A DNA stretch of 64,000 nucleotides from a virus: positions 1 to 64,000 of IMG/VR virus record IMGVR_UViG_3300005336_000001; one strand, written 5' to 3'. The notes beneath the pieces are model-generated. The model was not told where the DNA came from. It saw nothing but the letters and a program-made list of their open reading frames with translations, and ran no database searches. Made by a program: the position numbers and the translations under genes. Shown piece after piece: positions 1 to 64,000 of this stretch. Each line of letters starts with the position of its first letter. Position 1 is the first letter of the stretch.

Positions 1-138
1 AGTGGTGGATATGGCATCCATAGGATCTGTTTTTAGAAATTTCCAAAAAGGATGATAACTGTTCATGCCCATTATTTCACACCAATTATCGTAAGCTTTA
101 TAAACATTCTTTGATGTTACTTCTGTATACTCAGGCAT
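1..138 (-). CDS. Partial gene, GPN-cluster paralogue (C-terminus off window)
   Basis: Only the first 46 codons are inside the window; the gene runs off the left edge. It begins MPEYTEV and overlaps the stop of the next upstream gene by 8 bp. The segment K-A-Y-x-x-W-x(6)-N-S-Y-x-H, followed by F-x-K-F-x-x-x-D-P, aligns by eye with the N-terminal half of the neighbouring protein encoded at 131-394 (K-A-W-x-x-W-x(6)-K-Y-S-H, then F-A-K-F-x-x-D-P). I therefore infer a paralogue. No function is recognised. Confidence 0.6.
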   Translation of the reverse strand, partial: MPEYTEVTSKNVYKAYDNWCEIMGMNSYHPFWKFLKTDPMDAISTT

Positions 139-394
139 CTTGTGCCTTCCACATTTTCAACAAAGCAAGTCCATTTGGACCGTTGATCAAATTGATTTTT
201 CTCATTACTTCAGGATTATGGATATTAATGTAATTTGCACGTTCATGATCGTATGGATCACCTGTGAATTTTGCGAAAACAATCAATGATTGGATGTGTG
301 AATATTTTACTCCAAGATAGACTTGTGACCAAAGCTCCCAAGCCTTGATGACATCGTTATTTTTGATGACATCGTTATTTTTTGATTTTGACAT
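131..394 (-). CDS. Small hypothetical protein, GPN-cluster paralogue
   Basis: This 87-residue protein has no recognised family. Its N-terminus carries a duplicated KNNDVI hexapeptide made by a perfect 18-bp tandem repeat in the DNA. The C-terminus holds I-N-G-P-N-x-x-A-L-L-K-M-W, which recurs in the next two genes as L-L-G-P-N-x-x-x-x-x-K-x-W. It overlaps the 375-638 gene by 20 bp, so the cluster is probably translated from one leftward message. The function is unknown. Confidence 0.65.
   Translation of the reverse strand: MSKSKNNDVIKNNDVIKAWELWSQVYLGVKYSHIQSLIVFAKFTGDPYDHERANYINIHNPEVMRKINLINGPNGLALLKMWKAQDA
345..380. repeat. Perfect 2 x 18-bp tandem repeat
   Basis: Two identical 18-bp units (345-362 and 363-380) sit head to tail inside the 5' end of the minus-strand gene at 131-394. 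Being a multiple of three, the duplication keeps the frame and adds six residues. It looks like a recent slippage event. Confidence 0.85.
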
Positions 395-638
395 GTTTTA
401 CTTCCCACGCTTTGTATAAGGCTTCTGCATTCGGCCCAAGTAGCCAGTGTATTTTTTGATACACTTCATCTGAAACTTCAGTGCCGTCAGCATACGCCCT
501 ATAGGAAATGTTATTGTTTTCTTCAATTCCCAGGAAGATGTAAAATTGACGAGAAGTGTTTTGGTTGCGTGGCATTTTAGTTATCCGCCTATAGGCGGAG
601 TAAGCACGCTGCAATTCACTAAAAGTGATGATTCCCAT
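375..638 (-). CDS. Small hypothetical protein, GPN-cluster paralogue
   Basis: This is an 87-residue protein of unknown function. The C-terminal block W-L-L-G-P-N-A-E-A-L-Y-K-A-W-E matches the blocks in the flanking genes. The start ATG at 638 overlaps the stop of the upstream gene as TAATG, which suggests translational coupling. The N-terminal half is less like its paralogues, so only the C-terminal module is confidently shared. Confidence 0.65.
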   Translation of the reverse strand: MGIITFSELQRAYSAYRRITKMPRNQNTSRQFYIFLGIEENNNISYRAYADGTEVSDEVYQKIHWLLGPNAEALYKAWEVKHVKIKK

Positions 639-1081
639 TAATTGAAACCTAACAGGTCTGACACAAACCAGATGGCAAAAGCCACTACTGCTATTGGTTT
701 CATGTAAAATGACCTAAGTCTTCCTTTTAAGGAATATCGTTTAACTTGCCAAATTTTAAAAACCACTTCTTTATTCGGGCCAAGTAACATGACAATTCTA
801 CTCAATGCTTCAGTATTGGTAGTTATGCTCGGTGTAGACCATGTCCTGTTGAACATGTCTTTTATTGGAGGATTGACAAATATGACAAATTCTAACATCC
901 CATTGACTATTCCTCCTTTGTGTAAGACACAAAAGTTGTCAAAGGCTTCAGCAGTCCTGTCACCGGCTTCATCGGGGTGCATAGCATCACCTTGCATGGG
1001 TTTGAGTGTCACGTTAGCATAATCACGTTTTGACTTTGTAAGAAGTAAATACCTCCAAACCTGAAAGGTAGATACGAACAT
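638..1081 (-). CDS. Hypothetical protein with C-terminal membrane segment, GPN-cluster paralogue
   Basis: The frame stays open up to 1312, but the part beyond 1081 is the antisense of a convincing plus-strand gene, so I place the start at the ATG at 1081 (MFVSTFQVW). The protein then has 147 residues. The block L-L-G-P-N-K-E-V-V-F-K-I-W lies near residue 115, and a hydrophobic stretch of about 17 residues at the C-terminus looks like a membrane anchor. No clear Shine-Dalgarno sequence precedes this ATG. The start is uncertain and the function unknown. Confidence 0.5.
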   Translation of the reverse strand: MFVSTFQVWRYLLLTKSKRDYANVTLKPMQGDAMHPDEAGDRTAEAFDNFCVLHKGGIVNGMLEFVIFVNPPIKDMFNRTWSTPSITTNTEALSRIVMLLGPNKEVVFKIWQVKRYSLKGRLRSFYMKPIAVVAFAIWFVSDLLGFN

Positions 1082-1253
1082 GGCTAAGCATAATAAAGCA
1101 CATCCGGGATTCAAAGCTGTCGCCAAAAGCGTAGCAAAGAAGGAGAACGTATCACCGGGTCGTGCTGCCGCAATTGTAGCAGCAGGAGCACGTAATGCTT
1201 CCAAGGCTGCGCATAGGGCCAACCCGAGGCTGAACAAAGTCAAGGGTAAATGA
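1080..1253 (+). CDS. Small basic Ala/Lys-rich hypothetical protein
   Basis: A 57-residue, strongly basic protein (MAKHNKAHPGFKAV...). An AAAGG ribosome-binding site lies about 9 nt upstream of the ATG. Its first codon overlaps that of the divergent gene at 638-1081 (shared CATG), and its stop overlaps the next gene as ATGA, so it heads the rightward operon. The composition suggests nucleic-acid binding, but no fold is recognised. Confidence 0.7.
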   Translation: MAKHNKAHPGFKAVAKSVAKKENVSPGRAAAIVAAGARNASKAAHRANPRLNKVKGK

Positions 1254-1477
1254 AGGTCACAGGTGTCACAGCTTTTGATCAACTTAAGATAAGGATAAAT
1301 GACGTTTTGCATCTATCCTTATCTTTGAACAAGTTTGTAGGTTTGCAGTCTTGGCAATTTGAATCCAGACAGAGTTACTTTATTGAATTGACACTAGAGG
1401 GTGGTGTGATAACCACAGAGTATGATTCGTTTGAATTGTGGAAACAAGTGTTAGTGGAACTAGACAGTCTTCTTTAA
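1250..1477 (+). CDS. Hypothetical protein
   Basis: A 75-residue protein whose ATG overlaps the preceding stop (ATGA), which supports it being a real coupled gene. Its stop codon lies directly against the first base of the tRNA at 1478. There are no recognisable motifs. Confidence 0.65.
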   Translation: MKVTGVTAFDQLKIRINDVLHLSLSLNKFVGLQSWQFESRQSYFIELTLEGGVITTEYDSFELWKQVLVELDSLL

Positions 1478-1564
1478 GCTGGCTTGGCTGAGTGGCCGAA
1501 AGCAACGGGATTGTAATCCGTAGTGGAAACACCATCGCAGGTTCGAATCCTGTGGCCAGCTCCA
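1478..1564 (+). tRNA. Class II tRNA with UGU (Thr) anticodon
   Basis: The 87 nt fold fully. The acceptor is 7 bp (GCTGGCT with GGCCAGC), the D arm has a 3-bp stem (GCT/AGC), the anticodon stem is ACGGG/TCCGT with loop ATTGTAA, the T arm is GCAGG-TTCGAAT-CCTGT, and CCA is encoded. Placing U33 conventionally gives anticodon UGU, which reads Thr ACA. However, positions 44-48 hold a long variable arm (GTGG-AAACA-CCAT), and the D-arm sequence resembles bacterial tRNA-Ser. True tRNA-Thr is class I. The discriminator is U73, whereas Ser normally has G73. The amino acid it carries is therefore uncertain. Confidence 0.85.
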
Positions 1565-1579
1565 CTATTCTTGTCCATC

Positions 1580-1617
1580 TTGACTTTCTGCCAGAAGATC
1601 AACTATCTAAGTGATAG
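1580..1617 (+). promoter_or_regulatory. Possible sigma70-type promoter with small inverted repeat
   Basis: TTGACT at 1580-1585 is followed after 18 nt by TATCTA at 1604-1609. A 5-bp inverted repeat (CTATC at 1603-1607, GATAG at 1613-1617) overlaps the -10 region. It lies between the tRNA and the cold-shock gene. This is visual matching only. Confidence 0.3.
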
Positions 1618-1640
1618 TTCATGCTTAGGCAGAGGGTAAA

Positions 1641-1877
1641 ATGGCTGAAAGTGATTTCGTTACTGGCACCGTCAAGTGGTTCAATCCTGAAAAGGGATAC
1701 GGCTTCGTCGTCCATGACGGTAAAGATGTATTCTTGCATAGCAAGAGACTGAGGGAATCAGGCATCGTAGTTCCCAACACCACAAAGAATGGTGTTCTTG
1801 ATCCTGGTGATGCAATCAAATTCAGAATTGAGGATGGCCCCAAGGGAGTTTATGCCATAGAAATTTCTAAGGTGTGA
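1641..1877 (+). CDS. Cold-shock-domain protein (CspA family)
   Basis: This 78-residue protein is a single OB-fold cold-shock domain, a single-stranded RNA/DNA binder that melts RNA structure. The RNP1 motif is seen as K-G-Y-G-F-V (about residues 18-23) and RNP2 as V-F-L-H (about 30-33), preceded by the family-typical G-T-V-K-W-F-N start. The length is close to that of host Csp proteins, with a short loop expansion before N-G-V-L. An AGAGGG site precedes the ATG. In the phage it may act as an RNA chaperone or antiterminator for the late operon, which is inferred. Confidence 0.95.
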
Positions 1878-1932
1878 CATGGGTTCCCCAAACCTAGACG
1901 AAATCACAACCACTACAACAAGGAGCAAGCCT

Positions 1933-2130
1933 ATGTCTGAAGAGGGTGGAAAATACGATGTCGGACCCAACGCCCCGCCAAAGTCAGGTCCTCCCGGCCC
2001 CAGCGGCCCTGCTCAAATCCCCACAGCCCCAGCCAAAGAAAACACTGGGCACGTTCGTGGTGGTGTGAGGGATGGCAAACTTCGCAACAGTGGAAATTCT
2101 GGCGCACATCGTATTGGTAAAAAGAAATGA
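1933..2130 (+). CDS. Disordered Pro/Gly-rich protein with AHRIG tail
   Basis: The frame opens at 1879, but the ATG at 1933 has an ideal AAGGAG seven nt upstream, so I choose it (65 residues, MSEEGG...); the 1879 start is the alternative. The middle is Pro/Gly-rich and probably unstructured. The C-terminus G-K-L-R-N-S-G-N-S-G-A-H-R-I-G recurs almost unchanged at the end of the next protein. Function unknown. Confidence 0.6.
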   Translation: MSEEGGKYDVGPNAPPKSGPPGPSGPAQIPTAPAKENTGHVRGGVRDGKLRNSGNSGAHRIGKKK

Positions 2131-2441
2131 AGAAGAAAGTACGCGCACAACCTACCGTTCCGTACTATTCTAATGAGCCTGCTGTTAGCAAGAAGCTAAT
2201 GGCAGACACAATGCCAGTTCCAAGTGGCTCACTTGGAAACAAGACACCCAAGATGGTGGACAAGAACCCCGGCAGGCTTTCAGGCGTTGCCGGGTTTGCG
2301 AGTAAATCAGCTCCGACCACCAAAAAATCAGGCATCACTGTTGCCAAGCTTGGCTCCAAATCAGGGGCACCGCAACAAGGTAAACTTCGTTCTAGTGGCA
2401 ATGCTGGGGCGCACCGGATTGGTCTTAAAACCAAAATCTGA
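2127..2441 (+). CDS. Basic low-complexity protein with AHRIG tail
   Basis: A 104-residue, Lys/Ser/Pro-rich and probably disordered protein. Its ATG overlaps the previous stop (ATGA). The C-terminal G-K-L-R-S-S-G-N-A-G-A-H-R-I-G copies the tail of the preceding protein. The shared tail could be an interaction or targeting peptide, which is inferred. Confidence 0.65.
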   Translation: MKKKVRAQPTVPYYSNEPAVSKKLMADTMPVPSGSLGNKTPKMVDKNPGRLSGVAGFASKSAPTTKKSGITVAKLGSKSGAPQQGKLRSSGNAGAHRIGLKTKI

Positions 2442-2452
2442 TTGGAACGATT

Positions 2453-2977
2453 ATGACAGTAGAAATTAATCTTTCAGATATTGGTGGACAGGAAGAGCTG
2501 TTTGCCGAGGCTGTTGAGAAGCACATTGCAAAGCTCCATGCCTTTAACAAGACCATCGGGCAACCACGGCCTACTGCTAGCCCTTTGATTGAGACAGCCG
2601 TCAAGCGTGTTCAAGAAAAAGGGAAGCCTGACACTTATGTGGCTGACTACAAGATCATCACCCCACCTCCTCCTCCACCTCTGAGCCTTGATGATCTTAA
2701 GGCACAAATTTACATGCGTCTCTCAATGGCTGAGAGCGCGGCTAAGGATAAAATCCTTCCTCCACGCAAGAAGCGCCTGTTGTCAGTACAGTATGATCAA
2801 GCTCTTTTGAAGAAGGAAGACGATCGTACTGCTGAAGATAATGAAAACATTAACAATTTTCTTGCCATTAATAAAAGTTGGCTCGACATCAGTCTTATTG
2901 CCGCAAAGGCTGAGGCAGTAATAGACGATATGACAGAGGCTGATATCGCTGCTTGGCAACCACCTGACTTTGGATAA
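2453..2977 (+). CDS. Hypothetical protein upstream of terminase
   Basis: A 174-residue acidic protein with a run of prolines (about residues 67-73) separating an N-terminal helical part from a C-terminal part rich in Ala, Lys and Asp. No known motif is visible. It lies directly before the small terminase candidate in the same operon. Confidence 0.65.
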   Translation: MTVEINLSDIGGQEELFAEAVEKHIAKLHAFNKTIGQPRPTASPLIETAVKRVQEKGKPDTYVADYKIITPPPPPPLSLDDLKAQIYMRLSMAESAAKDKILPPRKKRLLSVQYDQALLKKEDDRTAEDNENINNFLAINKSWLDISLIAAKAEAVIDDMTEADIAAWQPPDFG

Positions 2978-2981
2978 GACT

Positions 2982-3602
2982 ATGTTCGATAAGATCAAGT
3001 TTGTTAAATTAGCTACAAGACCTGCTCCATATGTGTACAAGGCAGGAAAAAAGATAAGCCGCCCACATGGCTATAAGGTGGTTAGTCAGAAACAGTTGAA
3101 GGCCCTGCGTGCGGGAGCGGTTCCCGCTACAAAAGTTCTTAATCCCTATGGGAAGTTTGGTGACTGCCGCAGATCACGTTACCGGGCCACGTTTCATAAG
3201 CGTGAATTGAAACCAGCTTGGAGAGATCTGACAATGACACGTAAACGCCTTAAACTTCAGTCGAAACAAGCAATGGCTCTTGAAGCACACGAGCTTCAAC
3301 AGCTTGCTCGTGAGAATGCTACTGCTGCCATGCGTACCTTGATTGAGATTTCAAAGAACAAGCGTGCCCCTGAGGCTACTCGTATTGCAGCCTCATCCGT
3401 TATCCTTGACCGTGGCTACGGTAAGGCATCGCAAACCAGTTTCACAGCGAATGTAGGCAATGGCAAAACGAGCGATATCCCAGCCGAGCAGCTCGAAAAA
3501 CGAGTTGAACAGGCTCTCAAGCGAGTTGAAGAGCTTACTCGACGAACGCCAAAAGCGGAGCCGAGCAAAAAACGACCTGCTAACCTACGCATCCTTAATT
3601 AA
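2982..3602 (+). CDS. Putative terminase small subunit
   Basis: A 206-residue protein from ATG 2982; a TTG at 2970 is the alternative start. The N-terminal half is very basic. The helical segment around residues 105-150 (A-A-M-R-T-L-I-E-I, then A-P-E-A-T-R-I-A-A-S, then I-L-D-R-G-Y-G-K) is the pattern I know from phage small-terminase-like and DUF5681-like proteins, which recognise packaging sites and load DNA on the large subunit. Its position before the large terminase supports this. The last 143 nt overlap the large-terminase frame. Confidence 0.65.
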   Translation: MFDKIKFVKLATRPAPYVYKAGKKISRPHGYKVVSQKQLKALRAGAVPATKVLNPYGKFGDCRRSRYRATFHKRELKPAWRDLTMTRKRLKLQSKQAMALEAHELQQLARENATAAMRTLIEISKNKRAPEATRIAASSVILDRGYGKASQTSFTANVGNGKTSDIPAEQLEKRVEQALKRVEELTRRTPKAEPSKKRPANLRILN

Positions 3603-5127
3603 CATTCCATCAGGCCCCCTCCGCGAGGAGGGTGAGAATGAAGAGTTCAAGCCACGGAAGCATTTGTTCGGAGCGCACCACCTTCTGTGGCTTGACTGTC
3701 TTCAACAAGTTGAAGATGGAAAAATAAAAAGATTGATGGGGCTGCTGCCTCCGGGCAGTGGCAAATCTATTTATACGTCAGTGGTGTTCCCCACCCACAT
3801 TATGGGGCGCTTTAGAAGCACTAATATCATCGTAGCAAGTTACGGCAGTGAACTTCCACGTAAGTTCGGCCGTCGTGCCCGTTCCATTACACAACAGCCA
3901 ATCTATAATCGCATTTTTGACACCGTATTGTCTGAGGACAGCAAAGCGGCTGATGAATGGGCGCTTGCAAATGGCAGTGAGTGGATGGCAGCCGGTATCC
4001 TGACTGGTATCACTGGTAACCGTGCTGATGGTGTTATTTGGGACGATTTGATTAAAGGCCGTGAACAGGCGGACTCACCTGTGGTCAGGCAAAAAACATG
4101 GGAGGCTTATGTTGACGATCTCCTAACCCGTAAGAAACCTCGAGCTTGGGAAATTGGTATTACCACACGCTGGCATGAAGACGATGTGGCTGGTCGGATC
4201 CTTCCCGAGAATTACAACGGTGAAAGTGGGCTCATACAGTGCCGAGATGGAAATGAATGGTTCGTCGTCTGCTTGCCAGCAGAGTGTGAACGTGATGACG
4301 ATATCCTCGGACGAAAGAAGGGTGATATTTTATGGCCTGAGTGGTTCACACCAGAAATGTTTGCCCCATTCAAGCGCAATCCTCGCACATGGTCATCGCT
4401 TTATCAGCAACGACCCGCCCCTGACAGTGGTGTGCTCTTCAAAGGTGAGTGGCTGAAAGTCTATGAGAAGGACCCACGCACTGGGATGCCTCAAGGCATG
4501 GAGCCCGGTGACCTTAACGTCTATGGAGCTAGTGATTATGCGGTTACTGACGGTCGTGAGAATTATACCGTGCATATTGTCATCGGTCTCGATAGCAAAA
4601 ACAATATGTATGTGTTGGATTTGTACAGAGAACAGGTGACTTCCGACAAGTGGGTGGAAAGTTTTATTGACCTCTGCAAGAAATGGAAGCCATTAGGTTG
4701 GGCTGAAGAAGCCGGTCAGATCAATGCTGGTGTTGGTCCCTTCCTTGTTAAGCGTATGCGTGAGCGCAATTGCTATGTTGCTCGCAAGCAGTTTCCATCC
4801 ACCAAATCAAAAGCCATGCGTGCTCAGAGTATCATCGGTCGTATGGCTTTGAATGGCCTTTACTGTCCGTTCGGTGCTGATTGGTTTGCTGAATTCCGAC
4901 GTGAACTGCTTCTGTTTGATGCTGGCCGTTACGATGACCAAGTAGACGCTTTGGGCTTAATTGGACAAGTGCTGGACAAAATGATCCCGGCTGATGCATC
5001 GTCTGCCGACCGTGGTGAGCCTAAGGTGTTCAATACACATCCTGACCAATGCACGGTTACTCTTGAAGATTTGTTTGAAGCCCGCGAACAACGTGGCACC
5101 AAAATAGGTAATTTGAGGATTCACTGA
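3460..5127 (+). CDS. terL: Terminase large subunit
   Basis: A 555-residue packaging ATPase and headful/cohesive-end nuclease that docks on the portal. The Walker A is seen as P-P-G-S-G-K-S (about residues 97-103) and Walker B as V-I-W-D-D (about 192-196). The RNase H-like nuclease carries acidic residues in G-A-S-D-Y (D359), W-A-E-E (E416) and Y-D-D-Q-V-D-A-L (about 491-498). The start at 3460 makes a 143-nt overlap with the small subunit. No later Met precedes the ATPase core, and the sequence before it matches the usual N-terminal terminase pattern, so at least part of the overlap is real. Confidence 0.93.
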   Translation: MAKRAISQPSSSKNELNRLSSELKSLLDERQKRSRAKNDLLTYASLINIPSGPLREEGENEEFKPRKHLFGAHHLLWLDCLQQVEDGKIKRLMGLLPPGSGKSIYTSVVFPTHIMGRFRSTNIIVASYGSELPRKFGRRARSITQQPIYNRIFDTVLSEDSKAADEWALANGSEWMAAGILTGITGNRADGVIWDDLIKGREQADSPVVRQKTWEAYVDDLLTRKKPRAWEIGITTRWHEDDVAGRILPENYNGESGLIQCRDGNEWFVVCLPAECERDDDILGRKKGDILWPEWFTPEMFAPFKRNPRTWSSLYQQRPAPDSGVLFKGEWLKVYEKDPRTGMPQGMEPGDLNVYGASDYAVTDGRENYTVHIVIGLDSKNNMYVLDLYREQVTSDKWVESFIDLCKKWKPLGWAEEAGQINAGVGPFLVKRMRERNCYVARKQFPSTKSKAMRAQSIIGRMALNGLYCPFGADWFAEFRRELLLFDAGRYDDQVDALGLIGQVLDKMIPADASSADRGEPKVFNTHPDQCTVTLEDLFEAREQRGTKIGNLRIH

Positions 5128-5128
5128 C

Positions 5129-5314
5129 ATGAGCACACAAGGTCTTGTAATTGTTTGGGGTTCGGTAGTCTCAATTGTTTTGGCGATTATTGTTGGTGCG
5201 TTTTTCAAAGCGACACCATGGGGCGGTGCATTGATGGTAACTGGCTTCCTTGGGCTGGTTGGATGGGTGTGTTTCATTATTTGGCTTGTCAATGCTATGA
5301 ATACTGACATCTGA
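5129..5314 (+). CDS. Small membrane protein, two TM segments
   Basis: A 61-residue protein starting one base after the terminase stop. It has two hydrophobic helices, about residues 5-25 and 33-54, separated by a short K-A-T-P-W-G-G turn. No family is recognised. Its place between terminase and portal suggests co-expression with packaging, but the role is unknown. Confidence 0.65.
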   Translation: MSTQGLVIVWGSVVSIVLAIIVGAFFKATPWGGALMVTGFLGLVGWVCFIIWLVNAMNTDI

Positions 5315-5324
5315 AGGAACCAAG

Positions 5325-7940
5325 ATGGCCGAAGTTGAACTTGACCCATTGGCTGGCCCTCAGGGTGGCAAGGAGTCAATCCGTCTTGCTTCCTTCTGGA
5401 ATGATCAAATTGAAAAAATGGGTAAGGACAAAGGCTTTGTCCAATTCATCAAACGTGGTCAAAAGATTGAAGCCCGCTATCGTGACGAGCGCAATAAGTC
5501 TGATGAAGATATGCGCCGCAAATACAATGCACTTTGGTCAAACGTTGAAATCCTGAAACCTGCTGTCTTTGGAAAAACTCCTCTTCCTTTGGCTGAGCGT
5601 AAGTTCGGTGACAAAGATCCTATTGCGCGTGGTGCCGCTCAAATACTTGAGCGTGCCCTTCGCAATGAAATTGAAATCTGTAATTTCAATGAAGCTTTGA
5701 CACAAGCGGTCAGCGATTACTTACTGCCGGGACGTGGCACTGTGTGGGTTCGTTATGAGCCTGAATTTAGCACGGGTATTTCTCTCGGTACTGAAGACAG
5801 TATCGACATGGAAGACAGTGAAGGGCCGTTAGAGCCGGGTCTTGATGATGAAATTGATGAACAGGAGGATCCTGCTGAGACCAAGCTTGAAGAAACAAAC
5901 AGTCAGGTTGTTCGTGAGTCCACCCCTATTGACTATATTCATTGGGAGGATTTCCTCGTTTTCCCAACAAATGCTCGCACGTGGGCTGAGGTTGTGGCCG
6001 TAGGTAAGCGTGTCTATCTGACGTATGAGCAAATGAAAGAGCGTTTTGGCAGGGAGATTGCCAAAGCAATACCTCTTGAAAAGGACGAGAGACAGAAAAA
6101 CAAGTTTGAGAACTCAAACCCTGAGAACGAAGTCAAAGGTCAAGTGTTTGAAATCTGGAACAAAGAGGATCGTAAAGTTTATTGGGTGGCAGAGTCATAT
6201 GACTTCCTGCTCGATCGGAAGGATGACCCGCTTCATCTTGAAGGATTTTTCCCAACACCACGTCCTCTAATTGCGAACCAAACTACTGGCACGCTTATCC
6301 CCGTGGCTGATTACATTCAGTATCAGGATCAAGCCACTCAAATTGACGAGCTGAGCCAACGCATTGCCATGCTTACCCGCGCTTGTAAGGTAGCGGGCGT
6401 CTATGCTGCGAGTGCCAAGGGTATCCAGCGACTTTTGAATGAGTCTGTTGAAAACGAACTCATCCCAGTTGATGACTGGGCTGCTTTTGCTGAGAAGGGT
6501 GGCATTGCTGGACAAGTGTCGTTCCTGCCTCTTAAGGAAATCATCGGCGTTTTGAACGAATTGATGATGCTTAAGCAAAAGCAAATTGAAGAAATGGATC
6601 GTCTTACTGGCATCAACGACCTTATGCGGGGCACAACCGATGCTCGTGAAACATTGGGCGGGCAACGTCTCAAATCCAACTATACTGGCACGCGCCTTTC
6701 AGCACGTCAGAATGAAGTTGCGCGATTTGCGAGAGATACTGTTCGTATTATGGCTGACATTATGGCTCAGCATTTTTCTCCTCAGTCTCTTGTTGAAGCT
6801 TCTGGTGCAATGTTTGAGGAAGGTCTTGGGATAGACCTTGAGAGCGTTCAGGCACAGCAGGCAGCAATCTCTTCTGTGCCACCACAGACCCCGCCTATGT
6901 CGGGCAGTGCAAGTCCGATAATGGGTGGACCGCCCGGTGCACCTCCTGCGGCTCCCACACCGGCCCCGATGGGGGGTGCACCGGCACCAATGCCTGTGGG
7001 TGGGCCTCCTCGTCTACCTATGCCCCCTCCTGCTCCCATGGGTGGCAACGTTGTTCCGTTCCAACCACGCCCCGGAGCTATGCCCGGTGGCGGTGCCCCC
7101 GGCATGCCTGTCACAGCCCCGCCTGTCGCGCCGGGTCTGCCTATGCCTTTACCCCCTGATCCCATGCAAATCGCGCTGGGTGAGGCTGTAAAGCGCATTG
7201 ACGCAGCCATTGGGCTGCTCCGCAATGAACGCTTGCGCGGCTTCAGGGTGGATATTGAGGTCGATTCCACGATTTTCAGCGATGCGGCTCAAGAAAAGGG
7301 TGATCGCACTGAATTTATCTCAGAAGTTACAAAATATCTTCAAACTTCTATGGCTATGTCAGCACAAGTTCCAGAAATTACTCCACTTTTGGGCAAATTA
7401 TTGCAATTTGGTGTTCGTGGCTTCCGTGTTGGCCGCGACCTTGAGTCCACCATTGAAGAATTCTGTGATCAGGCGGTAAAAATTGCGAAACAGAAGCAAG
7501 CAGCGGCAGCCGCTCAACCAAATCCTGAACAAATCAAAGCGCAGGCTCAGGCTGTGCAAGCACAGGCTACCTCGCAGGCAGCAACTGTGCGCGCTCAAGC
7601 AGATATCCAGAAGTCTAACAACGATATTCAGACTTCACAGCAAGATGCTGCCTCTCAACAGCAACAGGCACAGGCTGAGGTAGCTCGTCAAGCGCTTGAG
7701 ATGCAGGGTGAGCAACAGAATAGCCAAGCTGACATGATGATGAAGCAAATGGAAGTCAGAATGCGTCAAATGGAACTTGAACTGGAGAAAATGCGCCTTG
7801 AGTCTGAGAACAAACAGATGGAATCTGATCAACGTATTGCCAAGTCTGATGAAAAGATTGCACAGACACAAGCAAAGGCAGCAGTGCAAGCTGCAAAAGT
7901 GAAACCAACTAATCCATCGAGTATGGACGGAGCAGCATAA
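5325..7940 (+). CDS. Portal protein with Pro/Gly/Met-rich insert and Gln-rich coiled-coil tail
   Basis: An 871-residue portal (head-tail connector) of podovirus type, longer than the roughly 536 residues of T7 or 725 of P22. The N-terminal 500 residues show the usual portal pattern, including D-L-M-R-G-T-T-D-A-R-E-T-L-G and S-A-R-Q-N-E-V-A-R-F-A-R-D. An acidic loop lies near residues 155-195. Residues about 520-610 are an extremely Pro/Gly/Met-rich linker, and about 710-870 are a Gln/Ala/Glu-rich predicted coiled coil. It follows terL closely (10 nt after the small membrane gene), and its ATG has an AAGGAACC-like site upstream. The extended tail may form a barrel as in P22, which is inferred. 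Confidence 0.88.
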   Translation: MAEVELDPLAGPQGGKESIRLASFWNDQIEKMGKDKGFVQFIKRGQKIEARYRDERNKSDEDMRRKYNALWSNVEILKPAVFGKTPLPLAERKFGDKDPIARGAAQILERALRNEIEICNFNEALTQAVSDYLLPGRGTVWVRYEPEFSTGISLGTEDSIDMEDSEGPLEPGLDDEIDEQEDPAETKLEETNSQVVRESTPIDYIHWEDFLVFPTNARTWAEVVAVGKRVYLTYEQMKERFGREIAKAIPLEKDERQKNKFENSNPENEVKGQVFEIWNKEDRKVYWVAESYDFLLDRKDDPLHLEGFFPTPRPLIANQTTGTLIPVADYIQYQDQATQIDELSQRIAMLTRACKVAGVYAASAKGIQRLLNESVENELIPVDDWAAFAEKGGIAGQVSFLPLKEIIGVLNELMMLKQKQIEEMDRLTGINDLMRGTTDARETLGGQRLKSNYTGTRLSARQNEVARFARDTVRIMADIMAQHFSPQSLVEASGAMFEEGLGIDLESVQAQQAAISSVPPQTPPMSGSASPIMGGPPGAPPAAPTPAPMGGAPAPMPVGGPPRLPMPPPAPMGGNVVPFQPRPGAMPGGGAPGMPVTAPPVAPGLPMPLPPDPMQIALGEAVKRIDAAIGLLRNERLRGFRVDIEVDSTIFSDAAQEKGDRTEFISEVTKYLQTSMAMSAQVPEITPLLGKLLQFGVRGFRVGRDLESTIEEFCDQAVKIAKQKQAAAAAQPNPEQIKAQAQAVQAQATSQAATVRAQADIQKSNNDIQTSQQDAASQQQQAQAEVARQALEMQGEQQNSQADMMMKQMEVRMRQMELELEKMRLESENKQMESDQRIAKSDEKIAQTQAKAAVQAAKVKPTNPSSMDGAA

Positions 7941-8245
7941 TGCCTACTTTTGTGTATCGTAATGGCAAGATCATCGATAAACGTGACGCGCCCCCAAGGG
8001 AGGGAGTTCATGGTTCAGCGAATTATGTCATCAGTGATGAAATGGCTCCGACACGTCATATGGCCGATGGCAAATACTACACCAGCAAAGTCAAATTCAG
8101 ACAAGCCACTCGTGCAGCCGGTTGCGTTGAAGTCGGTAACGAAACGAAGACCGTTCTGACACCACGCAAGCCCATTGAACTTGACAGAGGGGCTCGACGG
8201 GAGGCTATCCAACGTACTATCCACGAACTTAGAAATAAGCGTTAA
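7940..8245 (+). CDS. Conserved hypothetical virion-module protein
   Basis: A 101-residue protein overlapping the portal stop by one base (TAATG). The pattern M-P-T-F-V-Y-R-N-G-K, then P-T-R-H-M-A-D-G-K-Y-Y, then G-C-V-E-V-G-N-E is one I recall from small proteins between portal and scaffold in other podophages of alphaproteobacteria. No function is assigned. Confidence 0.7.
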   Translation: MPTFVYRNGKIIDKRDAPPREGVHGSANYVISDEMAPTRHMADGKYYTSKVKFRQATRAAGCVEVGNETKTVLTPRKPIELDRGARREAIQRTIHELRNKR

Positions 8246-8289
8246 CTTAAACGGCTCGCACAAGCTGGCCATAGCAAGGAGTAAGTTCT

Positions 8290-9543
8290 ATGTTGCGTAA
8301 CTTCTCGAAGCACTTCAATGAGACTGTGTTCCGTGGCCCTGATACTGAAGGTGCTGGTGGTGGCGTGGAACCTGCTGATGTTCTTGATGATGTTGGCACT
8401 GATGATGCTGGCACCGATAATGATCCTGACGACAACGTCAGTGAGCCAGCAGAAGGCGAAGGCACGGAAAAACTTTCAGTCCGTGAACAACTCAAAAAAT
8501 CAATTGCGGAAGTAAATGCGGCTGAAAAGCCCCCAACAAAGCGTGCCAAATCAGGACGTCCTGCTGACAAGCAAGCTGCGACACCGGCACCAGAAGGTGG
8601 TGAGCCCGCTCCAGCGCCAACAACTTCCGCTATTGCCGCACCAGAATCTTTGAGCAAGGAAGCTAAGGCTGTTTGGGATAATGCTCCGCCTGAAATTCAG
8701 GCTGCCTTTATCAAGCGTGAGCAAGATATGGCTCGTGGTGTAGAAGAGCTCAAGCAGAAATATACCCTGATTGATCAGGCGATTGCTCCGCATACCGATG
8801 CATTACGGCAAATGAATGCCACCCCTCAGGAAGCAGTGAACCGCATGTTCCTGTGGTTCAAGGCGTTGGCAGGCAAGCCGGTGGATTCTTTCCCGGCTCT
8901 TGCCCAATCCATGGGTGTTGATTGGAAACAACTTGTTGCGGCCACTTCTGGACAAGCCACTGCCCCGGCACCAGATGGCACTTCACAGACAGGTGCCCCT
9001 GAGATACCAGAGCCGGTTAGGCAGTACGTCGGCCAGCTTGAACAGCAAGTGCAGCGTCTTATGCAACATGTTCAGCAGGTGGATGGACGTTTTGGTTCCA
9101 TGGAACAGTCTGTTCAACAGCAGAACATGGCGCGTACCACGGAAAATCTTAACATTTGGTCAAAGGACAAGCCTTACTTTAATGAGGTTCGTCAGGAAAT
9201 GGCCCGTCTTCTTGAGACTGGGATGGTTCCACTTATGCCAGATGGACAAGTAGACCTCGACACTGCCTACGAACGTGCTATCTATTTCAACCCAGAGGTT
9301 CGGGGTAAGGTGCTTGCTGAACAACAGCAGGCCAACCAGAAGGTCCAACAGCAGACTGCGGAAGCGGCTACAACCGCAACACAGGCGCAAGTTGGACGAG
9401 CCAAAAAGGCCAGTGTTTCAATTCCGGCATCAGGTACCCCCGGCGCAGGCCAAGGTGTTGGTGTTGCGAAAAAGAAACCCGGTGAGAAATTGAGTGTTCG
9501 CGAATCTCTTAAAGCCGCTATGGCTGAGTTGCGCGACCAATAA
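8290..9543 (+). CDS. Scaffold-like head assembly protein
   Basis: A 417-residue protein placed between portal and capsid, where scaffold genes usually lie. It is acidic at the N-terminus, Ala/Pro/Gln-rich, and has a predicted helical/coiled region about residues 120-375. The motif K-L-S-V-R-E-x-L-K-x-x-[IM]-A-E occurs near residue 60 and again at the extreme C-terminus, where scaffold proteins often bind the capsid. Assignment rests on position and composition. Confidence 0.7.
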   Translation: MLRNFSKHFNETVFRGPDTEGAGGGVEPADVLDDVGTDDAGTDNDPDDNVSEPAEGEGTEKLSVREQLKKSIAEVNAAEKPPTKRAKSGRPADKQAATPAPEGGEPAPAPTTSAIAAPESLSKEAKAVWDNAPPEIQAAFIKREQDMARGVEELKQKYTLIDQAIAPHTDALRQMNATPQEAVNRMFLWFKALAGKPVDSFPALAQSMGVDWKQLVAATSGQATAPAPDGTSQTGAPEIPEPVRQYVGQLEQQVQRLMQHVQQVDGRFGSMEQSVQQQNMARTTENLNIWSKDKPYFNEVRQEMARLLETGMVPLMPDGQVDLDTAYERAIYFNPEVRGKVLAEQQQANQKVQQQTAEAATTATQAQVGRAKKASVSIPASGTPGAGQGVGVAKKKPGEKLSVRESLKAAMAELRDQ

Positions 9544-9676
9544 GTGTAGAAGTTACGACGTGCCATAATATGAAAGCTGCGGCCTCTCACAAGTGGCCTC
9601 AGCCTCATCCTTAGGCGGTGACATTAGGTTGAGCGTTTGCGTACTAGATTCAACCCCATGATCCACGGAGCCTATA
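9544..9676 (+). other. Leader region of the capsid gene
   Basis: This 133-nt non-coding stretch precedes the capsid gene. It contains an inverted repeat GGTTGA (9627-9632) / TCAACC (9650-9655) around a 17-nt loop, and two direct copies of GGCCTC. No convincing promoter is seen. Its length suggests a structured 5' leader for the abundant capsid message. Confidence 0.35.
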
Positions 9677-10708
9677 ATGGCATTTCCAAATCTTTCGGAA
9701 ATTGTCACTACGACCCTGCGTAACCGCACCGGCGAACTGGCGGACAACATGTCCCGCAACAACGCCGCACTGCTTCGCTTGAGTCGTCGTGGCAATGTAA
9801 AGACCTTCAGCGGTGGCCGTACCATCGTCCAAGAGCTGAATTATGCTGATAACCAGACCTACCAATGGTACTCGGGATATCAGACACTGAACATCGCACC
9901 GAGCCAAGTGTTCTCGGCTGCTGAATACCCAATTCGTCAAGCGGCTGTTGCCGTTTCCATCAGCGGTCTGGAAGAGCTCCAGAACTCCGGTGAGGAAGCA
10001 ATCATCGACCTGCTTGAGTCGCGTATCATGAACGCTGAAGACACCTTCATGAACGGCCTCTCTCAGGGCATCTACGGTGATGGCTCTGTTACTGGTTCGG
10101 TTGGCGGCCTTCAGCTCCTTGTTGCGGCTTCCCCCGGTTCGGGCGTAGTTGGCGGCATTGACCGTTCACAGTGGACCTTCTGGCAGAACCAAGTTTGGTC
10201 GGCTGCTACCAACGGCAACACTGTGCTTTCCTCGGCTACCATCATGCAGCAGATGGACGCTCTGTGGGTACAACTGATCCGTGGCCGGGACTACCCGGAC
10301 CTGATCATCGCTGACAATACCACCTATCGCTATTACCTGAATGCTCTTCAGGCAATCCAGCGTATTCAGGTGGAAAATGGCGCTCCGGATATGGCAGAGG
10401 CTGGCTTCCAGTCACTGAAGTACCTGAATGCCGACGTGGTGCTGGATGGTGGCTTCCAAGGTTTTGCTTCGGACCCTCTGCCCCCACAGGTTTCCACCAG
10501 CAGCTCGGCAGTTGGTGGTGCTCCTTCGACCACAATGTACTTCCTCAATACCAAGTACATCATGTGGCGTCCGCATGCCCGCCGTAACATGGTTCCTCTT
10601 GATCCTGACCGTTTCTCGGTCAACCAAGATGCCATGGTTCGCTTGATTGGTTGGGCGGGGAATATGACTTTGTCCAACGCCTTCCTTCAGGGCGTCCTGA
10701 CTGCCTGA
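9677..10708 (+). CDS. Major capsid protein
   Basis: A 343-residue protein with the HK97-like capsid pattern I know from podovirus-type phages: M-A-F-P-N-L-S-E-I at the start, a long alpha-helical spine around residues 95-130 (E-E-L-Q-N-S-G-E-E-A-I-I-D-L-L-E-S-R) followed by G-I-Y-G-D-G-S, and a W-R-P-H-A-R-R-N-M segment near the end. Codons are more GC-ending than in neighbouring genes, as expected for the most abundant virion protein. A stable hairpin follows at 10745. Confidence 0.88.
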   Translation: MAFPNLSEIVTTTLRNRTGELADNMSRNNAALLRLSRRGNVKTFSGGRTIVQELNYADNQTYQWYSGYQTLNIAPSQVFSAAEYPIRQAAVAVSISGLEELQNSGEEAIIDLLESRIMNAEDTFMNGLSQGIYGDGSVTGSVGGLQLLVAASPGSGVVGGIDRSQWTFWQNQVWSAATNGNTVLSSATIMQQMDALWVQLIRGRDYPDLIIADNTTYRYYLNALQAIQRIQVENGAPDMAEAGFQSLKYLNADVVLDGGFQGFASDPLPPQVSTSSSAVGGAPSTTMYFLNTKYIMWRPHARRNMVPLDPDRFSVNQDAMVRLIGWAGNMTLSNAFLQGVLTA

Positions 10709-10744
10709 GTTCTCTGGCGTATGCGTTTTCCTCCCTAGACTTTT

Positions 10745-10768
10745 GGGGGCTGTGTAAAAGCAGCCCCC
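10745..10768 (+). terminator. Hairpin after capsid gene (partial terminator or processing stem)
   Basis: A perfect 8-bp GC-rich stem, GGGGGCTG (10745-10752) with CAGCCCCC (10761-10768), and an 8-nt loop. It is followed only by ACCTTTTAGG rather than a clean U-run, so leaky termination or mRNA protection is as likely as full termination. Confidence 0.6.
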
Positions 10769-10786
10769 ACCTTTTAGGAGTGTACT

Positions 10787-10987
10787 GTGGCACATGCTTA
10801 TGCGATGTTGATGTTGTATGCAGCAGCTTATGGACCAGCAGACTTTGATACCCGGTTTGGTCACTGGGAATCGCTTAGACCAAGATGTTGTGCTTCTGTC
10901 ATTCATCATGCATCGCCTAAGAAGGTCATTGCAATCAGAAGTAAGAAGCATCAACCGCTCAATATCCTTAAATTCAGTAGGCAGTGA
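10787..10987 (+). CDS. Possible small ORF in alternate frame (GTG start with good RBS)
   Basis: A 66-codon frame (MAHAYAMLML...) starting at GTG with AGGAG six nt upstream, the best initiation signal in this interval. It overlaps the frame at 10818-11276. The first 25 residues look plausible, but the later part (R-C-C, H-H) looks less like a real protein. Either this is a separate small gene, or it is the 5' end of the next gene joined by a frameshift. Confidence 0.35.
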   Translation: MAHAYAMLMLYAAAYGPADFDTRFGHWESLRPRCCASVIHHASPKKVIAIRSKKHQPLNILKFSRQ

Positions 10988-11276
10988 CATGAAAGAAGTA
11001 CGAGATTTGGCTACAGGCTTGAAAGAGTCAATTGCTGCAATCAAGAAAGCCAGTCTCGATGCCCGTAGTGGCCTTGATGCTGAAATTGCCCGCTCTCAAA
11101 TCAATGCTGAGAAGGTAAAATCTTTCACAAATGATCTGAAAGAGGCCAATCAAGAAGTTGAAAGTTTTTTGGGTGAATCCAATTCAAATTTTCCTTCTTC
11201 AGAGGATTCAAATACCCAGCAACACGCCTCTGCTGACAAAAATGGGGTGACTCTAAATACGGAGGCTTCCAAATGA
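10818..11276 (+). CDS. Coiled-coil hypothetical protein
   Basis: A 152-residue frame. Residues about 35-120 form a charged helical stretch with heptad-like spacing, and the tail is Ser/Asn/Gln-rich. The ATG at 10818 has no ribosome-binding site. Initiation may instead occur at GTG 10787 in another frame with a frameshift, or at ATG 10989 (MKEVRDL). The C-terminal part is confidently coding, and its stop overlaps the next start (ATGA). Function unknown. Confidence 0.5.
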   Translation: MQQLMDQQTLIPGLVTGNRLDQDVVLLSFIMHRLRRSLQSEVRSINRSISLNSVGSDMKEVRDLATGLKESIAAIKKASLDARSGLDAEIARSQINAEKVKSFTNDLKEANQEVESFLGESNSNFPSSEDSNTQQHASADKNGVTLNTEASK

Positions 11277-11638
11277 AGAGACTTACCGCTCTTTGTTTGC
11301 TTTTTTCAATTCTAGCGGCCCCGGCTTTGGCCTCTCCAGCCGCAGGCATCACTCCGTGTAACATCACAGCACAGCCGGGCGATCTAGCTTATTCCACAGG
11401 CTCAGCAAACGTCCATTTGAATACGTGTGGTGAGACACTAATTGTCATTAACAACAGCGCCACTGACGTGCGCTATCGTCTTGGCACCACGAGCGCAACT
11501 ACTGCGGTGATAACTGACCTCTTGCTTCCGAAAGCCACACAAGTGGTCTTGAATGTAGGCCGTTCTGGTTTGTGGTTTGCCGTTATCTCAAGCGGTACAG
11601 GAAGCATCTCGTTTGTTCTTGGGACATCAGGACAATAA
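11273..11638 (+). CDS. Secreted small protein with Sec signal peptide
   Basis: A 121-residue protein. The N-terminus is a textbook signal peptide (M-K-R-L, hydrophobic core, A-L-A cleavage near residue 20). The mature part has two Cys (C-N-I-T and N-T-C-G-E-T) that could pair, and beta-rich sequence ending in G-S-I-S-F-V-L-G-T-S. A secreted protein between capsid and decoration genes is unexpected. It could be exported to the periplasm or envelope, or the hydrophobic N-terminus may serve assembly. Function unknown. Confidence 0.7.
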   Translation: MKRLTALCLLFSILAAPALASPAAGITPCNITAQPGDLAYSTGSANVHLNTCGETLIVINNSATDVRYRLGTTSATTAVITDLLLPKATQVVLNVGRSGLWFAVISSGTGSISFVLGTSGQ

Positions 11639-11715
11639 TTGACTGTTCTGTTTTTTGTGAGTAAGAATTAAACTGAGTTGAAACCAATCAACCTCCCTGC
11701 GTAACCCGGTAGTGG

Positions 11716-11748
11716 AAACCAATTCATTACCATCAAGAACTGGTTTTT
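11716..11748 (+). terminator. Terminator-like hairpin upstream of decoration gene
   Basis: AAACCAATTC (11716-11725) pairs with GAACTGGTTT (11737-11746) with one mismatch, and the 3' arm runs into further Ts. It lies in the 133-nt gap before the 11772 gene. A weak TTGACT (11640-11645) 17 nt before TAAGAA is also present but is not convincing as a promoter. Confidence 0.4.
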
Positions 11749-11771
11749 AGAACTCAACATAGGAGCCTTAA

Positions 11772-12350
11772 ATGGCAGCAGCTATCTTCAGCACTACCGC
11801 GCAGGAAGGCATCGATATTAACGCTGTCTTCATCCAAAGTTCTGGTACCCCAGAATATCCCGCACCCCCGTTCATCGCTGGTGAACTGGCTTGGGGTACT
11901 GACGGTTCCGAGTGGGTTTACTGCACCGCAAGCATTACGATTGCCCCCGGTTCAGTTGTTGTCGCCTCAGCCGTGCCCGGCCAGTGGTCTGTCGCCCTTA
12001 TTGGCGGTGCCACCATTGTAGCGGCTTCGGCCCCTGTAGGCCAACTCGTTGGCGTCACTGGCGGTGCCAGCGGTACCGTGGCCATCCCAGCGCCTGCTTC
12101 ACCGCAGACCGCTACCTACTTCTGGGTTCAACGCGCGGGTAACGCACCACGTGTCAACTCAGCAGCCGCTACCACCAAGAACGCTCAGCTTTATGGAAGT
12201 GCTACCGTGGCAGGTATTGTCAGCTCGACCGCTGGCGGCGTAGGTACTACCTACCAGATCAATGGCCTTGTCATCAGTCAGGCCACTGGTTCCACCGCAG
12301 GACCGAATACTGCGGTTCTTAATTACCCAGTTGTTGGCGCCTCGGCGTAA
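11772..12350 (+). CDS. Putative head decoration / structural protein
   Basis: A 192-residue Ala/Gly/Ser/Thr/Val-rich beta-type protein with few charged residues, an AGGAG site, and GC-ending codons like the capsid gene. It is followed by a strong terminator. Position and composition suggest an abundant capsid-decoration or fibre-like virion protein; no family motif is seen. Confidence 0.6.
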   Translation: MAAAIFSTTAQEGIDINAVFIQSSGTPEYPAPPFIAGELAWGTDGSEWVYCTASITIAPGSVVVASAVPGQWSVALIGGATIVAASAPVGQLVGVTGGASGTVAIPAPASPQTATYFWVQRAGNAPRVNSAAATTKNAQLYGSATVAGIVSSTAGGVGTTYQINGLVISQATGSTAGPNTAVLNYPVVGASA

Positions 12351-12375
12351 TCTTTTGTGGCATAAAGCGTAACCG

Positions 12376-12410
12376 GAACAGGGGCTTTAAAGTGGCCCCT
12401 GTTCTTTTTT
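12376..12410 (+). terminator. Strong rho-independent terminator
   Basis: A perfect 10-bp stem, GAACAGGGGC (12376-12385) with GCCCCTGTTC (12395-12404), a 9-nt loop, then six Ts. It closes the capsid/decoration transcription unit just before the glycosyltransferase gene. Confidence 0.9.
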
Positions 12411-12426
12411 GTAAATGAGGGATCAA

Positions 12427-13854
12427 ATGAAGTTTGAAGAGTACCGCAAATTGTTCTTGCAAGCTCGCGCCACAGGTAACGCTAACGATATGACTTTGTG
12501 GGCCACTGAATTGCTTAAGATTGACGATTCACTGCCTTATGTGTGGGCCAACCGGGGACAAGGGTTAGCCAAGATGGGCTTCCCCATTGATGCCATCCTT
12601 AACTATGATCGCGCACTTGCCCTTGAGACTGACACTGAACAACGAGCTATTCTTTTCAGCAACAAAGGTGCGGCATATTGGGATATGTTCAAGGCAGACA
12701 AAGCACTTCATTGGCTTCTTCAAGCCACTGCTGTTTACCCAATGGCACAAACATACTTGACTCTTGGAAACATCTACAAATATCAAGGTGATTTGGATAA
12801 AGCCATTGAGGCTTATCGCACTTGTGTCAAGATAGACCCTGAATATGCTGACGGTCATCTTGTTCTATCCATGGCACTACTTAAGGATGGAAGTTTACAG
12901 GAAGGTTGGCGTGAATATGAGTGGCGTTGGAAGACAGATCAACTTCCAGCTCGCAAGTTGAAATGCCCGCAGTGGTCAGGCCAAGATTTGACCAATAAAA
13001 TCATCCTGATCTACGGTGAACAGGGCTTGGGCGATATCCTTCAGTTTGCCCGGTACGCCAGAGTGTTGGGGAATCAATTCCCACGTTGTAAAATCATCCT
13101 AGAGGGACGCCCACAGGTCAAGCGTCTGCTTGAAACCATCCCTGAAGTCTATTCAGTGATCAATGCGGGTGAGCGTTTGCCAGAATTGGACTATGCGGTG
13201 CCCATGTTGACCTTGGCAGGCATATTGACACCAACCATCCATTCAATTCCTGCACTTGAGCATGAATATTTTATCCGAAAATCTGATGTTGACGTGTGGG
13301 AGGATAGACTTCAGCCTCTGACTAGTCGCGCGCCTGAAGCTTTGAAAGTTGGAATTTGCTGGGCAGGCATGTCACGTGATGAACACCCTTCAGCGGCAGC
13401 CATCGATCTGCTCCGTTCCACCACACTTGCTTCATTTGCACCTCTAGCACGCATCCCCAACATTCTTTGGGTGTCTTTGCAGAAGGGAAAGCCTGCGGAA
13501 CAAATAAAAACTCCTCCACCGGGCATGACAATTGGTGATTTTACTGAAGATATGCACGATTTCTATGAAACATGTTGTGCTGTATCCAATTGTGATCTTG
13601 TTATATCAGTGGATACTGCTGTGGTGCATGCTGCGGCCTCAGTAGGAGTACCTACGTGGGTACTTAGCCGTTGGGATGGCTGTTGGCGCTGGTTTGGCAA
13701 TCGTGAAGATAGCCCTTGGTATCCCTCTTTGCGTCAATTTGTGCAACCTTCTCCCGGAGATTGGGATGGAATGCTAGCGAACGTCGCAAAAGAGCTGATT
13801 AAGCTTACTGAAGATAAAAATGAACCAGAGTTAAACTTGACTCTGGCCAAGTAA
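12427..13854 (+). CDS. TPR-containing glycosyltransferase-like protein
   Basis: A 475-residue protein from ATG 12427, which has GAGGG seven nt upstream (an in-frame ATG at 12415 lies against the terminator tail). The N-terminal 165 residues are tetratricopeptide repeats (A-N-R-G-x-x-L-A-K-M-G; L-G-N-I-Y-K-Y-Q-G-D-L-D-K-A-I-E-A-Y). The link G-W-x-x-Y-E-W-R-W and the C-terminal domain with G-E-Q-G-L-G-D-x-L-Q-F-x-R-Y and S-V-D-T-A-V-V-H-A-A are typical of bacterial TPR proteins with a GT9/GT41-like fold. It may glycosylate a virion or host surface component; substrate unknown. Confidence 0.85.
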   Translation: MKFEEYRKLFLQARATGNANDMTLWATELLKIDDSLPYVWANRGQGLAKMGFPIDAILNYDRALALETDTEQRAILFSNKGAAYWDMFKADKALHWLLQATAVYPMAQTYLTLGNIYKYQGDLDKAIEAYRTCVKIDPEYADGHLVLSMALLKDGSLQEGWREYEWRWKTDQLPARKLKCPQWSGQDLTNKIILIYGEQGLGDILQFARYARVLGNQFPRCKIILEGRPQVKRLLETIPEVYSVINAGERLPELDYAVPMLTLAGILTPTIHSIPALEHEYFIRKSDVDVWEDRLQPLTSRAPEALKVGICWAGMSRDEHPSAAAIDLLRSTTLASFAPLARIPNILWVSLQKGKPAEQIKTPPPGMTIGDFTEDMHDFYETCCAVSNCDLVISVDTAVVHAAASVGVPTWVLSRWDGCWRWFGNREDSPWYPSLRQFVQPSPGDWDGMLANVAKELIKLTEDKNEPELNLTLAK

Positions 13855-13910
13855 TATGAACTGGGCTATCTTCTGCTCAAGACAAAACAGTTTTAACAGG
13901 AGTTTGAGTT

Positions 13911-14726
13911 ATGGAAGACTTTCAATCGCACTCTAGCATTAAGTGGCAGGGCGATGTTGGCGTGGTCCAGTATGGTGGTGGTGATTCCAGCATGGTTGTC
14001 ATGTTCTACATGCGGCCAGTGGCAAATCCTTCCAAATCCACTGAGGCAGGTCGACCATTTTTTGACGATAAGGTTTATGTTCGCATCCACCCACCCGGCG
14101 AACGTCTGAACATCATCGATCGACTCGCTTCTGACGCTGACAAGAAACGCTTCCCCATGCAGTGGGCACAATTCAAAGAAAATGCCCCTCAGGTATCCAA
14201 TGGCACCCCCATTGACATGCTCTTTCCAGCTAACCCTTCCATTGGCGCAGCTCTGAAAGCTTCCGGAGTCCACACTATTGAACAATGTGGCTCTCTATCA
14301 GCCCACGCCATTGAAACCATCGGCATGGGTGCCCAACAGTGGGTGAATGATGCTCAACGTTATCTTGAGGTAGCGAATAAGGGCGTCAAAGCTTCTCAAA
14401 TGAAGCAGGCTCTTGAAGAGCGCGATCGCACCATTGGTCACCTTGAACACAAGATTGATCTTCTTGAAACAGAACTCAATCATCTGCGCGAAACTGCTTC
14501 TCAGGCAGTCACCATGCAAGATGTGCAACAAATGATGGCAAATGCTGGTGGCAAACATGGCGTTCGCCCACAATACGCTACCACAGCCAAGCAACTTCCT
14601 CCTTCATTTGACTCGCAAACTGCTCAGATCAATGGGACGCACATTACTCGTGATTTGGCGAAAACTAAGAAGCCGAGTAAAGTGTCCGTTGCCACCCCAA
14701 AGCGTCAACGTATTCGCGTTTCGTAA
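13911..14726 (+). CDS. Conserved hypothetical phage protein, coiled coil
   Basis: A 271-residue protein. Residues about 80-140 carry Q-W-A-Q-F-K, G-T-P-I, then A-L-K-A-S-G-V-x-T-I-E-Q, I-G-M-G-A, a helix-hairpin-like pattern I recall in a conserved phage protein near head genes. Residues about 160-200 are a coiled coil and the C-terminus is basic. Possibly a virion or DNA-binding accessory protein. Confidence 0.7.
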   Translation: MEDFQSHSSIKWQGDVGVVQYGGGDSSMVVMFYMRPVANPSKSTEAGRPFFDDKVYVRIHPPGERLNIIDRLASDADKKRFPMQWAQFKENAPQVSNGTPIDMLFPANPSIGAALKASGVHTIEQCGSLSAHAIETIGMGAQQWVNDAQRYLEVANKGVKASQMKQALEERDRTIGHLEHKIDLLETELNHLRETASQAVTMQDVQQMMANAGGKHGVRPQYATTAKQLPPSFDSQTAQINGTHITRDLAKTKKPSKVSVATPKRQRIRVS

Positions 14727-14756
14727 TATCATCAACACTCCTAAGGAGATTAAAAC

Positions 14757-15128
14757 ATGCCTACTGCTGATGCCCTGATGGGACATGGACTTCCTGCACA
14801 AAGCGCTGAGCAGTTGGGTGGCAATCCATCTGCTCGTGGTCCCGGTATTGGTACCGCACAAGTCGGTGCTAAGACTGTTATTTCAAAGAATACTGAGTTG
14901 ACGCCAACTGCTGGAAATACTGCATACATTCTGCCGAATGGTCTATTCGATAATTTTCAACTTTATAACTCGGCAGCTACCGCAGTAACCGCGCTCGTGT
15001 ATGCCCCAGTAGGGCACACCATGAATGGTGGTGCATCGGCTTCCACTCCAGTTAGCATTCCTCAGAACAAGGCTGCCATTATCTGGCAGTACAAGCCAAA
15101 CTTCTGGGCTTCCGTTCTGACGGCGTGA
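14757..15128 (+). CDS. Small structural-type hypothetical protein
   Basis: A 123-residue Ala/Thr/Asn-rich beta-type protein with few charges, preceded by a strong AAGGAG within the palindrome CTCCTAAGGAG. The composition resembles decoration or fibre-associated proteins. No family is recognised. Confidence 0.6.
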   Translation: MPTADALMGHGLPAQSAEQLGGNPSARGPGIGTAQVGAKTVISKNTELTPTAGNTAYILPNGLFDNFQLYNSAATAVTALVYAPVGHTMNGGASASTPVSIPQNKAAIIWQYKPNFWASVLTA

Positions 15129-15132
15129 TAAA

Positions 15133-15516
15133 ATGACAATAGTAGATATCCCAGGAATTATCACTGGAATTCAGTATGAGGATGTACCAGCAAACTTTGA
15201 GTTTGTCTCTTTGTCTGCTGGGACAGATGGTACTGATCCTCCAACTGAGATAGGTCCAACTGGGAAGCCAATAACAGTGGTACTGGCTTCAAATACAAAT
15301 CTTGGAGGTTTTTCAACTTCTGGATTTATTATGTCATCAAGTTTCAATGTCGGTGACGTTGTTGAGATCTATTTGGTATCTTCTATTTCTGGCCAAACTC
15401 TTACTGTCTTTGATGAAAACAACAATCAAATTGTCACTAAGAGTGGCCTAGGAGTAGGGGCAGTGTGTCGTAAATTGTCTACAGAAAATGGCATAACTTG
15501 GGGGACCGTGAGTTAA
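15133..15516 (+). CDS. Hypothetical beta-rich protein
   Basis: A 127-residue protein rich in Thr, Ser, Gly and Ile, and probably all-beta (V-E-I-Y-L-V-S-S, L-T-V-F-D-E-N). It lies 4 nt after the previous gene and one base before the adaptor gene. It may be a minor virion component. Confidence 0.6.
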   Translation: MTIVDIPGIITGIQYEDVPANFEFVSLSAGTDGTDPPTEIGPTGKPITVVLASNTNLGGFSTSGFIMSSSFNVGDVVEIYLVSSISGQTLTVFDENNNQIVTKSGLGVGAVCRKLSTENGITWGTVS

Positions 15517-15517
15517 A

Positions 15518-16492
15518 ATGCCGCTTTCGCTGTTGCAAATTATCCAGCGCACCCAAGCAGAGCTTGGATTGCCGCAAGCAGCTACTGTTGCTGGCAATAC
15601 TGACGCCACGACACAGCAAATGTTTGCGTTGGCTAACCGTTGTCTAGACGAACTTCGACGCTGTAACCCTACCGGGTGGACAGCGTTGCAGTTCGAGTAT
15701 GACCTTGTTGTCCCTGTGCCAATCAATACCACTGGAAATTTGTCAACAGCGTACACGGCTATAATTGACACCATCCCAAGCACCGTTGGCTTGGAAGCCA
15801 ATTATTGGTCTGTGTCAGGCAATGATATCCCACAGGCAGCACGTATCAATTCCATAGACAGCCTCACGCAAGTGACCATGTCGATGGAAGCGACCAATGC
15901 GGATATCATTAATGATATCCCAGTGACATTTGCCAAGGATACATTTCCTGAACCATCAGGCTTTGATTGGTTCCAGAACCGCACTATGTGGGATAGGACC
16001 AATCGTTGGGAGCTTATTGGGCCTGATAGCCCGCAATTGGATCAATGGCATCGTTCCGGTATTGTTGTGACTGGACCGCGTAGACACTTCCGTCAACTTG
16101 GCCCGTTTGCAAACAACTTCCGTATCTGGCCACCTCCAACTGAACTAACGTCCCCACTTCAGCTTGTGTTTGAGTTCCTGTCCTTGAATGCTGTACGTGT
16201 TAATAATTCTACAACTGATTTCGCTCAGTACTTTGTAAATGATGCTGACACTTGCCTTCTTGACGAGAACGCCATGATCATGGGGATCAAATGGATGTTC
16301 TGGGAAATCAAGGGTATGGGGAGTTATGCCACGCTTCAAGGTCGTTGGGTGGATTATGTTGACAGGCTGATTGCCCGCGATGGTGCGGCACCTACCTTGC
16401 AACTGGCCAAGCGTGTTTCGCCTGTGTTCATATCACCGTCGAATGTCCAAGATGGATTTTTTCCCGGTCCAAGCGGTCAAAACGGGACCTGA
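15518..16492 (+). CDS. Head-to-tail adaptor-like protein
   Basis: A 324-residue protein. The N-terminus L-L-Q-I-I-Q-R-T-Q-A-E-L-G-L, the middle W-D-R-T-N-R-W-E-L-I-G-P-D-S-P-Q and G-P-R-R-x-F-R, and N-F-R-I-W-P-P-P followed by D-T-C-L-L-D-E-N-A-M-I-M-G-I-K-W match a pattern I associate with podophage adaptor/tail-tube proteins (functional analogues of P22 gp4 or T7 gp11). It precedes the nozzle-like gene by four small or mid-sized genes. Confidence 0.65.
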   Translation: MPLSLLQIIQRTQAELGLPQAATVAGNTDATTQQMFALANRCLDELRRCNPTGWTALQFEYDLVVPVPINTTGNLSTAYTAIIDTIPSTVGLEANYWSVSGNDIPQAARINSIDSLTQVTMSMEATNADIINDIPVTFAKDTFPEPSGFDWFQNRTMWDRTNRWELIGPDSPQLDQWHRSGIVVTGPRRHFRQLGPFANNFRIWPPPTELTSPLQLVFEFLSLNAVRVNNSTTDFAQYFVNDADTCLLDENAMIMGIKWMFWEIKGMGSYATLQGRWVDYVDRLIARDGAAPTLQLAKRVSPVFISPSNVQDGFFPGPSGQNGT

Positions 16493-16547
16493 ATTGGGGT
16501 TATGGTGTGGCGTCATCACAAATTTGGCTTAATTGGGATATTTTGCG

Positions 16548-16736
16548 ATGGCTTTCGGTACAACCAATCTCCAGCAAGTCCTCGCCTATCTGAAGGGTGG
16601 ACATCCAATTAAGCCCCCGGCTGGCGTGCCCGCTGGTACGGTTTTGACTGCCCCATCCCCACCTACCGTTGCATTGTCAAGCATGGCTCAAAAGCCACGA
16701 CAAGCCCTTGTAGCGGCTCCTAAAGTGGGGCCATGA
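16548..16736 (+). CDS. Small Pro-rich hypothetical protein
   Basis: A 62-residue protein from ATG 16548 (an in-frame TTG lies at 16533). It is rich in Pro, Ala and Val in the second half. No motif or function is recognised; it sits in the tail gene series with 1 nt to the next gene. Confidence 0.5.
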   Translation: MAFGTTNLQQVLAYLKGGHPIKPPAGVPAGTVLTAPSPPTVALSSMAQKPRQALVAAPKVGP

Positions 16737-16737
16737 C

Positions 16738-17043
16738 ATGGCAATGTTTCCAGACCCAAATCTTGTTCTAAAAGCTCTACGTGATCAGGAAGTAAAGCCG
16801 GTATTGCCAGTTCCTGATACTGGTGATGATAATGTGCTTCCTCCTGATCCAGGATACATGGGAAAACAACCTCCGTACATATTTGTGTCTGGAAAAGGGC
16901 AAATGCCTTTTCCAGATAATCGTGATCCACGGACTGATTTTGCTAATAGGTGGCCACAAAACCTTCCGCCATCAGGAATCTTGAATGATTTGCAGCCGCA
17001 ACCACAGATGCCTCCTTTGATGCGAAGGTTGCCTAATGGCTGA
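16738..17043 (+). CDS. Pro-rich hypothetical protein
   Basis: A 101-residue protein, with about one residue in five proline, probably unstructured, and ending in P-P-L-M-R-R-L-P-N-G. It overlaps the next start by 8 bp. Function unknown. Confidence 0.6.
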   Translation: MAMFPDPNLVLKALRDQEVKPVLPVPDTGDDNVLPPDPGYMGKQPPYIFVSGKGQMPFPDNRDPRTDFANRWPQNLPPSGILNDLQPQPQMPPLMRRLPNG

Positions 17044-18025
17044 CAATTCGATCATCAATGCCCTGAAAGGTGTGGACCCAGCGGATGCAATGCCCTTTGG
17101 GGCTGCAAACACGCCCGAAGGTTCTCCAACTATGTTTGGGAACATGCTCAGTGGTTTAATGAGCATGCCTAAGCACTTGATTGATGCTGCCAAGACATAT
17201 GATCCACAAGACCCTCATGGGTCCATTGATCGGCTGATCCCTGCTTCCACTGAGACAGCGATGTCTTTGGCTGGTGTGGGCGCTCCTGCGGCAGAAGTAG
17301 GCGCGGCAGGTATCTTTGGTGGCAAGCTTGCCAAGACAGCAGATATGAAAGCACTCATCGAAGCCAATGACATGTTTAAGGGCTCAAAGCCCATGTCACA
17401 GATTTATGGTGATACTGGTTGGTTTAAATCTCCAACCGATATGAAGTGGCGTTTTGAAATCCCTGATGACAGATCACGAATGATCGGCCATGGTCTAGAT
17501 TATTCTAAAGAAGGAAATTTTGTAAGAGGCCCTGCTGGTGTGATACTGGATCATCCTGAGTTATACAAAGCATACCCACAGCTTGCAAAAGATGACATGT
17601 ATAATTCAGTTTTTCACAATGCTCCTAACGGTGTTGGACGTGGATCATACGACCCAGTAAATGGAGTGGCTGAAATTGAAGCTGGAAATTTAGATAATGC
17701 ACGTAATGTCGCGTTGCATGAAATGCAACATGGTGTTCAAACACTTGAGAATTTTGCACCGGGTGGAAATCCAAGACGGATAGAATACCTTCAAAGATAC
17801 GCGCAAAGTAAACTTCCATTAAATGAACTTAAGAGTGATCCAAACGATGTGTATGCACGTCTTGGTGGTGAAGTAGAATCTAGAAATGTTCAAACACGTA
17901 TGGATATGACACCTGCGCACCGCCGTTTGGTTTCTCCATGGGAGACTCAAGACACACGTTATTCTGATCAGCTTGCAATGGATCCACGTACTGAGCTAAT
18001 CAGAGCTTTGAGGAATTCACGGTGA
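17036..18025 (+). CDS. Metallopeptidase-like (LPD23-type) virion-module protein
   Basis: A 329-residue protein. Residues about 226-245 read A-L-H-E-M-Q-H-G-V-Q-T-L-E, followed by F-A-P-G-G-N and later L-G-G-E-V-E-S-R-N-V-Q-x-R. This is the signature I associate with large polyvalent protein-associated domain 23, and HEMQH has the zincin HExxH form with the later E as a possible third ligand. The N-terminal 100 residues are helical and Gly/Ala-rich. It may act on peptidoglycan or proteins during DNA entry or assembly, which is inferred. Confidence 0.65.
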   Translation: MADNSIINALKGVDPADAMPFGAANTPEGSPTMFGNMLSGLMSMPKHLIDAAKTYDPQDPHGSIDRLIPASTETAMSLAGVGAPAAEVGAAGIFGGKLAKTADMKALIEANDMFKGSKPMSQIYGDTGWFKSPTDMKWRFEIPDDRSRMIGHGLDYSKEGNFVRGPAGVILDHPELYKAYPQLAKDDMYNSVFHNAPNGVGRGSYDPVNGVAEIEAGNLDNARNVALHEMQHGVQTLENFAPGGNPRRIEYLQRYAQSKLPLNELKSDPNDVYARLGGEVESRNVQTRMDMTPAHRRLVSPWETQDTRYSDQLAMDPRTELIRALRNSR

Positions 18026-19686
18026 GAAAAGTCAAATCACTAGATAAGGTTCCTACGCCAGCGCCGGACGTCATAACCAAGGTTGTGCCGGTACCTACTG
18101 ATGGTTGGGACGCTATTTCGCCTTTGGCGTCCATGGACCCAAAACGTGCACCTATTCTCAATAACTGGATTCCACGACCCGGCTGGGTTGAATTACGCAA
18201 GGGTTATTTCCCTTGGGTACTTCTTGATGAAATAGTCCCAGTGGAAACTATCATGGTGCGTCGTGCTGAGGGTGGCGAACAAATGTTTGTTGCTGCTGGC
18301 AACACCATTTATGATGCTTCCACGTCAGCGGCTCCCACTGTTGCTGTTACTGGATTAAACTCTGCCCGTTGGCAATATGCCAATTTCACCCCAGCCCTCG
18401 GCACCACAGTCATCCAAATTGTCAATGGAATTGACACGTTGAGGATGTATGACGGCATCACGTGGACGACCCCAACTATCACGGGTTTGCCCGGTGGCCG
18501 CACTACTGCATCCATTACCAATATCCATGTTCAAAAGCGTAGGTTCTGGTACGTCTTGGGTGACGGCTCTGGTGGTGGCTCTACCGTAGCCGCTTTCATG
18601 CCTACGGATGCAATCATGGGAGCTATTGATGGCACCCTTGATCTTGGTGCAAACTGGAGCAAAGGTGGCTATCTTGTTGCTATTGCCGATTGGACATTGG
18701 ATGGTGGCAATGGCCCATCCGACTACATGGTTTTCATTTCATCCAGAGGCCAAGTCACCATCTTCAGTGGTGTAGACCCAACTGATGCTACCAACTGGAT
18801 TTTGGCTGGCACGTTTGATCTATCTCCACCAATTAGCCTTCGTTGTGCTACCAAGATTGGTTCTGACGTTGGCCTTATTACACAACAAGGTGTCATTCCA
18901 CTTTCACAAGCCCTTCCCTATGAGGCTGGTGCTGAACGCAGTGTGGCGATCACTGCTCGCATTCAAAATGCGATGGCACAGGCGGCGATCGTCGGTCTGG
19001 ATTTGTTTGGTTGGCAATTGATCAGTTTCGCACCTGAAACTGTTGCCATCTTGAATGTGCCTCAAGTTGAGAACAAAACTCAAGTTCAATACGTGATGAA
19101 TGTTCTTACTGGCGCGTGGGCACAGTTCACTGGCTGGAACGCTAATTGTTTTGAAGTCTACAATAATGAATTGTTCTTTGGCGGCAATTCAGGAGAAATA
19201 AACAGAGCGTTTGTGGGGAGCAGTGATTTTTCAACCCCCATCCTTGCTGACATGCAATGTGCCTACAATTACTTTGATGCACCGGGACGTTTGAAGCGTA
19301 TGACGGCCGTCCAGCCTTTCATCACGGCTGGTGAGACAATCACACCTTTCATTTCAGTAGATGTGGATTTCAAAATCCAAGAGTTGAATGCCCCTATTCA
19401 AATTTTGAATGGTGGTGCGTTGTGGGATACCGCAATTTGGGATACGTCAGTTTGGTTTGGTTCCATTATTCAAACTACAGATTGGCTAAGTGCTCAAGCA
19501 CTGGGTCACGCATTGGCAGTCCACATGACCGTCAACGTTGCTAGTATCTCAGCAGATGGAACACAAGCTCTTTTTGACTTCTCACTCTTTGATGATGCGG
19601 TTTTTGACTCTGGATTTGATCAAAATGCATCTATCCTGCAAGTGAATGCTTTTAACACAATACTAGAAATGGGGGGGTTCATTTAG
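18022..19686 (+). CDS. Tail nozzle-like structural protein (P22 gp10-like by role)
   Basis: A 554-residue beta-rich protein starting at GTG that overlaps the previous stop (GTGA). The start G-W-D-A-I-S-P-L-A-S-M-D-P-K-R-A-P-I-L-N-N-W-I-P-R is typical of a large family of podophage tail proteins, followed by repeated beta-propeller-like units. By position after the adaptor it is probably the nozzle/packaged-DNA-stabilising protein. Named by position and remembered pattern only. Confidence 0.65.
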   Translation: MRKVKSLDKVPTPAPDVITKVVPVPTDGWDAISPLASMDPKRAPILNNWIPRPGWVELRKGYFPWVLLDEIVPVETIMVRRAEGGEQMFVAAGNTIYDASTSAAPTVAVTGLNSARWQYANFTPALGTTVIQIVNGIDTLRMYDGITWTTPTITGLPGGRTTASITNIHVQKRRFWYVLGDGSGGGSTVAAFMPTDAIMGAIDGTLDLGANWSKGGYLVAIADWTLDGGNGPSDYMVFISSRGQVTIFSGVDPTDATNWILAGTFDLSPPISLRCATKIGSDVGLITQQGVIPLSQALPYEAGAERSVAITARIQNAMAQAAIVGLDLFGWQLISFAPETVAILNVPQVENKTQVQYVMNVLTGAWAQFTGWNANCFEVYNNELFFGGNSGEINRAFVGSSDFSTPILADMQCAYNYFDAPGRLKRMTAVQPFITAGETITPFISVDVDFKIQELNAPIQILNGGALWDTAIWDTSVWFGSIIQTTDWLSAQALGHALAVHMTVNVASISADGTQALFDFSLFDDAVFDSGFDQNASILQVNAFNTILEMGGFI

Positions 19687-20130
19687 ATGTCTAAAGGTCT
19701 TTTGTTGGATGCTGACGCATTAGTGGCTGGTTGGGCTTTTCAAACTCACAACAAGGTTCCAATTCATGTGGATCGGGCATTAGGAATCATCGATAACAAT
19801 GTAATTGTCGGTGCCGCACTGTTTTCATCCTACAACGGTGTGAACGCTGATCTATCCTACTACGGCAAAGGCACCGTCACTGTTGGAATTATCAGGGCAC
19901 TTGTGAGGATAGGACTTTATGAGTTGCGCCTGTCAAGATGTACGGCTATTGTCCCTAAACGTCCAAGTTATCTTCTAAAGAAGCTTCCCAAGCTTGGCTT
20001 CAGATACGAAGGCGTTCAGCGTAGATATTACGGTCCCACAGATTCCGCACGTCACGTAGGGTGCCGTTTTGTTTTGTTCAGAGAAGACATGGAAAAGCTT
20101 CTATCTGAACGTCACAAGAAAGTTGCATAA
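19687..20130 (+). CDS. GNAT-fold-like phage protein
   Basis: A 147-residue protein beginning at the base after the previous stop. The segment N-A-D-L-S-Y-Y-G-K-G-T-V-T-V-G-I-I-R-A-L, then a Lys/Arg strand, then L-P-K-L-G-F-R-Y-E-G, follows the acetyltransferase-like layout known for a small protein in many podophage tail modules. A clear acetyl-CoA R/Q-x-x-G-x-G/A loop is not evident, so catalysis is doubtful and a structural role is possible. Confidence 0.6.
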   Translation: MSKGLLLDADALVAGWAFQTHNKVPIHVDRALGIIDNNVIVGAALFSSYNGVNADLSYYGKGTVTVGIIRALVRIGLYELRLSRCTAIVPKRPSYLLKKLPKLGFRYEGVQRRYYGPTDSARHVGCRFVLFREDMEKLLSERHKKVA

Positions 20131-20354
20131 TGTTTGGTGCAGACGTTGGTTCACCGCAATTAGGAAGTCCGGCTGCGTCTGTAAATTCGCAGTCTGTTCA
20201 GCTTTTGGGAAATCAACAAGGTGCGCCCCCACAGAATGTTTATCCAAATTTTGATCCCGGAATTTTGAATACCACAGCCCCTATTTCATCTTCCACAAAT
20301 CCGAGCATTGCTTACATGGTTAAAGCTTTAAAAGGTGATTCTAAAAATGGGTAA
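20130..20354 (+). CDS. Small hypothetical protein
   Basis: A 74-residue protein rich in Ser, Asn, Pro and Gln, probably unstructured. It overlaps the previous gene by one base (TAATG) and the next by 8. Function unknown. Confidence 0.6.
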   Translation: MFGADVGSPQLGSPAASVNSQSVQLLGNQQGAPPQNVYPNFDPGILNTTAPISSSTNPSIAYMVKALKGDSKNG

Positions 20355-21240
20355 TTCTCCTGATCCGCCACCAGTAGCAGATCCAAATGTTGTGGCTGGC
20401 AATCAAGCTGCCCTCAACAAGACGGCTGCCATTGATTCTCAACAAGGATCGATGGTCAATCAATCCAATCCTTTTGGAAGTTTGACATATACTCAGACTG
20501 GAACTTCTGCGGATGGCACACCGCTGTATACTGCCAACACGCAATACACAGGAACTAATGCTGATCTTTTAAATATCCTTCAAGGCACCCAAAAGACAGC
20601 CGGGCAGGCCGGGCAAAATCTTATCAGTGGTGCCAATTACGGCGCGGCACAGCCGGGCGATGTCATTGGCAATGCCACAAAGGGCCTCACACAGCAGGCG
20701 ATGGCACAGCAAGTGGCTTATCTTCAGCCACAGTTTGACTATGACACCAGTAAGCTCGATACCAAATTGAAGAACCAAGGTCTTAATCCGGGAACACCGG
20801 GTTACGATCAGGCCATGAACGCGCTTAAGCAAAGTCAAGGACAGACTGTCACTGGCTTTGAAGCGTCCATGGAACCACAGATGTACCAACAGGCAACTCA
20901 GAACTATCTGCTGCCTGCACAACTTGGTGGAACGTTGGCTGGTTTGGGCTCACCTACAGCACCAACTTGGAACTCAACCCCGAATTTTAACGTTCAATCG
21001 CCTGATCTAATTGGTGCCACGAATAGTGCACAGCAAGCGCAGCAAGCGCAGTATCAAGCACAACTTGCTCAGAGCAATAACATGATGTCTGGATTGTTTG
21101 GTATCCCAACAGCCATTCTCGGTGGTTGGGCAAAGGGTGGTGGGTTAGGTAGCCTTCTTGGTGCTGGTGGTTTGGGTGCCAGCACTGCGGATGCAGGTTT
21201 GGCTAGCCTTGCCTCTCTTGGCCCGGCTGCGATTATATGA
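20347..21240 (+). CDS. Gln/Ala-rich internal virion-type protein
   Basis: A 297-residue protein from ATG 20347 (AAAGGTGA upstream; a GTG lies at 20335). The sequence A-G-N-Q-A-A-L-N-K-T-A-A, G-S-L-T-Y-T-Q-T-G, a long Gln-rich helical middle, and a Gly/Ala-rich amphipathic C-terminus follow the pattern of small ejection/DNA-transfer proteins in podophages. Inferred to be ejected with DNA to form part of the trans-envelope channel. Confidence 0.6.
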   Translation: MGNSPDPPPVADPNVVAGNQAALNKTAAIDSQQGSMVNQSNPFGSLTYTQTGTSADGTPLYTANTQYTGTNADLLNILQGTQKTAGQAGQNLISGANYGAAQPGDVIGNATKGLTQQAMAQQVAYLQPQFDYDTSKLDTKLKNQGLNPGTPGYDQAMNALKQSQGQTVTGFEASMEPQMYQQATQNYLLPAQLGGTLAGLGSPTAPTWNSTPNFNVQSPDLIGATNSAQQAQQAQYQAQLAQSNNMMSGLFGIPTAILGGWAKGGGLGSLLGAGGLGASTADAGLASLASLGPAAII

Positions 21241-21719
21241 TCCAATTCTTGGATACAGGGTCTTGTGTTCCAGAGAGTCCTGAAACGTTGCGTATCCAAC
21301 AAGATCAGCTTATCAGGAAGAAACGTGTTGCTCAGATGTTTCCAATCGGTACTGAGGAGCTTCCACTTCCTGAAGGTCATATGCGTCACGCCAACTTCAG
21401 AGGTGTTTTTCACTACAATCCAGCGTTGGTCAGCCCTGAAATGATTGATTTCTTAGGTTTGACTGGAAGTGAGAACCAAATTCTAAATCTTGGCTTCTAC
21501 AATAAGACTGAAATAGCGCAACGAGTTAGGGCTGGTGAACAACTGACTTGTATCGTAGAAATGACGCAAGACGGTGTTGAGATTCGTTCAGCGGCAGCAA
21601 CCGACAAAACGCTTCCGTCACAAAAAGCGTACTTTGAAAACACAAAAGAGCCTAACAGTGTCATTGTGACAGGAATTCTACCCGTTAGGGTCGCGAACGC
21701 AATAGAAGGTAAAAAGTGA
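21237..21719 (+). CDS. Hypothetical virion-module protein
   Basis: A 160-residue protein starting in an ATGA overlap. It has a mixed alpha/beta appearance with N-F-R-G-V-F-H-Y-N-P and an I-V-T-G-I-L-P-V strand near the end. No family is recognised. Confidence 0.65.
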   Translation: MIQFLDTGSCVPESPETLRIQQDQLIRKKRVAQMFPIGTEELPLPEGHMRHANFRGVFHYNPALVSPEMIDFLGLTGSENQILNLGFYNKTEIAQRVRAGEQLTCIVEMTQDGVEIRSAAATDKTLPSQKAYFENTKEPNSVIVTGILPVRVANAIEGKK

Positions 21720-22111
21720 TGGATCCAACTCAAACAACCCCATCTTACTTGCAACAACAGCCAAACAATCCGACTTATCCGGGTGCCATTTCCAATATGA
21801 TCAAGGCAATCATGTCGGGAAATGATCAATTCAAGGCAGCACAAGCCAAAGCAGCTACCGCACAAGGCACTCCACAATTGGCACCTCCTTCGCCATCTGT
21901 ACCCATACCAATGAGTGGTGCCCAATCGCCTGCTGCGCCGATGCCAGCGCCGCCCATGCCTACTGCTGGTGCCACGCCACCAGTTTCTATGCCCATGCCG
22001 GTTAGCCCTACTTCCATGGGAGGTGGTGTGCCGCTTCCAGGAATGCCGAACGGTATTGATCCATCTATGCAAGCTTTGTTTAGTCAAATTCCAGGTGCTG
22101 GAGGTCAATAA
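21719..22111 (+). CDS. Pro/Met-rich hypothetical protein
   Basis: A 130-residue protein from ATG 21719 (TGATG overlap). Residues about 55-115 are Pro/Met/Ala-rich, a low-complexity type also seen in the portal insert. It ends one base into the next gene. Function unknown; probably a virion or assembly accessory protein. Confidence 0.6.
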   Translation: MDPTQTTPSYLQQQPNNPTYPGAISNMIKAIMSGNDQFKAAQAKAATAQGTPQLAPPSPSVPIPMSGAQSPAAPMPAPPMPTAGATPPVSMPMPVSPTSMGGGVPLPGMPNGIDPSMQALFSQIPGAGGQ

Positions 22112-24528
22112 TGGACTACAATGGCCCTCTTTCTTACAATACCGATAACCTTGGGCAGACACCTGCTCAGGTTAAGGCCACTATGGATTATGCCAAGGCT
22201 CTGATGACTGGTTCCGGTCAACAGCCGGTCAAGCATTGGACACAGGGTCTTAGCAACGTCGTTAATGCACTTGTTGGTGGTGATCTTGACTATCGTGCAG
22301 CTCTTGCCGAGAAGCATGGCATTCAAGATTTTGCTTCCAAGCAAAAGACCGACATTCCAGCACAGAACTATCCAGTTGCCCCCGTGGGCACAGCGGCACC
22401 GCCGCCTTTCCCCGCTCCACTTCCGGGTCAAACGTCTTTTAGTGAGGGCACCGCCTTTGACAGCCCTAAAACTGCGGACGCTTCACTCCCACGTGGAATT
22501 CGCAACAACAATCCATTGAACATTGAGGCTGGAGACTTTACCAAAAGTCAGCCGGGTTTCACTGGTTCTGATGGTCGTTTTGCCAAGTTTGAAAAGCCTG
22601 AACAGGGCGTGGCAGCGGCCAATGCCCTTCTTGACAGCTATGAGAAGCGCGGATTGAATACTGTCGCTGGCATTGTTGGTCGTTGGGCTCCTGCCTCAGA
22701 TGGCAATAATGTTTCTGCCTACGCCGCTAATGTAGCGAAGCAATTGGGTGTCGATCCTGACCAGCCATTGCCACCAGAGATGCGATCAAAATTGATTGCA
22801 GCCATGGGGCAGCATGAGAATGGTCGTCCCATCCAAGTGGCGGGGGCGGTAGCCCCATCGGCTGCTCCGATTGCTTTTGCTGGCCCTGACAACGTGAGCA
22901 ACATCCCGGCTGTGCAAGCAATGTCGTCCGCCTTGCGTGGTGGCCCATCTGATGCTGGTGGACCGGGCGTGCAGGTTGCCGGTGGAAAAGCCGTACCGCC
23001 TGCCTCAATCAATCTTCAGCGCCCTGATCCGCAAGCCGGTACAACACTGATCAATCCTGCCTTGATTAAGCCGCAGCCGGGCTACACTCCTTCGCAGCTT
23101 CAAGCTGTGATGGAGCATCCTTTTGCCTCACCCGAACAACGGGAGGCAGCGCACCAAATGATGTTACGCCGTGGTCAAACAATTGAGATGCGTTCACCAA
23201 CTGGTGTGGGCACTGTCATGGTTGATCCCAATGATCCGCGTGTGCAGCAATACATTGCGCCAGAACCACATTGGGGAACAAAGAAGGTCAGCTCGGAAGG
23301 TATTGAACAGCCGACGGCGACCACTTTTGATGCACAGGGCAGACCAATAGTGGTTGCTCCACCTTCTGCTGTAAACGGAAGCTTCCACCCAGTTAATGGC
23401 CCGCGTAGCGAAGCGGCCCCTGTCGCGCCCGCTGGGGCGGTTTTGCCTTCAAACGGCACACCGGGCACTCCTGCGGCTGAAAACGCACCAGTGAGCCCGA
23501 CAGGGGCACCTGAAATGCCTGTTAAGGTAGTCTCTACTGATCCAGCGGCGGGTGTGGCTGCGACTGTTGGCAGACCTACGGTTCCGGCTGTGCCAAGCCC
23601 TGTCAGCCCATTGGCACAAGCCATGCGAACTGCCCCTCCCGGCATCAGTCAAGAGGACTTTGACACCATTCAAGGCATGCGCAAGGCAAAGAACGATGCT
23701 GAAGCTGCGCAACATCAAATTATCAACAATATGGATGTTGATAAGGACGCACAGCAAAAGACGGCTGAGTTTGCCATTAAGAAGTATGACACGTTGAGTA
23801 CACAAGCGGCGGCTGCGCGCAAGCAGATGCCGAATCTTGATTACGCCAGTGCGTTGATGAACGATCCAAAGTTCTACTCTGGTTTTGCCGCCAACGAAGT
23901 CACGGCTATCAAAAAAGTCATGGCAGCGTTCCCCGGTATGTTTGGGGCTGATGCTGCTACAGGCGCTGCACCAAATGAAGTCTTCAACAAGGTGATTTCG
24001 GGTAGCATCCTTGACAACATGAAAACCGCTCTTGGCGGTTTGGGTCAGGTGCGTCTTGCTGAAATTGATCTGCTGAAACAGGCCAATGCGAGCAGTCAGA
24101 ATACTCCTGCTTCCAACAGAGCACTTCTTGAACTTGCAAAACGCTCAGTTAATAGTGTGGATCATCTTGATGATCTTGGGCAGCAATACTTCTCAGGTGC
24201 TGAGGTCACGGACCCAGTGGATGGCAAAGTGTTGCTTCCTGCCAACCTTGACAAGTCAGGTGAGATTGCCCCACGGCGCGGCCTTGACGTGGGCTTTGAC
24301 AAACTGGCTCGCAAATTCACCCTTGAGCATCCAACGCTGACCAAGGATGAAATTGCTAGATATCAAACCATCTTTAAAACTGGCATTGACCCTAATGCAC
24401 CGACTACCCCAACTCCGGCTGCATCGGGGGGTGCCCCTGCGAAGGGCACTATTCAGGATTTCAGTGACGGCAAAGGCGGCACGGTCAAAGGCCAGTGGGA
24501 TGGAACTAAGTGGGGTCCGGTAAAATAA
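22111..24528 (+). CDS. Virion-associated peptidoglycan-degrading ejection protein
   Basis: An 805-residue protein. Residues about 128-235 begin G-I-R-N-N-N-P-L-N-I and continue with G-F-T-G-S-D-G-R-F-A-K-F, then G-L-N-T-V-A-G-I-V-G-R-W-A-P, the pattern of a phage structural lytic domain. The centre (about 240-510) is Pro/Ala/Gly-rich linker, about 515-770 is helical, and the end repeats small G-K-G-G-T-V-K-G-Q-W-D-G-x-K-W units. Inferred to cut the cell wall during DNA entry. It overlaps the preceding gene by one base. Confidence 0.75.
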   Translation: MDYNGPLSYNTDNLGQTPAQVKATMDYAKALMTGSGQQPVKHWTQGLSNVVNALVGGDLDYRAALAEKHGIQDFASKQKTDIPAQNYPVAPVGTAAPPPFPAPLPGQTSFSEGTAFDSPKTADASLPRGIRNNNPLNIEAGDFTKSQPGFTGSDGRFAKFEKPEQGVAAANALLDSYEKRGLNTVAGIVGRWAPASDGNNVSAYAANVAKQLGVDPDQPLPPEMRSKLIAAMGQHENGRPIQVAGAVAPSAAPIAFAGPDNVSNIPAVQAMSSALRGGPSDAGGPGVQVAGGKAVPPASINLQRPDPQAGTTLINPALIKPQPGYTPSQLQAVMEHPFASPEQREAAHQMMLRRGQTIEMRSPTGVGTVMVDPNDPRVQQYIAPEPHWGTKKVSSEGIEQPTATTFDAQGRPIVVAPPSAVNGSFHPVNGPRSEAAPVAPAGAVLPSNGTPGTPAAENAPVSPTGAPEMPVKVVSTDPAAGVAATVGRPTVPAVPSPVSPLAQAMRTAPPGISQEDFDTIQGMRKAKNDAEAAQHQIINNMDVDKDAQQKTAEFAIKKYDTLSTQAAAARKQMPNLDYASALMNDPKFYSGFAANEVTAIKKVMAAFPGMFGADAATGAAPNEVFNKVISGSILDNMKTALGGLGQVRLAEIDLLKQANASSQNTPASNRALLELAKRSVNSVDHLDDLGQQYFSGAEVTDPVDGKVLLPANLDKSGEIAPRRGLDVGFDKLARKFTLEHPTLTKDEIARYQTIFKTGIDPNAPTTPTPAASGGAPAKGTIQDFSDGKGGTVKGQWDGTKWGPVK

Positions 24529-24529
24529 G

Positions 24530-26251
24530 ATGGCGGAAATTGCACCATGGCTAATTCCTGAAACTGAACAGCCCCCGGCTGATAGCAATATTGCGCCTTG
24601 GCTTCAGTCAGAGGAAAAGCCCGGCATCGCCAAGGATATTGCCAAGACAGCAGCTCCTTCGGTGTTGCGAGGCAGCCTTGCCTTGATTTCCACTCCTCGC
24701 ACTATCAGTGATATGACCGGGGCTGGTATCAATTGGCTTGCCAACAAGATTGCACCACAAGCTGTTGCTGATGTCGCTAACAAATTCCATGAATGGGATG
24801 GTGGCGAGACAGGCAAATTGTTGAACAATGCTTTCCCACCCTATGAAAAGATGAAAGGTGATGTTGAAAAGGACATCACTGGGCCATTGTATGAGGCAAA
24901 GACCACTCCCGGCAAAGTTGTCCAAACGGGTTTGGAAGTGGCACCGTCATTGTTGGCTGGTGGTGAAGGAGCTCTCCCCACGTTAGTTAAAGCTCTCGGC
25001 GCTGGTGTAGGTTCAGAAGGGGCTGGGACGGCTGCCCATGCAGTTTCTGATTATCTGCCTACATGGGCCGAACCTGTGGCACGTGGCGTTGGCGGTCTTT
25101 TGGGTGGCACCTTTGGGCCTTCTACAGCCCGTCGTGCTGTTACACCATTGCCCATGAGTGCCGAGCAAGAGGCTACTGTGGCAGCCTTGAAAGCTGAACA
25201 TCCTGATCTGATCAATGCTTCTACGGCAGGCCAATTGACTAACAGTCCCCGTTTGATGAATTTGGAAAGCCGTACTTCGGTTGGCCGTGATGCTGCAAAA
25301 AACCAAAATGAAGCATTCACTGAAGGCACTATGAAAAAGATGGGTGTCGACGGTTTGGCTACTCCTGAAAACATCGCCAAAGGCAATCAAATCGGTAAGG
25401 ATATTGGTGATATCCGTCGTAGCAATGCTATTAACTCAACTGAATTTCCACGGCTCAATACTGAGATCAGTCAGATTGTGCGGAAACATACTGGCACTGT
25501 TGGCAAGGAGGATGCCAAGACTATTGCTGACATTCAAAAGGAAATTAAACTGGGGGCAGCCAATAACCCAACAGTAATGTCCATGCCGGGTGCACGGTAT
25601 GATTACTTGCGTCAGAAGCTTCAGACAGCCATTGATGGGTCCGGAACCGGCACTGAGAATAAGGCCATGAGCGGTATCCGCTCAAAGCTTGATGAAGCGT
25701 TTCATAGATCAATTCCGGCTGAAGAGTCAGCTCGTTTGAAGGAGCTGGAAAAACAATACGTCAATTACAACGTCATCAAGAACCTTCCTAAGGAAAGTGG
25801 TGATGTTATCACACCCAAGGAACTACGCTCTGGCATGAAGCGACAGGATGTCAACACCAACAAGGGTGATCTGGCACCGTGGGCTAACAATGCTGAGAAG
25901 GTTATGGTGGAACACGCACCAACACCTGATAAATCAAAAGTTCCACCATTGGTCGACCTTGGCTTGGCGAGCTTGTCCGGCTTGTTGCATGGTGGTGCTG
26001 CACACCACTATGGCGGCGGAGCGGCTGGTATTATGGGCCTTGGTGAAGGTTCAGTTCTAGGCCATCTTCTTGCTCCTTCAGTTTATCATGGAATAGCGGA
26101 TGTAGGGGCACACGCTGTTTCCAATAAAGCTTCCCAAGCTTACTTGAAGAATCAACTGTTGATGCCCGGTAAAGCATCAACGGCTGATTTGAAGACGCTT
26201 GTTAAACTCCTTGGTTCTCCTGAAGGGCAAGCTGCGTTGCCGTCGCAGTAA
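24530..26251 (+). CDS. Putative internal virion / ejection protein
   Basis: A 573-residue protein. It opens with two I-A-P-W-L motifs about 18 residues apart. It has Gly/Ala-rich amphipathic segments around residues 130-200 and 480-540 that could insert in membranes, and a helical middle. It follows the lytic ejection protein, as expected for a DNA-injection set. Its last 75 nt are antisense to a small minus-strand gene. Confidence 0.65.
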   Translation: MAEIAPWLIPETEQPPADSNIAPWLQSEEKPGIAKDIAKTAAPSVLRGSLALISTPRTISDMTGAGINWLANKIAPQAVADVANKFHEWDGGETGKLLNNAFPPYEKMKGDVEKDITGPLYEAKTTPGKVVQTGLEVAPSLLAGGEGALPTLVKALGAGVGSEGAGTAAHAVSDYLPTWAEPVARGVGGLLGGTFGPSTARRAVTPLPMSAEQEATVAALKAEHPDLINASTAGQLTNSPRLMNLESRTSVGRDAAKNQNEAFTEGTMKKMGVDGLATPENIAKGNQIGKDIGDIRRSNAINSTEFPRLNTEISQIVRKHTGTVGKEDAKTIADIQKEIKLGAANNPTVMSMPGARYDYLRQKLQTAIDGSGTGTENKAMSGIRSKLDEAFHRSIPAEESARLKELEKQYVNYNVIKNLPKESGDVITPKELRSGMKRQDVNTNKGDLAPWANNAEKVMVEHAPTPDKSKVPPLVDLGLASLSGLLHGGAAHHYGGGAAGIMGLGEGSVLGHLLAPSVYHGIADVGAHAVSNKASQAYLKNQLLMPGKASTADLKTLVKLLGSPEGQAALPSQ

Positions 26252-26413
26252 GTTACGTGTAAAGTCAATCGACTTGGATAGTATCCACGTTACCGCGTAA
26301 GTGATCAGAACTGCTTCCAACATAACAGCTCCAATCTGAGCCCTAGGTGTTATGTCGGTGACATAGTAGTAAGTGACGGTTGAGAAGACCGTTATTTGTA
26401 AAGCGTACCACAT
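26177..26413 (-). CDS. Antisense small membrane protein
   Basis: A 78-residue protein on the opposite strand inside the late operon. The ATG at 26413 is preceded by AAAGGAG with nine nt spacing, a strong initiation signal. It has two hydrophobic helices, about residues 3-20 and 26-46, and then a very basic tail (L-L-R-R-Q-R-S), giving a sensible topology. It fills the otherwise empty gap 26252-26443 and overlaps the end of the ejection gene. Function unknown. Confidence 0.6.
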   Translation of the reverse strand: MWYALQITVFSTVTYYYVTDITPRAQIGAVMLEAVLITYAVTWILSKSIDFTRNLLRRQRSLPFRRTKEFNKRLQISR

Positions 26414-26443
26414 AGCGTTTTACTCCTTTTTGTAGGACTACTA

Positions 26444-27328
26444 ATGCCAAGAAATGCAACAGGCACGTACTCTCTTCCAGAGGCTCCGTTCGTAGCCGGT
26501 ACTGTCATTTCTTCGGCAGCGGTTAACGACAACTTTAGTGACATTGCGGCAGCTTTGACCGGATCGCTTTCTCGCGGCGGCCAAGGTGGTATGACGGGAC
26601 AGTTCAAAGCCCTTGATGGCTCTGCCAGTGTTCCTTCCATTTCCTTCAATAATGATGGTGGGACTGGTCTTTACAGGCCAGCAGATCATTCAATTGCTGT
26701 TGTTGTTGACGGCACTGTATCGGCTCTTTTTACCCCTACTGGGATAACTGGAGTTTCGTCAGCGGTTTTCCAACCGGGCATGGTGATTGATTATTGTGTT
26801 GACACAGTTCCTTCGGCTTTTTGGCTTTTTTGCTATGGTCAAGCTGTAAGCAGAACTACTTACGCCGCATTATTTGCCAAAATTAACACCAAGTTTGGAT
26901 CAGGTGACGGAACTACAACTTTCAACATGCCTGATCTTCGCGGGCGTACTGTGTTTGGTGCCGATGCCATGGGAGGTGTGGCTGCCGGGCGTCTGACCAC
27001 ACCATTCTATGGCTCTGACCCAACCATTACGGGCCATGTCGGGGGCAATCAGAGTTTTACGATCACCACACCAAATCTTCCTGCTTATACTCCGAGCGGT
27101 TTGATTAACAATGGTGCGATTTCCATAAGTCAGAATGCAAACAATGTTAATGGTTCCGCCAGCACTGGTGGCGGCGCGTTCGCTGTTCCGTCACCATCAG
27201 CAGCGTCGATCTCTGCATCACAGGCTGCTTCGACTTTCACAGGAACTGCACAAGGCGGTTCATCCACTGCTTTCGCTTTGATTAACCCATCCATGATCCT
27301 TAACAAAATGATCTTCACAGGGAGTTAA
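26444..27328 (+). CDS. Tail fibre protein with tail-collar domain
   Basis: A 294-residue protein. Residues about 105-175 are a phage tail-collar domain (P-S-A-F-W-L-F-C-Y-G-Q-A-V-S-R, then Y-A-A-L-F-A-K-I-N-T-K-F-G-S-G-D-G, then F-N-M-P-D-L-R-G-R). The N-terminus S-A-A-V-N-D-N-F-S-D-I-A-A-A-L is a typical fibre attachment segment, and the C-terminus is Ser/Ala-rich. It probably joins the fibre to the tail. Confidence 0.85.
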   Translation: MPRNATGTYSLPEAPFVAGTVISSAAVNDNFSDIAAALTGSLSRGGQGGMTGQFKALDGSASVPSISFNNDGGTGLYRPADHSIAVVVDGTVSALFTPTGITGVSSAVFQPGMVIDYCVDTVPSAFWLFCYGQAVSRTTYAALFAKINTKFGSGDGTTTFNMPDLRGRTVFGADAMGGVAAGRLTTPFYGSDPTITGHVGGNQSFTITTPNLPAYTPSGLINNGAISISQNANNVNGSASTGGGAFAVPSPSAASISASQAASTFTGTAQGGSSTAFALINPSMILNKMIFTGS

Positions 27329-27330
27329 GG

Positions 27331-27759
27331 ATGCCGTTCAACTCTTCAGGCGTATACACCCCTCCCGCTGGAGCTACCACCGCAGCTCCCGGCGACGTTA
27401 TTCGGTCAGCAATTTGGAATGCAATTTTCACAGATATTTCTGCGGCATTGACTTTATTAGGGGAACAGCTCTATGGGACGTCAAATGTTATTGCTACGCC
27501 ATATGTTCCAATTACTACCGATTCCTTCCTTGAAGTAAATTTTGCTGGTGCGGTGACGATCAATTTGCCCACTGGCGTGTCACGTAATGGATATCCGCTC
27601 AGGATAAAAGATGTCTCAGGGGCAGCAAACACAAACAATATCACCATCGTCCCAAACGGTGCAGAGACAATTGATGGTTTGGCGTCGATAGTCATATCTG
27701 ACTCTTACGGCGGATACAGCTTAATTCCTAAATCGACAGGATGGATGATCAGCCCATGA
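27331..27759 (+). CDS. Short fibre-like protein
   Basis: A 142-residue protein. Its start, P-F-N-S-S-G-V-Y-T-P-P-A-G-A, and the V-I-R-S-A-I-W-N-A-I-F-T-D-I-S-A-A-L segment resemble the N-terminus of the preceding tail-collar protein. The rest is beta-rich with N-G-A-E-T-I-D-G and ends in the S-T-G-W-M-I-S-P motif common at fibre ends. Inferred to be a short tail fibre or fibre adaptor. Confidence 0.65.
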   Translation: MPFNSSGVYTPPAGATTAAPGDVIRSAIWNAIFTDISAALTLLGEQLYGTSNVIATPYVPITTDSFLEVNFAGAVTINLPTGVSRNGYPLRIKDVSGAANTNNITIVPNGAETIDGLASIVISDSYGGYSLIPKSTGWMISP

Positions 27760-29456
27760 CACGTTTATTCAAGTTTTTGGTCGCTGCATTTTTGCTGCTT
27801 CCTATATCTGCTTTGGCGCAGAGTGGCGGGCAACTTCAACCGGGGCAGGTCTTGGGTAATTCCACCGCCTCGCCTAAACCAGCGGCAGGTGCCTCCCTTG
27901 CGGCCATGTTTGCGCAAGGATTTTGCAATACACAAGGAGCCATCTTAACACGTAATGCCTCCACTTGGGTTTGTCTTAACCCCGGCACTGTGAGCCTTCC
28001 ACTTCTGTCAGGTGGTGCAGGTGGGAACGTTGCTTATAGTCAGGTGCCTAATGCTGGCATCCTTAATCCATCAACAACGGTTAATGGTGTTACCTGCACC
28101 CTTGGTTCTACCTGCACCATTACCGCATCGGCAGGCACCATCACCGTTGGCGTGACTACTGTCGCTGGTGGTCCGGGTCTTCTTTATAATACCACAAGCG
28201 GTGGAACACTTACTGCTGTTACTCTTTCCAATAATGGTGTGCTGGTCACCAATGGTTCCGGTGTGCCGTCTGTGTCCACCACTTTGCCGTCTGGTTTGTC
28301 TATCCCAGCTCCAACCATTACTGGAGCGCTCACGTATGGGGGTGTGGCTCTAAGTGCTGCTGTCACTGGCACCGGTTCCATGGTCCTGTCAGTTAGCCCA
28401 ACCATTACTGGCACTCTTAGCTCGGCCATTCACACAATTACTTCCAATTCCGCTTCTGCCCTTGCGGTTGGATTGAACGGTGCTACCAATCCAGCATTCA
28501 ATGTGGACGATTCTACAGCTTCGTCTGCTACTGGTATCTCTATCAAGTCTTTTGCGGCTGGTGGTGGCGTTAGCATCTCAGCTATTTCCTCGGGTACAAA
28601 TGAGGGATTGGCGATCAACGCTAAAGGTAGTGGTGTTATCAGTATCGGCAATGTGTCGACCGGCTCTGTCAATATCACGCCACAGATTAATTCTGCCAAC
28701 CATGTAATTACGTCCGCATCGTTTAATTCATTCACGGTTGGTTTAAATGGTGTTACCAATCCAGCATTCAATGTGGACGATTCTACAGCTTCTTCTGTTA
28801 CGGGAGTTAGTATAAAATCGGCGGCGGCTGGTGGTGGCGTCGCTTTGTCGACTACATCTTCTGGCACGAATGAAGCGCTCCTTATTAGCGCTAAAGGTAC
28901 CGGCGGCATCACTATTGGGAATACATCAACAGGCACCGTTACGATCAACCCAGCGGTTTCACTTACATCGACGGTTAACGGCCTGACTGTAGTTCCTACT
29001 GGCGGCGGCGCTTCATTGCAGGTGAATAGTGGTGTCTCCTTTGTGGTCACCAACAATATTACGCTGTCAGGAACGAATGGAACGACGTGGACTGGGCCGT
29101 CTTCGAATGCGAATCTGGCTGCGCTTAACATCGCCAGCCAGACGATAACTGGTGGTGCTGGTGTTACATCTCAATCATTATCCACTGGGTCTATTACAGC
29201 AGACTGCACGACACGGCCACTTCAGACGATAACTGGCGCACAAGTGGCGTGGTCCATTACTGCACCCTCCACGGATGGAAGTTGCATCATCAAGCTGACA
29301 AATGCTGCATCCAGTGCAGTTGCCCCAACATTCTCCGGTTTTACAGTCGGCAGCAATACAGGTGACCCACTGACGTCTGTAAATTCGTCTGCTTTCATGA
29401 TTTGGATCGCACGTGTTGGTGGCACATCCACTTATTCAGTAAAGGCCCTTCAATGA
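27756..29456 (+). CDS. Putative fibre/adhesin with Sec signal peptide and 90-residue repeats
   Basis: A 566-residue protein from ATG 27756 (ATGA overlap). M-T-R-L-F-K-F, a hydrophobic core and A-L-A-Q look like a Sec signal peptide with cleavage near residue 22. The mature part is Ser/Thr/Gly-rich beta sequence. Two ~90-residue units begin N-P-A-F-N-V-D-D-S-T-A-S-S and contain A-A-G-G-G-V and S-S-G-T-N-E. Probably trimeric fibre-like; whether it is on the virion or secreted is unclear. Confidence 0.6.
   Translation: MTRLFKFLVAAFLLLPISALAQSGGQLQPGQVLGNSTASPKPAAGASLAAMFAQGFCNTQGAILTRNASTWVCLNPGTVSLPLLSGGAGGNVAYSQVPNAGILNPSTTVNGVTCTLGSTCTITASAGTITVGVTTVAGGPGLLYNTTSGGTLTAVTLSNNGVLVTNGSGVPSVSTTLPSGLSIPAPTITGALTYGGVALSAAVTGTGSMVLSVSPTITGTLSSAIHTITSNSASALAVGLNGATNPAFNVDDSTASSATGISIKSFAAGGGVSISAISSGTNEGLAINAKGSGVISIGNVSTGSVNITPQINSANHVITSASFNSFTVGLNGVTNPAFNVDDSTASSVTGVSIKSAAAGGGVALSTTSSGTNEALLISAKGTGGITIGNTSTGTVTINPAVSLTSTVNGLTVVPTGGGASLQVNSGVSFVVTNNITLSGTNGTTWTGPSSNANLAALNIASQTITGGAGVTSQSLSTGSITADCTTRPLQTITGAQVAWSITAPSTDGSCIIKLTNAASSAVAPTFSGFTVGSNTGDPLTSVNSSAFMIWIARVGGTSTYSVKALQ
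28485..28522. repeat. 38-bp direct repeat, copy 1
   Basis: Identical to 28755-28792. The two copies are 270 bp (90 codons) apart within the fibre/adhesin gene and mark an internal duplication of a repeat unit. Confidence 0.9.
28755..28792. repeat. 38-bp direct repeat, copy 2
   Basis: Second copy of the repeat at 28485-28522. The flanking codons have diverged while this core stayed identical, which suggests recent recombination or conversion between units. Confidence 0.9.
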
Positions 29457-32146
29457 TTGTTGCTCGTTTCAACGCAATCGTCTTAGTACTTTGGTTGGCG
29501 GTTGCGCCAGTCTTTGCACAAATTGGCCCCGTACCGACCATCGTTGCCCTTGCTATTCCACCATCAGCATCGGGGACTACCTCGGCGCTGGACTGCACGG
29601 GCGGAACGATAACCACCAGTGGTGTTAATCGCATCCACACGTTCACGAGTGGCGGTACTCTAACGTGCACTGGTAGCGGAACCGCAAGCTATCTGATTGT
29701 CGCAGGTGGTGGCGGCGGTGGCTCTGGTGTCGCTGGCCTATCGAACGGCGGCGGCGGCGGTGCGGGTGGCGTGTTGAGCGGAAGCGCGTCTCTTGGGGCG
29801 GGTACGTTCACAGCCGTAGTTGGCGGCGGCGGCGCTTCAAATATCTCCGGGTCGAATAGTTCATTCAATGGCGTTACCGCGACCGGCGGTGGCGCGGGCG
29901 GCGGCAACGGTGGCACCGGCGTCAACGGCAGCGCGGGAGGCTCCGGCGGCGGAGGTAACGGCACCACCACCAATTTTGGCACCGGCGGTGCTGGCACCGG
30001 CGGCCAAGGCAACAACGGCGGCGCGGGTGTCGGCAGCACGGCGGCACCGGGTGGCGGTGGCGGCTGCAATGCAGTCGGCGGCGCGGGCGTCGGAAGCAAT
30101 GGTGGCGCAGGTGGTAACGGCTGCTCGTCGTCGATCAGCGGTAGCGCGGTCACTTATGGTGGCGGTGGCGGTGGCTCGACCGCGACCGGCGGCGCGAGTG
30201 GCGCGGGCGCTGGGGGCTCCGGCGGCGGTGGTCAGGGTTCAACTGGCGGTGCAGGCACGGCAGGCACAGCCAATCTCGGCGGCGGTGGAGGCGGTGGAGG
30301 CAACGCTGGTTCAGCGGCGGGTGGCGCAGGCGGCTCCGGCGTCGTCATCGTCTCCTATGCCGCGCAGGTCACGGTGTTCCTAACGTCGTCGAGCGGCAAC
30401 TGGGTTGCCCCGTCGAATTGGAACAGCGGCAACAATTCGATCGAGACTATTGGCGGCGGCGGCGCAGGAAACAACTCCGCAGGTGGCGGAGGTGGAGGTG
30501 GCGCGTATTCCAAGGCTACTAACGTAGCACTCACGGCTGGTACTCCAGTTTCGTTCGTCGTCGGTTCGGGCGGCGCAACGTCGGGCAGCAGCGGCGGAGA
30601 CACCTATTTCTGTAATGCCACCTCCAACTGCGCGAGCATTTCCGGTACGTCGGTTCAATCGGGAGCGAAGGGCGGTGTAGGTGCCACCACAGGGACTGGT
30701 GGGGCTGGTGGCGCTGCCGCGTCCGGCGTGGGCAGCACAAAGAACAGCGGCGGCACGGGCGGCAACGTCGGCACCAATTCATGGGGTGCTGGTGGCGGCG
30801 CTGGAGGTCCGAACGGTGCGGGTGCGACTGGCGGCAACGGTATCAGCTCTGGCTTGGGATCGGGCGGTGGCGGTGGCGGCGGCAATGGCGGCGGCACGGC
30901 TGGTGCTAACGGTGTCTCGACAACGACCGGCGGTGCAGGCGGCAATAACTCTCTAGCGGCTGGCGGTGGGGCTGGCGGCATCAATGCGTTTGGCTCTGCG
31001 GGAACATTTGGCGGCGGCGGTGGCGGCGGCGGTGGAAATGGAAACGGCGGTGGTGCTGGTGGTGCCGGTGTCGAATTCAGTGCGTCTCCCTCGTTCGGAT
31101 CGGGCGGCGGCGGCGGTGGTGGCGCGAGCAATGGCGTGCCGGGCGGCAACGGTGGTCTTTACGGTGGCGGCGGCGCTGGCGGTCTCACGACCGCAGGTGC
31201 GGGCGCGCTGGGCCTGATCGTCATCAAGTGGACGCCGACCACGGGCACACAGGTCTACACATTCACCGCAAGCGGTACGTTTTATGCACCGAGCAGTTTT
31301 TCATCGTCAACTTCAGAGGCGTGGGGTGCTGGCGGAAGTGGTGCCGCTGGGACGTCATCGCTCCGTGGTGGTGGCGGCGGTGGTGGCGGAGCATATTCAT
31401 TCTCCTCTGCATCTTTAGCTGTAAATACGCCCTATGTGCTTACGGTGTCTGGATCGACCACTGGTGGAGTCGCCTCAGGTAATGATGGCACAACGGGTGG
31501 TGATAGTTATTTCGGTGGTGCAAGTTGTGGAGCCGCACTCGTATGTGCCAAGGGCGGCGGAGCAGGTCTTGCATCCGGTAACGGCGGATCAGGAGGTGCG
31601 GCAACTTCTGGCATTGGTACTGTCAAGAAAAATGGGGGTGCAGGCGGTACAGGCGTCACCAATCGCGCGGGCAACGGTGGTGGTGGTGCTGGTGGCCCCA
31701 ACGGAGATGGACAAACAGGCGGCAGCAATAGCGCCGCCAACGGACCCGGAGCTGGTGGCGGTGGACCGGATGGTGGTTCGGCTGGCGGCTCCCCGTCGGG
31801 CACGACGGGCGGCAATGGCGGCAACAATTTCGCAGGAACAGGCGGTGGTATAGGAACGACGACTGTTGCTGGGTCAGCGAGCGCTGGCGGCGGTGGTGCT
31901 GGGGGTGGCGCAGGATCGACCTTCAATGCCGGGGGTAATGGAGCTAACGGAACAGCAAACAATGCGGGTGGCGGCGGTGGTGGCGGCGGCAACAATAACA
32001 CCACATCGGTTGCTGGCGTCGCAGGCGGAAATGGTGGCTTATACGGCGGTGGCGGTTCTGGTGGTATGGGGACCGGCGCAGTTAGTTCGTCCTCAAACGG
32101 CGGCAATGGTGCTGCTGGTGTTATTGTCGTAAGTGTAAAACCATAG
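29453..32146 (+). CDS. Giant glycine-rich adhesin-like protein with signal peptide
   Basis: An 897-residue protein from ATG 29453 (ATGA overlap). The N-terminus (M-I-V-A-R-F, hydrophobic core, V-F-A-Q) looks like a signal peptide. The mature chain has three modules of about 250-300 residues. Each opens with a short beta segment (F-T-S-G-G-T-L-T-C; V-F-L-T-S-S-S-G-N-W; F-T-A-S-G-T-F-Y-A), then A-Y-S or similar, then long poly-Gly/Asn/Ala tracts, and closes with G-x-x-x-V-I-V-S/K. This resembles polyglycine-sandwich receptor-binding tips such as Salmonella phage S16 gp38. The gene is clearly GC-richer than its neighbours. Confidence 0.7.
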   Translation: MIVARFNAIVLVLWLAVAPVFAQIGPVPTIVALAIPPSASGTTSALDCTGGTITTSGVNRIHTFTSGGTLTCTGSGTASYLIVAGGGGGGSGVAGLSNGGGGGAGGVLSGSASLGAGTFTAVVGGGGASNISGSNSSFNGVTATGGGAGGGNGGTGVNGSAGGSGGGGNGTTTNFGTGGAGTGGQGNNGGAGVGSTAAPGGGGGCNAVGGAGVGSNGGAGGNGCSSSISGSAVTYGGGGGGSTATGGASGAGAGGSGGGGQGSTGGAGTAGTANLGGGGGGGGNAGSAAGGAGGSGVVIVSYAAQVTVFLTSSSGNWVAPSNWNSGNNSIETIGGGGAGNNSAGGGGGGGAYSKATNVALTAGTPVSFVVGSGGATSGSSGGDTYFCNATSNCASISGTSVQSGAKGGVGATTGTGGAGGAAASGVGSTKNSGGTGGNVGTNSWGAGGGAGGPNGAGATGGNGISSGLGSGGGGGGGNGGGTAGANGVSTTTGGAGGNNSLAAGGGAGGINAFGSAGTFGGGGGGGGGNGNGGGAGGAGVEFSASPSFGSGGGGGGGASNGVPGGNGGLYGGGGAGGLTTAGAGALGLIVIKWTPTTGTQVYTFTASGTFYAPSSFSSSTSEAWGAGGSGAAGTSSLRGGGGGGGGAYSFSSASLAVNTPYVLTVSGSTTGGVASGNDGTTGGDSYFGGASCGAALVCAKGGGAGLASGNGGSGGAATSGIGTVKKNGGAGGTGVTNRAGNGGGGAGGPNGDGQTGGSNSAANGPGAGGGGPDGGSAGGSPSGTTGGNGGNNFAGTGGGIGTTTVAGSASAGGGGAGGGAGSTFNAGGNGANGTANNAGGGGGGGGNNNTTSVAGVAGGNGGLYGGGGSGGMGTGAVSSSSNGGNGAAGVIVVSVKP

Positions 32147-32210
32147 ATGTGATTGCAATTACGTCATAAATCATCTATCTATCATGCACGTAAACACATG
32201 AGGAGTTCCA

Positions 32211-32462
32211 ATGCGTAAAGTTATGTGTCTGGCAGCCTTGTTGATTTTTACTTCTCCCGCCTCTTCTCAAAACGTTGAAATCAGCCCAGTTGTTCAGAAA
32301 ATGATGGACTCTCTTGCTACCCAAAGAAACACTGCTTTGAACGCTCAGGCAATTGCCGAATCCAATCTGGCAATTGCAAATGAGGATCTAAAAAAGGCTC
32401 AAGATCGCATCAAAGAACTTGAGAAAAAGACTGATCCTGACAAAAAACTTCCAACAAAGTAA
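32211..32462 (+). CDS. Small periplasmic coiled-coil protein
   Basis: An 83-residue protein with a signal peptide (M-R-K-V, hydrophobic core, A-S-S-Q) followed by a charged helix ending K-I/L-E-K-K-T-D-P. It lies directly before the endolysin and has AGGAG before the ATG. It could be a spanin-like or other lysis-accessory protein, but there is no lipobox and no direct family match. Confidence 0.6.
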   Translation: MRKVMCLAALLIFTSPASSQNVEISPVVQKMMDSLATQRNTALNAQAIAESNLAIANEDLKKAQDRIKELEKKTDPDKKLPTK

Positions 32463-32471
32463 GGCAGCGTC

Positions 32472-33326
32472 ATGCAAATAGTTGGAAAGAAATTTACTCA
32501 CGCAGAATTCCAATCATATCTCGATAACTTGTCCGTATCTAAGTGGGCAAAGTTTGTAGTGGTGCACAATACCAGTGAACCTGATATTGCCCTCTATCAT
32601 CAGTGGGAAGCGCGTCAAGGCAAATATGCCAATTGGACATCGGAACAATGGTTGAGGAATCTTTCCAGCTATTACTCAAGCTTGGGGTGGTCAGGTGGGC
32701 CACATTTGTTTGTCCCACCCACGCCTGACACAATTCTTATTCTTAATCCACTTACCACAAGTGGCATTCACACCCCTTCTTGGAATACCATCAGCCTTGG
32801 TGTAGAAACAGTTGGTGAGTTTGAACGCGAACCATTTGATGATCCCACTCGAGCCAATTTGGTGTTTGCACTTGCTGCTCTTCATAAGAAGTTTGGGTTG
32901 AATCCAGTCGACTTTCAACTTGGTGTTAAAGGTTTGCATTTCCACAAAGAGGATCATGCGACCACACACAAAACATGCCCCGGTAAGAACATGGTCAAAA
33001 TTGACCTTGTTTCCAGAGTAGCTCTTGCCATGAACATTGTGGCTCCCAAACCACCAGTTGTTCCATCTGATCCCCATACGCATGACGTGCCTCTTGCCTC
33101 ACAAGAGGCAGACACCAGCAAATTGAACTCAGTAGAGCTAGTTTCTATGTATTGGCTGCAAGCTGCATTAAATCAGTGGAAGCCTGATCTTAAGTTGGCG
33201 GTGAACGGTAATCGTGATACACCGACAATCAATGCCATTGAGGCTTTTCAGACTTCTCATGGTCTGGTTGTGGACGGAGTAGGTGGCCCCGTCACTCGCA
33301 TCACCATTAAACATGCAAACGCATAG
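32472..33326 (+). CDS. Endolysin: N-acetylmuramoyl-L-alanine amidase with peptidoglycan-binding domain
   Basis: A 284-residue lysis enzyme cutting the bond between MurNAc and L-Ala. It has an amidase_2 fold with zinc ligands seen in V-V-V-H-N-T (H32) and in the H-x-H-K-E-D-H-A-T-T-H-K-T-C-P-G block (about residues 156-170). The C-terminal 60 residues (L-Q-A-A-L-N-Q-W, then A-I-E-A-F-Q-T-S-H-G-L-x-V-D-G) are a PG_binding_1 domain. No signal peptide is present, so release depends on a holin. Confidence 0.9.
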   Translation: MQIVGKKFTHAEFQSYLDNLSVSKWAKFVVVHNTSEPDIALYHQWEARQGKYANWTSEQWLRNLSSYYSSLGWSGGPHLFVPPTPDTILILNPLTTSGIHTPSWNTISLGVETVGEFEREPFDDPTRANLVFALAALHKKFGLNPVDFQLGVKGLHFHKEDHATTHKTCPGKNMVKIDLVSRVALAMNIVAPKPPVVPSDPHTHDVPLASQEADTSKLNSVELVSMYWLQAALNQWKPDLKLAVNGNRDTPTINAIEAFQTSHGLVVDGVGGPVTRITIKHANA

Positions 33327-33335
33327 GGGAATGTT

Positions 33336-33641
33336 GTGACCAGTCAATCTTTTCAACAATATGTGCGTATTCTTTTGTATAACTTGTTCGCCGCACTCGC
33401 ATCCTATGGCATCACCACTCCTGACAATACCAAAACGCTGATCTTCAGCGTTGTTGGCCTCATGGCCAATCTTGTGTGGACGATGTACGGAACACGTCTG
33501 AACGGGCTGCTTGAACAGGTCAAAGAAAAGACTGGTGTTCAGGAAGTTGCCATTAAAGTTGATCCTGAAGTAATTACAGCAACCGATGTCAATGCAGCTA
33601 CTTCGGTTGGTATTATTGCTACTCCAGCAAAAGGCACCTGA
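33336..33641 (+). CDS. Holin-like membrane protein
   Basis: A 101-residue protein starting at GTG. It has one clear hydrophobic helix around residues 12-24 and another around 33-49, then an acidic/basic cytoplasmic helix. The place immediately after the endolysin supports a holin role; no specific holin family is recognised. Confidence 0.6.
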   Translation: MTSQSFQQYVRILLYNLFAALASYGITTPDNTKTLIFSVVGLMANLVWTMYGTRLNGLLEQVKEKTGVQEVAIKVDPEVITATDVNAATSVGIIATPAKGT

Positions 33642-33642
33642 C

Positions 33643-34044
33643 ATGAAGAAGTACCTAGCAGTAGCGTTGCTTGCCATTTCATTGGGTGGCTGTGCGCAAC
33701 TCCAAGCCATCCAATCGGCCATTCAGATTGGAACGGCCACCGCTGCCAACCCAGTAACACCTGATCGTCTTTTCCAAATGGAAAATGCAGCTCAGTTGAT
33801 TTTTGTTGGCCTCAATACGTGGAAGACTTCGTGCAAGAACGGGATACTTCCTGTTAGTTGCAAAACTCAAATTGCAGCAGTGCAGGTCTATACACGTCAA
33901 ATTCCGCCATACCTTGCACAACTTCGATCATTTGTTAAGAAAAATGATCAAATCAACGCACAGGTCGTTTTCAATCAGATTACCAGCTTGATTTCTATTG
34001 TTAAAACACAAGCTGCGCAATCCAACGTGCCATTGGGGAGCTAA
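33643..34044 (+). CDS. Lipoprotein of the lysis cassette
   Basis: A 133-residue protein from ATG 33643 (MKKYLAVALL). The signal peptide ends in the lipobox L-G-G-C at about residues 15-18, predicting lipid attachment to the envelope. The mature part is helical with two more Cys. A spanin-like (Rz1/u-spanin) or superinfection-exclusion role is possible; neither is proven. Confidence 0.7.
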   Translation: MKKYLAVALLAISLGGCAQLQAIQSAIQIGTATAANPVTPDRLFQMENAAQLIFVGLNTWKTSCKNGILPVSCKTQIAAVQVYTRQIPPYLAQLRSFVKKNDQINAQVVFNQITSLISIVKTQAAQSNVPLGS

Positions 34045-34046
34045 AA

Positions 34047-34256
34047 ATGGATATCGCAGCAATCTTGGCATTGATTGAAAAGGGCGTAGCAGTCATCAGC
34101 ACTGCTATCTCAATTGGTGCTAGCGCCGCACCCGCAATCAAAGTGATAGAAGATTTAATTGCAGGTGCCAAATCAGGTACTGTCACAGACGAGGAACTCG
34201 CTGCTGCTGAACTTGCATTGGATGCAATGATCGACGACTTCAACACCCCTCTTTAA
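34047..34256 (+). CDS. Small Ala/Ile-rich hypothetical protein
   Basis: A 69-residue protein with an amphipathic or hydrophobic N-terminal helix (I-A-A-I-L-A-L-I) and an acidic C-terminus (D-E-E-L-A-A-A-E-L-A-L). Unknown; by position possibly a lysis regulator. Confidence 0.6.
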   Translation: MDIAAILALIEKGVAVISTAISIGASAAPAIKVIEDLIAGAKSGTVTDEELAAAELALDAMIDDFNTPL

Positions 34257-34272
34257 AAGTGGGTGGACTAAA

Positions 34273-34473
34273 ATGCCGGATTGGATTGACAAGGTCGTCA
34301 CTGGTGGCCCTGCGTTTATATTTGCGGTCTTATGGTGGCTAGAGCGGCAAGAACGTCATCAAGAGCGTGACGAACACAGAACCGTATCTAAAGAAATGCT
34401 TTCAGCCATGATTAAAACTGAAAGTACTCTTGACACCCTTGGAAAAATCTTTGAAGGCGGAAGAGCACCATGA
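34273..34473 (+). CDS. Small single-TM protein, holin-like
   Basis: A 66-residue protein with one hydrophobic helix (F-I-F-A-V-L-W-W-L) followed by a highly charged helix (E-R-Q-E-R-H-Q-E-R-D-E-H). The layout resembles small class III holins or antiholins. It overlaps the next gene by 4 bp. Confidence 0.6.
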   Translation: MPDWIDKVVTGGPAFIFAVLWWLERQERHQERDEHRTVSKEMLSAMIKTESTLDTLGKIFEGGRAP

Positions 34474-34700
34474 TGTCGAAACTGTTGAAATGGTTGCGGC
34501 CCACAAAATCATCCTCTCCTGATGTTGAGCAGGCAAAAGAGCTTGCGCGTCGCATCCATCACAAGGCCGAGAAGCTTCAGAAGCAATTAGATCATTACCG
34601 CAACGCAAAAGAGCCTGCTGTAGCTCTTTTTGCCGACGTCTATAATGCACGCCAAGTCAGCCGCATTCATTACGGTTTGAACGGCAAGCATCATATCTAA
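34470..34700 (+). CDS. Small basic hypothetical protein
   Basis: A 76-residue Lys/Arg/His-rich protein, largely helical (A-R-R-I-H-H-K-A-E-K-L-Q-K-Q-L). It starts in an ATGA overlap (ATGATG; the second ATG at 34473 is possible). Function unknown. Confidence 0.6.
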   Translation: MMSKLLKWLRPTKSSSPDVEQAKELARRIHHKAEKLQKQLDHYRNAKEPAVALFADVYNARQVSRIHYGLNGKHHI

Positions 34701-34777
34701 AACGAGTCAAGAGGTTACAACGCCTTTTGATTTTTGTAATTTGGCCCCCTCGTTAAACAAAGCAGGGGATACTTCCT

Positions 34778-35287
34778 ATGAAATTACGAAGCTTTTTCGC
34801 CGTGCTGGTATTTTTGGCGTTTGCCATTAGCCCGGCCCAAGCTCGAAAGCAGCATCAGGTCTATCAAGCTGCTGAGGGCTGCAATGTGTTGTGGCCTTGT
34901 GAGGGAGTAAACACCTCCTCGCGTGGAGTGGCCATTGTAAAGGCCATGCACGGCTTTGGGGTGGCTCGTAAGGTGTACAGGGTCAATGGAGCAGTCATTG
35001 GGGGGAGGCCCTCAGGCTGCCCCTACCAGTTCTGTGGGTGTGGAGCATCATTGTACTTGTTTGGCAAAATCATCCCACGCCTCAACCTTGCAGCCAATTG
35101 GTTCAGCTTCCCACGTTCAACACCAGCCCCCCGTATGGTAGCAGTCCGCAGTCACCACGTGATGGTGTTGGTATCTCACGTATCAGGCGACACGTGGATG
35201 GTTCATGATTCCAACAGCGGCGGCCATCAGACACGACTTCATGAGCGTTCAATCCGTGGCTACTCAATCGTAAACCCAAGCGCATGA
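34778..35287 (+). CDS. Secreted cysteine-peptidase/CHAP-like protein
   Basis: A 169-residue protein with signal peptide (M-K-L-R, hydrophobic core, A-Q-A at about residue 22). The mature part has C-P-Y-Q-F-C-G-C-G-A-S-L-Y-L-F-G, then S-H-H-V-M-V-L and H-D-S-N-S-G-G, an order (Cys, His, Asn/Asp) like NlpC/P60 or CHAP enzymes. I recall similar secreted proteins in Rhizobiales chromosomes but cannot verify this. It may cut peptidoglycan or remodel the envelope. The leader holds nested inverted repeats (TTACAA/TTGTAA inside AACGAG/CTCGTT). Confidence 0.6.
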   Translation: MKLRSFFAVLVFLAFAISPAQARKQHQVYQAAEGCNVLWPCEGVNTSSRGVAIVKAMHGFGVARKVYRVNGAVIGGRPSGCPYQFCGCGASLYLFGKIIPRLNLAANWFSFPRSTPAPRMVAVRSHHVMVLVSHVSGDTWMVHDSNSGGHQTRLHERSIRGYSIVNPSA

Positions 35288-35514
35288 TATTGCTTCTGCC
35301 ACCACAATTGGCACATGACGCGAAGAGGCAGATAGTCATATCTGCCGCTTTGCACGGTATCAAGAACCCTGTGGTGGTGGAATTGCCTTCTGACGAAGGC
35401 ATGCGACGGTTTGAGATAACTCAGGGGGAGCAGGTGCCGGAGTCTGCTCCCCCTAGTTCAGACGTTGATCAGCCCAAGATCACTCAGGGGCCGCTCACTC
35501 CACAAGGGCAGTGA
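35284..35514 (+). CDS. Hypothetical protein at end of late operon
   Basis: A 76-residue protein starting in an ATGA overlap. The N-terminal half is a short alpha/beta segment (I-L-L-L-P-P-Q-L-A, V-V-V-E-L-P) and the C-terminal half is Pro/Ser/Gln-rich with a repeated I-T-Q-G. It is the last rightward gene before convergent transcription. Confidence 0.6.
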   Translation: MILLLPPQLAHDAKRQIVISAALHGIKNPVVVELPSDEGMRRFEITQGEQVPESAPPSSDVDQPKITQGPLTPQGQ

Positions 35515-35531
35515 AATTAAAAACCCAACGT

Positions 35532-35741
35532 CTAAAGTTTGTGACCCAAGGCCACGCGGCAAGCTATAACAGCCGCCTTTGCAGTTGCATCGTCAGGAAA
35601 ACGAGCGAGGTGTTTCTTCAGATTCACCAGCTTGTTCTGTTCACGACGATGGGAGTTTTTGTAGTGCAAGCAATAAACGGACTGACGCCCATGCTTGCGG
35701 TTTTTCTTAGACTTTTTTGCACGATGTTGTGCGGTAGCCAT
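35532..35741 (-). CDS. Small basic hypothetical protein
   Basis: A 69-residue, strongly basic protein (M-A-T-A-Q-H-R-A-K-K-S-K-K-N-R-K). It includes Y-C-L-H-Y and an E-Q-N-K-L-V-N-L-K-K-H-L segment that I recall from small proteins at the end of early regions in other phages. GAGGG lies six nt before the ATG. It is the last gene of the leftward block. Confidence 0.65.
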   Translation of the reverse strand: MATAQHRAKKSKKNRKHGRQSVYCLHYKNSHRREQNKLVNLKKHLARFPDDATAKAAVIACRVALGHKL

Positions 35742-35860
35742 GACATGCCCTCAAGGGCGGAAGTGCCCTAAGTACTTGTCATGACGTGCTCCTGTTTCAT
35801 GGGTCAGCTCCTTGCCAATGTGCGGCTTGATAGTTGCACAGCCTGCACAAGTAAAGGAAA
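35742..35860 (-). other. Inter-genic leader with 10-codon ORF
   Basis: There is no long gene here. A tiny minus-strand frame (35768-35800, MKQEHVMTST) has AAGGAG seven nt before its ATG, and an AGGAG inside it precedes a second in-frame ATG. It may be a leader peptide controlling the 35532 gene, or chance. Confidence 0.25.
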
Positions 35861-36166
35861 TTATTTGTTACGTGCCAAGTAAAGTTCACAAAAGAGCGCG
35901 TCTCTTGTTTCTTTGGGCTCAGCAGATAGCCTAGACAAGATCTCCAAGTACGGGCTGCCCCATATCTTTTGAGCAATATAATGATCAAAGATAAGGTAAT
36001 CCGCACTTGGTATTTCTTGTGGAGCTTGGCTCCCATTTTGGGTGAAAATCAGATGGTGCCCAGTAACAGCCACATCTACGTTTGGAAACGCTTCACGGAT
36101 GACAGCACAAAAAACTTCTGTGTTGTCAGTATTCCGTTTGTTTTCTGTTTCCCACAAACGAGCCAT
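35861..36166 (-). CDS. Hypothetical protein
   Basis: A 101-residue protein from ATG 36166, which overlaps the stop of the GcrA-like gene (TAATG); the longer open frame to 36214 lies inside that gene. It has a mixed alpha/beta sequence with V-D-V-A-V-T-G-H-H-L-I-F and Y-L-I-F-D-H-Y-I-A-Q-K-I-W-G. Coupled to gcrA; function unknown. Confidence 0.65.
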   Translation of the reverse strand: MARLWETENKRNTDNTEVFCAVIREAFPNVDVAVTGHHLIFTQNGSQAPQEIPSADYLIFDHYIAQKIWGSPYLEILSRLSAEPKETRDALFCELYLARNK

Positions 36167-36702
36167 TATCTGTTTATGTAAGTTCGTACAGCCAGCAGCG
36201 TGTGTGTCTCGCAATATGGTTTATCAACCAAACGACGGCATCCACAAAATCGGAAATCGGATTGCTTTGGATCTCCCATCGGCCACTTGCACATGGTGGG
36301 CTGGAGTTCAGCAAACGTGACTGCCGTATCGCTCTCAATAAGTTTCAACCTTACTCGTTCCTTCTTTTTAACTAATACCAGTCTAGCTGGTCGTGGCATC
36401 AATCCTCTGGCTATCAATGCGGTATTGGCGCGAAGGTTTTTGTGAGACTTGAAAATGTTTCTGCTAATGACTTTCTCACCAGCCGGTTTTAACAACCCAG
36501 CTTTTCGTGCCCTATCTAATTTTCCTGCTATTGAGCCCCTTGAGCGGCCTACGTCTTCAGCGATTTTGCCCATTGAATGACCATCATTAAAGAGGTTGAT
36601 TACGACAGTGATCTCTTCAGAAGTCCATGCTTTGCCAATTCCGCGCCAGTTCAACTTAGTTGATTCTGCTGTCGGCTTCAATTGTGATGCTGCTTCTTCC
36701 AT
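36166..36702 (-). CDS. gcrA: GcrA-family cell-cycle transcription regulator
   Basis: A 178-residue protein. Residues about 26-70 are the DNA-binding helical part (W-T-S-E-E-I-T-V-V-I-N-L-F-N-D-G-H-S-M-G, then I-A-E-D-V-G-R-S-R-G-S-I-A-G-K). The C-terminal domain has the hallmark C-K-W-P-M-G-D-P, F-C-G-C, and K-P-Y-C-x-x-H. In Caulobacter, GcrA binds sigma70-RNA polymerase and activates promoters, many with CcrM-methylated GANTC. The ATG has AAGGAAAG upstream; the gene overlaps the SbcC-like gene by 47 bp. Here it may turn host RNA polymerase toward phage or cell-cycle promoters, which is inferred. Confidence 0.92.
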   Translation of the reverse strand: MEEAASQLKPTAESTKLNWRGIGKAWTSEEITVVINLFNDGHSMGKIAEDVGRSRGSIAGKLDRARKAGLLKPAGEKVISRNIFKSHKNLRANTALIARGLMPRPARLVLVKKKERVRLKLIESDTAVTFAELQPTMCKWPMGDPKQSDFRFCGCRRLVDKPYCETHTLLAVRTYINR

Positions 36703-38512
36703 TTTTGTCTTTCCTTGCTGTGATTATTCCTTCAAATTCACCAAAGTTGGCGATTGAAGTATGGTCAACAATCCAAATACGTTTCCCTTCCTCCATGGCA
36801 CGCTCATGCAACGTGTTTGCTAAATCCATCATCCCTTCAGTTGAAAGGTGCGTGGATGGTTCATCATAGAACTCTATCTTGTTGTTGAGACCTGCACCCT
36901 GCATGATTAAGTTGGCTAGACCAAGATCACCGGCCAATTGCAGGCGTTGTGTTTCACCCCCGGACCATGTTTCCCATTTGACCGGAGCAATATTGCCGGG
37001 TGACTTGACAAAAACCACAAAACCTTTGGTGACACCACCAGATTTATTTTCCCGCTCAATATCAAATGTTATTTGCCAGTCTGGCATTCCAAGTTGAGCC
37101 AGCACATTATTAACTTCCAGCTCTAGTGTTCTGAAAGCCTGCTCAATGATGAACAGGCGGACACGTTTGAATCCTTTCACCCAAAAACTGATGGCTGCGT
37201 ATTTTGCTTCGTAGCCCTCAAGGACGTTTCTGTCTTCGGTTAAACCCTCAGTCAAATCTTTAACCAAAAGTTTCTTACTATTTAGCATTTCCTTGTGAGG
37301 ATTACGTTCAGCGGCAATCAGGTCTATCTGAGTATTGAGTGCGGCAAGCTGGTCATTTGCTCTTAATTCATTAACTTCTTGCTTGTTCAGTTCTTTTTCT
37401 AATTTAAGGATTTCATCCTGCCATTCAAAAGCTAATGTTTCTTGACGGCTGAGCCCATTCTTTGCTTTGATCATTTCCTTAGTCAGAGTTTGTAAAGTGT
37501 CATCTACAATTGCAATTTGTACATCTAGTTCAAGTCGCATGCGTTCATTGATATGCTTGACGCTCTCAACGTGTTTGTGACTGATTTCTTGTAAACAGAG
37601 TGGGCATCCCCCCACTTTTAATTTTTCAGTACGGATGGCCTTTTTGTCAGCCAGTATCTCAGTACGTTTTTTGGATACGGCTGCAATCTTGTCCAAGAAT
37701 GAATTTCGTGTGCTGGTCCAATTTTTCATCTCAAAATCACAAGCTTTCAATTCAGCTTTTGCTTTTACGATATTCCCTTTTATTTTTGAAATCTTAGGAG
37801 CGATTATGTTATCTATGTCATTTGCAATTCTTGTGTATTGAGTGTTTATCTTCTTGATACGTTCTTTTTTGTCAATGTCGTAATTGTCCGTTGATATTGT
37901 CAGTGTTTTAATATCTTCCTTTAACACAGTCAAACGACCTTCATCATGGTTAATGCTGGCTGTGCATTCAGTTATTTTAGAAGAAAATTTGTCAGCCTGT
38001 TTCCCCGCCGCCTTGCTCAACTCAAGCCAGTAGTCCAGATTTTGAATATCTGAGAACAGATTGAGTTTTGCCGTAGGCTGCATGGCAAAAAATGATTCTG
38101 AGAACTGTGGGTTCAGGACTGAGTATTTGAAAGACTCATAGTTGAGCCTCAGATATTTCTGAAGTTCAACCTGATCCACGGGTTTGTCATCAAGGAACAG
38201 CCCATTGGGCTTTTGAGTGCGTTTAATGAGGCTGCGGCGGTCACCTACAGTGAGTTCTATGGTGACGGTAGCGGAGGTAGCCCCCCAAGACACCACTTCA
38301 GCGGCCTTTAGACCGCGTGTGGTGCGGCCAAACAAAACCCACGAAATGGCGTCAAGGAAGGTTGATTTGCCTGCCCCATTGGCCCCGAGTGCTGGGGACA
38401 TGATGTTCCTACCTGACAGAAAATACAGTCCGTGCTTGGTTGGGAAGTCAAACTCATGGGTACCAAGGTATGACCTGAAATTGGTCAGGATGATGCTGTG
38501 AAGGTCGAACAT
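36656..38512 (-). CDS. SbcC/Rad50-like recombination nuclease subunit (T4 gp46-like)
   Basis: A 618-residue SMC-type ATPase working with the SbcD-like nuclease in end processing for recombination-dependent replication. It has Walker A G-A-N-G-A-G-K-S (about 43-50), a central coiled coil with the zinc-hook C-P-L-C near residue 305, the ABC signature W-S-G-G-E-T-Q-R-L near 518, and the Walker B-type F-Y-D-E-P-S-T-H-L near 555. The length is close to T4 gp46 and shorter than bacterial SbcC. Confidence 0.92.
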   Translation of the reverse strand: MFDLHSIILTNFRSYLGTHEFDFPTKHGLYFLSGRNIMSPALGANGAGKSTFLDAISWVLFGRTTRGLKAAEVVSWGATSATVTIELTVGDRRSLIKRTQKPNGLFLDDKPVDQVELQKYLRLNYESFKYSVLNPQFSESFFAMQPTAKLNLFSDIQNLDYWLELSKAAGKQADKFSSKITECTASINHDEGRLTVLKEDIKTLTISTDNYDIDKKERIKKINTQYTRIANDIDNIIAPKISKIKGNIVKAKAELKACDFEMKNWTSTRNSFLDKIAAVSKKRTEILADKKAIRTEKLKVGGCPLCLQEISHKHVESVKHINERMRLELDVQIAIVDDTLQTLTKEMIKAKNGLSRQETLAFEWQDEILKLEKELNKQEVNELRANDQLAALNTQIDLIAAERNPHKEMLNSKKLLVKDLTEGLTEDRNVLEGYEAKYAAISFWVKGFKRVRLFIIEQAFRTLELEVNNVLAQLGMPDWQITFDIERENKSGGVTKGFVVFVKSPGNIAPVKWETWSGGETQRLQLAGDLGLANLIMQGAGLNNKIEFYDEPSTHLSTEGMMDLANTLHERAMEEGKRIWIVDHTSIANFGEFEGIITARKDKNGRSSITIEADSRIN

Positions 38513-38832
38513 TATTCCGGGTCTGAGCCTCTGGTGATTGCTTTGACTCTATTCATCCACAAATTGACGCAATGCGGGCACAAATCCACATCTATGATTT
38601 CAATGGGGGGTTTTGAAGGTGCCGCAAGATTTTGCGCAACACTAACCCCACCAATCCCACCACCACCACCGTAATTCCCAGCCGCATTCTGCTGTGCATG
38701 AATGTGCATTTGCACTGCTTGTTGCATCCTTTGCGTCTCATATGAGAGTTGTTGTTTCACACCACCAAACGACAGTACTGTTACGTCACGTGCTACATTT
38801 CCACAGTGGTCACAGAATGTTTTTGTTACCAT
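38512..38832 (-). CDS. Zinc-ribbon protein between sbcD-like and sbcC-like genes
   Basis: A 106-residue protein from ATG 38832, preceded by AAAGGGA with good spacing (the frame is open to 38955 inside the SbcD-like gene). C-D-H-C near the N-terminus and C-P-H-C near residue 85 can form a zinc site, separated by a Gln/His/Gly-rich linker. Placed between two partner nuclease genes, it may bind that complex or DNA; inferred. Confidence 0.65.
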   Translation of the reverse strand: MVTKTFCDHCGNVARDVTVLSFGGVKQQLSYETQRMQQAVQMHIHAQQNAAGNYGGGGGIGGVSVAQNLAAPSKPPIEIIDVDLCPHCVNLWMNRVKAITRGSDPE

Positions 38833-39820
38833 TGATGATTCCCTTTCCTGCATCTCTAATATTTCGTGATAGATTTTCCGCATTGCTGAACTGATCAAAG
38901 ACGGCAGCGGGATCATTTCCAGTATTGCTTGCCATACTTCGTTTTTTAACTTCATTTGTTTTCATCTCCATCTTAGCTCCATAGACGTCAAGTTTGAGTT
39001 CCTTGCAGGCGTCAAGCACACGTTGCCTGATTTGTTTCCATTCAACGGCTTCTTCACGTGTGACTTCTATTACCAATTTTACCTGATCGCCTTCCATCAA
39101 ATGTTTATTGTTAAGAAGGTTGTCAGCGTCACGTATTTTGAGTGACCATTTCCGTGGCGCATCCATCCATGGGTATGCTTCAGTGCCATTTTGACTCACA
39201 TGGATGCATCTAGGCTCAAAATCATCACCGAAACGCACCTGATAGGGGCACCCTATATAAGTCACCAGACCTTGGGTCTGGGGGCGGTGCACGTCCCCGG
39301 CGTATACCCCTAGCTCTGGCTTGGCAGACTCAATCAGTGAGGCCGACAGGCCCGATAAACGTACCCCTGACTCAGCTATAGCCCCTTCAAAGGTTTGATG
39401 CACAAGAAAGCTATCAGGATCATCACCAAGACAGAGGTGAACAGCAGCGTCAAATTCATCCTGCGTCCTGTAGTGTGGGATAATTGCCATCCGTTTTTCC
39501 GCCTTAATGACGGTCGGTTTCGTGACAAAATGTAATCCTTCTATGTGACTAAGAAACTTGAAGAATGGATTCTTGTTGTCCCTGTAGTCGTGATTGCCCA
39601 TGTCAATGTAGACGGGCGGTCTTAGCTGTGTGAGGCCCGTCACAATCTGGTTGACCAATGTGGCTGAATGCCTGTCCTTACTGTCAGTGATATCACCAGC
39701 CAAGAAAGTAGCGGCAACAGGATTCTTTTTCTGTTGCCGCTTAATCCAGTCGAAGATGTTGAACCTATACGCGTCCTGACCACGATCAGTTAAGTGCAGG
39801 TCCCCTACCAATAACCACAT
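38810..39820 (-). CDS. SbcD/Mre11-like nuclease subunit (T4 gp47-like)
   Basis: A 336-residue calcineurin-like phosphoesterase with metal-binding motifs in order: G-D-L-H-L-T (about 6-11), L-A-G-D-I-T-D (about 40-46), D-M-G-N-H-D (about 73-78) and later H-R-P-Q-T-Q-G. It forms the nuclease of the Mre11/Rad50-type complex with the gene downstream. Its length matches the T4 gp47 family. Confidence 0.9.
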   Translation of the reverse strand: MWLLVGDLHLTDRGQDAYRFNIFDWIKRQQKKNPVAATFLAGDITDSKDRHSATLVNQIVTGLTQLRPPVYIDMGNHDYRDNKNPFFKFLSHIEGLHFVTKPTVIKAEKRMAIIPHYRTQDEFDAAVHLCLGDDPDSFLVHQTFEGAIAESGVRLSGLSASLIESAKPELGVYAGDVHRPQTQGLVTYIGCPYQVRFGDDFEPRCIHVSQNGTEAYPWMDAPRKWSLKIRDADNLLNNKHLMEGDQVKLVIEVTREEAVEWKQIRQRVLDACKELKLDVYGAKMEMKTNEVKKRSMASNTGNDPAAVFDQFSNAENLSRNIRDAGKGIINGNKNIL

Positions 39821-39987
39821 TACTCTTTCCGTGCTTCATAGTGAGCCAGCCAAATAACCAAGAACAGCAACACTGGCACAATAAACAAGTGAACTACGAA
39901 ACTGGCGAAGGACGGTTGCGCCATGAAGCCAGTGGCACCCCACACAACGAGTGCAAGGTACACCGATGGTTTAGTGTGAAAGTTCAT
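39820..39987 (-). CDS. Small membrane protein
   Basis: A 55-residue protein from ATG 39987 (the open frame to 40092 overlaps the terC-like gene). It has two hydrophobic segments, about residues 8-22 and 25-46, ending in a charged tail (H-Y-E-A-R-K-E). It overlaps the stop of the TerC-like gene by 17 bp and may be functionally linked to it. Confidence 0.6.
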   Translation of the reverse strand: MNFHTKPSVYLALVVWGATGFMAQPSFASFVVHLFIVPVLLFLVIWLAHYEARKE

Positions 39988-40654
39988 GTGTTTTCCATTT
40001 TGACCAGAGGTAGGCGACACCAAGCACAAATCCAACGCCCTGTGCAGCCCAGATACGTGGATCAATCTCAAGTTGGGTGATAAAGCCCTCACTGGCGATC
40101 AACTCGCCGGCAAGCCAGCCTAGCAGCGCGGCCCCCGCCCAAATAAGGATGGGGAATTTGTTCAGGATCATGGTTATCAAGGTAGCCCCAGTAACCACTA
40201 GCGGGATACTGACAGCCAAACCAATGGCAAGAAGGAGGACGTTGCCTTGTGCAACAGCAGCCACCGCCACCATGTTATCCACACTCATGACAATATCAGC
40301 CAACACGATGATTCTGATTGCTGCAAAGAGTTTGTCAGAAGACTTTACGTCACTCTCACCATCATCAGGCAGACACATCTTGATGGCTACAAAGAGCAAT
40401 GCCAACCCGCCAGCAAGTTTGAGGTAAGGAAGTGTCATTAGTGTGGACACAACGCCTGTAGCGGCAATACGCAACAAGACAGCACTCAGGGCACCTAAGA
40501 TAATACCCCAAAAGCGTTGACGCTCAGGCAGGCCACGGCATGCCATAGCTATAACCAGTGCATTGTCACCAGACAATAGTGCATCTATCCAAATGACTTT
40601 GCCAATAGCCAGCCAAAAGGCTGGGTCGTGCAGTTCCATTTCTAACCACGGCAT
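39971..40654 (-). CDS. TerC-family integral membrane protein
   Basis: A 227-residue protein of the TerC/YjbE type with about seven membrane helices. The family's acidic intramembrane motifs are seen as W-I-D-A-L-L-S-G-D-N-A-L-V-I-A and I-V-L-A-D-I-V-M-S-V-D-N-M-V-A-V. Known members export manganese or act in tellurite/stress resistance and in metallating exported proteins. A TerB-like gene lies just upstream, separated by a structured leader. Function in a phage is inferred only. Confidence 0.9.
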   Translation of the reverse strand: MPWLEMELHDPAFWLAIGKVIWIDALLSGDNALVIAMACRGLPERQRFWGIILGALSAVLLRIAATGVVSTLMTLPYLKLAGGLALLFVAIKMCLPDDGESDVKSSDKLFAAIRIIVLADIVMSVDNMVAVAAVAQGNVLLLAIGLAVSIPLVVTGATLITMILNKFPILIWAGAALLGWLAGELIASEGFITQLEIDPRIWAAQGVGFVLGVAYLWSKWKTHELSH

Positions 40655-40680
40655 GTTTGATCCTCAAATATAGACAAAGC

Positions 40681-40725
40681 GGGGCGGCCTATTTAAGCAC
40701 CGCAAGAACAGTGCCGAGCCGCCCC
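40681..40725 (-). promoter_or_regulatory. Structured RNA leader between terB-like and terC-like genes
   Basis: Perfect 8-bp arms GGGGCGGC (40681-40688) and GCCGCCCC (40718-40725) enclose an inner stem GCAC (40697-40700) / GTGC (40711-40714). On the minus strand it lies 27 nt before the terC-like start and is not followed by a U-run, so a regulatory leader is more likely than a terminator. It does not match the conserved core I remember for the Mn-sensing yybP-ykoY riboswitch. Confidence 0.5.
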
Positions 40726-40742
40726 TACCCAGCCGGGGTTAC

Positions 40743-41204
40743 TTAGAAGTCAAACTTGGAAGGATCAACATTCAGGCGCTTTGCAATCTTTTCAAGCACC
40801 TTGGTCTCATCTTCACCAGCTTTGCCGTTGTGGTTTGACGAGGCCACGTCTACCGCAACAAGGTAGACGTCATCAGCCATTTGGCTCGCATTGGGCAGGC
40901 TGTTCACTGCATCAAGGTTCCGTGCAAGCTCTTGCTTGCCAGAAGCAGTGGTGGCATGCCCTAGTGCGTTGTTGAGGGTGCTTTCAATCTGTTGACGGGT
41001 GTACAGGCCCGACAACTGGGTGTGGCTGGTAAGCACTTCCATGGCCTTTTTCTTTTCAGCATCCTCACAGGTGCCGTCAGCATAGGCAATGAGGGCACAT
41101 GAAGCAGAGACTGCCTTCAGGAAGTCTTCAGTCTTGCCATACTCCTTGTTCAGTTCCTTCATGCCTGAGGCAAAGACGCTCTTAAACATAGACGAGATTG
41201 ACAT
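40743..41204 (-). CDS. TerB-like tellurite-resistance-family protein
   Basis: A 153-residue acidic helical protein. L-K-A-V-S-A-S-C-A-L-I-A-Y-A-D-G and G-K-A-G-E-D-E-T-K-V-L-E-K-I-A-K-R-L-N-V-D-P-S-K-F follow the TerB pattern (paired acidic EF-like helices that bind metals). TerB is a cytosolic partner of TerC in bacterial Ter stress systems, and the two genes are adjacent here. Assignment from remembered family pattern. Confidence 0.8.
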   Translation of the reverse strand: MSISSMFKSVFASGMKELNKEYGKTEDFLKAVSASCALIAYADGTCEDAEKKKAMEVLTSHTQLSGLYTRQQIESTLNNALGHATTASGKQELARNLDAVNSLPNASQMADDVYLVAVDVASSNHNGKAGEDETKVLEKIAKRLNVDPSKFDF

Positions 41205-41259
41205 TTACGCTTCTCCATTGCGCAGTTAAGCAAATGGGATGGTTGCGCGTTCCATCCCA

Positions 41260-41772
41260 TCATACAAAAGGCTTAGTAATTTTGAAGAACTTAGCTGCCT
41301 CTATAATGTGCAAATTGTGGCGCACACTGATTAACAGCATATTCTTGTACATAAGCCCTAAAAGCCTCCGGCCCTCTATATCAAGGCAAACCATCGGTTG
41401 CATACGGTTTTGACGGACCACCATTAGCGGGCGCTTTTTGTACCTTCCAGCCTGTTTTTGGATCTCGTCCCAAAACGTCAAAAGCTTGCCTTTGCCTGTC
41501 AATAGACCGGGATAGTCAAGGTTGGCATAGAACTTACACTCGGGGGCAAATGCTTCTATGAACTTGCTACCAGCATGGTGGACACATGAAATGTCACCAA
41601 CCTGTGACGCATGGTGCTTGCCGCGTTTGTGTCCAACGGTGGCACGGCCTCCAGACATGGCACTCCGCCAAAATACGTCCTCACGTTCATTGTTAGTTAT
41701 CCATTTTGAAAGCATGACACAGACATCACGCTCGAACTGCGCTCCCTTCTGCTTTCCCCCACCAGCTCGCAT
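41260..41772 (-). CDS. PD-(D/E)XK-type nuclease, possible Holliday-junction resolvase
   Basis: A 170-residue protein. G-A-Q-F-E-R-D at the N-terminus, Q-V-G-D-I near residue 60 and P-E-C-K-F-Y near residue 77 give the E...GD...ExK order of this nuclease fold. It is about the size of phage resolvases and lies among recombination genes. An exact substrate cannot be read. Confidence 0.65.
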   Translation of the reverse strand: MRAGGGKQKGAQFERDVCVMLSKWITNNEREDVFWRSAMSGGRATVGHKRGKHHASQVGDISCVHHAGSKFIEAFAPECKFYANLDYPGLLTGKGKLLTFWDEIQKQAGRYKKRPLMVVRQNRMQPMVCLDIEGRRLLGLMYKNMLLISVRHNLHIIEAAKFFKITKPFV

Positions 41773-41990
41773 CAATTGTCCCTTTTTGGATCATCTTCTA
41801 AAGTACGGCAGTAATAGTGTGTGGTGCGCTTTGTAGTATCTTCAAAATAGATCACACACCCTTTATCTGTTTGAGATAAAGGCATTTTACATTCAGCACA
41901 TAAGGCACCACGAACTATTTTTTCAAATTCATTTTTGACATTCATGGCATTACTCACTCGATTTTTTCTTTTTCCACCACCGGGTAGCAT
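41772..41990 (-). CDS. Small Cys-containing hypothetical protein
   Basis: A 72-residue protein. Its ATG at 41990 follows directly on the stop of the upstream 30-residue gene (TAAATG), so coupling can explain the missing ribosome site; ATG 41945 is an alternative start. C-A-E-C-K and a late Y-Y-C could be part of a zinc site. Function unknown. Confidence 0.55.
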   Translation of the reverse strand: MLPGGGKRKNRVSNAMNVKNEFEKIVRGALCAECKMPLSQTDKGCVIYFEDTTKRTTHYYCRTLEDDPKRDN

Positions 41991-42083
41991 TTAGAACAAA
42001 CTCGCAATAGATAAAATTAGCCAAACTGCCAAAATAGGAGTAAGGATAATTACAATAACAGGAATTATGACATCCTCAATCAT
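41991..42083 (-). CDS. 30-residue membrane microprotein
   Basis: A 30-residue protein, MIEDVIIPV followed by an almost unbroken hydrophobic helix and ending S-I-A-S-L-F. Its ATG overlaps the upstream stop (ATGA) and its stop abuts the next ATG, so it fits the tight overlapping gene chain exactly. Inferred single-pass membrane peptide; function unknown. Confidence 0.55.
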   Translation of the reverse strand: MIEDVIIPVIVIILTPILAVWLILSIASLF

Positions 42084-42655
42084 GGCATTATCCATGCAAT
42101 CTGATAACCAAAAGTAAACGGAGCAACGTCAATCTGTTTGAACCACTTGGCGACGAAGGCACCTTTGCCACCTACCTCAAAGCCCGGACCCATAGGCGAA
42201 TCATCAATGAACACGATTGAACCGGGGCGCAGACGTGGCCGTGCAGCGCAGAATTCAAACAAACAGTGCATCGCAGCCGGGCCAGCATTGGCCATGTCGA
42301 CGTCAAAGCTATCAAGATACAACATATCTATGACCGGGCCGGGCTTTGACAATTCAAGTACGCTATCGCTAACAACAGACCCTGAATTCTTTAATGTGGT
42401 ACGAACCAATTCAATAGCATCTTGGTCAGTGTCTATCGTGGTGAATGATCCGGTGTGCCATTGAATGTAACTATCCCAAATGACAGTGGATTGCCCATCA
42501 CCTTCCCAATTGTCAAGTTTGCGCATGCAGCCAGTTTCTACGATGTGCCGTACTTGGCGTGTGACGGCCTCACGAATCACAGCCCTGAAGGTTGGGGCGC
42601 GGATTCCAAGCTTGGGCATGTACGCAACATCAAACCTATCTACAAAATCAGGCAT
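42080..42655 (-). CDS. Class I methyltransferase-like protein
   Basis: A 191-residue protein from ATG 42655 (8-bp overlap with the recombinase stop). I-V-E-T-G-C near residue 40 and T-T-I-D-T-D-Q-D-A-I near residue 77 resemble SAM-binding motifs I and II of methyltransferase_24-like proteins. Later V-I-D-M-L-Y-L-D-S-F-D-V-D and I-V-F-I-D-D-S continue that fold. The substrate is not apparent (sugar, protein or small molecule). Confidence 0.6.
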   Translation of the reverse strand: MPDFVDRFDVAYMPKLGIRAPTFRAVIREAVTRQVRHIVETGCMRKLDNWEGDGQSTVIWDSYIQWHTGSFTTIDTDQDAIELVRTTLKNSGSVVSDSVLELSKPGPVIDMLYLDSFDVDMANAGPAAMHCLFEFCAARPRLRPGSIVFIDDSPMGPGFEVGGKGAFVAKWFKQIDVAPFTFGYQIAWIMP

Positions 42656-43670
42656 ACTTACTCCGCTTGGGCAAGAAGGTAGTTTCAATTTCACCCCATA
42701 CTTGTTTGACGGCCTCTGCTGCACGAAGACGTTCTTCCTTGTGCTCAGCATCAGTCATTTCATTCAAGCCCTTGAGGTAATCCTTGAACTCTGTCTTTTT
42801 TAGGTCTATGGCATCAAGTCTATCCACTTCATTGAGCCAGTTTACACTGGCCAGAAGGTCATTGATGCCGTAGCCGAATTCAAAGGTGAACTCTGCCTCT
42901 CTGAACGGCATGCCTACCTTGTTCTTTTTTACCTTGGCTTTAATTTCAATCCCGTATGGCCGTTCAACCTTGTTGATGGTCTTTTTGAGGATTTTGATAT
43001 GGGCAAGCCAGAACACTTGAGAGGCGTAGAAGTCGAGAGCCTTCCCCCCGCTTCTCTTATGCTTCTCTCCAAACATAGCGCCAATATTGTCCCGCACTTG
43101 GGACACAATGAAAAGAAGGACGTTGGCTTGTTCCTGCTTTCGTGTAATTTTACGAAACATCTCACTCATCTTTTTGGCTTTAGCTGCTCCAAAAGATGCC
43201 TTGTCAATATCTCGATCCATTTCAGCGTCGTCGGAAAGGGCGTCAAAAGAATCAAGGACGTAGAGGCCCGGCTTCTTAGCTTTTTTCTGTTGGTCACAAA
43301 AAGCATCAAAGTCCTTGTAGAAGTCCTCAACAGTAATAATTGGATTTTCACGATCGCCAAAGTCAATGCGGTCAAGAGGCAAACCCATAGCCTCAGCGTA
43401 ACTGTCATCCCATGCAGCTTCTGTTTCACGATAAGCAATGTTGCCATCTGGGCACACTATTGAGAAGTTTATCATGACTTCAGTGGCAGTTCCGGTTTTA
43501 GCCGTGCTCTTGTCACCCACAATGTTGGCGGTGCGCCCTAGAGCAAGCCCACCGCCCAAAGCGCAGTCCAACAGAGTGCAGCCAGTGCTAACAAACTGAA
43601 TGTTAGTCTTTTCAGAAGTGAAATAATTGTTTCGTGGCTTCTCAACGACTGCCCGTACCCTTTTTACCAT
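42648..43670 (-). CDS. RecA/UvsX-like recombinase
   Basis: A 340-residue strand-exchange ATPase from ATG 43670 (TGATG overlap). The Walker A is G-D-K-S-T-A-K-T (about 52-59), with Ala where RecA has Gly, and Walker B-like L-Y-V-L-D-S-F-D-A-L lies near residue 143. The L1/L2 region contains F-I-V-S-Q-V-R-D-N-I-G, and K-R-S-G-G-K-A-L-D-F-Y follows. It sits with dCTP deaminase and the gp32-like SSB, as in recombination-dependent replication systems. Confidence 0.88.
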   Translation of the reverse strand: MVKRVRAVVEKPRNNYFTSEKTNIQFVSTGCTLLDCALGGGLALGRTANIVGDKSTAKTGTATEVMINFSIVCPDGNIAYRETEAAWDDSYAEAMGLPLDRIDFGDRENPIITVEDFYKDFDAFCDQQKKAKKPGLYVLDSFDALSDDAEMDRDIDKASFGAAKAKKMSEMFRKITRKQEQANVLLFIVSQVRDNIGAMFGEKHKRSGGKALDFYASQVFWLAHIKILKKTINKVERPYGIEIKAKVKKNKVGMPFREAEFTFEFGYGINDLLASVNWLNEVDRLDAIDLKKTEFKDYLKGLNEMTDAEHKEERLRAAEAVKQVWGEIETTFLPKRSKYA

Positions 43671-44128
43671 CACTCTTCCATCTTTGCTGGGACAGGTTCA
43701 TTTACCTGATCCTGATATTTACCATTGTAGACTTGTTCAGTTGGTTTATCCAAAAATTCAAATATAATCTGAGCAATAGGCATTCCCTTCTTCAGATTAA
43801 GCATGTGGATGCCATTAAGAGCCAATTCAAGAGTTAAGTATCCCCTCCAGCCGGGTTCAATAACTGTGTTAAATACTTGCAATCCTTGGCGTGCCCAAGT
43901 TGATTTATCATGGACACGTCCCACAACATCATCCGGCATATTGAAATGCTCAATCGTGGAAGCAAGCCTGAAACGCATGTATTCATTGGCATTGAGCATT
44001 ACGTCTTGAGCAATGCGGACGTCATAACCGCAACTGGACAAGCCATAACTCATCCCAAACTCAACTGTACGTTCACAGAAGGGGGTGATGATGCCACAAC
44101 ACCTGATGCTTTGTGCTGAGAGGATCAT
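43670..44128 (-). CDS. dcd: dCTP deaminase / dUTPase-family enzyme
   Basis: A 152-residue trimeric-type enzyme making dUMP or dUTP precursors and keeping dUTP low. The motifs are S-S-C-G-Y-D-V-R, H-D-K-S-T-W-A-R-Q-G-L (about 73-83), I-E-P-G-W-R-G-Y-L-T-L-E-L (about 89-101) and P-I-A-Q-I-I-F-E with a final Y-N-G-K-Y-Q-D-Q. The E-P-G-W-R-G-x-L-T-L-E box is typical of Dcd. Control of uracil fits with the uracil-glycosylase domain on the phage polymerase. Confidence 0.88.
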   Translation of the reverse strand: MILSAQSIRCCGIITPFCERTVEFGMSYGLSSCGYDVRIAQDVMLNANEYMRFRLASTIEHFNMPDDVVGRVHDKSTWARQGLQVFNTVIEPGWRGYLTLELALNGIHMLNLKKGMPIAQIIFEFLDKPTEQVYNGKYQDQVNEPVPAKMEE

Positions 44129-44400
44129 CCAAACCTCGGTGCGTTCTTGAAGGCTTCATCAAAGTTGGCTTTGCAGACAGAAAGGAACTGTTGCTCAGTC
44201 ATGCCTACATCTACCCCTATGATGGCTGACAGTTGAGATAGGGCTACAACACTGATGCGGGAGTAAAGCACTTGGCTCACCCCCGCATCACGCATGCCGT
44301 CCACCCAAAACTGGCGCATCTCGTTCACTATCTTAACGTGGAGGAGGTACTCAGGCGAAGGATCTTCAACCTTCGGGGTGTCAGCTTTGATTCTTGGCAT
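44125..44400 (-). CDS. Hypothetical protein
   Basis: A 91-residue helical protein from ATG 44400 (a TTG precedes it in frame). It overlaps dcd by 4 bp and the upstream small frame by 20 bp. No motif is recognised. Confidence 0.6.
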   Translation of the reverse strand: MPRIKADTPKVEDPSPEYLLHVKIVNEMRQFWVDGMRDAGVSQVLYSRISVVALSQLSAIIGVDVGMTEQQFLSVCKANFDEAFKNAPRFG

Positions 44401-44533
44401 CAAATCTAGCCTTTAACAGTTCGGCCCAAGTGCGGTGGCCTGAACGGACAATGACCAATTGCTCTCTGGCCCATCTCATATACGGAATTTCGTCGTTCAT
44501 GATTTCTGCTGAAGAACGCCGGTCAAGAACCAC
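44381..44533 (-). CDS. Small hypothetical protein
   Basis: Fills the gap between the SSB-like gene and 44400. The GTG at 44533 (AAGGA just upstream) gives 50 residues, and an ATG at 44500 gives 39. The sequence M-R-W-A-R-E-Q-L-V-I-V, then H-R-T-W-A-E-L-L-K-A-R-F, looks like a natural helix pair, and the frame overlaps the next gene by 20 bp like its neighbours. Unknown function. Confidence 0.45.
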   Translation of the reverse strand: MVLDRRSSAEIMNDEIPYMRWAREQLVIVRSGHRTWAELLKARFDAKNQS

Positions 44534-44564
44534 GGGGTCCTTGCCGGCTCTTTTTAGAAGTTCC

Positions 44565-45770
44565 TCAGTCCTCTTCTGAGTTTCGAGTTCGACGCCTCGC
44601 AGCTAGCTTGGCGCGGAGGCTGCCGCCAGTGTCCTCATCCTCATCTTCAGATTCAGTCTTCCCACGGCGGCTTTTCGTAGGGAGTGCTTCATCCTCATCT
44701 TCAGGTTCAGCCCTTACCCGTTTGCGGGCCGCAGGCTTTTCTTCAACATCATCATCATCGTCAGGATCGGCCTGTTTGCGTGATGACGAGCGACGTGCTG
44801 GTTTTTCATCTTCATCTTCATAATCAGGCTCAGGGTCTGGCCTTGCACGCTGTCTAGTCCGGGCCGGTTTTTCTTCAACCTCATCTTCATCCAGTTCTTG
44901 GTCCCTACGTGGGCCACGTGTTTTAAGTGGAAGCTCTTCCTGTTCAGGGTCCGAGCGCCGGGTGCGGCTACGCACCGGCTTTTCATCAACTTCATCCTCA
45001 CCCGGATCACATGCCTTGCGACTACGGATAGTCTTTTCTTCAGATTCAGGATCATCCTCATCCCTACGGCCAGCCTGACCACCAAAGGTTGCAGCAATGT
45101 GGTCATAGTCATAGAAGTTCAACACGTCAGGCAATTGGTTCTCAGCAATGAAATCCAGCCATTCAGCTTCAAGCCCTTCATCCTCATGAATGTTTGAGGG
45201 CTTCAGCACCTTCATCTTGGAAGGGTCATACTTGGTCAACAGACCAGTACCCTCCTTGTAGAAACGCACGTCACGGCCATCAGACGGGCCATCAATGAAG
45301 ATTACATCCTTGGTATCTTCATCAATGCACAAGTTGGACAGTGATTTGTCAAAGGTGAAAGGTGCGGCCCAAAGCAGTGGCCCTTCATCTTCATCCATGC
45401 GGTCAATGATCCAGTACAAAATGCGTTGTGACGGATTCAACGCCTTGGCCAGATCCTTATCACCTTCCTTCTGAGCATCACGACGTGCTTCTGCCAACGG
45501 ATCAGCACCTTTGCCGTGCTTGCTCAAAGAGAGGTACGATTGATTGTCAGCGCCAATATTGAAATTGACAAAGATATCCAAGCCGTAGTGTTTAGCCTTT
45601 TCCCACGTAGGGGGCAGAATACGGATAACGTTTTTTCCATCCTTTGGTTTCCACTGCTTGAACTTGGGCTTGATGTAGGTGTCATAATTGCCACCTTTCA
45701 TATTGGCCCGTTCCTTCAGTGTGTCCTTTGAACGCTTTTGATACTTGAACCCACGCTCTTCTTTAGGCAT
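44565..45770 (-). CDS. gp32-like single-stranded DNA-binding protein with long charged tail
   Basis: A 401-residue protein. The N-terminal 230 residues follow the phage gp32-type SSB pattern (K-N-V-I-R-I-L-P-P-T-W near residue 46; G-L-D-I-F-V-N-F-N-I-G; D-D-x-x-F-x-K-E-G-T-G-L). The C-terminal 170 residues are imperfect repeats alternating acidic runs (D-E-D-E, D-D-D-D) with E-E-K-P-x-R-x-R basic clusters. SSB acidic tails normally recruit partners; this one is far longer than T4 gp32's. No gp32-type zinc motif is evident. Confidence 0.8.
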   Translation of the reverse strand: MPKEERGFKYQKRSKDTLKERANMKGGNYDTYIKPKFKQWKPKDGKNVIRILPPTWEKAKHYGLDIFVNFNIGADNQSYLSLSKHGKGADPLAEARRDAQKEGDKDLAKALNPSQRILYWIIDRMDEDEGPLLWAAPFTFDKSLSNLCIDEDTKDVIFIDGPSDGRDVRFYKEGTGLLTKYDPSKMKVLKPSNIHEDEGLEAEWLDFIAENQLPDVLNFYDYDHIAATFGGQAGRRDEDDPESEEKTIRSRKACDPGEDEVDEKPVRSRTRRSDPEQEELPLKTRGPRRDQELDEDEVEEKPARTRQRARPDPEPDYEDEDEKPARRSSSRKQADPDDDDDVEEKPAARKRVRAEPEDEDEALPTKSRRGKTESEDEDEDTGGSLRAKLAARRRTRNSEED

Positions 45771-45787
45771 TTGTCACCTTTCTCATG

Positions 45788-46282
45788 TTAATCTCCTCCT
45801 CTGGCTGACCGTGCATTAGCTATGCGGTTGCGGTTTGCAGCATAGTGAGAAGCTTCTTGGGCTTTGGTAGGCTTAACGGATGCATCCTCATAATAGTTGG
45901 CAGAATATAATGAGACTAAATCTCTAAGCATGTAACTACGTTGTTGAAAGGCTTCTTTTAGAGCAAGTAATTTGTCTGATTTTGTTTTGGCATCTAAATA
46001 TTCATCAAAGGCTTTTTCATGGTCAATGTGCGTCTGCACGTAATTTTTGACCATGGTCTCGGTGACCTTATCAAACTTCTTAGCCAGTGCTCGCCTGCCT
46101 TCATTATCCAAATCAGCATCAACCACCGCTAGATTTTCCTTAGCACCATCCTTGTCAGCCAAGGCGTCAGTCAGCATTTCACTGATGGTGTAGAATAGGA
46201 CAGGTTGCCTGATAACCTCGTCATCAAGCACAGACTTATCGATAGCTAATTGCGCTTGAAGATCACTTATTGTTAGTGGCAT
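45788..46282 (-). CDS. Helical hypothetical protein of the recombination module
   Basis: A 164-residue protein from ATG 46282 (20-bp overlap upstream; the frame is open to 46387). It is largely alpha-helical, with L-K-E-A-F-Q-Q-R-S-Y-M-L-R-D-L-V-S-L-Y-S-A-N-Y-Y near residue 120. That segment and the position beside the SSB and recombinase recall UvsY-type mediators, but similarity is not strong enough to name it. Confidence 0.6.
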   Translation of the reverse strand: MPLTISDLQAQLAIDKSVLDDEVIRQPVLFYTISEMLTDALADKDGAKENLAVVDADLDNEGRRALAKKFDKVTETMVKNYVQTHIDHEKAFDEYLDAKTKSDKLLALKEAFQQRSYMLRDLVSLYSANYYEDASVKPTKAQEASHYAANRNRIANARSARGGD

Positions 46283-46457
46283 CGGGCAACATGATCTCGA
46301 TTTCAACATAGTGAGCCCGCTCAGTGGCGGGATCAAATGACCAAATAGGCTGCATGGCTTTAAACATCTCAAGTGATGTTTCGGCATCTGATCCGTGGAT
46401 CATGTAGCCACCTTTGTCGTCGACAAGGACGACTGCTTTTACAGTCAGTGCTGGCAT
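46263..46457 (-). CDS. Small hypothetical protein
   Basis: A 64-residue protein with a short beta/alpha/beta look (V-K-A-V-V-L-V-D-D-K-G-G-Y-M-I-H-G; H-Y-V-E-I-E-I). It abuts the clamp-loader stop directly. Function unknown. Confidence 0.6.
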   Translation of the reverse strand: MPALTVKAVVLVDDKGGYMIHGSDAETSLEMFKAMQPIWSFDPATERAHYVEIEIMLPDATNNK

Positions 46458-47405
46458 TTAAACATCCAATTTCAAAGCTAGGCCGATTGAATACATCAGG
46501 GGAGCTTGTTTGTCTGAAGTCAGGTATGGTTTAGAGAAAGCCTCAATAAGTGAGAGTAGTTGGATGGCTGTTTTGTCTGATTTAGTGCCCTTCAATACGG
46601 CTGCAAAATAATTCATCAGAACTATTCGAACACTTTCAGCTTCCTGACCCTCCAACCCCTTTAGATACTTCGTAGCTTCAGCCCAATTGTGTCCCTTACC
46701 TGATACGAGCCAACGCGCGAGGTCCACTATTTCTTTGGATTGGCCAGCATTGCGCATGATCTCACGCGCTTCATTTAGTGTTTTGCAGGAGAGACACTCC
46801 TCAAGATACACTAGGGCTTGACGTGGCGAGCCCCCACAATTTTCTACTATGGCCTCAATAATTTCGTCTGAAACGTCAAACTTTTCATCATCTGCCACAT
46901 GCACTAACAGGTCAAGTATCAGCTCTTCCTTGACCGGCTTGAGGTCGTACCTGAGGCATCGGGTGATGATTGCCTTTGGCATCTTTGCCACTTCGGTAGT
47001 GCAAAATGCCCAGTAGACGTGTGCTGGTGGCTCCTCAATAGGCTTGAGCATGACATCCCACGCTGCCGCTGACAGCCTGTGAGCCTCATCCATGATGATG
47101 AATTTAGTAGGGCTCCCACCAATGGCCCTGTACAGTGTGCGGCTTACCAGCTCTTGGACGTCTTCCTTGCCTGACTTGGAAGCACCATTTACTTCTTCCA
47201 AGTTAATAACACTGCGCCCACTACCCCCAAACTCACCAGCAAGAATACGAGCAAGAGTTGTTTTTCCTGTACCGCTAGGCCCGGTGAAGATAAAAGCATG
47301 AGCACGTGCATCTTTGACTACCCTTTTCAAACTACGGACCACAGGGTCTTGGCCTAAGACGTCTTCAAACTTCTCAGGACGGTATTTAGTGTGAAGGGAA
47401 CTCAT
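46458..47405 (-). CDS. Clamp-loader ATPase (DnaX/gp44-like)
   Basis: A 315-residue AAA+ protein that opens sliding clamps on primed DNA. It starts with Y-R-P-E-K-F-E-D-V-L-G-Q-D, has Walker A G-P-S-G-T-G-K-T (about 42-49), Walker B I-I-M-D-E-A-H-R (about 103-110), then the sensor segment F-C-T-T and T-R-C-L-R-Y-D with the SRC-like motif changed to TRC. It lies between the polymerase and SSB genes. Confidence 0.92.
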   Translation of the reverse strand: MSSLHTKYRPEKFEDVLGQDPVVRSLKRVVKDARAHAFIFTGPSGTGKTTLARILAGEFGGSGRSVINLEEVNGASKSGKEDVQELVSRTLYRAIGGSPTKFIIMDEAHRLSAAAWDVMLKPIEEPPAHVYWAFCTTEVAKMPKAIITRCLRYDLKPVKEELILDLLVHVADDEKFDVSDEIIEAIVENCGGSPRQALVYLEECLSCKTLNEAREIMRNAGQSKEIVDLARWLVSGKGHNWAEATKYLKGLEGQEAESVRIVLMNYFAAVLKGTKSDKTAIQLLSLIEAFSKPYLTSDKQAPLMYSIGLALKLDV

Positions 47406-47878
47406 AGGTCTTTGTCTCGTTCACCATCACGAAGTCTGTGAACTATTTCTTTAGGTGTCTCAGGATGTACATGCAATGCACGCATCCCTCGTAAATAGAA
47501 ATTCCAACAACGTTTTCTGATTGTTTCATCAGGAAAATGAATGCCTGCAATAGCAAAGGCATGCCACAGATGTTGGAGGAAATGAACGTTATATTGATCA
47601 ATTGATCCGTAGAAAGTATTAGTCGCTCCCTTCCATGGATCTTCAAAATCAGCACCAATTAGGACGGTTTGCATGAATGGATCATCACGCCATACAACAC
47701 CTTTATCCATTGGCTTGCCTTCACGTCCTGAGACCATCACCAAAGCACGTAAAGCGCGGACAATTGGTTTTGCCACATCCTCTTTGGCAACTCCATCAGG
47801 CCCGCGAAGTGCGAGTATCAACACTCCTTGCTGCCTCAATGAGATATTCATTACCCAATCTTGGAGTACGCTAGGCAT
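47402..47878 (-). CDS. Conserved hypothetical beside DNA polymerase
   Basis: A 158-residue protein overlapping the clamp loader (4 bp) and abutting the polymerase stop. L-R-Q-Q-G-V-L-I-L-A-L-R-G-P-D-G and V-R-A-L-R-A-L-V-M-V form a pattern I recall from a conserved phage protein next to polymerases. It could be a small clamp-loader subunit by position, but no sequence evidence supports that. Confidence 0.65.
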   Translation of the reverse strand: MPSVLQDWVMNISLRQQGVLILALRGPDGVAKEDVAKPIVRALRALVMVSGREGKPMDKGVVWRDDPFMQTVLIGADFEDPWKGATNTFYGSIDQYNVHFLQHLWHAFAIAGIHFPDETIRKRCWNFYLRGMRALHVHPETPKEIVHRLRDGERDKDL

Positions 47879-50499
47879 TAGAGATCCTTATGTGACCAGA
47901 ACTTGCCAATTCCCTTTTCACTCATCTCAAGCCAGTTATAGCCTTTTGAACCGGTGACGGATAGAGGCACGTTGATGAACGGGTAAACAGGAGCCAACAT
48001 GGTTTTGTAGATTCTTTCAACAGCCTCTTCTATGATCTTAGGATCATCAGGTATACTGAATGTGAGATCGTCGTGAATGTTCATTATTGGATGGAAATAC
48101 CATTTGCCTGTAGACGAAGCGTAGCTAGACAGATCAACCATAGCCCTGCACACAATGTCGCAAGCAACACTCTGTATTGGATAATTAATCGCCTGCGGAC
48201 GGGAGAGAGGATAATGACGCCTGCGCCCCGTCGGGCTTTCCACAAAACCTGTCTCATAGTAGTTGCTCACTAGACGTTTTTGCCATTGGTACACCCCGCT
48301 AAAGTCTTTCCAGAAATCATTAAACAGCTTCTCAATGACGTGCTTGGGTGCTTCCACTCCAGTAGCCGCACTGAGATATCCAGCAATGGATTCCTTAGCT
48401 GCACCAAAGAAGGCTGGAAACACCAATTTGTTTTTGATCAAGCCACGGAAGGTTTTCATCGTGGTCTTGTCATCGTACATATGGGAGCCACCTATGTAGG
48501 CAGGCCAGAGTTTGGCGGCACGTTGCGCCCACTCCATGTGCATATCATAATCTTCCCATAAAGCTTTGACAAAGGTTTTGTCTTTGGAGCACATAGCCCC
48601 CGTGCAACCTTCAAGCTGGCCGTAGTCAAATGCCAAAAGAACATGGCCTTTTTCAGCCACTACTTGTTCGCGAACCCATTTATCATTGCGTGACGGCCAG
48701 TTTTGTTGGTTCGGTTGATCGCTGGAAGTGCGTCCTGTTTCAGCAAACGTTGTGTTGAAGGATGGATGTATCTTGCCATCAGGCCAAATAACCGTGCCAG
48801 TCCCTAGTGTAAATTCATCCACATAAGTTGATTTCAATTTGCTGCGATTTCTGAAGGGCTCAAGGTCTTTGGCAAGTGGGTGGTTTATCTTGCTGAGAGT
48901 AGCCTTGTCACTTGATTCCTTACCTTCAGCATTAATCAGTAGCTTCCCAAACTTGGTGTGTTCTTTGAACAGCTTGATGACGTGAGGGCCGGAAGCTGGA
49001 TTGAATTTCTCATAGTTCTTGATCTCAAAAGCTTTGACTTCAGGGAGCGATCGTATTCGTTCCTCAATGGGAGTGATTTCATCAGCAAGTTTTTTCGCAA
49101 ACTTTTTGTTCGTGTCTTGATCAATGTTGATTCCCATATGTTGCATCAATGCCACAGTAGGTTGTCGTGGCTGTGCTTCACGGTAGGCTGCAAGGAGCCC
49201 TTCAATTTCCAACATAATCATCTGAAGCTTGAACAGACGCAGCGTGTATTTGGTGTCTGCACCGTTATAGATCAGGGTCTCGTCAAGGTCAGCTTTGTGC
49301 ATATTCTTTTTGTCAAGCTTGAAGAGACTTTTGTAGCCGATGCCAAAGTTTTGTTTTACGAGGAAATCTAAAGCCTGATATGGGTTTGGTTGGAATTGCT
49401 CGTCATTGCCACCACGCTTTCCCCTACGTTCATCCAAAAAGTGAGACTGCATCATTGTGCATTCCCAAACATCGTGGAAGATTGAATTCCTCCCCAAAAG
49501 TGAAATCAGCCACTCAACTTCGAAAGGGGTGTTATGGGCTATCACTGTGGTTTGATCGGATAGGAGATCTTTCAGAGCTGCTTTTAGTTTTGTTTTCGCA
49601 ATATCATCCCAGCCTGCTTTGTCATGATCCATGGCAAATGAGAAGTTGGTTTTGCCAAAGCTAATTGCGACTGTGAGAACCTTGGCACCCACCGCGTAAG
49701 GGCGCAGAGGCCACGTTTCCAAATCAATGGCCTTTTCAGGTGCCTTGCGGGCCTCACTGATAAGCGCCAAGACCTGCCCTAGTTGGGTACTGCTCTGCCC
49801 ATTAAACGCTTGTATGCCTGCCCTAACGCTTTGGGGGGTATCAATTTCAGGGGGGTCTAATTCATCAGCTAGTTTGCTAGCGCGAGCTAGGTCAAACTTG
49901 AGGCAATGCCCTAGTTTTGATCTGAGGGGCTCACTTCCTTCATAAGCGTGTTCGATAATGAAAGATGGGTGGTAAGTTGGCATGAACCAGCAGGCATGTC
50001 CCCCCACTTTGACGGCGAAGAGTCGTCCACGCAAACCAACCATGTCACTTGACCCCAACATCCATTGAAGAGGTAACACCCCCAAACCGATGATAAGTCT
50101 CGGCTTTGATCTTTCAATAGATGTGGTGACAAGAGTTCGGCAGCATTCCATTGCGACCCACTGAGGCTGGTCTTTGTAGTGGTCGTAATCACGAATAACA
50201 TTATCATAACTAAACCTATCAGCGCCCCGCAACAAGCTGCCAAGAAGTTTACCAGCCGGTCCTCCGAACGGTTGACCTTTTTCGTCACCGATTTCAGTAG
50301 GGGCGTCTCCAAGGACGTAGATTCCATTCTGTTCACCCAAGTCAGGCGGCATTTTTGGAGTGCAATTGTTGGCCTTATCCAAAGGGCACGCACGGCAACC
50401 TAATCGGTTGAACGTTTCCTTGGACGATTTTCCAGCCTTGGCTGGAGCTGACCCACGTTTAATTGGAGCAGCTTTTTTCTGAGTAAAAAAGAAAGACAT
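47878..50499 (-). CDS. Uracil-DNA glycosylase / 3'-5' exonuclease / family A DNA polymerase fusion
   Basis: An 873-residue protein. Residues about 30-215 look like a family 4-type uracil-DNA glycosylase: C-R-A-C-P-L (35-40), G-D-A-P-T-E-I-G-D-E-K-G-Q-P-F-G-G-P-A-G (64-83), L-I-I-G-L-G (135-140) and P-T-Y-H-P-S (174-179). The exonuclease motif D-L-E-T is at 259-262. The polymerase has motif A D-Y-G-Q-L-E (625-630), motif B R-x(3)-K-x-K-x(7)-F-F-G (685-699) and motif C H-D-D (809-811) in place of the usual H-D-E. The usual third Fe-S Cys region of the glycosylase is altered, with C-C at 119-120. Replicative polymerase of this phage. Confidence 0.88.
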   Translation of the reverse strand: MSFFFTQKKAAPIKRGSAPAKAGKSSKETFNRLGCRACPLDKANNCTPKMPPDLGEQNGIYVLGDAPTEIGDEKGQPFGGPAGKLLGSLLRGADRFSYDNVIRDYDHYKDQPQWVAMECCRTLVTTSIERSKPRLIIGLGVLPLQWMLGSSDMVGLRGRLFAVKVGGHACWFMPTYHPSFIIEHAYEGSEPLRSKLGHCLKFDLARASKLADELDPPEIDTPQSVRAGIQAFNGQSSTQLGQVLALISEARKAPEKAIDLETWPLRPYAVGAKVLTVAISFGKTNFSFAMDHDKAGWDDIAKTKLKAALKDLLSDQTTVIAHNTPFEVEWLISLLGRNSIFHDVWECTMMQSHFLDERRGKRGGNDEQFQPNPYQALDFLVKQNFGIGYKSLFKLDKKNMHKADLDETLIYNGADTKYTLRLFKLQMIMLEIEGLLAAYREAQPRQPTVALMQHMGINIDQDTNKKFAKKLADEITPIEERIRSLPEVKAFEIKNYEKFNPASGPHVIKLFKEHTKFGKLLINAEGKESSDKATLSKINHPLAKDLEPFRNRSKLKSTYVDEFTLGTGTVIWPDGKIHPSFNTTFAETGRTSSDQPNQQNWPSRNDKWVREQVVAEKGHVLLAFDYGQLEGCTGAMCSKDKTFVKALWEDYDMHMEWAQRAAKLWPAYIGGSHMYDDKTTMKTFRGLIKNKLVFPAFFGAAKESIAGYLSAATGVEAPKHVIEKLFNDFWKDFSGVYQWQKRLVSNYYETGFVESPTGRRRHYPLSRPQAINYPIQSVACDIVCRAMVDLSSYASSTGKWYFHPIMNIHDDLTFSIPDDPKIIEEAVERIYKTMLAPVYPFINVPLSVTGSKGYNWLEMSEKGIGKFWSHKDL

Positions 50500-50727
50500 T
50501 TATTGCTGTTGCCTGTTGTGATGCTGTTCACAGATACGTTTTGCCCGTGCAAAAGTTTTCACAGGTTTTTCGTACTGAATTAGGTAGTGCGTCTTTCCGT
50601 CAAGGTCTTTGAATGAGGCCGTAAACTGTTCATCTTCAAGAATTACATAGGTGCCAATTGCTGTTCTAGCACCCCACAATTTTTGATCAGACAAAGTCAG
50701 TGGTGGCAGCAGCTCTTCAAAGACCAT
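50500..50727 (-). CDS. Small hypothetical protein
   Basis: A 75-residue protein with a compact beta-rich middle (G-T-Y-V-I-L-E-D-E-Q-F-T-A-S-F) and a basic helix at the end (F-A-R-A-K-R-I-C-E-Q-H-H-N-R). It abuts the polymerase start, between polymerase and clamp. Unknown. Confidence 0.6.
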   Translation of the reverse strand: MVFEELLPPLTLSDQKLWGARTAIGTYVILEDEQFTASFKDLDGKTHYLIQYEKPVKTFARAKRICEQHHNRQQQ

Positions 50728-50729
50728 AA

Positions 50730-51749
50730 CTACCCCATATTGCTTACGAGCAACAAAGCCCCAATATCGTCATTCTCAAGCATGATACAATTGTCATGGA
50801 TAGCTATTTTCCCACAGTAACCCAAAGCCCGTTGGAGGTGGCCAGCGTTGATGCTGGCTTCCACGTCGGGATGACCCTTCAACAACATACTATCCTTGAT
50901 TTCCCCCATGTGAGTTTCCGTGTGCAATGACAGCTTGCCTTTGACTACAGAGGCCGTTGTCTTTTGACTTTCAGGGTCGGATAATACTCTTGCACGTGAA
51001 AGTGCCTCAACTAAGGCATCAGGCACATCTTGGACAGCAATTTTTGCCTTCACTGTCCTCTTTATCAGGTCATCAAAATCAATTGGTTCTTTTACTTCAA
51101 GAATGGTGCTGTAAACTGCCCACTCACCCATGCTGGCAAATATCCATTTATCATTGAATTGGATGCTGCCTTTGGTCATGCTCAGCACAGACCACAGTTT
51201 CAAAACGGCAGAGCAGAAGGGAGTCGGCATCAGAACACGGCTTTTGATGCCAGCCTTTAGTTGGACCCTTGTGATGGTGTCACCATTGCATGAGAACAGT
51301 TTGTCGCCGTTGAGGGTCACCCCTTGCAACGCAACCTGTGTCTCATCGCTGGATACTGTCTCAAGGCACATCGATAGGGCATTAGCAAAGCTCTCAGTAA
51401 AAGGCACTTTGAAATGCCAATCATCTTCAGGCACTTCAAAGATAAAGTCTTCCTCAGATTGAAACGGCAACTTGCTGATAGTTTTACCAAGCTTAATGGT
51501 TGCCGTATCCTGCTCAAGGTTGATTTCCATATCCTCAACTTGACTATTGGATAGCAAGCCCAACAACGTTGCCCCGTGGATGCCACAGCTCCACTCAAAC
51601 TCTGATGGCCCAATAATGGCAATTGTCCCGTTGTGGGCCGACACCGCACCCTCAGTGAAGTTGAAACATTGGAAGATAGGAACTGTTCTATCCACAGCCA
51701 ATGCAGGCTTTACCAGTTCAAGCGTTTTTACCAACTCTGCTCGATTCAT
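50730..51749 (-). CDS. Putative sliding clamp (DnaN-like)
   Basis: A 339-residue protein from ATG 51749 (TAATG overlap; the open frame to 51821 lies in the upstream gene). The N-terminus R-A-E-L-V-K-T-L-E-L-V-K-P-A-L-A, then T-V-P-I-F-Q-C-F, and V-S-A-H-N-G-T-I-A-I matches the first domain of bacterial beta clamps. The length fits a dimeric three-domain ring. It lies in the polymerase/clamp-loader neighbourhood. Later domains are too divergent to confirm by eye. Confidence 0.7.
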   Translation of the reverse strand: MNRAELVKTLELVKPALAVDRTVPIFQCFNFTEGAVSAHNGTIAIIGPSEFEWSCGIHGATLLGLLSNSQVEDMEINLEQDTATIKLGKTISKLPFQSEEDFIFEVPEDDWHFKVPFTESFANALSMCLETVSSDETQVALQGVTLNGDKLFSCNGDTITRVQLKAGIKSRVLMPTPFCSAVLKLWSVLSMTKGSIQFNDKWIFASMGEWAVYSTILEVKEPIDFDDLIKRTVKAKIAVQDVPDALVEALSRARVLSDPESQKTTASVVKGKLSLHTETHMGEIKDSMLLKGHPDVEASINAGHLQRALGYCGKIAIHDNCIMLENDDIGALLLVSNMG

Positions 51750-52168
51750 TATAATTCTTTCATCCAAGCTCTGTGACGGGCTGCAAGTGTGATGCAGTTT
51801 TTCTTTTTGGCCTCTTCCCATGTTATCCCATATTTTTCAACCCACGGATTTAAAATTGCTTCAATTCCAGCTTTATAAAGTTTTCTCCTCCATGGAATTA
51901 GATATCCAAAAATGTTAAGATTCCTATAATATCTGTTTTCAATATAAAAATCCAAACCATACATACTGTTAGCCATCCAAATTTCCATATTTTCAGTTTT
52001 GTTTGCAAGACGAAATGGAAAATGACATCGCCAATTTCGTGGTCTGAATTTGAGGCTGACAAGCACCCTTGTCAGGTCGTAATTGAAGCGTTCTCGTTTA
52101 GCTTTCTGGCGTTCGAAAAATGAGTAGATTTTCGTGACGCGGCACGAGCTTGTGCCCCTTCCAAGCAT
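51749..52168 (-). CDS. Hypothetical protein, start uncertain
   Basis: The open frame codes 139 residues, but the first 24 codons overlap the methyltransferase gene. An in-frame GTG near residue 35 or the Met near residue 61 (M-E-I-W-M-A-N) could be the true start. Aromatic-rich (F-Y-I-E-N-R-Y-Y-R-N-L-N-I-F-G-Y). No family is recognised. Confidence 0.5.
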   Translation of the reverse strand: MLGRGTSSCRVTKIYSFFERQKAKRERFNYDLTRVLVSLKFRPRNWRCHFPFRLANKTENMEIWMANSMYGLDFYIENRYYRNLNIFGYLIPWRRKLYKAGIEAILNPWVEKYGITWEEAKKKNCITLAARHRAWMKEL

Positions 52169-52991
52169 TGCTTGCCCTCACTGCGGCTGACGCGAAGTTC
52201 TTAGATAGGATGATATTCTGCCAATAGATAAATCCAGCATCACGGAAATTCTCAACTGTGTCAGCCGGGAAATCAATTAGCTCTCCTTTCTTGTCTCTAA
52301 ATAAACCTACAATAATACATACAAAAGAGCCCGGCTTCATCCTATGCTTGTGAGCATGTGCACATAGATACATAGAGGCATTAAACTCAGCATAACTGCC
52401 AAGATTCGATATGTCATCCTGTTGGTCTGAGTAGACTTCCAAATCAAAATAGGGAGGGCAAGTAATGGCGCAATCAAACATAGCATCAACATCAAGATAA
52501 CGACCATCAGAATTAACATAGGTCGCTCCTTTCAATTTCAATTTCTTTAGTATGGCTTCATTTTCATCAATCTGCTCTTGACGGATTTCAAAGCCGACAT
52601 ATTCATGGCCCATAATACACGATACCAGCCCACGCGGTGGGCCACCAGCGAAAGCATCAAGAATCTTACTACCAATTGGACCTCCGTATCGCACAATGAT
52701 CATTTCCATCAGTGGTGCGGGGAATACTGAGTGAGTGCCTGTGTAAACCGAGTTATGGTCAGCCCTGAAGCTTTGATCGCGAGCGCCGGTGTGGCCTGTT
52801 TCACCCGTCAGCCTGCGCCAATCACGGACACGACGTTTGATTATCTCATCTACCTGCCAGATGGTAGTGGTGGTGCTGAACCAATCCTTGCCCTGTGAAG
52901 GCCGGACATATGCCTGCTGCGGGGTAATGAGCAGAGGCCTGCTGGTCTTGAGTGTTTTTCCAGATACCTTGTCTATTGTTTTAAACAGCAT
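52098..52991 (-). CDS. DNA methyltransferase (N4/N6 amino-type)
   Basis: A 297-residue protein. SAM motif I is D-A-F-A-G-G-P-P-R-G (about residues 109-118) and the catalytic motif IV is T-C-P-P-Y (about 170-174), in the order of alpha/gamma-type amino-methyltransferases. The G-Y/F-E-I-R segment after motif I binds the ribose. No restriction partner is seen nearby, so it is probably a solitary methylase for self-protection or regulation. Target sequence not readable. Confidence 0.8.
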   Translation of the reverse strand: MLFKTIDKVSGKTLKTSRPLLITPQQAYVRPSQGKDWFSTTTTIWQVDEIIKRRVRDWRRLTGETGHTGARDQSFRADHNSVYTGTHSVFPAPLMEMIIVRYGGPIGSKILDAFAGGPPRGLVSCIMGHEYVGFEIRQEQIDENEAILKKLKLKGATYVNSDGRYLDVDAMFDCAITCPPYFDLEVYSDQQDDISNLGSYAEFNASMYLCAHAHKHRMKPGSFVCIIVGLFRDKKGELIDFPADTVENFRDAGFIYWQNIILSKNFASAAVRASNAWKGHKLVPRHENLLIFRTPES

Positions 52992-53199
52992 ATTTCACCG
53001 TGTCATACCAGATGCCACTCTCAAACACTCTATTGAGAGCCATGGTATTGCCTATTAATTTTTTATATTCTTTAACTGAGGTAGGGATTAACCCTGCCTT
53101 TAATGCTCGTTTTCGGACTGTGGGCTTCACTTTGTGAAGTAACACATAGTTCCGGAAGGTGGGATAACCACCCTCCGGATATTCAATTATGATCTTCAC
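52981..53199 (-). CDS. Small hypothetical protein
   Basis: A 72-residue basic protein. R-N-Y-V-L-L-H-K-V-K-P-T-V-R-K-R-A-L-K-A-G-L-I-P looks like a short helix-turn-helix-type stretch. It overlaps the methyltransferase start (11 bp) and the vWA stop (4 bp). Function unknown. Confidence 0.6.
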   Translation of the reverse strand: MKIIIEYPEGGYPTFRNYVLLHKVKPTVRKRALKAGLIPTSVKEYKKLIGNTMALNRVFESGIWYDTVKYAV

Positions 53200-53816
53200 T
53201 TCTTGGCTTCAGCTTTTTCTTCATCACTGAAGGATACAGATTGTCCTGTGGCACCATAGACACCACGTTTGGAAGCCATGGCACTCATGGTGGCCCCCAT
53301 GCTACGCATCGAGGAATTCACGTGCATCCCCTTTGCTGCACCATAGCCAGTAGCTTGTGCAGCATTGTCGAAGTTTGCACCCAAGAAAATCACCTGCCAA
53401 TTCTTGGCACGCGCCCGGTCAAGGCGTTCCTTGATCTTGGCCACAGTGTATTCACTGGACGAGTTTTCCTGACCATCAGTCATGATGATGATGGCGACCT
53501 TATCGTATTGCTCACCGCCCGGTGCGCCCTTCTCAGCCAGATCAAGGAGCTTGCCGGTGGCATCATTCAAAGGTGTTCCACCACGCGGTGTTGCATCCTT
53601 GTCAGTGACTTCATGCCACGTAGAAGGCGTGATACGATCACGGATGATCTTGAATGGCTCATTGGAGTCAAACACAGCCAAGGTCACGCCGGTATCGACC
53701 TTGTCATCAGCCAACTTCTTGACGTAGCCGTTGATGGCACCAAGTGCTTCCTTCCACATTGTCCCTTCCATGGAGCCAGAGCGGTCAAGTAGGATAAAAT
53801 CATGTTGCATTCTCAT
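53196..53816 (-). CDS. von Willebrand factor A domain protein
   Basis: A 206-residue single vWA domain. The MIDAS metal site is seen as D-R-S-G-S (residues 11-15), the threonine in G-G-T-P-L-N-D near residue 80, and T-D-G near residue 113. Such domains mediate metal-dependent protein contacts; TerY-type vWA proteins accompany TerB/TerC systems, both of which this phage carries elsewhere. The closest family cannot be settled by eye. Confidence 0.85.
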   Translation of the reverse strand: MRMQHDFILLDRSGSMEGTMWKEALGAINGYVKKLADDKVDTGVTLAVFDSNEPFKIIRDRITPSTWHEVTDKDATPRGGTPLNDATGKLLDLAEKGAPGGEQYDKVAIIIMTDGQENSSSEYTVAKIKERLDRARAKNWQVIFLGANFDNAAQATGYGAAKGMHVNSSMRSMGATMSAMASKRGVYGATGQSVSFSDEEKAEAKK

Positions 53817-53833
53817 ACTCCTGTTTAAGACAC

Positions 53834-53865
53834 AAATGAGGCCAGCCCTAAGGCCAGCCTCATTT
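53834..53865 (-). terminator. Hairpin terminator after 53870-54400 gene
   Basis: AAATGAGGC (53834-53842) pairs perfectly with GCCTCATTT (53857-53865), enclosing further GGCC complementarity. It starts five bases after the stop of the upstream minus-strand gene. The A/T ends allow it to work in either direction, although the U-run is short. Confidence 0.65.
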
Positions 53866-53869
53866 AGTT

Positions 53870-54400
53870 TTAGGCGCTGGCCGAAATGGCTGCTACCTCT
53901 TTTTCCGCTTTATGTGCGGCCGTCTTGGCTTTCAACGCAGCAATGCGTTGGGGCCTTGCTCTGTTGAGCAATTCAATTCTGTCCTCGTTGCCCTCATACC
54001 ACTTTTTAGCATCAGCTAACCACTCAGCGAACTTTTGCATGGTTCCCTGAGTGTCATCCTCATCCTTGGTGAAACGCTCCACCATGGCCTCAATATCAGC
54101 CCATCGTGGTTCACTGCTGCCGTAACCTTTTAGGACACCATAGCAAATGATCTCCATCGCGGAGTATGGAATTCCCCGGAGAGCACCATATGCAAGGTGG
54201 GTGGTACGAGCTTCTATCTTAAGTTCATTTCTGTGACCACGGAGGGTCCAGAAAGCCTTTTCAGCATGAGCCACAGAGGCATACTTTGAGGCGTTGATGC
54301 GGCCCAGTTGGGCTCGCTTTTTCCACTTGCGTTCTTGACGCCTGATGTACGTCATTTCAGCCGCAAGGGACACGACCTTAACTTGTAGATGGGTTTTCAT
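53870..54400 (-). CDS. Hypothetical basic helical protein
   Basis: A 176-residue, mainly helical protein rich in Lys, Arg, Ala and Glu (Y-I-R-R-Q-E-R-K-W-K-K-R near residue 18; A-Y-G-A-L-R-G-I-P-Y near residue 72). AGGAG precedes the ATG with six nt spacing, and a terminator follows. No domain recognised. Confidence 0.65.
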   Translation of the reverse strand: MKTHLQVKVVSLAAEMTYIRRQERKWKKRAQLGRINASKYASVAHAEKAFWTLRGHRNELKIEARTTHLAYGALRGIPYSAMEIICYGVLKGYGSSEPRWADIEAMVERFTKDEDDTQGTMQKFAEWLADAKKWYEGNEDRIELLNRARPQRIAALKAKTAAHKAEKEVAAISASA

Positions 54401-54478
54401 TTATATCTCCTAAGGGGTTTTGAACTTTATACGCTACTCTCCCTTAGGGAGGTGGCCCTCGTGGTAATCTAAGACATA

Positions 54479-54646
54479 TTACTCTCCTTTCGTCTTCGAA
54501 AATAGATCATAGAGCATGATCATCACCTTGGTCATAACCCAAAAACCTACCATTAAAAACAGGAAGTTAAGACCCGTGTAATGTGGGAGGCTTTGAACTG
54601 AGCCTCCGCATCCACCATTTGAGCCGCACACGTAATACATGAACAT
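54479..54646 (-). CDS. Small membrane protein with Cys/Gly-rich N-terminus
   Basis: A 55-residue protein preceded by AAGGA with eight nt spacing. The N-terminus Y-Y-V-C-G-S-N-G-G-C-G-G-S has two Cys; residues about 28-47 form a hydrophobic helix, followed by F-S-K-T-K-G-E. It occupies most of the gap between the 54400 gene and the tRNA-like element. Possibly an envelope protein; function unknown. Confidence 0.6.
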   Translation of the reverse strand: MFMYYVCGSNGGCGGSVQSLPHYTGLNFLFLMVGFWVMTKVMIMLYDLFSKTKGE

Positions 54647-54671
54647 TTAATGTATCCTTCAATGGGCTAGC

Positions 54672-54742
54672 TGGAGCCGGATGTGGGAGTTGAACCCACA
54701 TCCTATGGATTTAGAGTTCCTAGGACCCAACCCGGACCCAGC
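54672..54742 (-). tRNA. tRNA-like element, degenerate (possible CUA anticodon)
   Basis: On the minus strand, 71 nt with a full 7-bp acceptor (GCTGGGT with ATCCGGC), a good T arm (GTGGG-TTCAACT-CCCAC) and encoded CCA. The D arm is poor. The anticodon region forms TCCTAGGA with TCC-A-TAGGA (one bulge) around loop ACTCTAAA, so placing U33 conventionally gives CUA, which would read amber. The odd stem makes a working tRNA uncertain. It lies directly against the stop codon of the 54743-55513 gene. Confidence 0.5.
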
Positions 54743-55513
54743 TTACTTCTTTTTGGCTTTTGCCTTAGCCTTGTCATCAGAGTGGGTTATTCTGATAACA
54801 GATCCCTCCTTAACCATAGTGTGGCCGTTTTGAACCATCTTACCCAAGATATTGTAATAGGTTCCGCCAAGCGATTCTTTCACTTCCTTGGCAGTCGCAC
54901 CCTTCTCAAACATGGCCAACGCTTGGGAGTTCTTGCTTCCCTCCATGCAGCCCCATTTGTCAACGACGACGTCCTCTTCGTCATCAAGCGATTTGGCTTT
55001 TGCTTTTGGTGGCTTCTTTGTTTCTACCTTTGCCTTTGCTGGGGCCTTTTCTTTGGCCTTTATTTTCTTGGCAGGCACAGCCTTTTTCTTGGCAGGCTTT
55101 ACCTCAGGCGTCTCATCTTCAGGTTCATCATCAGAGTCAGTAGATGAGGTTTCCTCATCTTCATCAGAGATTTCATCCTCTTCATCTGCCTCAGATTCAT
55201 CTTCAGTTTCATCCTCATATTCCTTAACACCACCAGCCTCGTCATCGTCAGCCTCTTCATCCTCAGGCTCATCTGCTTCCTCAGAAGCAACCACTTCATC
55301 AAAGTCAGGAAGTTCATCCTCTTTGGCATTGATGGCGGCTACCGCAGCATTGGTCCATTCAGCCGCTTCATCAGTCAGCTCGTCAAACTCCTCATTGGTG
55401 AGTTTCATTAGATCATTGACCAATGACCGCAGATAATCGTTTCGGTCTGTAAACTTCTTGCGAGGGGTCTTTCCCCCAATTGCCTTAATGATTTCACGTT
55501 CAACTGCGTGCAT
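54743..55513 (-). CDS. Acidic/basic linker protein with C-terminal DNA-binding-like domain
   Basis: A 256-residue protein. The N-terminal 65 residues are helical, about 66-135 is almost pure Glu/Asp/Ser, and about 136-170 is Lys/Ala/Pro-rich. The last 75 residues (N-S-Q-A-L-A-M-F-E-K-G-A-T-A-K-E-V, then Y-Y-N-I-L-G-K-M-V-Q-N-G-H) look like a small winged or tri-helical domain. The layout suggests a chromatin- or mRNA-associated regulator; no named family. Confidence 0.65.
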   Translation of the reverse strand: MHAVEREIIKAIGGKTPRKKFTDRNDYLRSLVNDLMKLTNEEFDELTDEAAEWTNAAVAAINAKEDELPDFDEVVASEEADEPEDEEADDDEAGGVKEYEDETEDESEADEEDEISDEDEETSSTDSDDEPEDETPEVKPAKKKAVPAKKIKAKEKAPAKAKVETKKPPKAKAKSLDDEEDVVVDKWGCMEGSKNSQALAMFEKGATAKEVKESLGGTYYNILGKMVQNGHTMVKEGSVIRITHSDDKAKAKAKKK

Positions 55514-55538
55514 TTTGCCCTCGAATTATGTGCTGATT

Positions 55539-55576
55539 GGGTGGAAGTAAGTCTATCCAACTTGAACCTTCCACCC
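55539..55576 (-). terminator. Hairpin between primase and 54743-55513 gene
   Basis: A perfect 9-bp stem GGGTGGAAG (55539-55547) / CTTCCACCC (55568-55576) with a 20-nt loop that itself contains AAGT/ACTT. It lies just downstream of the primase stop on the minus strand. There is no long U-run, so attenuation or mRNA processing is possible. Confidence 0.5.
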
Positions 55577-55584
55577 TCAAACTG

Positions 55585-56688
55585 TCAAGGCTTACCAGAC
55601 AGTTTTTTAAGAAGTGCATTGCTCTTTGTCATGTTTGATCTAACATATGTCGCTTGCATTAGTGGGCCTAAGCGGGGGCCACGAGAATGCCAGCCAAACC
55701 CCATGATTGGTTCTGACATTTTCTCAAGATGAGAATAACGTAGCTCTCCGGGATCATCTATGCCAACTGGCAAATCTAATGTCTCAACATTTAGCCAAGA
55801 AGCCAGATCATTGGCTGGACCTTCAGCACCACGATCAAACAGGATGTAGGTCTCTTCGTATTTTTTGACTAAGCCCCGCAAGATAGCAATTTGGCTGATG
55901 GTCAACGAGGTGCCGAAAGTACATGTGGCACGATAATGCACCATATCTTGATTGGATACCAATGTGGGTGGCACGTGTGAAAGGCTGTAATTGTCTATCT
56001 TGATAGCATCAAACGGGCCTTCAACGATAAACAGCCGCTCACCACCTTTCTTGATTTGGTCATAGTTAAAGATAGTAGTTTTGACATCTTCGGACGAAGC
56101 CAAGTAACGTGGTGCGTTTTCAAGCGAGCCGATGGCACGGCTGGTCCACCCAAGAAGTTCCTTGTTGTGCCTGACTGGGATAATTATCCGATCCTTGTAT
56201 CGGCCCGTCAAAACACAACGCAAGCCATACCTCTCAATTATTTCTTGGGGGTTGTCATATCCACGGCTCACCAAATAGGTGAAAAACCGTTTGGTTATTC
56301 CACGCGGTTTTATTTCGTAGAAGTCCTTATATTGAGGTTCAAGTGGCTGGTTGAATTCTTTTCGTTCTTCAGGTGCGCTATCCGTAAGTGCGGCCAAGGC
56401 TGCCTCCAGTGTGTCTGGATCACTATGACTGTACTGTTTGACGATAAGCTGTGCTTGTGATGCCGAGCAGCCTAATATATGACGTATTAATGATCGAGCG
56501 GCTAGGCCCCTGTGACTGCCATCGCGATGGCAGCCCCATTTCCCATTTGTAAGGTTGATGCCTAAATGCTCTGACGGATCTTCATCACCACACATGGGGC
56601 ATTGGATAGAGACTTCACCACGTTTTGTATTGGGGCCTCTATCAACGAAGTGAATATTATTCTCTTCTAAGAACCTGCGCCAGTCCAT
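55585..56688 (-). CDS. DnaG-type DNA primase
   Basis: A 367-residue primase making RNA primers. It has an N-terminal zinc-binding domain with C30, C33, C53 and a nearby His, then a toprim core with F-I-V-E-G-P-F-D-A-I-K (about 221-231) and I-L-F-D-R-G-A-E-G (about 283-291), where the second acidic motif is changed from the usual D-x-D. It lacks a fused helicase; a separate DnaB-like helicase is encoded at 60643-62070. Confidence 0.88.
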   Translation of the reverse strand: MDWRRFLEENNIHFVDRGPNTKRGEVSIQCPMCGDEDPSEHLGINLTNGKWGCHRDGSHRGLAARSLIRHILGCSASQAQLIVKQYSHSDPDTLEAALAALTDSAPEERKEFNQPLEPQYKDFYEIKPRGITKRFFTYLVSRGYDNPQEIIERYGLRCVLTGRYKDRIIIPVRHNKELLGWTSRAIGSLENAPRYLASSEDVKTTIFNYDQIKKGGERLFIVEGPFDAIKIDNYSLSHVPPTLVSNQDMVHYRATCTFGTSLTISQIAILRGLVKKYEETYILFDRGAEGPANDLASWLNVETLDLPVGIDDPGELRYSHLEKMSEPIMGFGWHSRGPRLGPLMQATYVRSNMTKSNALLKKLSGKP

Positions 56689-56905
56689 CTCGAAGCCTTT
56701 GAGTGTGGTAACGAGCCAATGATTGTTGGCGATGTTTCATTCGAAATTGTTCATTATTGTGACGTTTTGTAGTGAGCCTTTCACTTCGACATATTTTACA
56801 TGCGCGTGATTTGTGGCCGTTCTTAGTCGTGACGAAATAGGTGGTGCTTTCGCGCCACCTATGTCCGTGTTTGCAATGCGTCTTATCCACGACGCACCTT
56901 TGCAT
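56657..56905 (-). CDS. Small zinc-finger protein (HNH-associated type)
   Basis: An 82-residue protein from ATG 56905 (M-Q-R-C-V-V). C-K-H-G-H and later R-A-C-K-I-C-R form a C-x(2)-H ... C-x(2)-C zinc knuckle like those at the start of some phage HNH endonucleases, but no HNH catalytic motif follows. The C-terminus is Arg/Gln/His-rich. Overlaps both neighbours. Probably nucleic-acid binding. Confidence 0.6.
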   Translation of the reverse strand: MQRCVVDKTHCKHGHRWRESTTYFVTTKNGHKSRACKICRSERLTTKRHNNEQFRMKHRQQSLARYHTQRLRDGLAQVLRRE

Positions 56906-57914
56906 TTTGCTTAAAAGCCACACCTAAGAAGCCAGCAGGCTGCTTCCTTTCATCACCATCATCGTTCATATCAAATGCTTCCTTCATTTTATCTAGACGA
57001 TCAAACACCTCTTCTTCAGGCTGTTTGAAACATTGGGTGGCAATACATACTTCCCGCAAGTGCGCTACACTGTAGCCCTCTGTGGCATCCACCCATCGTT
57101 CAATGGTTTCTTTTGAAAGGCCGGGCTCTTTGGCCTTGAAGTAGACAAGACGTGCTTCAGGAGAGGGCATTCCCACCTTCATGATGGTGTCAAAGCGGCT
57201 GGGACGGTCAATAAAGCGCCTATCCAGCATGTGTGGATAATTGGTGGTGGCAACATGGACCACGTTGTTAATTTGGAATTCACCATCAAGAAGTGCCAAT
57301 AAGTGATGGTCACCATTTTCTTGAATGATGGCGTCAATGTCTTCCATCACCGTAATCATGGGCCGCGTTGGCTCAATCTTGCGGATCATGCTCAGACACC
57401 AGACAGCTATTTGCGGGTTCTCTACAAACACCACAATGCCATCATTATCCTTAACCAGTTTTTGGGTCATCTGCCACACAGCAGAAGTTTTGCCACTACC
57501 CGGAGGACCCCACATGAGCATTCCACGTTTGAAGGTAAAACCACGTGCATCAAAAGCAGGACGAAGTTTCCAAAACTGGTCAAATTCATTCAGAAGAATT
57601 TCTGTTGAACTATCAGGCAGCGACAACAGATTATCAATCTGAATTTTCATCTTTTCAATGTATGGACCAGTATTGGACATGCCACAGCGGTAGGCACCTG
57701 CTGGCACCAAGTCCACAACGTCACTTACTGGAAAATAAGAATTGCCGGTCTGTGCCCAACAAGAGGCCGCAGCCATGTTCTTGGCCCAGTCATGTTGACC
57801 GCTGGCTGCTGCTCCTTCAATTGAAGAAGGATGGTGACGTGGTGGTTGTTGTGCGCGAACAGTAACTTCTTCACGTACTGCATCAATGAAATCACTCAGG
57901 TTGTCTTTTGCCAC
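56883..57914 (-). CDS. AAA+ ATPase
   Basis: A 343-residue protein with a classic AAA core: Walker A W-G-P-P-G-S-G-K-T (about 135-143), Walker B V-M-E-D-I-D-A-I-I (about 189-197), sensor A-T-T-N-Y-P (about 218-223) and arginine-finger segment D-R-R-F-I-D-R-P-S-R-F-D. This arrangement resembles the FtsH/Cdc48/BCS1 side of the superfamily. The partner or substrate is unknown. Overlaps the SNF2 helicase by 23 bp. Confidence 0.88.
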   Translation of the reverse strand: MAKDNLSDFIDAVREEVTVRAQQPPRHHPSSIEGAAASGQHDWAKNMAAASCWAQTGNSYFPVSDVVDLVPAGAYRCGMSNTGPYIEKMKIQIDNLLSLPDSSTEILLNEFDQFWKLRPAFDARGFTFKRGMLMWGPPGSGKTSAVWQMTQKLVKDNDGIVVFVENPQIAVWCLSMIRKIEPTRPMITVMEDIDAIIQENGDHHLLALLDGEFQINNVVHVATTNYPHMLDRRFIDRPSRFDTIMKVGMPSPEARLVYFKAKEPGLSKETIERWVDATEGYSVAHLREVCIATQCFKQPEEEVFDRLDKMKEAFDMNDDGDERKQPAGFLGVAFKQNAKVRRG

Positions 57915-59481
57915 TAAACTTCTCCGTGCCCTTCAAGAGCTGTTCTAACAGGTTCTTGCCCTGTGTGTTTGCATAGTAAATTCGTTCATCAACCGTTCCT
58001 TCCATGAAGGGGTCTATGTAATAGACTGGCTGTGTTTGCCCCGGCCTCCAGATACGACGTTCCCCCTGTTGACGATTAATAGGCGAGTCAGGTTGCTCAA
58101 AAAAGAACATATAGTTGGCGTGTTGCAGGTTCAAGGAATTTGAACCTGATTGATCGTTTAAAACCAGAACAATGCACTTTGGATCATCTCTGAACTTCTT
58201 CAATTCACCGATGACGTCTTTTTGACCTGACCATATACGTGCATGTTTGATTTTAAGCTTAGAAAGCCGTTCACTGATAAGTCCGTTAGTGTGAATGAAG
58301 TGATGAAATACGACCATCTTGCGGCCATACGGCATGGCGTCTATTTTTTCTTCAAGTAAATCCAATTTAGGATTGGTGTCAAACGACACCTTTACCTTGG
58401 CATTGCTCTCACCATTAACCGTCATGAAGCCGGAAGCTAACTGTCGTAATTGAAGGTAAGAAGCTTCTGCGGCTCGTGTCCTATCACCACTTTGACTTTT
58501 AATTGCGGCAATAAATTGAGCGGCAGCAACCGAGACATACCCTTCCATGGCTGTGGGCAATGGCAGCTTGGCCTTGATATAACGCCGCTCCGGCAAGTCA
58601 TGCATCTCAGATGCTTCGTAATGAATGCTGTTGTGCTTGATTAATTTTCGCAGCAGTGGCATCTTTTTCTTATCAAATTTGTACTCTTTGAATTTGGTGA
58701 AAAAGTTTATTTTCTCCTCAAAGAATGCAGCTTGGAACAATCCTTTAGTTTCACCAATGGATTCTCCAAAATCAATCAGATAAAACTGTGCCCAAATGTC
58801 CTCAACATTTTTACCAAAAGGTGTTCCGGACAAACCGATACCATATTCACATTCATTGCTGATGGCACGACACATCCTGTAGGTCAGGCTGCTCACATTG
58901 GAGCATTTGTGAATCTCATCCGCCACAAAAGTATCAAAGCCAGCAAACACCTTGCGTGTGTTCTTTGGATCAATTGTCCATGCCTTTTTCTTGCGTTTGG
59001 CTACAGGCATATCCTCTGCCAGCATGGCAACGGCACTAGCGTAACAGATCACATAGACGTCACTGGTACTTTCCTCGAGGTGACGAAGGTTTTGAATGGT
59101 GGAACCAATTAGTGGTGTGAGGCTTAGAGCTGGACTGTACTTCTTGCATTCTTCAATCCATGTATCTACAGCCGTCACATAAGGCACAAAGATAATAGCC
59201 TTTGGTTTCTGCCCCAACATCTTGCGGTGTAGGATAGAAAATAAAGTGATCAGGGTTTTTCCCCCACCCATATCGATGTGAAGCATGAACCGCTTCAGTG
59301 TTGTGCAGAGCAAGAAACAGACGAGTTGATGGTCCCAAAGTTTTTCAAAGTTTGGAACGTTTTTCAGTTCTGAACGAAGCTCTTTGGCTAAAACCACTCG
59401 CTTTAGCTTTTTCATCCAATCATGATTGTCAGGCTTGCGCTCAAGAAGTGCGTTGACAGCTTGCTTAGCGATCAGGCCCAT
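57892..59481 (-). CDS. SNF2-family helicase/translocase
   Basis: A 529-residue superfamily 2 enzyme. It has motif I D-M-G-G-G-K-T (about 70-76), motif II D-E-I-H near residue 187, motif III-like G-L-S-G-T-P-F-G near 217, and the C-terminal motif V/VI region N-R-Q-Q-G-E-R-R-I-W-R-P-G-Q-T-Q (about 480-495), characteristic of SNF2. It may play the role T4 UvsW has in replication/recombination; inferred. Confidence 0.9.
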   Translation of the reverse strand: MGLIAKQAVNALLERKPDNHDWMKKLKRVVLAKELRSELKNVPNFEKLWDHQLVCFLLCTTLKRFMLHIDMGGGKTLITLFSILHRKMLGQKPKAIIFVPYVTAVDTWIEECKKYSPALSLTPLIGSTIQNLRHLEESTSDVYVICYASAVAMLAEDMPVAKRKKKAWTIDPKNTRKVFAGFDTFVADEIHKCSNVSSLTYRMCRAISNECEYGIGLSGTPFGKNVEDIWAQFYLIDFGESIGETKGLFQAAFFEEKINFFTKFKEYKFDKKKMPLLRKLIKHNSIHYEASEMHDLPERRYIKAKLPLPTAMEGYVSVAAAQFIAAIKSQSGDRTRAAEASYLQLRQLASGFMTVNGESNAKVKVSFDTNPKLDLLEEKIDAMPYGRKMVVFHHFIHTNGLISERLSKLKIKHARIWSGQKDVIGELKKFRDDPKCIVLVLNDQSGSNSLNLQHANYMFFFEQPDSPINRQQGERRIWRPGQTQPVYYIDPFMEGTVDERIYYANTQGKNLLEQLLKGTEKFSGKRQPE

Positions 59482-59482
59482 A

Positions 59483-59659
59483 TCAGGCTAGGAACATCAA
59501 TAATGGCAGACACAACCAGAACCAATTCCCATTGCCAGTATGAAATCCCATGACTGCCCCAATCCCAATGGATACAACCATGCTTACCACCAAAGCATTC
59601 ATGCGCCATCTCAACAACATGGAATGCAACCTTTTGTTCATCTGTGAATTATCCGGCAT
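59483..59659 (-). CDS. Small membrane protein, divergent from 59686 gene
   Basis: A 58-residue protein. A basic N-terminus (M-N-K-R-L-H-S-M-L-L-R-W-R) precedes two hydrophobic helices, about residues 23-38 and 46-58. It ends two bases before the helicase start. It fills the gap between the helicase and the divergent plus-strand gene. No function recognised. Confidence 0.55.
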   Translation of the reverse strand: MPDNSQMNKRLHSMLLRWRMNALVVSMVVSIGIGAVMGFHTGNGNWFWLCLPLLMFLA

Positions 59660-59667
59660 AACTTAAC

Positions 59668-59681
59668 GTGTCTGGAGACAC
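59668..59681. promoter_or_regulatory. 14-bp palindrome between divergent membrane genes
   Basis: GTGTCT-GG-AGACAC has perfect 6-bp arms and lies in the 26-bp gap between the minus-strand ATG at 59659 and the plus-strand ATG at 59686. It overlaps the GGAG ribosome site of the latter. Could be an operator or an mRNA stem controlling translation. Confidence 0.4.
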
Positions 59682-59685
59682 AATC

Positions 59686-59934
59686 ATGGCTGGGATCATT
59701 ATAGGCTTTTTTGAGATGGCACTCTACTGTGCCATCATCATCTTCATAGCGTACCTGTTTGTGTGGGGCCTTCAATTCTTTCTTGGGATTACTATTGATG
59801 GCAACGTACTAAAGTGGGGGCGCGTAATTGTAGGATTGCTTTGCTTCTTGGCGTTCCTCACTTGGCTCTTTTCAGTATTGGGCCTTGGAGGTGGTTTTCC
59901 ACACTTCTTTCCACACGGATATCTATCGCGCTAA
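59686..59934 (+). CDS. Lone plus-strand membrane protein
   Basis: An 82-residue protein from ATG 59686, with GGAG eight nt upstream (a GTG at 59668 is in frame). It has two or three hydrophobic helices (about 3-38 and 49-70) and a His/Phe-rich end (F-P-H-F-F-P-H-G). It is the only rightward gene in the 28-kb replication block, so it may be a separately expressed accessory gene. Confidence 0.7.
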   Translation: MAGIIIGFFEMALYCAIIIFIAYLFVWGLQFFLGITIDGNVLKWGRVIVGLLCFLAFLTWLFSVLGLGGGFPHFFPHGYLSR

Positions 59935-59994
59935 GTCTCAGATAGGCCCATTGCCGTCAATACCACCACCACCGCCTAGAATTTGTCGCAACTG

Positions 59995-60267
59995 CTAGTG
60001 TGGTTTAACCAGCTTGGATCGCGGTCCTTTTCCAAGCTGACCATTTTCATGGGCTTGGATCATGGTGTTGTATAAGTGAGGGGGTGGCATGACGAACTTG
60101 CCAGCGTCCTGAATGGTGAGTTGATTGCCATCCCTGAACACACAAATGACGATGCAAGCCTCAGCGCCTACACGTCGTGCTACCCGTTCAGACTCACGTG
60201 TCATCTTGAGCATCAGCTCGGCCTTATCGCGTGCCGTCATTTTTGGCTTCGGTGCTTCTTCAGTCAT
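59995..60267 (-). CDS. Hypothetical protein
   Basis: A 90-residue protein with a charged N-terminal helix (A-R-D-K-A-E-L-M-L-K-M-T-R-E-S-E-R-V-A), then a beta part (C-I-V-I-C-V-F-R-D-G). Its ATG overlaps the upstream stop as ATGA. No family. Confidence 0.65.
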   Translation of the reverse strand: MTEEAPKPKMTARDKAELMLKMTRESERVARRVGAEACIVICVFRDGNQLTIQDAGKFVMPPPHLYNTMIQAHENGQLGKGPRSKLVKPH

Positions 60268-60440
60268 GCTAACCTCAAGGCTAGAGCTGGGATTTCAGCA
60301 TCATTAAGCCTGTCTGACCCATACATAATCCATATGCAACGGCAATTTTCCCCATTGATGGAAATAATCACCATCCTTGGTGAACCAGACTTCAGGTAAA
60401 CCCTGTCACCCGCTTTGAATTTATTCCCTGTTTCAGTCAT
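60264..60440 (-). CDS. DUF2158-like small protein
   Basis: A 58-residue protein. F-K-A-G-D-R-V-Y-L-K-S-G-S-P-R-M-V-I followed by C-R-C-I-W-I-M-Y matches the small beta-barrel pattern of the YodC/DUF2158 family (G-D-x-V-x-L-K-S-G-G-P-x-M). The function of the family is unknown. It overlaps both neighbouring genes by 4 bp, confirming the frame. Confidence 0.7.
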   Translation of the reverse strand: MTETGNKFKAGDRVYLKSGSPRMVIISINGENCRCIWIMYGSDRLNDAEIPALALRLA

Positions 60441-60646
60441 TTGTAATCTTTCCTCAACCTTGCCAGCTCTTTTTGAGCTATTTTTACTTCTTTTTTTCCA
60501 ATACCGGCATACTTCCGTTTGGCTCTGAGTTGTCGCAATTCATGCAACCACCAATGCCGTAAATCCATGTACTCCTTGGGGCGCTTACATTCGGACGGAA
60601 TCAGTATAACTGAACGCATCCGCAACTTTAGTCTGACCCGTTTCAT
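60437..60646 (-). CDS. Small basic hypothetical protein
   Basis: A 69-residue, highly basic helical protein (K-R-V-R-L-K-L-R-M-R; L-R-A-K-R-K-Y-A-G-I-G-K-K-E-V). It overlaps the DnaB-like stop and the DUF2158-like start by 4 bp each. Probably nucleic-acid binding; unnamed. Confidence 0.65.
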   Translation of the reverse strand: MKRVRLKLRMRSVILIPSECKRPKEYMDLRHWWLHELRQLRAKRKYAGIGKKEVKIAQKELARLRKDYK

Positions 60647-62070
60647 GGTTCCTCAGCTTCGCCATCACGACCTACCTCTGGTATGTTTGGCCAATAACTT
60701 GCCCCAGTCATCAAGATAGAATCCACGGCGAATATACCCATCGCATAGTTTTGTGAGACGCAGAGAGTTATCTGGTCCTCGTCATTGCGTCCACCTGATA
60801 CGAACAAGCGCGCCAACCCCATCTTGTGCTCAGCAACTGTCTGATTGTAGGTGATGATGCAATCCGCATGGGCCACCTTGCTGTAAGCCTCAGCAACGCT
60901 ATCTGACCCTACATGCTTAGCCTTGGCATTGGCCCGATTACTCTGGCTGACAACGGCCACAGCCATGTTCCGGGTAACCCCCATACCACGCAGTTCCTTA
61001 TAAATTTCGTCAATACTGAGGCGGTAATTGTTCTTGTCAATTTTCATAAGATCAGGATAGTCAATAATAAGAAGATCAGGTATAAATCTTTCATTACTCT
61101 CAAGACCGTCCAAATAGGCTTCTAACTGCCTTACTGTAAGTGAGCCGGTTGGGAACTGTTTGACAATTACATTGTCCAGTAAGCGGGGGCCAAATTTAGA
61201 AATACGATGTTCAAGCTTTGCCCTGATCTTGGGGTCGTCCATTGACAGCTTGGGCACCATTTCCTTTTCGTTAAACCCAACCAATCGGCCCAATTGGTCA
61301 CGGTCAAATTTGGTAATTATCTTTTTTTCTTTACGTTTAGATAGTGCAAACAACGCTTGCATATATCTCTGTGCCGACCTTTCCTCAGACATTTCAAGTG
61401 AAATGTGACACACACGGAGCCTGTGAACCATCGCCATTTTGGCCAACTGGATCAACATCCATGTTTTACCACGCTTTGCGGCTGCTATGTATAGCCATAG
61501 TTCTTTTCTGGTCGGTCCAAACCCACGTTTATCAAATTCGGGTATGCCAGTTGGAAAACAGTTCACTTGCTGATCAAGGAAATCTAGAACACGGTCTTTA
61601 TTGCTTAGCCGGAGGCCGGAATCGAAAACCGATAGTTGTTGATTCTTTGTCCCTGCAAGCAGGGCCATTGCCTCATCGAGAGACTCATCCGTATCCTTTT
61701 GCAGAGCTTTGGCTAGGTCTATCGCTATAGAGCGCATTGATTGCCGTGTGATGAATTTCTCAAGTTGAGACATCACATAATCAGTGTTGATGCCGTCATG
61801 CAGGTCTTTGATGCCTAAGAGAATATCCTCGTATAGGCCAGCCTCACGTTTGTTCTTTTCATCAAGCTTGTCAGCCAACAGGTCAGCAATGTGATCCTTG
61901 GGAGCCTTTTTGTATCGATCTATGTACTCATAGATGCGTCGTGCTATCAGCGCGTATGGACCACCCCAAAACTCTGGCTCAATGACGTTGCGTATGAGCA
62001 CACAATTCTTGTCGTCATATGCCAATAAAGTCACGAAGTTTTCTTGTAGCGCCGAGAGGCTTACAGCCAT
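60643..62070 (-). CDS. DnaB-like replicative helicase
   Basis: A 475-residue RecA-fold hexameric helicase. It has an N-terminal helical domain (F-V-T-L-L-A-Y-D near residue 12), Walker A Y-I-A-A-A-K-R-G-K-T (about 195-204), H-I-S-L-E-M-S near 221, Walker B L-L-I-I-D-Y-P-D-L near 336, and V-V-S-Q-S-N-R near 374 followed by the V-A-H-A-D-C-I arginine-finger region. It works with the separate primase. Confidence 0.9.
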   Translation of the reverse strand: MAVSLSALQENFVTLLAYDDKNCVLIRNVIEPEFWGGPYALIARRIYEYIDRYKKAPKDHIADLLADKLDEKNKREAGLYEDILLGIKDLHDGINTDYVMSQLEKFITRQSMRSIAIDLAKALQKDTDESLDEAMALLAGTKNQQLSVFDSGLRLSNKDRVLDFLDQQVNCFPTGIPEFDKRGFGPTRKELWLYIAAAKRGKTWMLIQLAKMAMVHRLRVCHISLEMSEERSAQRYMQALFALSKRKEKKIITKFDRDQLGRLVGFNEKEMVPKLSMDDPKIRAKLEHRISKFGPRLLDNVIVKQFPTGSLTVRQLEAYLDGLESNERFIPDLLIIDYPDLMKIDKNNYRLSIDEIYKELRGMGVTRNMAVAVVSQSNRANAKAKHVGSDSVAEAYSKVAHADCIITYNQTVAEHKMGLARLFVSGGRNDEDQITLCVSQNYAMGIFAVDSILMTGASYWPNIPEVGRDGEAEEP

Positions 62071-62093
62071 GTGATACCCTTGTGATGCTAAAA

Positions 62094-62170
62094 TGGTCTG
62101 GATGGTTGGACTTGAACCAACGGCCCCCGCATTCCAAGTGCGGTACTCTACCTGACTGAGCTACATCCAG
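62094..62170 (-). tRNA. tRNA-Pro (UGG anticodon)
   Basis: 77 nt on the minus strand with all arms: acceptor CTGGATG/CATCCAG, D stem GCTC/GAGT, anticodon stem CCGCA/TGCGG with loop CTTGGAA (UGG, reads CCA), T arm GTTGG-TTCAAGT-CCAAC, A73 and encoded CCA. C1-G72 is the bacterial tRNA-Pro hallmark. It lies between DnaB-like helicase and 62175. Confidence 0.95.
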
Positions 62171-62174
62171 CTAT

Positions 62175-62546
62175 TTAACTGCGCCCTTTAATACTGTCAG
62201 GTCGTTTCCGCAACTCTACCAACTTCTCAATGTCATAGTGTGAGTCAAATACGGCGACATCCCGGTAGGTGAATTTCTCCCGTGCCTCATGCTCAAGTGC
62301 GGTGAGGACCGCTTTGAATGCAGTTTGGACAATTTCGCCATCAGTCATGTGGATTGACAAATTCCATTTACGGGACTTCCATCTGATATCAGCATCTGTC
62401 ACGTTACATTTGTCATTACATTCTATTTGCATGTAATAGTTGCCGTTGACGACACCGACTACAAAATAGAAGTTCGGGAAATCAACTCGTGTCAGGACAT
62501 CACTAAAATGAGATATGTTAGTCTGTTCGTCTTGTAATTTGCTCAT
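62175..62546 (-). CDS. Hypothetical protein
   Basis: A 123-residue protein from ATG 62546 (the open frame to 62591 overlaps the upstream gene). Mixed alpha/beta with F-Y-F-V-V-G-V-V-N-G-N-Y-Y-M-Q-I-E-C, then W-K-S-R-K-W-N-L-S, then A-F-K-A-V-L-T-A-L-E-H-E-A-R-E-K. I recall similar early phage proteins but no function. Confidence 0.65.
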   Translation of the reverse strand: MSKLQDEQTNISHFSDVLTRVDFPNFYFVVGVVNGNYYMQIECNDKCNVTDADIRWKSRKWNLSIHMTDGEIVQTAFKAVLTALEHEAREKFTYRDVAVFDSHYDIEKLVELRKRPDSIKGRS

Positions 62547-62745
62547 GGTAATTTTCCTTACACAGGACGTAAGTCCCTTTGCATGCTGCACAAGTGAAAA
62601 CAGTATGGCCGTAAACGTCTACTGCCCCTTTATCCCAACTGTGGAAACCAGCATCACATGCCGAATTTCTTAAGAATGAACGGTCCCAAACCAGACTCAA
62701 TGTAGTTAGGGAACGCTTGATCAAAGATGCGAGGTATTTGGCCAA
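62518..62745 (-). CDS. Possible zinc-ribbon protein, start uncertain
   Basis: The open frame codes 75 residues, but its first 31 codons overlap the upstream gene. The C-terminal half, with C-D-A-G-F-H-S-W and T-C-A-A-C-K-G-T-Y-V-L-C, looks like a genuine small zinc-binding domain. The frame ends inside the start of the next gene. The initiation codon is unclear; a TTG near residue 16 is possible. Confidence 0.45.
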   Translation of the reverse strand: MAKYLASLIKRSLTTLSLVWDRSFLRNSACDAGFHSWDKGAVDVYGHTVFTCAACKGTYVLCKENYHEQITRRTD

Positions 62746-63130
62746 GGTTGCTCACCATAGTTCCCATGTTGGTTGGAACACTACGCTTTAACAGATCTTG
62801 GGAGAGGAGTTCAAACAGCATACGGAGCAGGGCCATTTGCCCTACTTTGTTTTTGTCCCAACCCGGCAGCTTGCTGTCAAACCATTTGCCGAGGGGTAGT
62901 ACCTTGGCATCAAATGCCCGCCCCCACTTGCTTGCCGCAAACGTGGCATAGGGCACAGGTGACGCTAAGGCCGCCCCTAGTGCCTCATAAACTGTTGCCC
63001 CTAGTTGGGTGGCGGGCTGGCCAATAGCCCCTGTACGGCCTTTGCAAAGGTGGCTGGCTACGGAGGCAATGACGGCCTGATCTTCATGGGATAGGCCCGG
63101 CAACGCCGCTAGGATTTGATCTTTGGTCAC
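62654..63130 (-). CDS. Hypothetical protein
   Basis: A 158-residue Ala/Leu/Gly-rich helical protein (V-I-A-S-V-A-S-H-L-C; M-A-L-L-R-M-L-F-E-L-L-S-Q-D-L-L-K). It overlaps the upstream membrane protein by 4 bp. No motif assigned. Confidence 0.65.
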   Translation of the reverse strand: MTKDQILAALPGLSHEDQAVIASVASHLCKGRTGAIGQPATQLGATVYEALGAALASPVPYATFAASKWGRAFDAKVLPLGKWFDSKLPGWDKNKVGQMALLRMLFELLSQDLLKRSVPTNMGTMVSNLGQIPRIFDQAFPNYIESGLGPFILKKFGM

Positions 63131-63591
63131 AGGCTTTGGCTCTGTGGTGCGAAGACTATTTTCTCCGGTGGCTCACGCTTCCTGATCTGCCATGACAAAG
63201 CATAGTTGAAAAAGAGTATGTTCAGCATACAGGAAATTGCACTGAAGTATTGTCCACTTGCTGTTTCAACAATGGCTATTGCCAGAAAAGACACACATAT
63301 CACAATTCGCATTACTGAGGATGACCAACTGCGTGCGATGGCATTGTATATTTCGTATTTTTCGGAGTTTTGCAACACACAGCGGAAGATGCAATTGGCT
63401 CCATTGAGCCCAATATTGAACATGGTCAGACCAGTGAATGCTTTGTCATCTAAATTATCAAACATCTCACCTGCGAGGAATGCAGTGACTGCGACGGTCC
63501 CTGCATACACCCCCGTCCTGTCAAATAACCACAAGTAAGAATCTTGTGTGCGTTTCAGGATAAATTCATCCCATTGTTTTATTTTTTCCAT
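63127..63591 (-). CDS. Membrane protein, about four TM segments
   Basis: A 154-residue protein from ATG 63591 (MEKIKQWDEF); the frame is open to 63735 but runs over the upstream coding sequence. The hydrophobic segments lie around residues 28-45, 52-72, 95-113 and 118-135, with a charged C-terminus. No family; may be an early inner-membrane protein. Confidence 0.6.
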   Translation of the reverse strand: MEKIKQWDEFILKRTQDSYLWLFDRTGVYAGTVAVTAFLAGEMFDNLDDKAFTGLTMFNIGLNGANCIFRCVLQNSEKYEIYNAIARSWSSSVMRIVICVSFLAIAIVETASGQYFSAISCMLNILFFNYALSWQIRKREPPEKIVFAPQSQSL

Positions 63592-63625
63592 TTGTCCAAC
63601 TTCCCTTTGGTGAACTTGTTGAGGG

Positions 63626-64000
63626 TCATGTGGGCGCAGACTCGCGCTTGCCGCAGTCTTTTGCCACTTTGGCACCACTCCCGGCGTCCGATTTCCCTTG
63701 CGAGGTGAGGGCGGCGCGAATGTCGTGGACGGCACGGTGGATTTTCTGAGAAATGATTTTGTAGTGCTGGTTCTTGGTGTCGTTGCCGAGCGCGTAAAGA
63801 TCGGCGAGCCCCTTCGTGATCACGTCGTCCCCCACCACATAGGCCGACGTATCGGCGGGGGTGGCGAGTGGCGTTCCGGTGTTTTGACATGCGCCACTTC
63901 CCCAACACCAGCCGGTGTTTGGGCACTTTTCGCAAGCCTCATGGATTGGCTTCACCCCCGCCGTTTCCGCTGCTGGCGGGGAGGCGAGCGCTGCAATCAT
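63626..64000 (-). CDS. Cys-rich hypothetical protein, possibly partial
   Basis: 124 residues, the first Met being the last codon in the window, so the true start may lie outside. C-E-K-C-P-N-T-G-W-C-W-G-S-G-A-C near the N-terminus is a tight Cys cluster. The remainder is helical (I-I-S-Q-K-I-H-R-A-V-H-D-I-R-A-A-L). Noticeably GC-richer than the genes to its left. A competing frame is open on the same strand (63579-63935), so the call is tentative. Confidence 0.5.
   Translation of the reverse strand: MIAALASPPAAETAGVKPIHEACEKCPNTGWCWGSGACQNTGTPLATPADTSAYVVGDDVITKGLADLYALGNDTKNQHYKIISQKIHRAVHDIRAALTSQGKSDAGSGAKVAKDCGKRESAPT

Follow-up and report, generated by a model that had tools for sequence, protein, structure and literature searches.

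A GcrA-family protein of 178 amino acids is encoded by the phage whose DNA was analysed here (the window, 64,000 nucleotides, is positions 1 to 64,000 of the IMG/VR record IMGVR_UViG_3300005336_000001). The half of this protein that would bind sigma70 is well preserved, whereas the recognition segment of the half that reads DNA is more diverged than that of every bacterial GcrA in the sample. Among sigma70 cofactors that read DNA methylation GcrA is the standard example, and its phage copies, known since phiCbK (2012), have been assumed to imitate the host protein. We propose, with a probability of roughly 0.55, that the phage protein is a sigma70 cofactor of the GcrA family with altered DNA specificity, which redirects the host polymerase.

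The gcrA locus

The gene and its surroundings, all on the minus strand, are as follows.

35861-36166 (-): 101-aa protein, the start of which overlaps the gcrA stop (TAATG)
36166-36702 (-): GcrA-family protein, 178 aa
36169-36291 (-): C-terminal sigma70-interacting domain (SID), aa 138-178, signature C-W-P-G-D-P / F-C-G / Y-C-H intact
36484-36630 (-): N-terminal helix-turn-helix (HTH), aa 25-73, the diverged DNA-reading domain (DBD)
36656-38512 (-): SbcC-like recombination ATPase (AAA_23, 5e-10), syntenic in relatives
38810-39820 (-): SbcD-like phosphoesterase (Metallophos, 1e-6), syntenic in relatives

A GcrA-type protein had been claimed at this position in a sequence-only reading, and the claim is confirmed as the right observation of a kind that was already known. 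The open reading frame is intact from its ATG (36702) to its TAA (36166), with a ribosome-binding-like AAGGA stretch nine bases 5' of the ATG, and the protein carries all three signatures (C138-K-W-P-M-G-D-P145, F152-C-G-C155 and P162-Y-C-E-T-H167). The Pfam family GcrA (PF07750) matches aa 25-174 of the full protein with 81.2 bits (1.4e-22) against a curated cut-off of 26.9 bits, which is far beyond chance. Its sole sequence relatives in the PDB are entries for Caulobacter crescentus GcrA (7ye1/7ye2 at 4.7e-13), and no second GcrA is present in the complete record of 93,560 bases (93.6 kb; G000). With C. crescentus GcrA (7ye1, 7ye2, 5yix, 5yiv) the phage protein shares the layout of an HTH, a disordered linker and the SID. 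It differs in having an N-terminal extension of 23 aa and in being encoded by a virus, one that lacks a CcrM partner. Among the control genomes, the archaeon Sulfolobus acidocaldarius also scored above the cut-off in the PF07750 search.

The minus-strand replication/recombination block comprises the genes for DNA polymerase, clamp loader, SSB, UvsX, RusA, SbcD and SbcC, and runs head-on into the structural and lysis genes of the plus strand. The 3' end of the SbcC-like gene and the start of gcrA share 47 bases, and the gcrA stop in turn overlaps the next start. By this arrangement gcrA seems to lie among the last genes of the block, and the layout suggests that it may be co-transcribed with it. 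The longer call of the downstream reading frame (35861-36166) had no match in Pfam or PHROG. The replication block also holds a set of the tellurite-resistance type, made up of a TerC family membrane protein (39971-40654, minus strand), TerB (40743-41204, minus strand) and a VWA-domain protein (53196-53816, minus strand).

Host and RNA polymerase

The nearest relative of the capsid protein is found in Bradyrhizobium phage ppBjS10J-1 (54%), followed by Mx8-like phages (47%), and the portal protein agrees with this. Viral contigs with the same capsid protein mostly show 70-100% identity; among 398 genomes some match is present in 15, and three Hyphomicrobiales genomes contain capsid relatives at 57-58%. 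An alphaproteobacterial host is likely on the basis of these similarities, rather than shown, because phages of Myxococcus and Stenotrophomonas share the capsid family.

There is no RNA polymerase among the five reading frames of at least 600 aa in the record, which encode the portal, a tail/lysin protein, the DNA polymerase, the SbcC-like ATPase and, with 914 aa, a member of PHROG 2295. This bears out the earlier remark that no phage RNA polymerase was visible. Taken together with the GcrA family membership and the intact SID, it makes use of the host polymerase by the phage plausible.

Several other features of the genome were recorded. ARAGORN predicts a tRNA of 71 bases whose anticodon, CTA, is of the suppressor type (54672-54742, minus strand); Rfam did not confirm it, and by eye the T arm and acceptor stem are good and the anticodon arm is poor. 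Recoding of TAG, which such an anticodon could suggest, was rejected: TAG ends several large genes and readthrough would add little coding length. At 18022-20130 on the plus strand a reading frame of 554 aa ends in TAG and is followed immediately by an in-frame ATG and a reading frame of 147 aa; these are probably two adjacent genes, the alternative being a readthrough extension. Several six-base palindromes are strongly avoided over the whole record (window, L002 and L003; CCCGGG, CAGCTG and CTGCAG are each found 0 times, with 22, 19 and 15.5 expected), which suggests restriction systems in the host.

The sigma70-interacting domain

The SID is intact both in sequence and in predicted fold. 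On its own, the segment aa 124-178 scores 52.6 bits against PF07750, and all SID positions conserved in at least 99% of 80 bacterial GcrAs are kept in the phage protein up to A150. The AlphaFold model has a confident C-terminal domain, joined to the HTH by a linker of low confidence. A Foldseek search with this model gave GcrA entries as its first three matches, among them 5yix_B, the GcrA domain bound to domain 2 of sigma70. The predicted SID superimposes on 5yix_B with a TM-score of 0.85 (by target length) and an rmsd of 0.7 over 44 columns; since AlphaFold may have been trained on that structure, we take the match as support and not as proof. The claim of a GcrA-type sigma70 module thus holds for the signature residues, the profile score and the fold, and binding of the phage protein to sigma70 would be expected from this similarity.

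The DNA-reading domain

The N-terminal half is a different matter. Alone, the phage DBD reaches 23.8 bits against PF07750, so that it falls below the cut-off and is not recognised by itself as a GcrA-type DBD, whereas the DBD of Caulobacter scores 96.5 bits. The beginning of the profile can still be aligned with it, so that the low score is a matter of divergence and not of absence. A three-helix HTH is predicted with confidence by AlphaFold (helices 28-39, 44-51 and 55-67). Compared with the Caulobacter-type reference L012, the phage recognition segment is 27% identical and the SID 49%, and the recognition helix conserved in GcrA orthologues, VTRNAVIGKVHRLGL, is not found in the phage protein. 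In bacterial numbering N34 has become G, I37 has become A, H41 has become D and residue 31 is missing, as is also the case in direct comparison with C. crescentus GcrA. Nearly all sampled bacterial GcrAs keep these lost residues; R33, G38, K39 and R42 are retained in the phage.

This pattern is not that of the bacterial family. The recognition segments of 155 bacterial GcrAs are 47-100% identical to L012, and the phage value lies below all of them. In 112 of 115 bacterial GcrAs the DBD is closer to L012 than the SID is, and the recognition segment averages 97-99%. Because this set had been drawn from the best matches, partly by means of peptide patterns that included the recognition helix, 40 lower-scoring alphaproteobacterial matches were fetched as a control; the DBD was the better-kept domain in 36 of these, and the lowest value for the recognition segment was 47%. 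The phage GcrAs are mixed, with the DBD above the SID in 9 of 32 rows, a tally in which the window sequence stands twice (as WIN and L001) beside a few near-duplicate phages, and which is biased to kept SIDs since the viral scan used a SID pattern. When the N-terminal half is compared with phage protein families, the best match is a D5-like HTH regulator. The Caulobacter GcrA domain also matches this D5-like family, less strongly than it does its own GcrA-type family; the phage match therefore shows an HTH and leaves a domain swap unproven. From these comparisons it appears that the DNA-reading half probably no longer reads the methylated GANTC sites of the host; with R33, G38, K39 and R42 kept, some reading of GANTC could survive.

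A kept SID beside a diverged DBD would also be found in a decoy or poison of host GcrA, one that occupies domain 2 of sigma70 and shuts GcrA-dependent cell-cycle promoters, its own reading of DNA being secondary or absent. Most known phage repressors of sigma do act by binding sigma, though at domain 4 (PMC7403470). A pure decoy, however, would need no HTH, and here the HTH fold is predicted confidently and its basic residues are kept. We regard such a function as unlikely, and prefer a cofactor with altered DNA specificity.

GANTC sites and promoters

The distribution of GANTC was analysed in the phage genome, as distinct from host promoters as targets. The record contains 147 GANTC sites, where 363 are expected from base composition and 210 from a maximal-order Markov model, and GANTC is the rarest of 24 pentanucleotides of the same class (O/E 0.40). 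Between genes there are 13 sites (16 of the 147 on the first gene calls; the calls are mechanical and were hand-corrected at a few places), with an O/E of 0.44 and a density ratio of 1.08, that is, without enrichment. In alphaproteobacteria that carry CcrM, GANTC is likewise avoided over the genome as a whole, but is enriched more than 1.5-fold in intergenic DNA (PMC3973325). The avoidance in the phage therefore fits a CcrM-bearing host, but the intergenic enrichment expected if GcrA acted on the phage's own promoters is missing. This is in line with a survey of alphaproteobacterial phages, in which GcrA-binding sites showed no positional bias (PMC9437464).

Two features outside the gcrA locus bear on this question.

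1580-1608 (+): sigma70-like promoter TTGACT-N17-CTATCT, without GANTC, conserved in four related phages
52098-52991 (-): solitary DNA methyltransferase, not of the CcrM type (PF01555, 2.6e-11), motif order reversed relative to CcrM

The promoter precedes a cold-shock gene and the other plus-strand genes, on the late side of the genome. It is present as a single copy, with no further copies of TTGACT-N17-CTATCT in the record, and no motif that could represent an altered DNA target of GcrA was found. The cold-shock-domain protein itself (1641-1877, plus strand) is the first plus-strand gene. Two other candidates were discarded: in the divergent region, a TGATTCG (position 1423) is not kept in three relatives and was dropped as a GANTC promoter site, and a conserved block at about 3232-3459, before terL, is coding and very likely the small terminase gene rather than a DNA element.

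The methyltransferase mentioned in the sequence-only reading is indeed encoded, but it is not of the CcrM type. In the enzyme (METHYLTRANSFERASE, 52991-52098) the SAM-binding motif DAFAGG comes before the catalytic motif TCPPY, whereas in the beta-class order of CcrM DPPY precedes the SAM motif; only the SAM-binding part of the phage enzyme aligns, and it does so to the opposite end of CcrM. The C-terminal RAMA domain of CcrM (PF18755) is absent from the record, and was detected in the Caulobacter genome used as positive control. Phage relatives of the enzyme are annotated partly as ParB-domain proteins and partly as adenine methyltransferases. Judged by its motifs, it is not a CcrM counterpart.

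The dependence on GANTC methylation that had been proposed for the phage protein, and against which absent or randomly placed sites were to count, is not upheld: GANTC is avoided and shows no intergenic excess, the conserved late-side promoter contains none, the methyltransferase is not CcrM-like, and residues kept by almost every bacterial GcrA in the sample are gone from the recognition segment. Another reading is that the protein mimics host GcrA: it would read methylated GANTC in the promoters of the host and push the cell to a replication-friendly state, with phage promoters not among its targets. Such a role was proposed when GcrA homologues were described in phiCbK-like phages (PMC3556154), it would suit the copy of Agrobacterium phage Atu_ph08, which is about 90% identical to a bacterial protein (PMC6630229), and the avoidance of GANTC by the present phage fits a CcrM-bearing host. 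The weak conservation of the recognition segment and the failure of the DBD to reach the GcrA cut-off argue against it, and we think it quite improbable here.

Under the preferred reading, of a cofactor with altered specificity, gcrA would be expressed together with the last genes of the replication/recombination block. The C-terminal domain would dock on the primary sigma factor of the host, at domain 2, as its conserved residues and predicted fold suggest, and the HTH, given the divergence of its recognition helix, would steer the holoenzyme to promoters outside the methylated YGAKTCK set of the host. In this way the protein may move host RNA polymerase to phage promoters or to selected host promoters, presumably near the time at which the phage turns from replication to late genes. 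Sigma70 binding, the new DNA targets, the timing and the role in infection are all inferred.

GcrA in related phages

Whereas a scan of viral contigs with the single sequence gave no close GcrA relatives, an alignment query gave 23 GcrA loci. GcrA is present in 12 of 30 related IMG/VR records in all (11 by family, 10 by protein); the family search left 19 of the 30 records, which are mostly partial, without a match. In L278, L279 and L280, as in the present phage, gcrA comes after sbcC and shares its strand; in L276, L277 and L281 the gene is on the opposite strand, again at the hinge between early and late genes. As the proteins of L278 and L279 are identical and those of L276 and L277 nearly so, the six records amount to about four independent cases. 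The GcrAs of the relatives are 24-41% identical to the window protein and the flanking proteins 38-82%; where GcrA reaches 41%, RusA, SbcD and UvsX are at 68-82%. The more distant relatives L273-L277 retain a recognition helix of bacterial type, which counts against the preferred reading. The inverted genes of L276 (7149-7646, minus strand), L277 (7887-8384, plus strand) and L281 (7622-8269, plus strand) have an altered SID, e.g. CHWPLWND for CKWPxGDP.

If gcrA were a host gene that had been captured and is now drifting almost or wholly without function, it would be expected to evolve faster than its neighbours, as it does, and to be missing from many relatives. On the other hand, the reading frame and all SID signature residues are intact, the gene is kept at the same locus in deeply diverged relatives, in either orientation, and the near-identical pair L276/L277 has a dN/dS of about 0.16 (dN 0.011, dS 0.064, from only 11 base differences). 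Drift is therefore very unlikely; that the gene stays at one locus while either half of the protein may change fast points to a function under shifting selection. In a short tree (147 columns), which is too weak to date the acquisition, the window protein groups with L278 and L280, far from the bacterial GcrAs. Avoidance of GANTC was rejected as a marker of gcrA, since the O/E ranges of GcrA-positive relatives (0.22-0.66) and of those in which GcrA was not found (0.36-0.98) overlap and stem from partial contigs; a tie between the two is only a lead.

Two further observations were made among the phages compared. In L285 the large terminase gene (3915-6380) falls into two matching pieces about 0.8 kb apart, as if split by an intron or an inserted gene. 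A GcrA-family gene is also present in two phages listed with Synechococcus as host (L006, 3885-4496; L010, 114-725), a record that may deserve a check.

Comparison with known systems

The phiCbK-like Caulobacter phages also encode a PF07750 protein, about 29% identical over 86% of the protein, in which the recognition helix is altered as well. They belong to an unrelated lineage (prolate siphophages of 205-280 kb), and their gcrA has another gene neighbourhood. The GcrA of Atu_ph08, also phage-encoded, is by its high identity a recent capture, unlike the window protein, which is far from the bacterial ones. The small phage proteins AsiA and Gp39 bind host sigma and redirect the polymerase, the role proposed here, but they act on domain 4 of sigma (PMC7403470), whereas GcrA acts on domain 2. 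In the part of the literature consulted, no statement was found that GcrAs of phages retain the part that binds sigma while losing the part that reads DNA.

More tentatively, and as something less likely than not, these phage proteins could form a family that has split from DNA methylation, in which the activator module for sigma70 domain 2 is kept and the HTH re-specified, giving a methylation-independent, promoter-selecting cofactor by which the RNA polymerase of the host is turned to phage genes. If it is true that the SID has been kept while other DNA is read, phage GcrAs would be natural domain experiments that separate activation through sigma domain 2 from the reading of methylation, and would represent a takeover route distinct from that of the AsiA-type factors.

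Follow-up and report, generated by a model that had tools for sequence, protein, structure and literature searches.

What does a uracil-DNA glycosylase (UDG) domain do on a phage family A DNA polymerase, and does it still remove uracil? We addressed this question in a 64,000-nucleotide stretch (the window) that forms positions 1 to 64,000 of the 93,560-base IMG/VR virus record IMGVR_UViG_3300005336_000001; all features located below lie on its minus strand. The original prediction placed a fusion of the two enzymes at 47878–50499, and this was borne out: the minus strand (50499 to 47878) carries a single open reading frame of 873 amino acids plus stop containing three Pfam domains, and the plus strand of the same interval has stop codons throughout. 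Residues 1–33 (50401–50499) comprise an N-terminal MSFFF peptide and, judged from the AlphaFold2 (AF2) model and the starts of relatives, a low-confidence, probably flexible linker. Residues 34–205 (49885–50400) form a family-4-type UDG fold domain, as indicated by Pfam, NCBIfam, AF2, Foldseek, and VIA-align. A 3′-5′ exonuclease with the motifs DLET, HNTPFE, and YNGAD (residues 238–430; 49210–49788) and a family A polymerase (residues 478–860; 47920–49068) follow, both delimited by Pfam and alignment. The Pfam matches were UDG (PF03167, residues 57–185; 41.8 bits, cut-off 24.3), which assigns the domain to the UDG superfamily, DNA_pol_A_exo1 (residues 238–424; 38.1 bits, cut-off 23.6), and DNA_pol_A (residues 478–858; 170.1 bits, cut-off 34.3).

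The polymerase has the features of a proofreading family A enzyme, namely motifs A, B, and C of PF00476 and Exo I–III of PF01612, and scored 119.8 bits against the aminoadenine polymerase (DpoZ) model NF038380, below the cut-off of 500 bits. In the alignment, its O-helix, R685 to G699 (RGLIKNKLVFPAFFG; 48403–48447), is one residue longer than that of Pol I, as is the O-helix of its clade (KNKLVFPAFFG). Motif C is H809-D810-D811 (48067–48075), so it was correctly read as H-D-D rather than H-D-E; however, HDD occurs in every clade relative aligned there and gives way to HDA or HDS in more distant family A enzymes of phages, and therefore we do not regard it as a special feature. A sliding-clamp-like processivity factor gene (phrog_947; 50730–51821) lies upstream of the polymerase gene and a clamp loader ATPase gene (phrog_5846; 46458–47405) downstream. 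Because the fusion gene sits between these two genes, it most likely encodes the replicative polymerase of the phage. A GcrA-like gene in the phage hints at Alphaproteobacteria as the host. Only three cellular relatives of the fusion were found (a Methanoperedens MAG, Pseudoalteromonas, and an alphaproteobacterial MAG), with 29–34% identity.

The original prediction had staked its family-4-like glycosylase domain on the structure, and the predicted structure does hold a glycosylase fold. The AF2 model of residues 1–230, built with 49 relatives, had a pLDDT of 85.5 and a pTM of 0.80, and displays the UDG alpha/beta fold of family 4 (UDGa). Foldseek matched it to 1ui0 with an E value of 2.4e-12. 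In VIA-align, the best 34 matches were all family-4 UDG or UdgX structures (Z 20.7–21.9; the best over 182 residues with an rmsd of 2.4), followed by 2d3y, a Thermus thermophilus UDG (Z 16.2), and 9qhs (Z 15.3). Among NCBIfam models, the domain was nearest to family 4 (TIGR00758, 64.8 bits), under the cut-off of 125.3, and it scored 44.6 bits against the UdgX model TIGR03914 (cut-off 189.95). The sequence departs from both families at their defining motifs. The family-4 motif A GE(A/G)PG is GDAPT in the window, the motif B HPxxLLR is HPSFIIE, in which His and Pro are kept and Arg is replaced by Glu, and three of the four Cys of the [4Fe-4S] cluster are present; the GEQPG motif A and the KRRIH loop with the catalytic His of UdgX correspond to GDAPT and DYDHYKD.

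The changed Fe-S Cys pattern noted in the original prediction was confirmed by alignment. C35 (50395–50397), C38 (50386–50388), and C120 (50140–50142) occupy the first, second, and fourth ligand positions, where Cys is found in 59 of 60, 59 of 59 with a letter, and 59 of 60 relatives, respectively. The third Cys is replaced by D104 (50188–50190; NVIRDYDH versus NVVKCRPP). This third position holds Cys in 26, Thr in 17, Asp in 13, and Ser in 4 of the 60 relatives, which requires at least 10 changes on the tree, and is Asp in every member of the branch to which the window belongs. The other three Cys persist even in relatives with broken catalysis; MAR10, in which all Fe-S Cys are lost, is the exception. 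Since the remaining Cys should drift once the cluster has vanished and no drift was seen except in MAR10, the conservation pattern points to a putative metal site in which three Cys are joined by a variable fourth ligand, Asp in the window, or to an open site. Among the 60 relatives, 19 have lost both Cys3 and the catalytic set, 15 Cys3 only, 4 catalysis only, and 22 neither. Although these counts are suggestive, the association did not reach significance on the tree (median p 0.25), and we rejected a family-wide tie of Cys3 loss to catalytic loss. The 15 sequences that lack Cys3 and keep the four scored catalytic residues indicate that ligand exchange needs no catalytic loss. In one relative (L064), an intein-like insert (CFPGDT...CVGN) lies exactly before Cys3, and splicing would rebuild NCRPPQNR.

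To assign the catalytic residues, equivalences were derived by alignment with solved sequences, using T. thermophilus numbering for E41, E47, F54, N80, N89, and H155. In UdgX, Asn91 and His178 bind uracil, Glu52 activates the nucleophile, and Arg184 recruits the substrate, while family 4 has Pro and Asn at the positions of UdgX Arg107 and His109 (PMC10359453). The motif A region of the window (residues 64–78, GDAPTEIGDEKGQPF; 50266–50310) differs from the canonical GE(A/G)PGxxEDxxGxPF in that E41 is D65 and E47, in the GxxED stretch, is G71; F54 is kept as F78. N89 is lost (Lys109), in a column that depends on the alignment. N100 (50200–50202) corresponds to N80 of T. thermophilus and to the uracil-contacting N91 of UdgX (PMC10359453). 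In motif B (residues 176–183, YHPSFIIE; 49951–49974), the uracil-contacting H177 is kept and the DNA-intercalating Arg, the residue that recruits the substrate in UdgX, is E183. The uracil pocket of N100, F78, and H177 is thus retained. In the nine-member branch containing the window, the water-activating Glu is mostly lost, its partner Asn is lost, and the uracil-contacting Asn and His mostly remain. At the intercalating position, the other eight members all have Asp, and the sister group has Arg, Lys, or His in 16 of 16. Across the 60 relatives, the set of E41, N80, N89, and H155 is intact in 37 and broken in 23, with at least 11 changes on the tree; H155 alone needs 10.

These residues bear on whether the domain is a working glycosylase that clears uracil from nascent DNA or, before synthesis reaches it, from the template. 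Since the four scored residues are intact in 37 of the 60 relatives, e.g., L109 with GEAPG, CRPPENR, and HPSFVLR, some members of the family probably have an active glycosylase. For the window itself we consider this activity unlikely, even though its UDG domain exceeds the Pfam cut-off, N100, F78, and H177 are kept, a dCTP deaminase gene is present in the genome, and a role in genome-stability maintenance has been proposed for the PaBG fusion (PMC7412058). The changes at E41, E47, N89, and the intercalating Arg all speak against it. An abasic site created ahead of a polymerase would also block that polymerase. In UdgX, mutation of the equivalent Glu lowered kcat/Km ca. 75-fold (H109S/E52N compared with H109S; PMC10359453). 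The Asp at the Glu position of motif A may leave residual activity in the window, where the pocket residues remain.

The original prediction had offered uracil removal ahead of the fork or a non-catalytic uracil sensor as alternatives; the residue changes favor its non-catalytic part and disfavor removal. A sensor would bind template uracil in the pocket and make the polymerase pause, as with the N-terminal pocket of archaeal family B polymerases, and the retention of N100, H177, and the stacking F78 despite lost water activation is what such a sensor would show. However, the Arg to Asp/Glu exchange reverses the charge on the DNA-inserting loop, which argues against base flipping. The pocket also varies within the same branch, with Gln at N100 in L003, and Tyr at N100 and Gly at H177 in L046–L048, and the domains of T5-type polymerases described below lack the pocket residues that a sensor would be expected to keep. 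We therefore rate the sensor as improbable, slightly more so than a working glycosylase.

The suggestion that uracil handling is central to this phage fared poorly. The dCTP deaminase-type gene that it cited is indeed present (43670–44128; TIGR02274, 97.0 bits, cut-off 92.8; phrog_1663). In the possibly incomplete 93.5-kb record, neither thymidylate synthase (PF00303, PF02511) nor a separate dUTPase was found, the dCTP deaminase being the sole dUTPase-fold match. A dedicated uracil economy is thus unsupported.

Although catalytic residues are missing, the domain is retained under constraint. In pairs within the branch of the window with measurable dS (L005, L006, and L008), some dS values of which are near saturation, dN/dS was 0.09–0.11 for the UDG part, 0.10–0.12 for the exonuclease, and 0.07–0.11 for the polymerase. 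This equality indicates that the UDG domain is selected as strongly as the polymerase. Among the IMG/VR loci retrieved with only the polymerase part as query and with sufficient upstream DNA, 64 of 66 carry the UDG domain, in a test that covered the best-scoring 80 loci and hence the closer relatives. The two others are L224, an intein-bearing contig in which the domain lies beyond the fetched flank (the UDG part of this contig is visible in L080), and L220, which has a broken frame. In L101 and L104, the UDG domain has its own gene, which immediately precedes that of the polymerase, ends in TGA and TAA, respectively, and is followed by a GGAG stretch and the polymerase ATG, from which we conclude that the domain can act as its own chain. 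These observations weigh against the domain being inert evolutionary baggage that persists only because its deletion would unfold the rest of the protein. The many losses of catalytic residues fit that explanation, whereas purifying selection that equals that on the polymerase in strength, nearly invariant metal ligands, and the separate genes of L101 and L104 do not, and we hold it to be the least probable of the explanations weighed here. A scaffolding version of the baggage idea overlaps the reading preferred below.

A short aromatic or Leu-Phe peptide (MSFFF, MGFFF, MGLLF, MSFFP, MSLFGD, or MDDLF) opens the protein in the window and in almost every relative whose start is intact, and a variable low-confidence linker comes next; the T5 and SPO1 enzymes have no N-terminal aromatic peptide. 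Because these peptides resemble clamp-binding motifs and the clamp gene adjoins the polymerase gene in the window, ZHS, and MAR10, attachment of the clamp through the MSFFF peptide would be a reasonable hypothesis.

Taken together, the best explanation, to which we assign a probability of roughly 0.55, is that the domain derives from a glycosylase, is largely non-catalytic, and is kept as a module for polymerase function. The fold, domain order, residue losses, retention in relatives, and purifying selection are computed observations, and on this solid anatomy we infer the function, including the lack of glycosylase activity in the branch of the window. There, one Fe-S ligand has changed from Cys to Asp, the glycosylase has probably been disabled, and uracil excision by the domain has most likely fallen below a useful rate. 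The domain would instead be kept as a folded, probably metal-stabilized module serving the polymerase, which may hold the template or displaced DNA or, alternatively, may link the polymerase to the clamp through the MSFFF peptide and linker.

The survey of relatives suggests a reason other than repair for keeping the domain, even in T5. The T5 polymerase reportedly has a unique N-terminal region of ca. 130 residues, as described by Andraos et al. in 2004. Matches of a Lysinibacillus phage polymerase to T5-type enzymes began inside the UDG part of the Lysinibacillus phage protein, which prompted us to fold the first 160 residues of a T5-type polymerase (pLDDT 87.9). The 34 best VIA matches of this model were all family-4 UDG or UdgX structures (best Z 12.8 with 1ui1 over 126 residues, rmsd 2.5), with 9qhs (8.5), human TDG (8.1), and unrelated folds (at most 6.5) further down, and Foldseek matched it to 1ui1 with an E value of 3.0e-4 and a probability of 1.00. 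The first ca. 130 residues gave no Pfam UDG match, and T5-type N-termini have no Cys, motif A sequences, or uracil-pocket residues. Against the UDG domain, profile–profile comparison of these N-termini gave a weak match with a probability of 10.6%, and the E values in a profile search were 1.5 for the T5-like pork27 and 0.0018 for Chester. The fold comparison is the one convincing line, and by it the T5-type N-terminus would have a UDG fold. This region occurs in 904 phage records, and T5 itself (M24354) is 99.3% identical to the folded region over 133 residues. T5 would thus resemble the window in having a predicted UDG fold ahead of the exonuclease, and differ from it in having neither Cys nor motif A.

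Together, the window, T5, and SPO1 support the retention of a UDG fold for DNA synthesis rather than repair. As a broader, tentative proposal that we put at somewhat below even odds, many phage family A replicases, those of T5 and SPO1 among them, may share the glycosylase fold as a general N-terminal module that was repeatedly stripped of catalysis, with the fold (and, in the clade of the window, a three-Cys metal site whose fourth ligand varies and is Asp here) kept for DNA synthesis. If this is true, the N-terminal region of T5 polymerase gains an origin and a testable role. What was a one-line annotation, a UDG in a phage polymerase that is assumed to remove uracil, becomes a testable evolutionary series in which a single domain, always in one position in phage replicases, ranges from active-looking through partly disabled to fully vestigial. 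If the domain serves synthesis, T5-type processivity, clamp attachment, and the purpose of the metal site could be tested in existing model phages. The exchange of Cys for Asp, Thr, or Ser at a single cluster ligand while the other three stay constant would be a natural experiment in non-standard Fe-S coordination beside a polymerase.

The original prediction had left open how common the fusion is and called for a survey, which showed that it is common. By tblastn against 50,697 phage records, full-length relatives were found in Edwardsiella phage ZHS and ca. 35 Vibrio phages (29–32% identity). The UDG part of the window alone matched 55 of these records, and that of a more canonical relative matched 107, many on annotated polymerases, including those of SPO1 and its kin and of Serratia, Yersinia, and Rhizobium phages. 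Two IMG/VR searches gave several hundred relatives (380 and 352). The fusion has also been published for PaBG and ten related jumbo phages, in which it is taken to remove uracil (Evseev et al. 2020, PMC7412058), so the architecture was already known and we rejected its uniqueness. Our literature search found no report of the biochemistry of the fusion, and no mention of it in papers on YerA41 polymerase, jumbo phages, virioplankton PolA, or non-catalytic glycosylase domains.

With three domains in one chain, the window belongs to the phage UDG–exonuclease–PolA fusion type represented by PaBG, SPO1, and Mardecavirus. The PaBG/Lupandier DNA polymerase I (gp205) likewise has an N-terminal UDG, a 3′-5′ exonuclease, and a polymerase, and its UDG is also family-4-like, having been modelled on 1ui0; the paper reported no related phage UDGs outside this phage group and assumed activity (PMC7412058). 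By domain layout, the level at which PaBG was compared, the two agree, whereas the window is of a different lineage that has Asp instead of the third Cys and an altered motif A. SPO1 gp31 and related Bacillus phage polymerases share the domain order with an N-terminal UDG (Pfam, 79.7 bits), a link to which the old name of family-4 UDG/UdgX entries, 'Phage SPO1 DNA polymerase-related protein', also points; SPO1 has lost the Fe-S Cys and motif A, while the window keeps three Cys. A solved structure, the phiLo family A polymerase 'with modified template' (PDB 9qhs, released 2026-03-25; 1142 amino acids against 873 in the window), for which our literature search found no describing paper, has an N-terminal part that matches the window domain by fold, as given above, and by sequence (profile match to residues 17–161, E 6.9e-11). 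The stand-alone family-4 UDGs (TtUDGA 1ui0, TM0511 1vk2, and Sulfolobus tokodaii 4zbx) and UdgX (6ail) share with the window the fold, Cys1, Cys2, and Cys4, and the uracil-binding Asn and His; unlike the window, they are unfused and have an intact motif A, and family 4 also has an intact CRPPxNR. The nearest annotated whole-protein relatives are the polymerases of Mardecavirus (Vibrio phages MAR10, SSP002, and others) and Edwardsiella phage ZHS, which align over 97–99% at the identities given above and share with the window HDD, the longer O-helix, a clamp gene just upstream, and a clamp loader gene just downstream. Unlike the window, MAR10 has lost motif A along with its Cys, and ZHS has kept the Cys and lost the His.

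Across the whole clade of polymerases comprising the window polymerase and its relatives, the O-helix (48403-48447 in the window) is one residue longer than in Pol I, as in KNKLVFPAFFG and KNQWVFPQFFG, and the usual motif B position lacks Tyr. In two relative loci, L101 and L104 (position 4625), the UDG domain is separated from the polymerase, and the two are encoded by adjacent genes. The intervening stop codons differ (TGA in L101 and TAA in L104), and a GGAG stretch precedes the polymerase ATG in both loci.

Intein-like inserts were observed at four conserved sites among the UDG-PolA polymerases of other relative loci. The insert of L064 (residues ~115-394) is positioned exactly at the third Fe-S cysteine, that of L081 is close to Exo II, and those of L080 and L073/L074 are at the TGRTS motif. 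In Edwardsiella phage ZHS, genes for 7-deazaguanine synthesis and of the queuine tRNA-ribosyltransferase type are annotated near the UDG-PolA polymerase (locus L033, positions 3047-5455).

Inside the replication module of the window, genes encoding a TerC-family membrane protein (39971-40654, minus strand; 142 bits) and a TerB-like protein (40743-41204, minus strand; 32 bits) adjoin each other. A GcrA-like cell-cycle regulator (36166-36702, minus strand; 81 bits) suggests that the host of this phage is an alphaproteobacterium. The stretch carrying the gene of a 914-aa glycine-rich protein (29402-32146, plus strand) has a GC content of 65.8%, compared with about 48% elsewhere.

T5-type DNA polymerases show no Pfam UDG match in their N-terminal region, yet a UDG fold was predicted for their first ~130 codons (L121; further loci, L144 and L149-L162). 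This N-terminal region occurs in 904 phage records.
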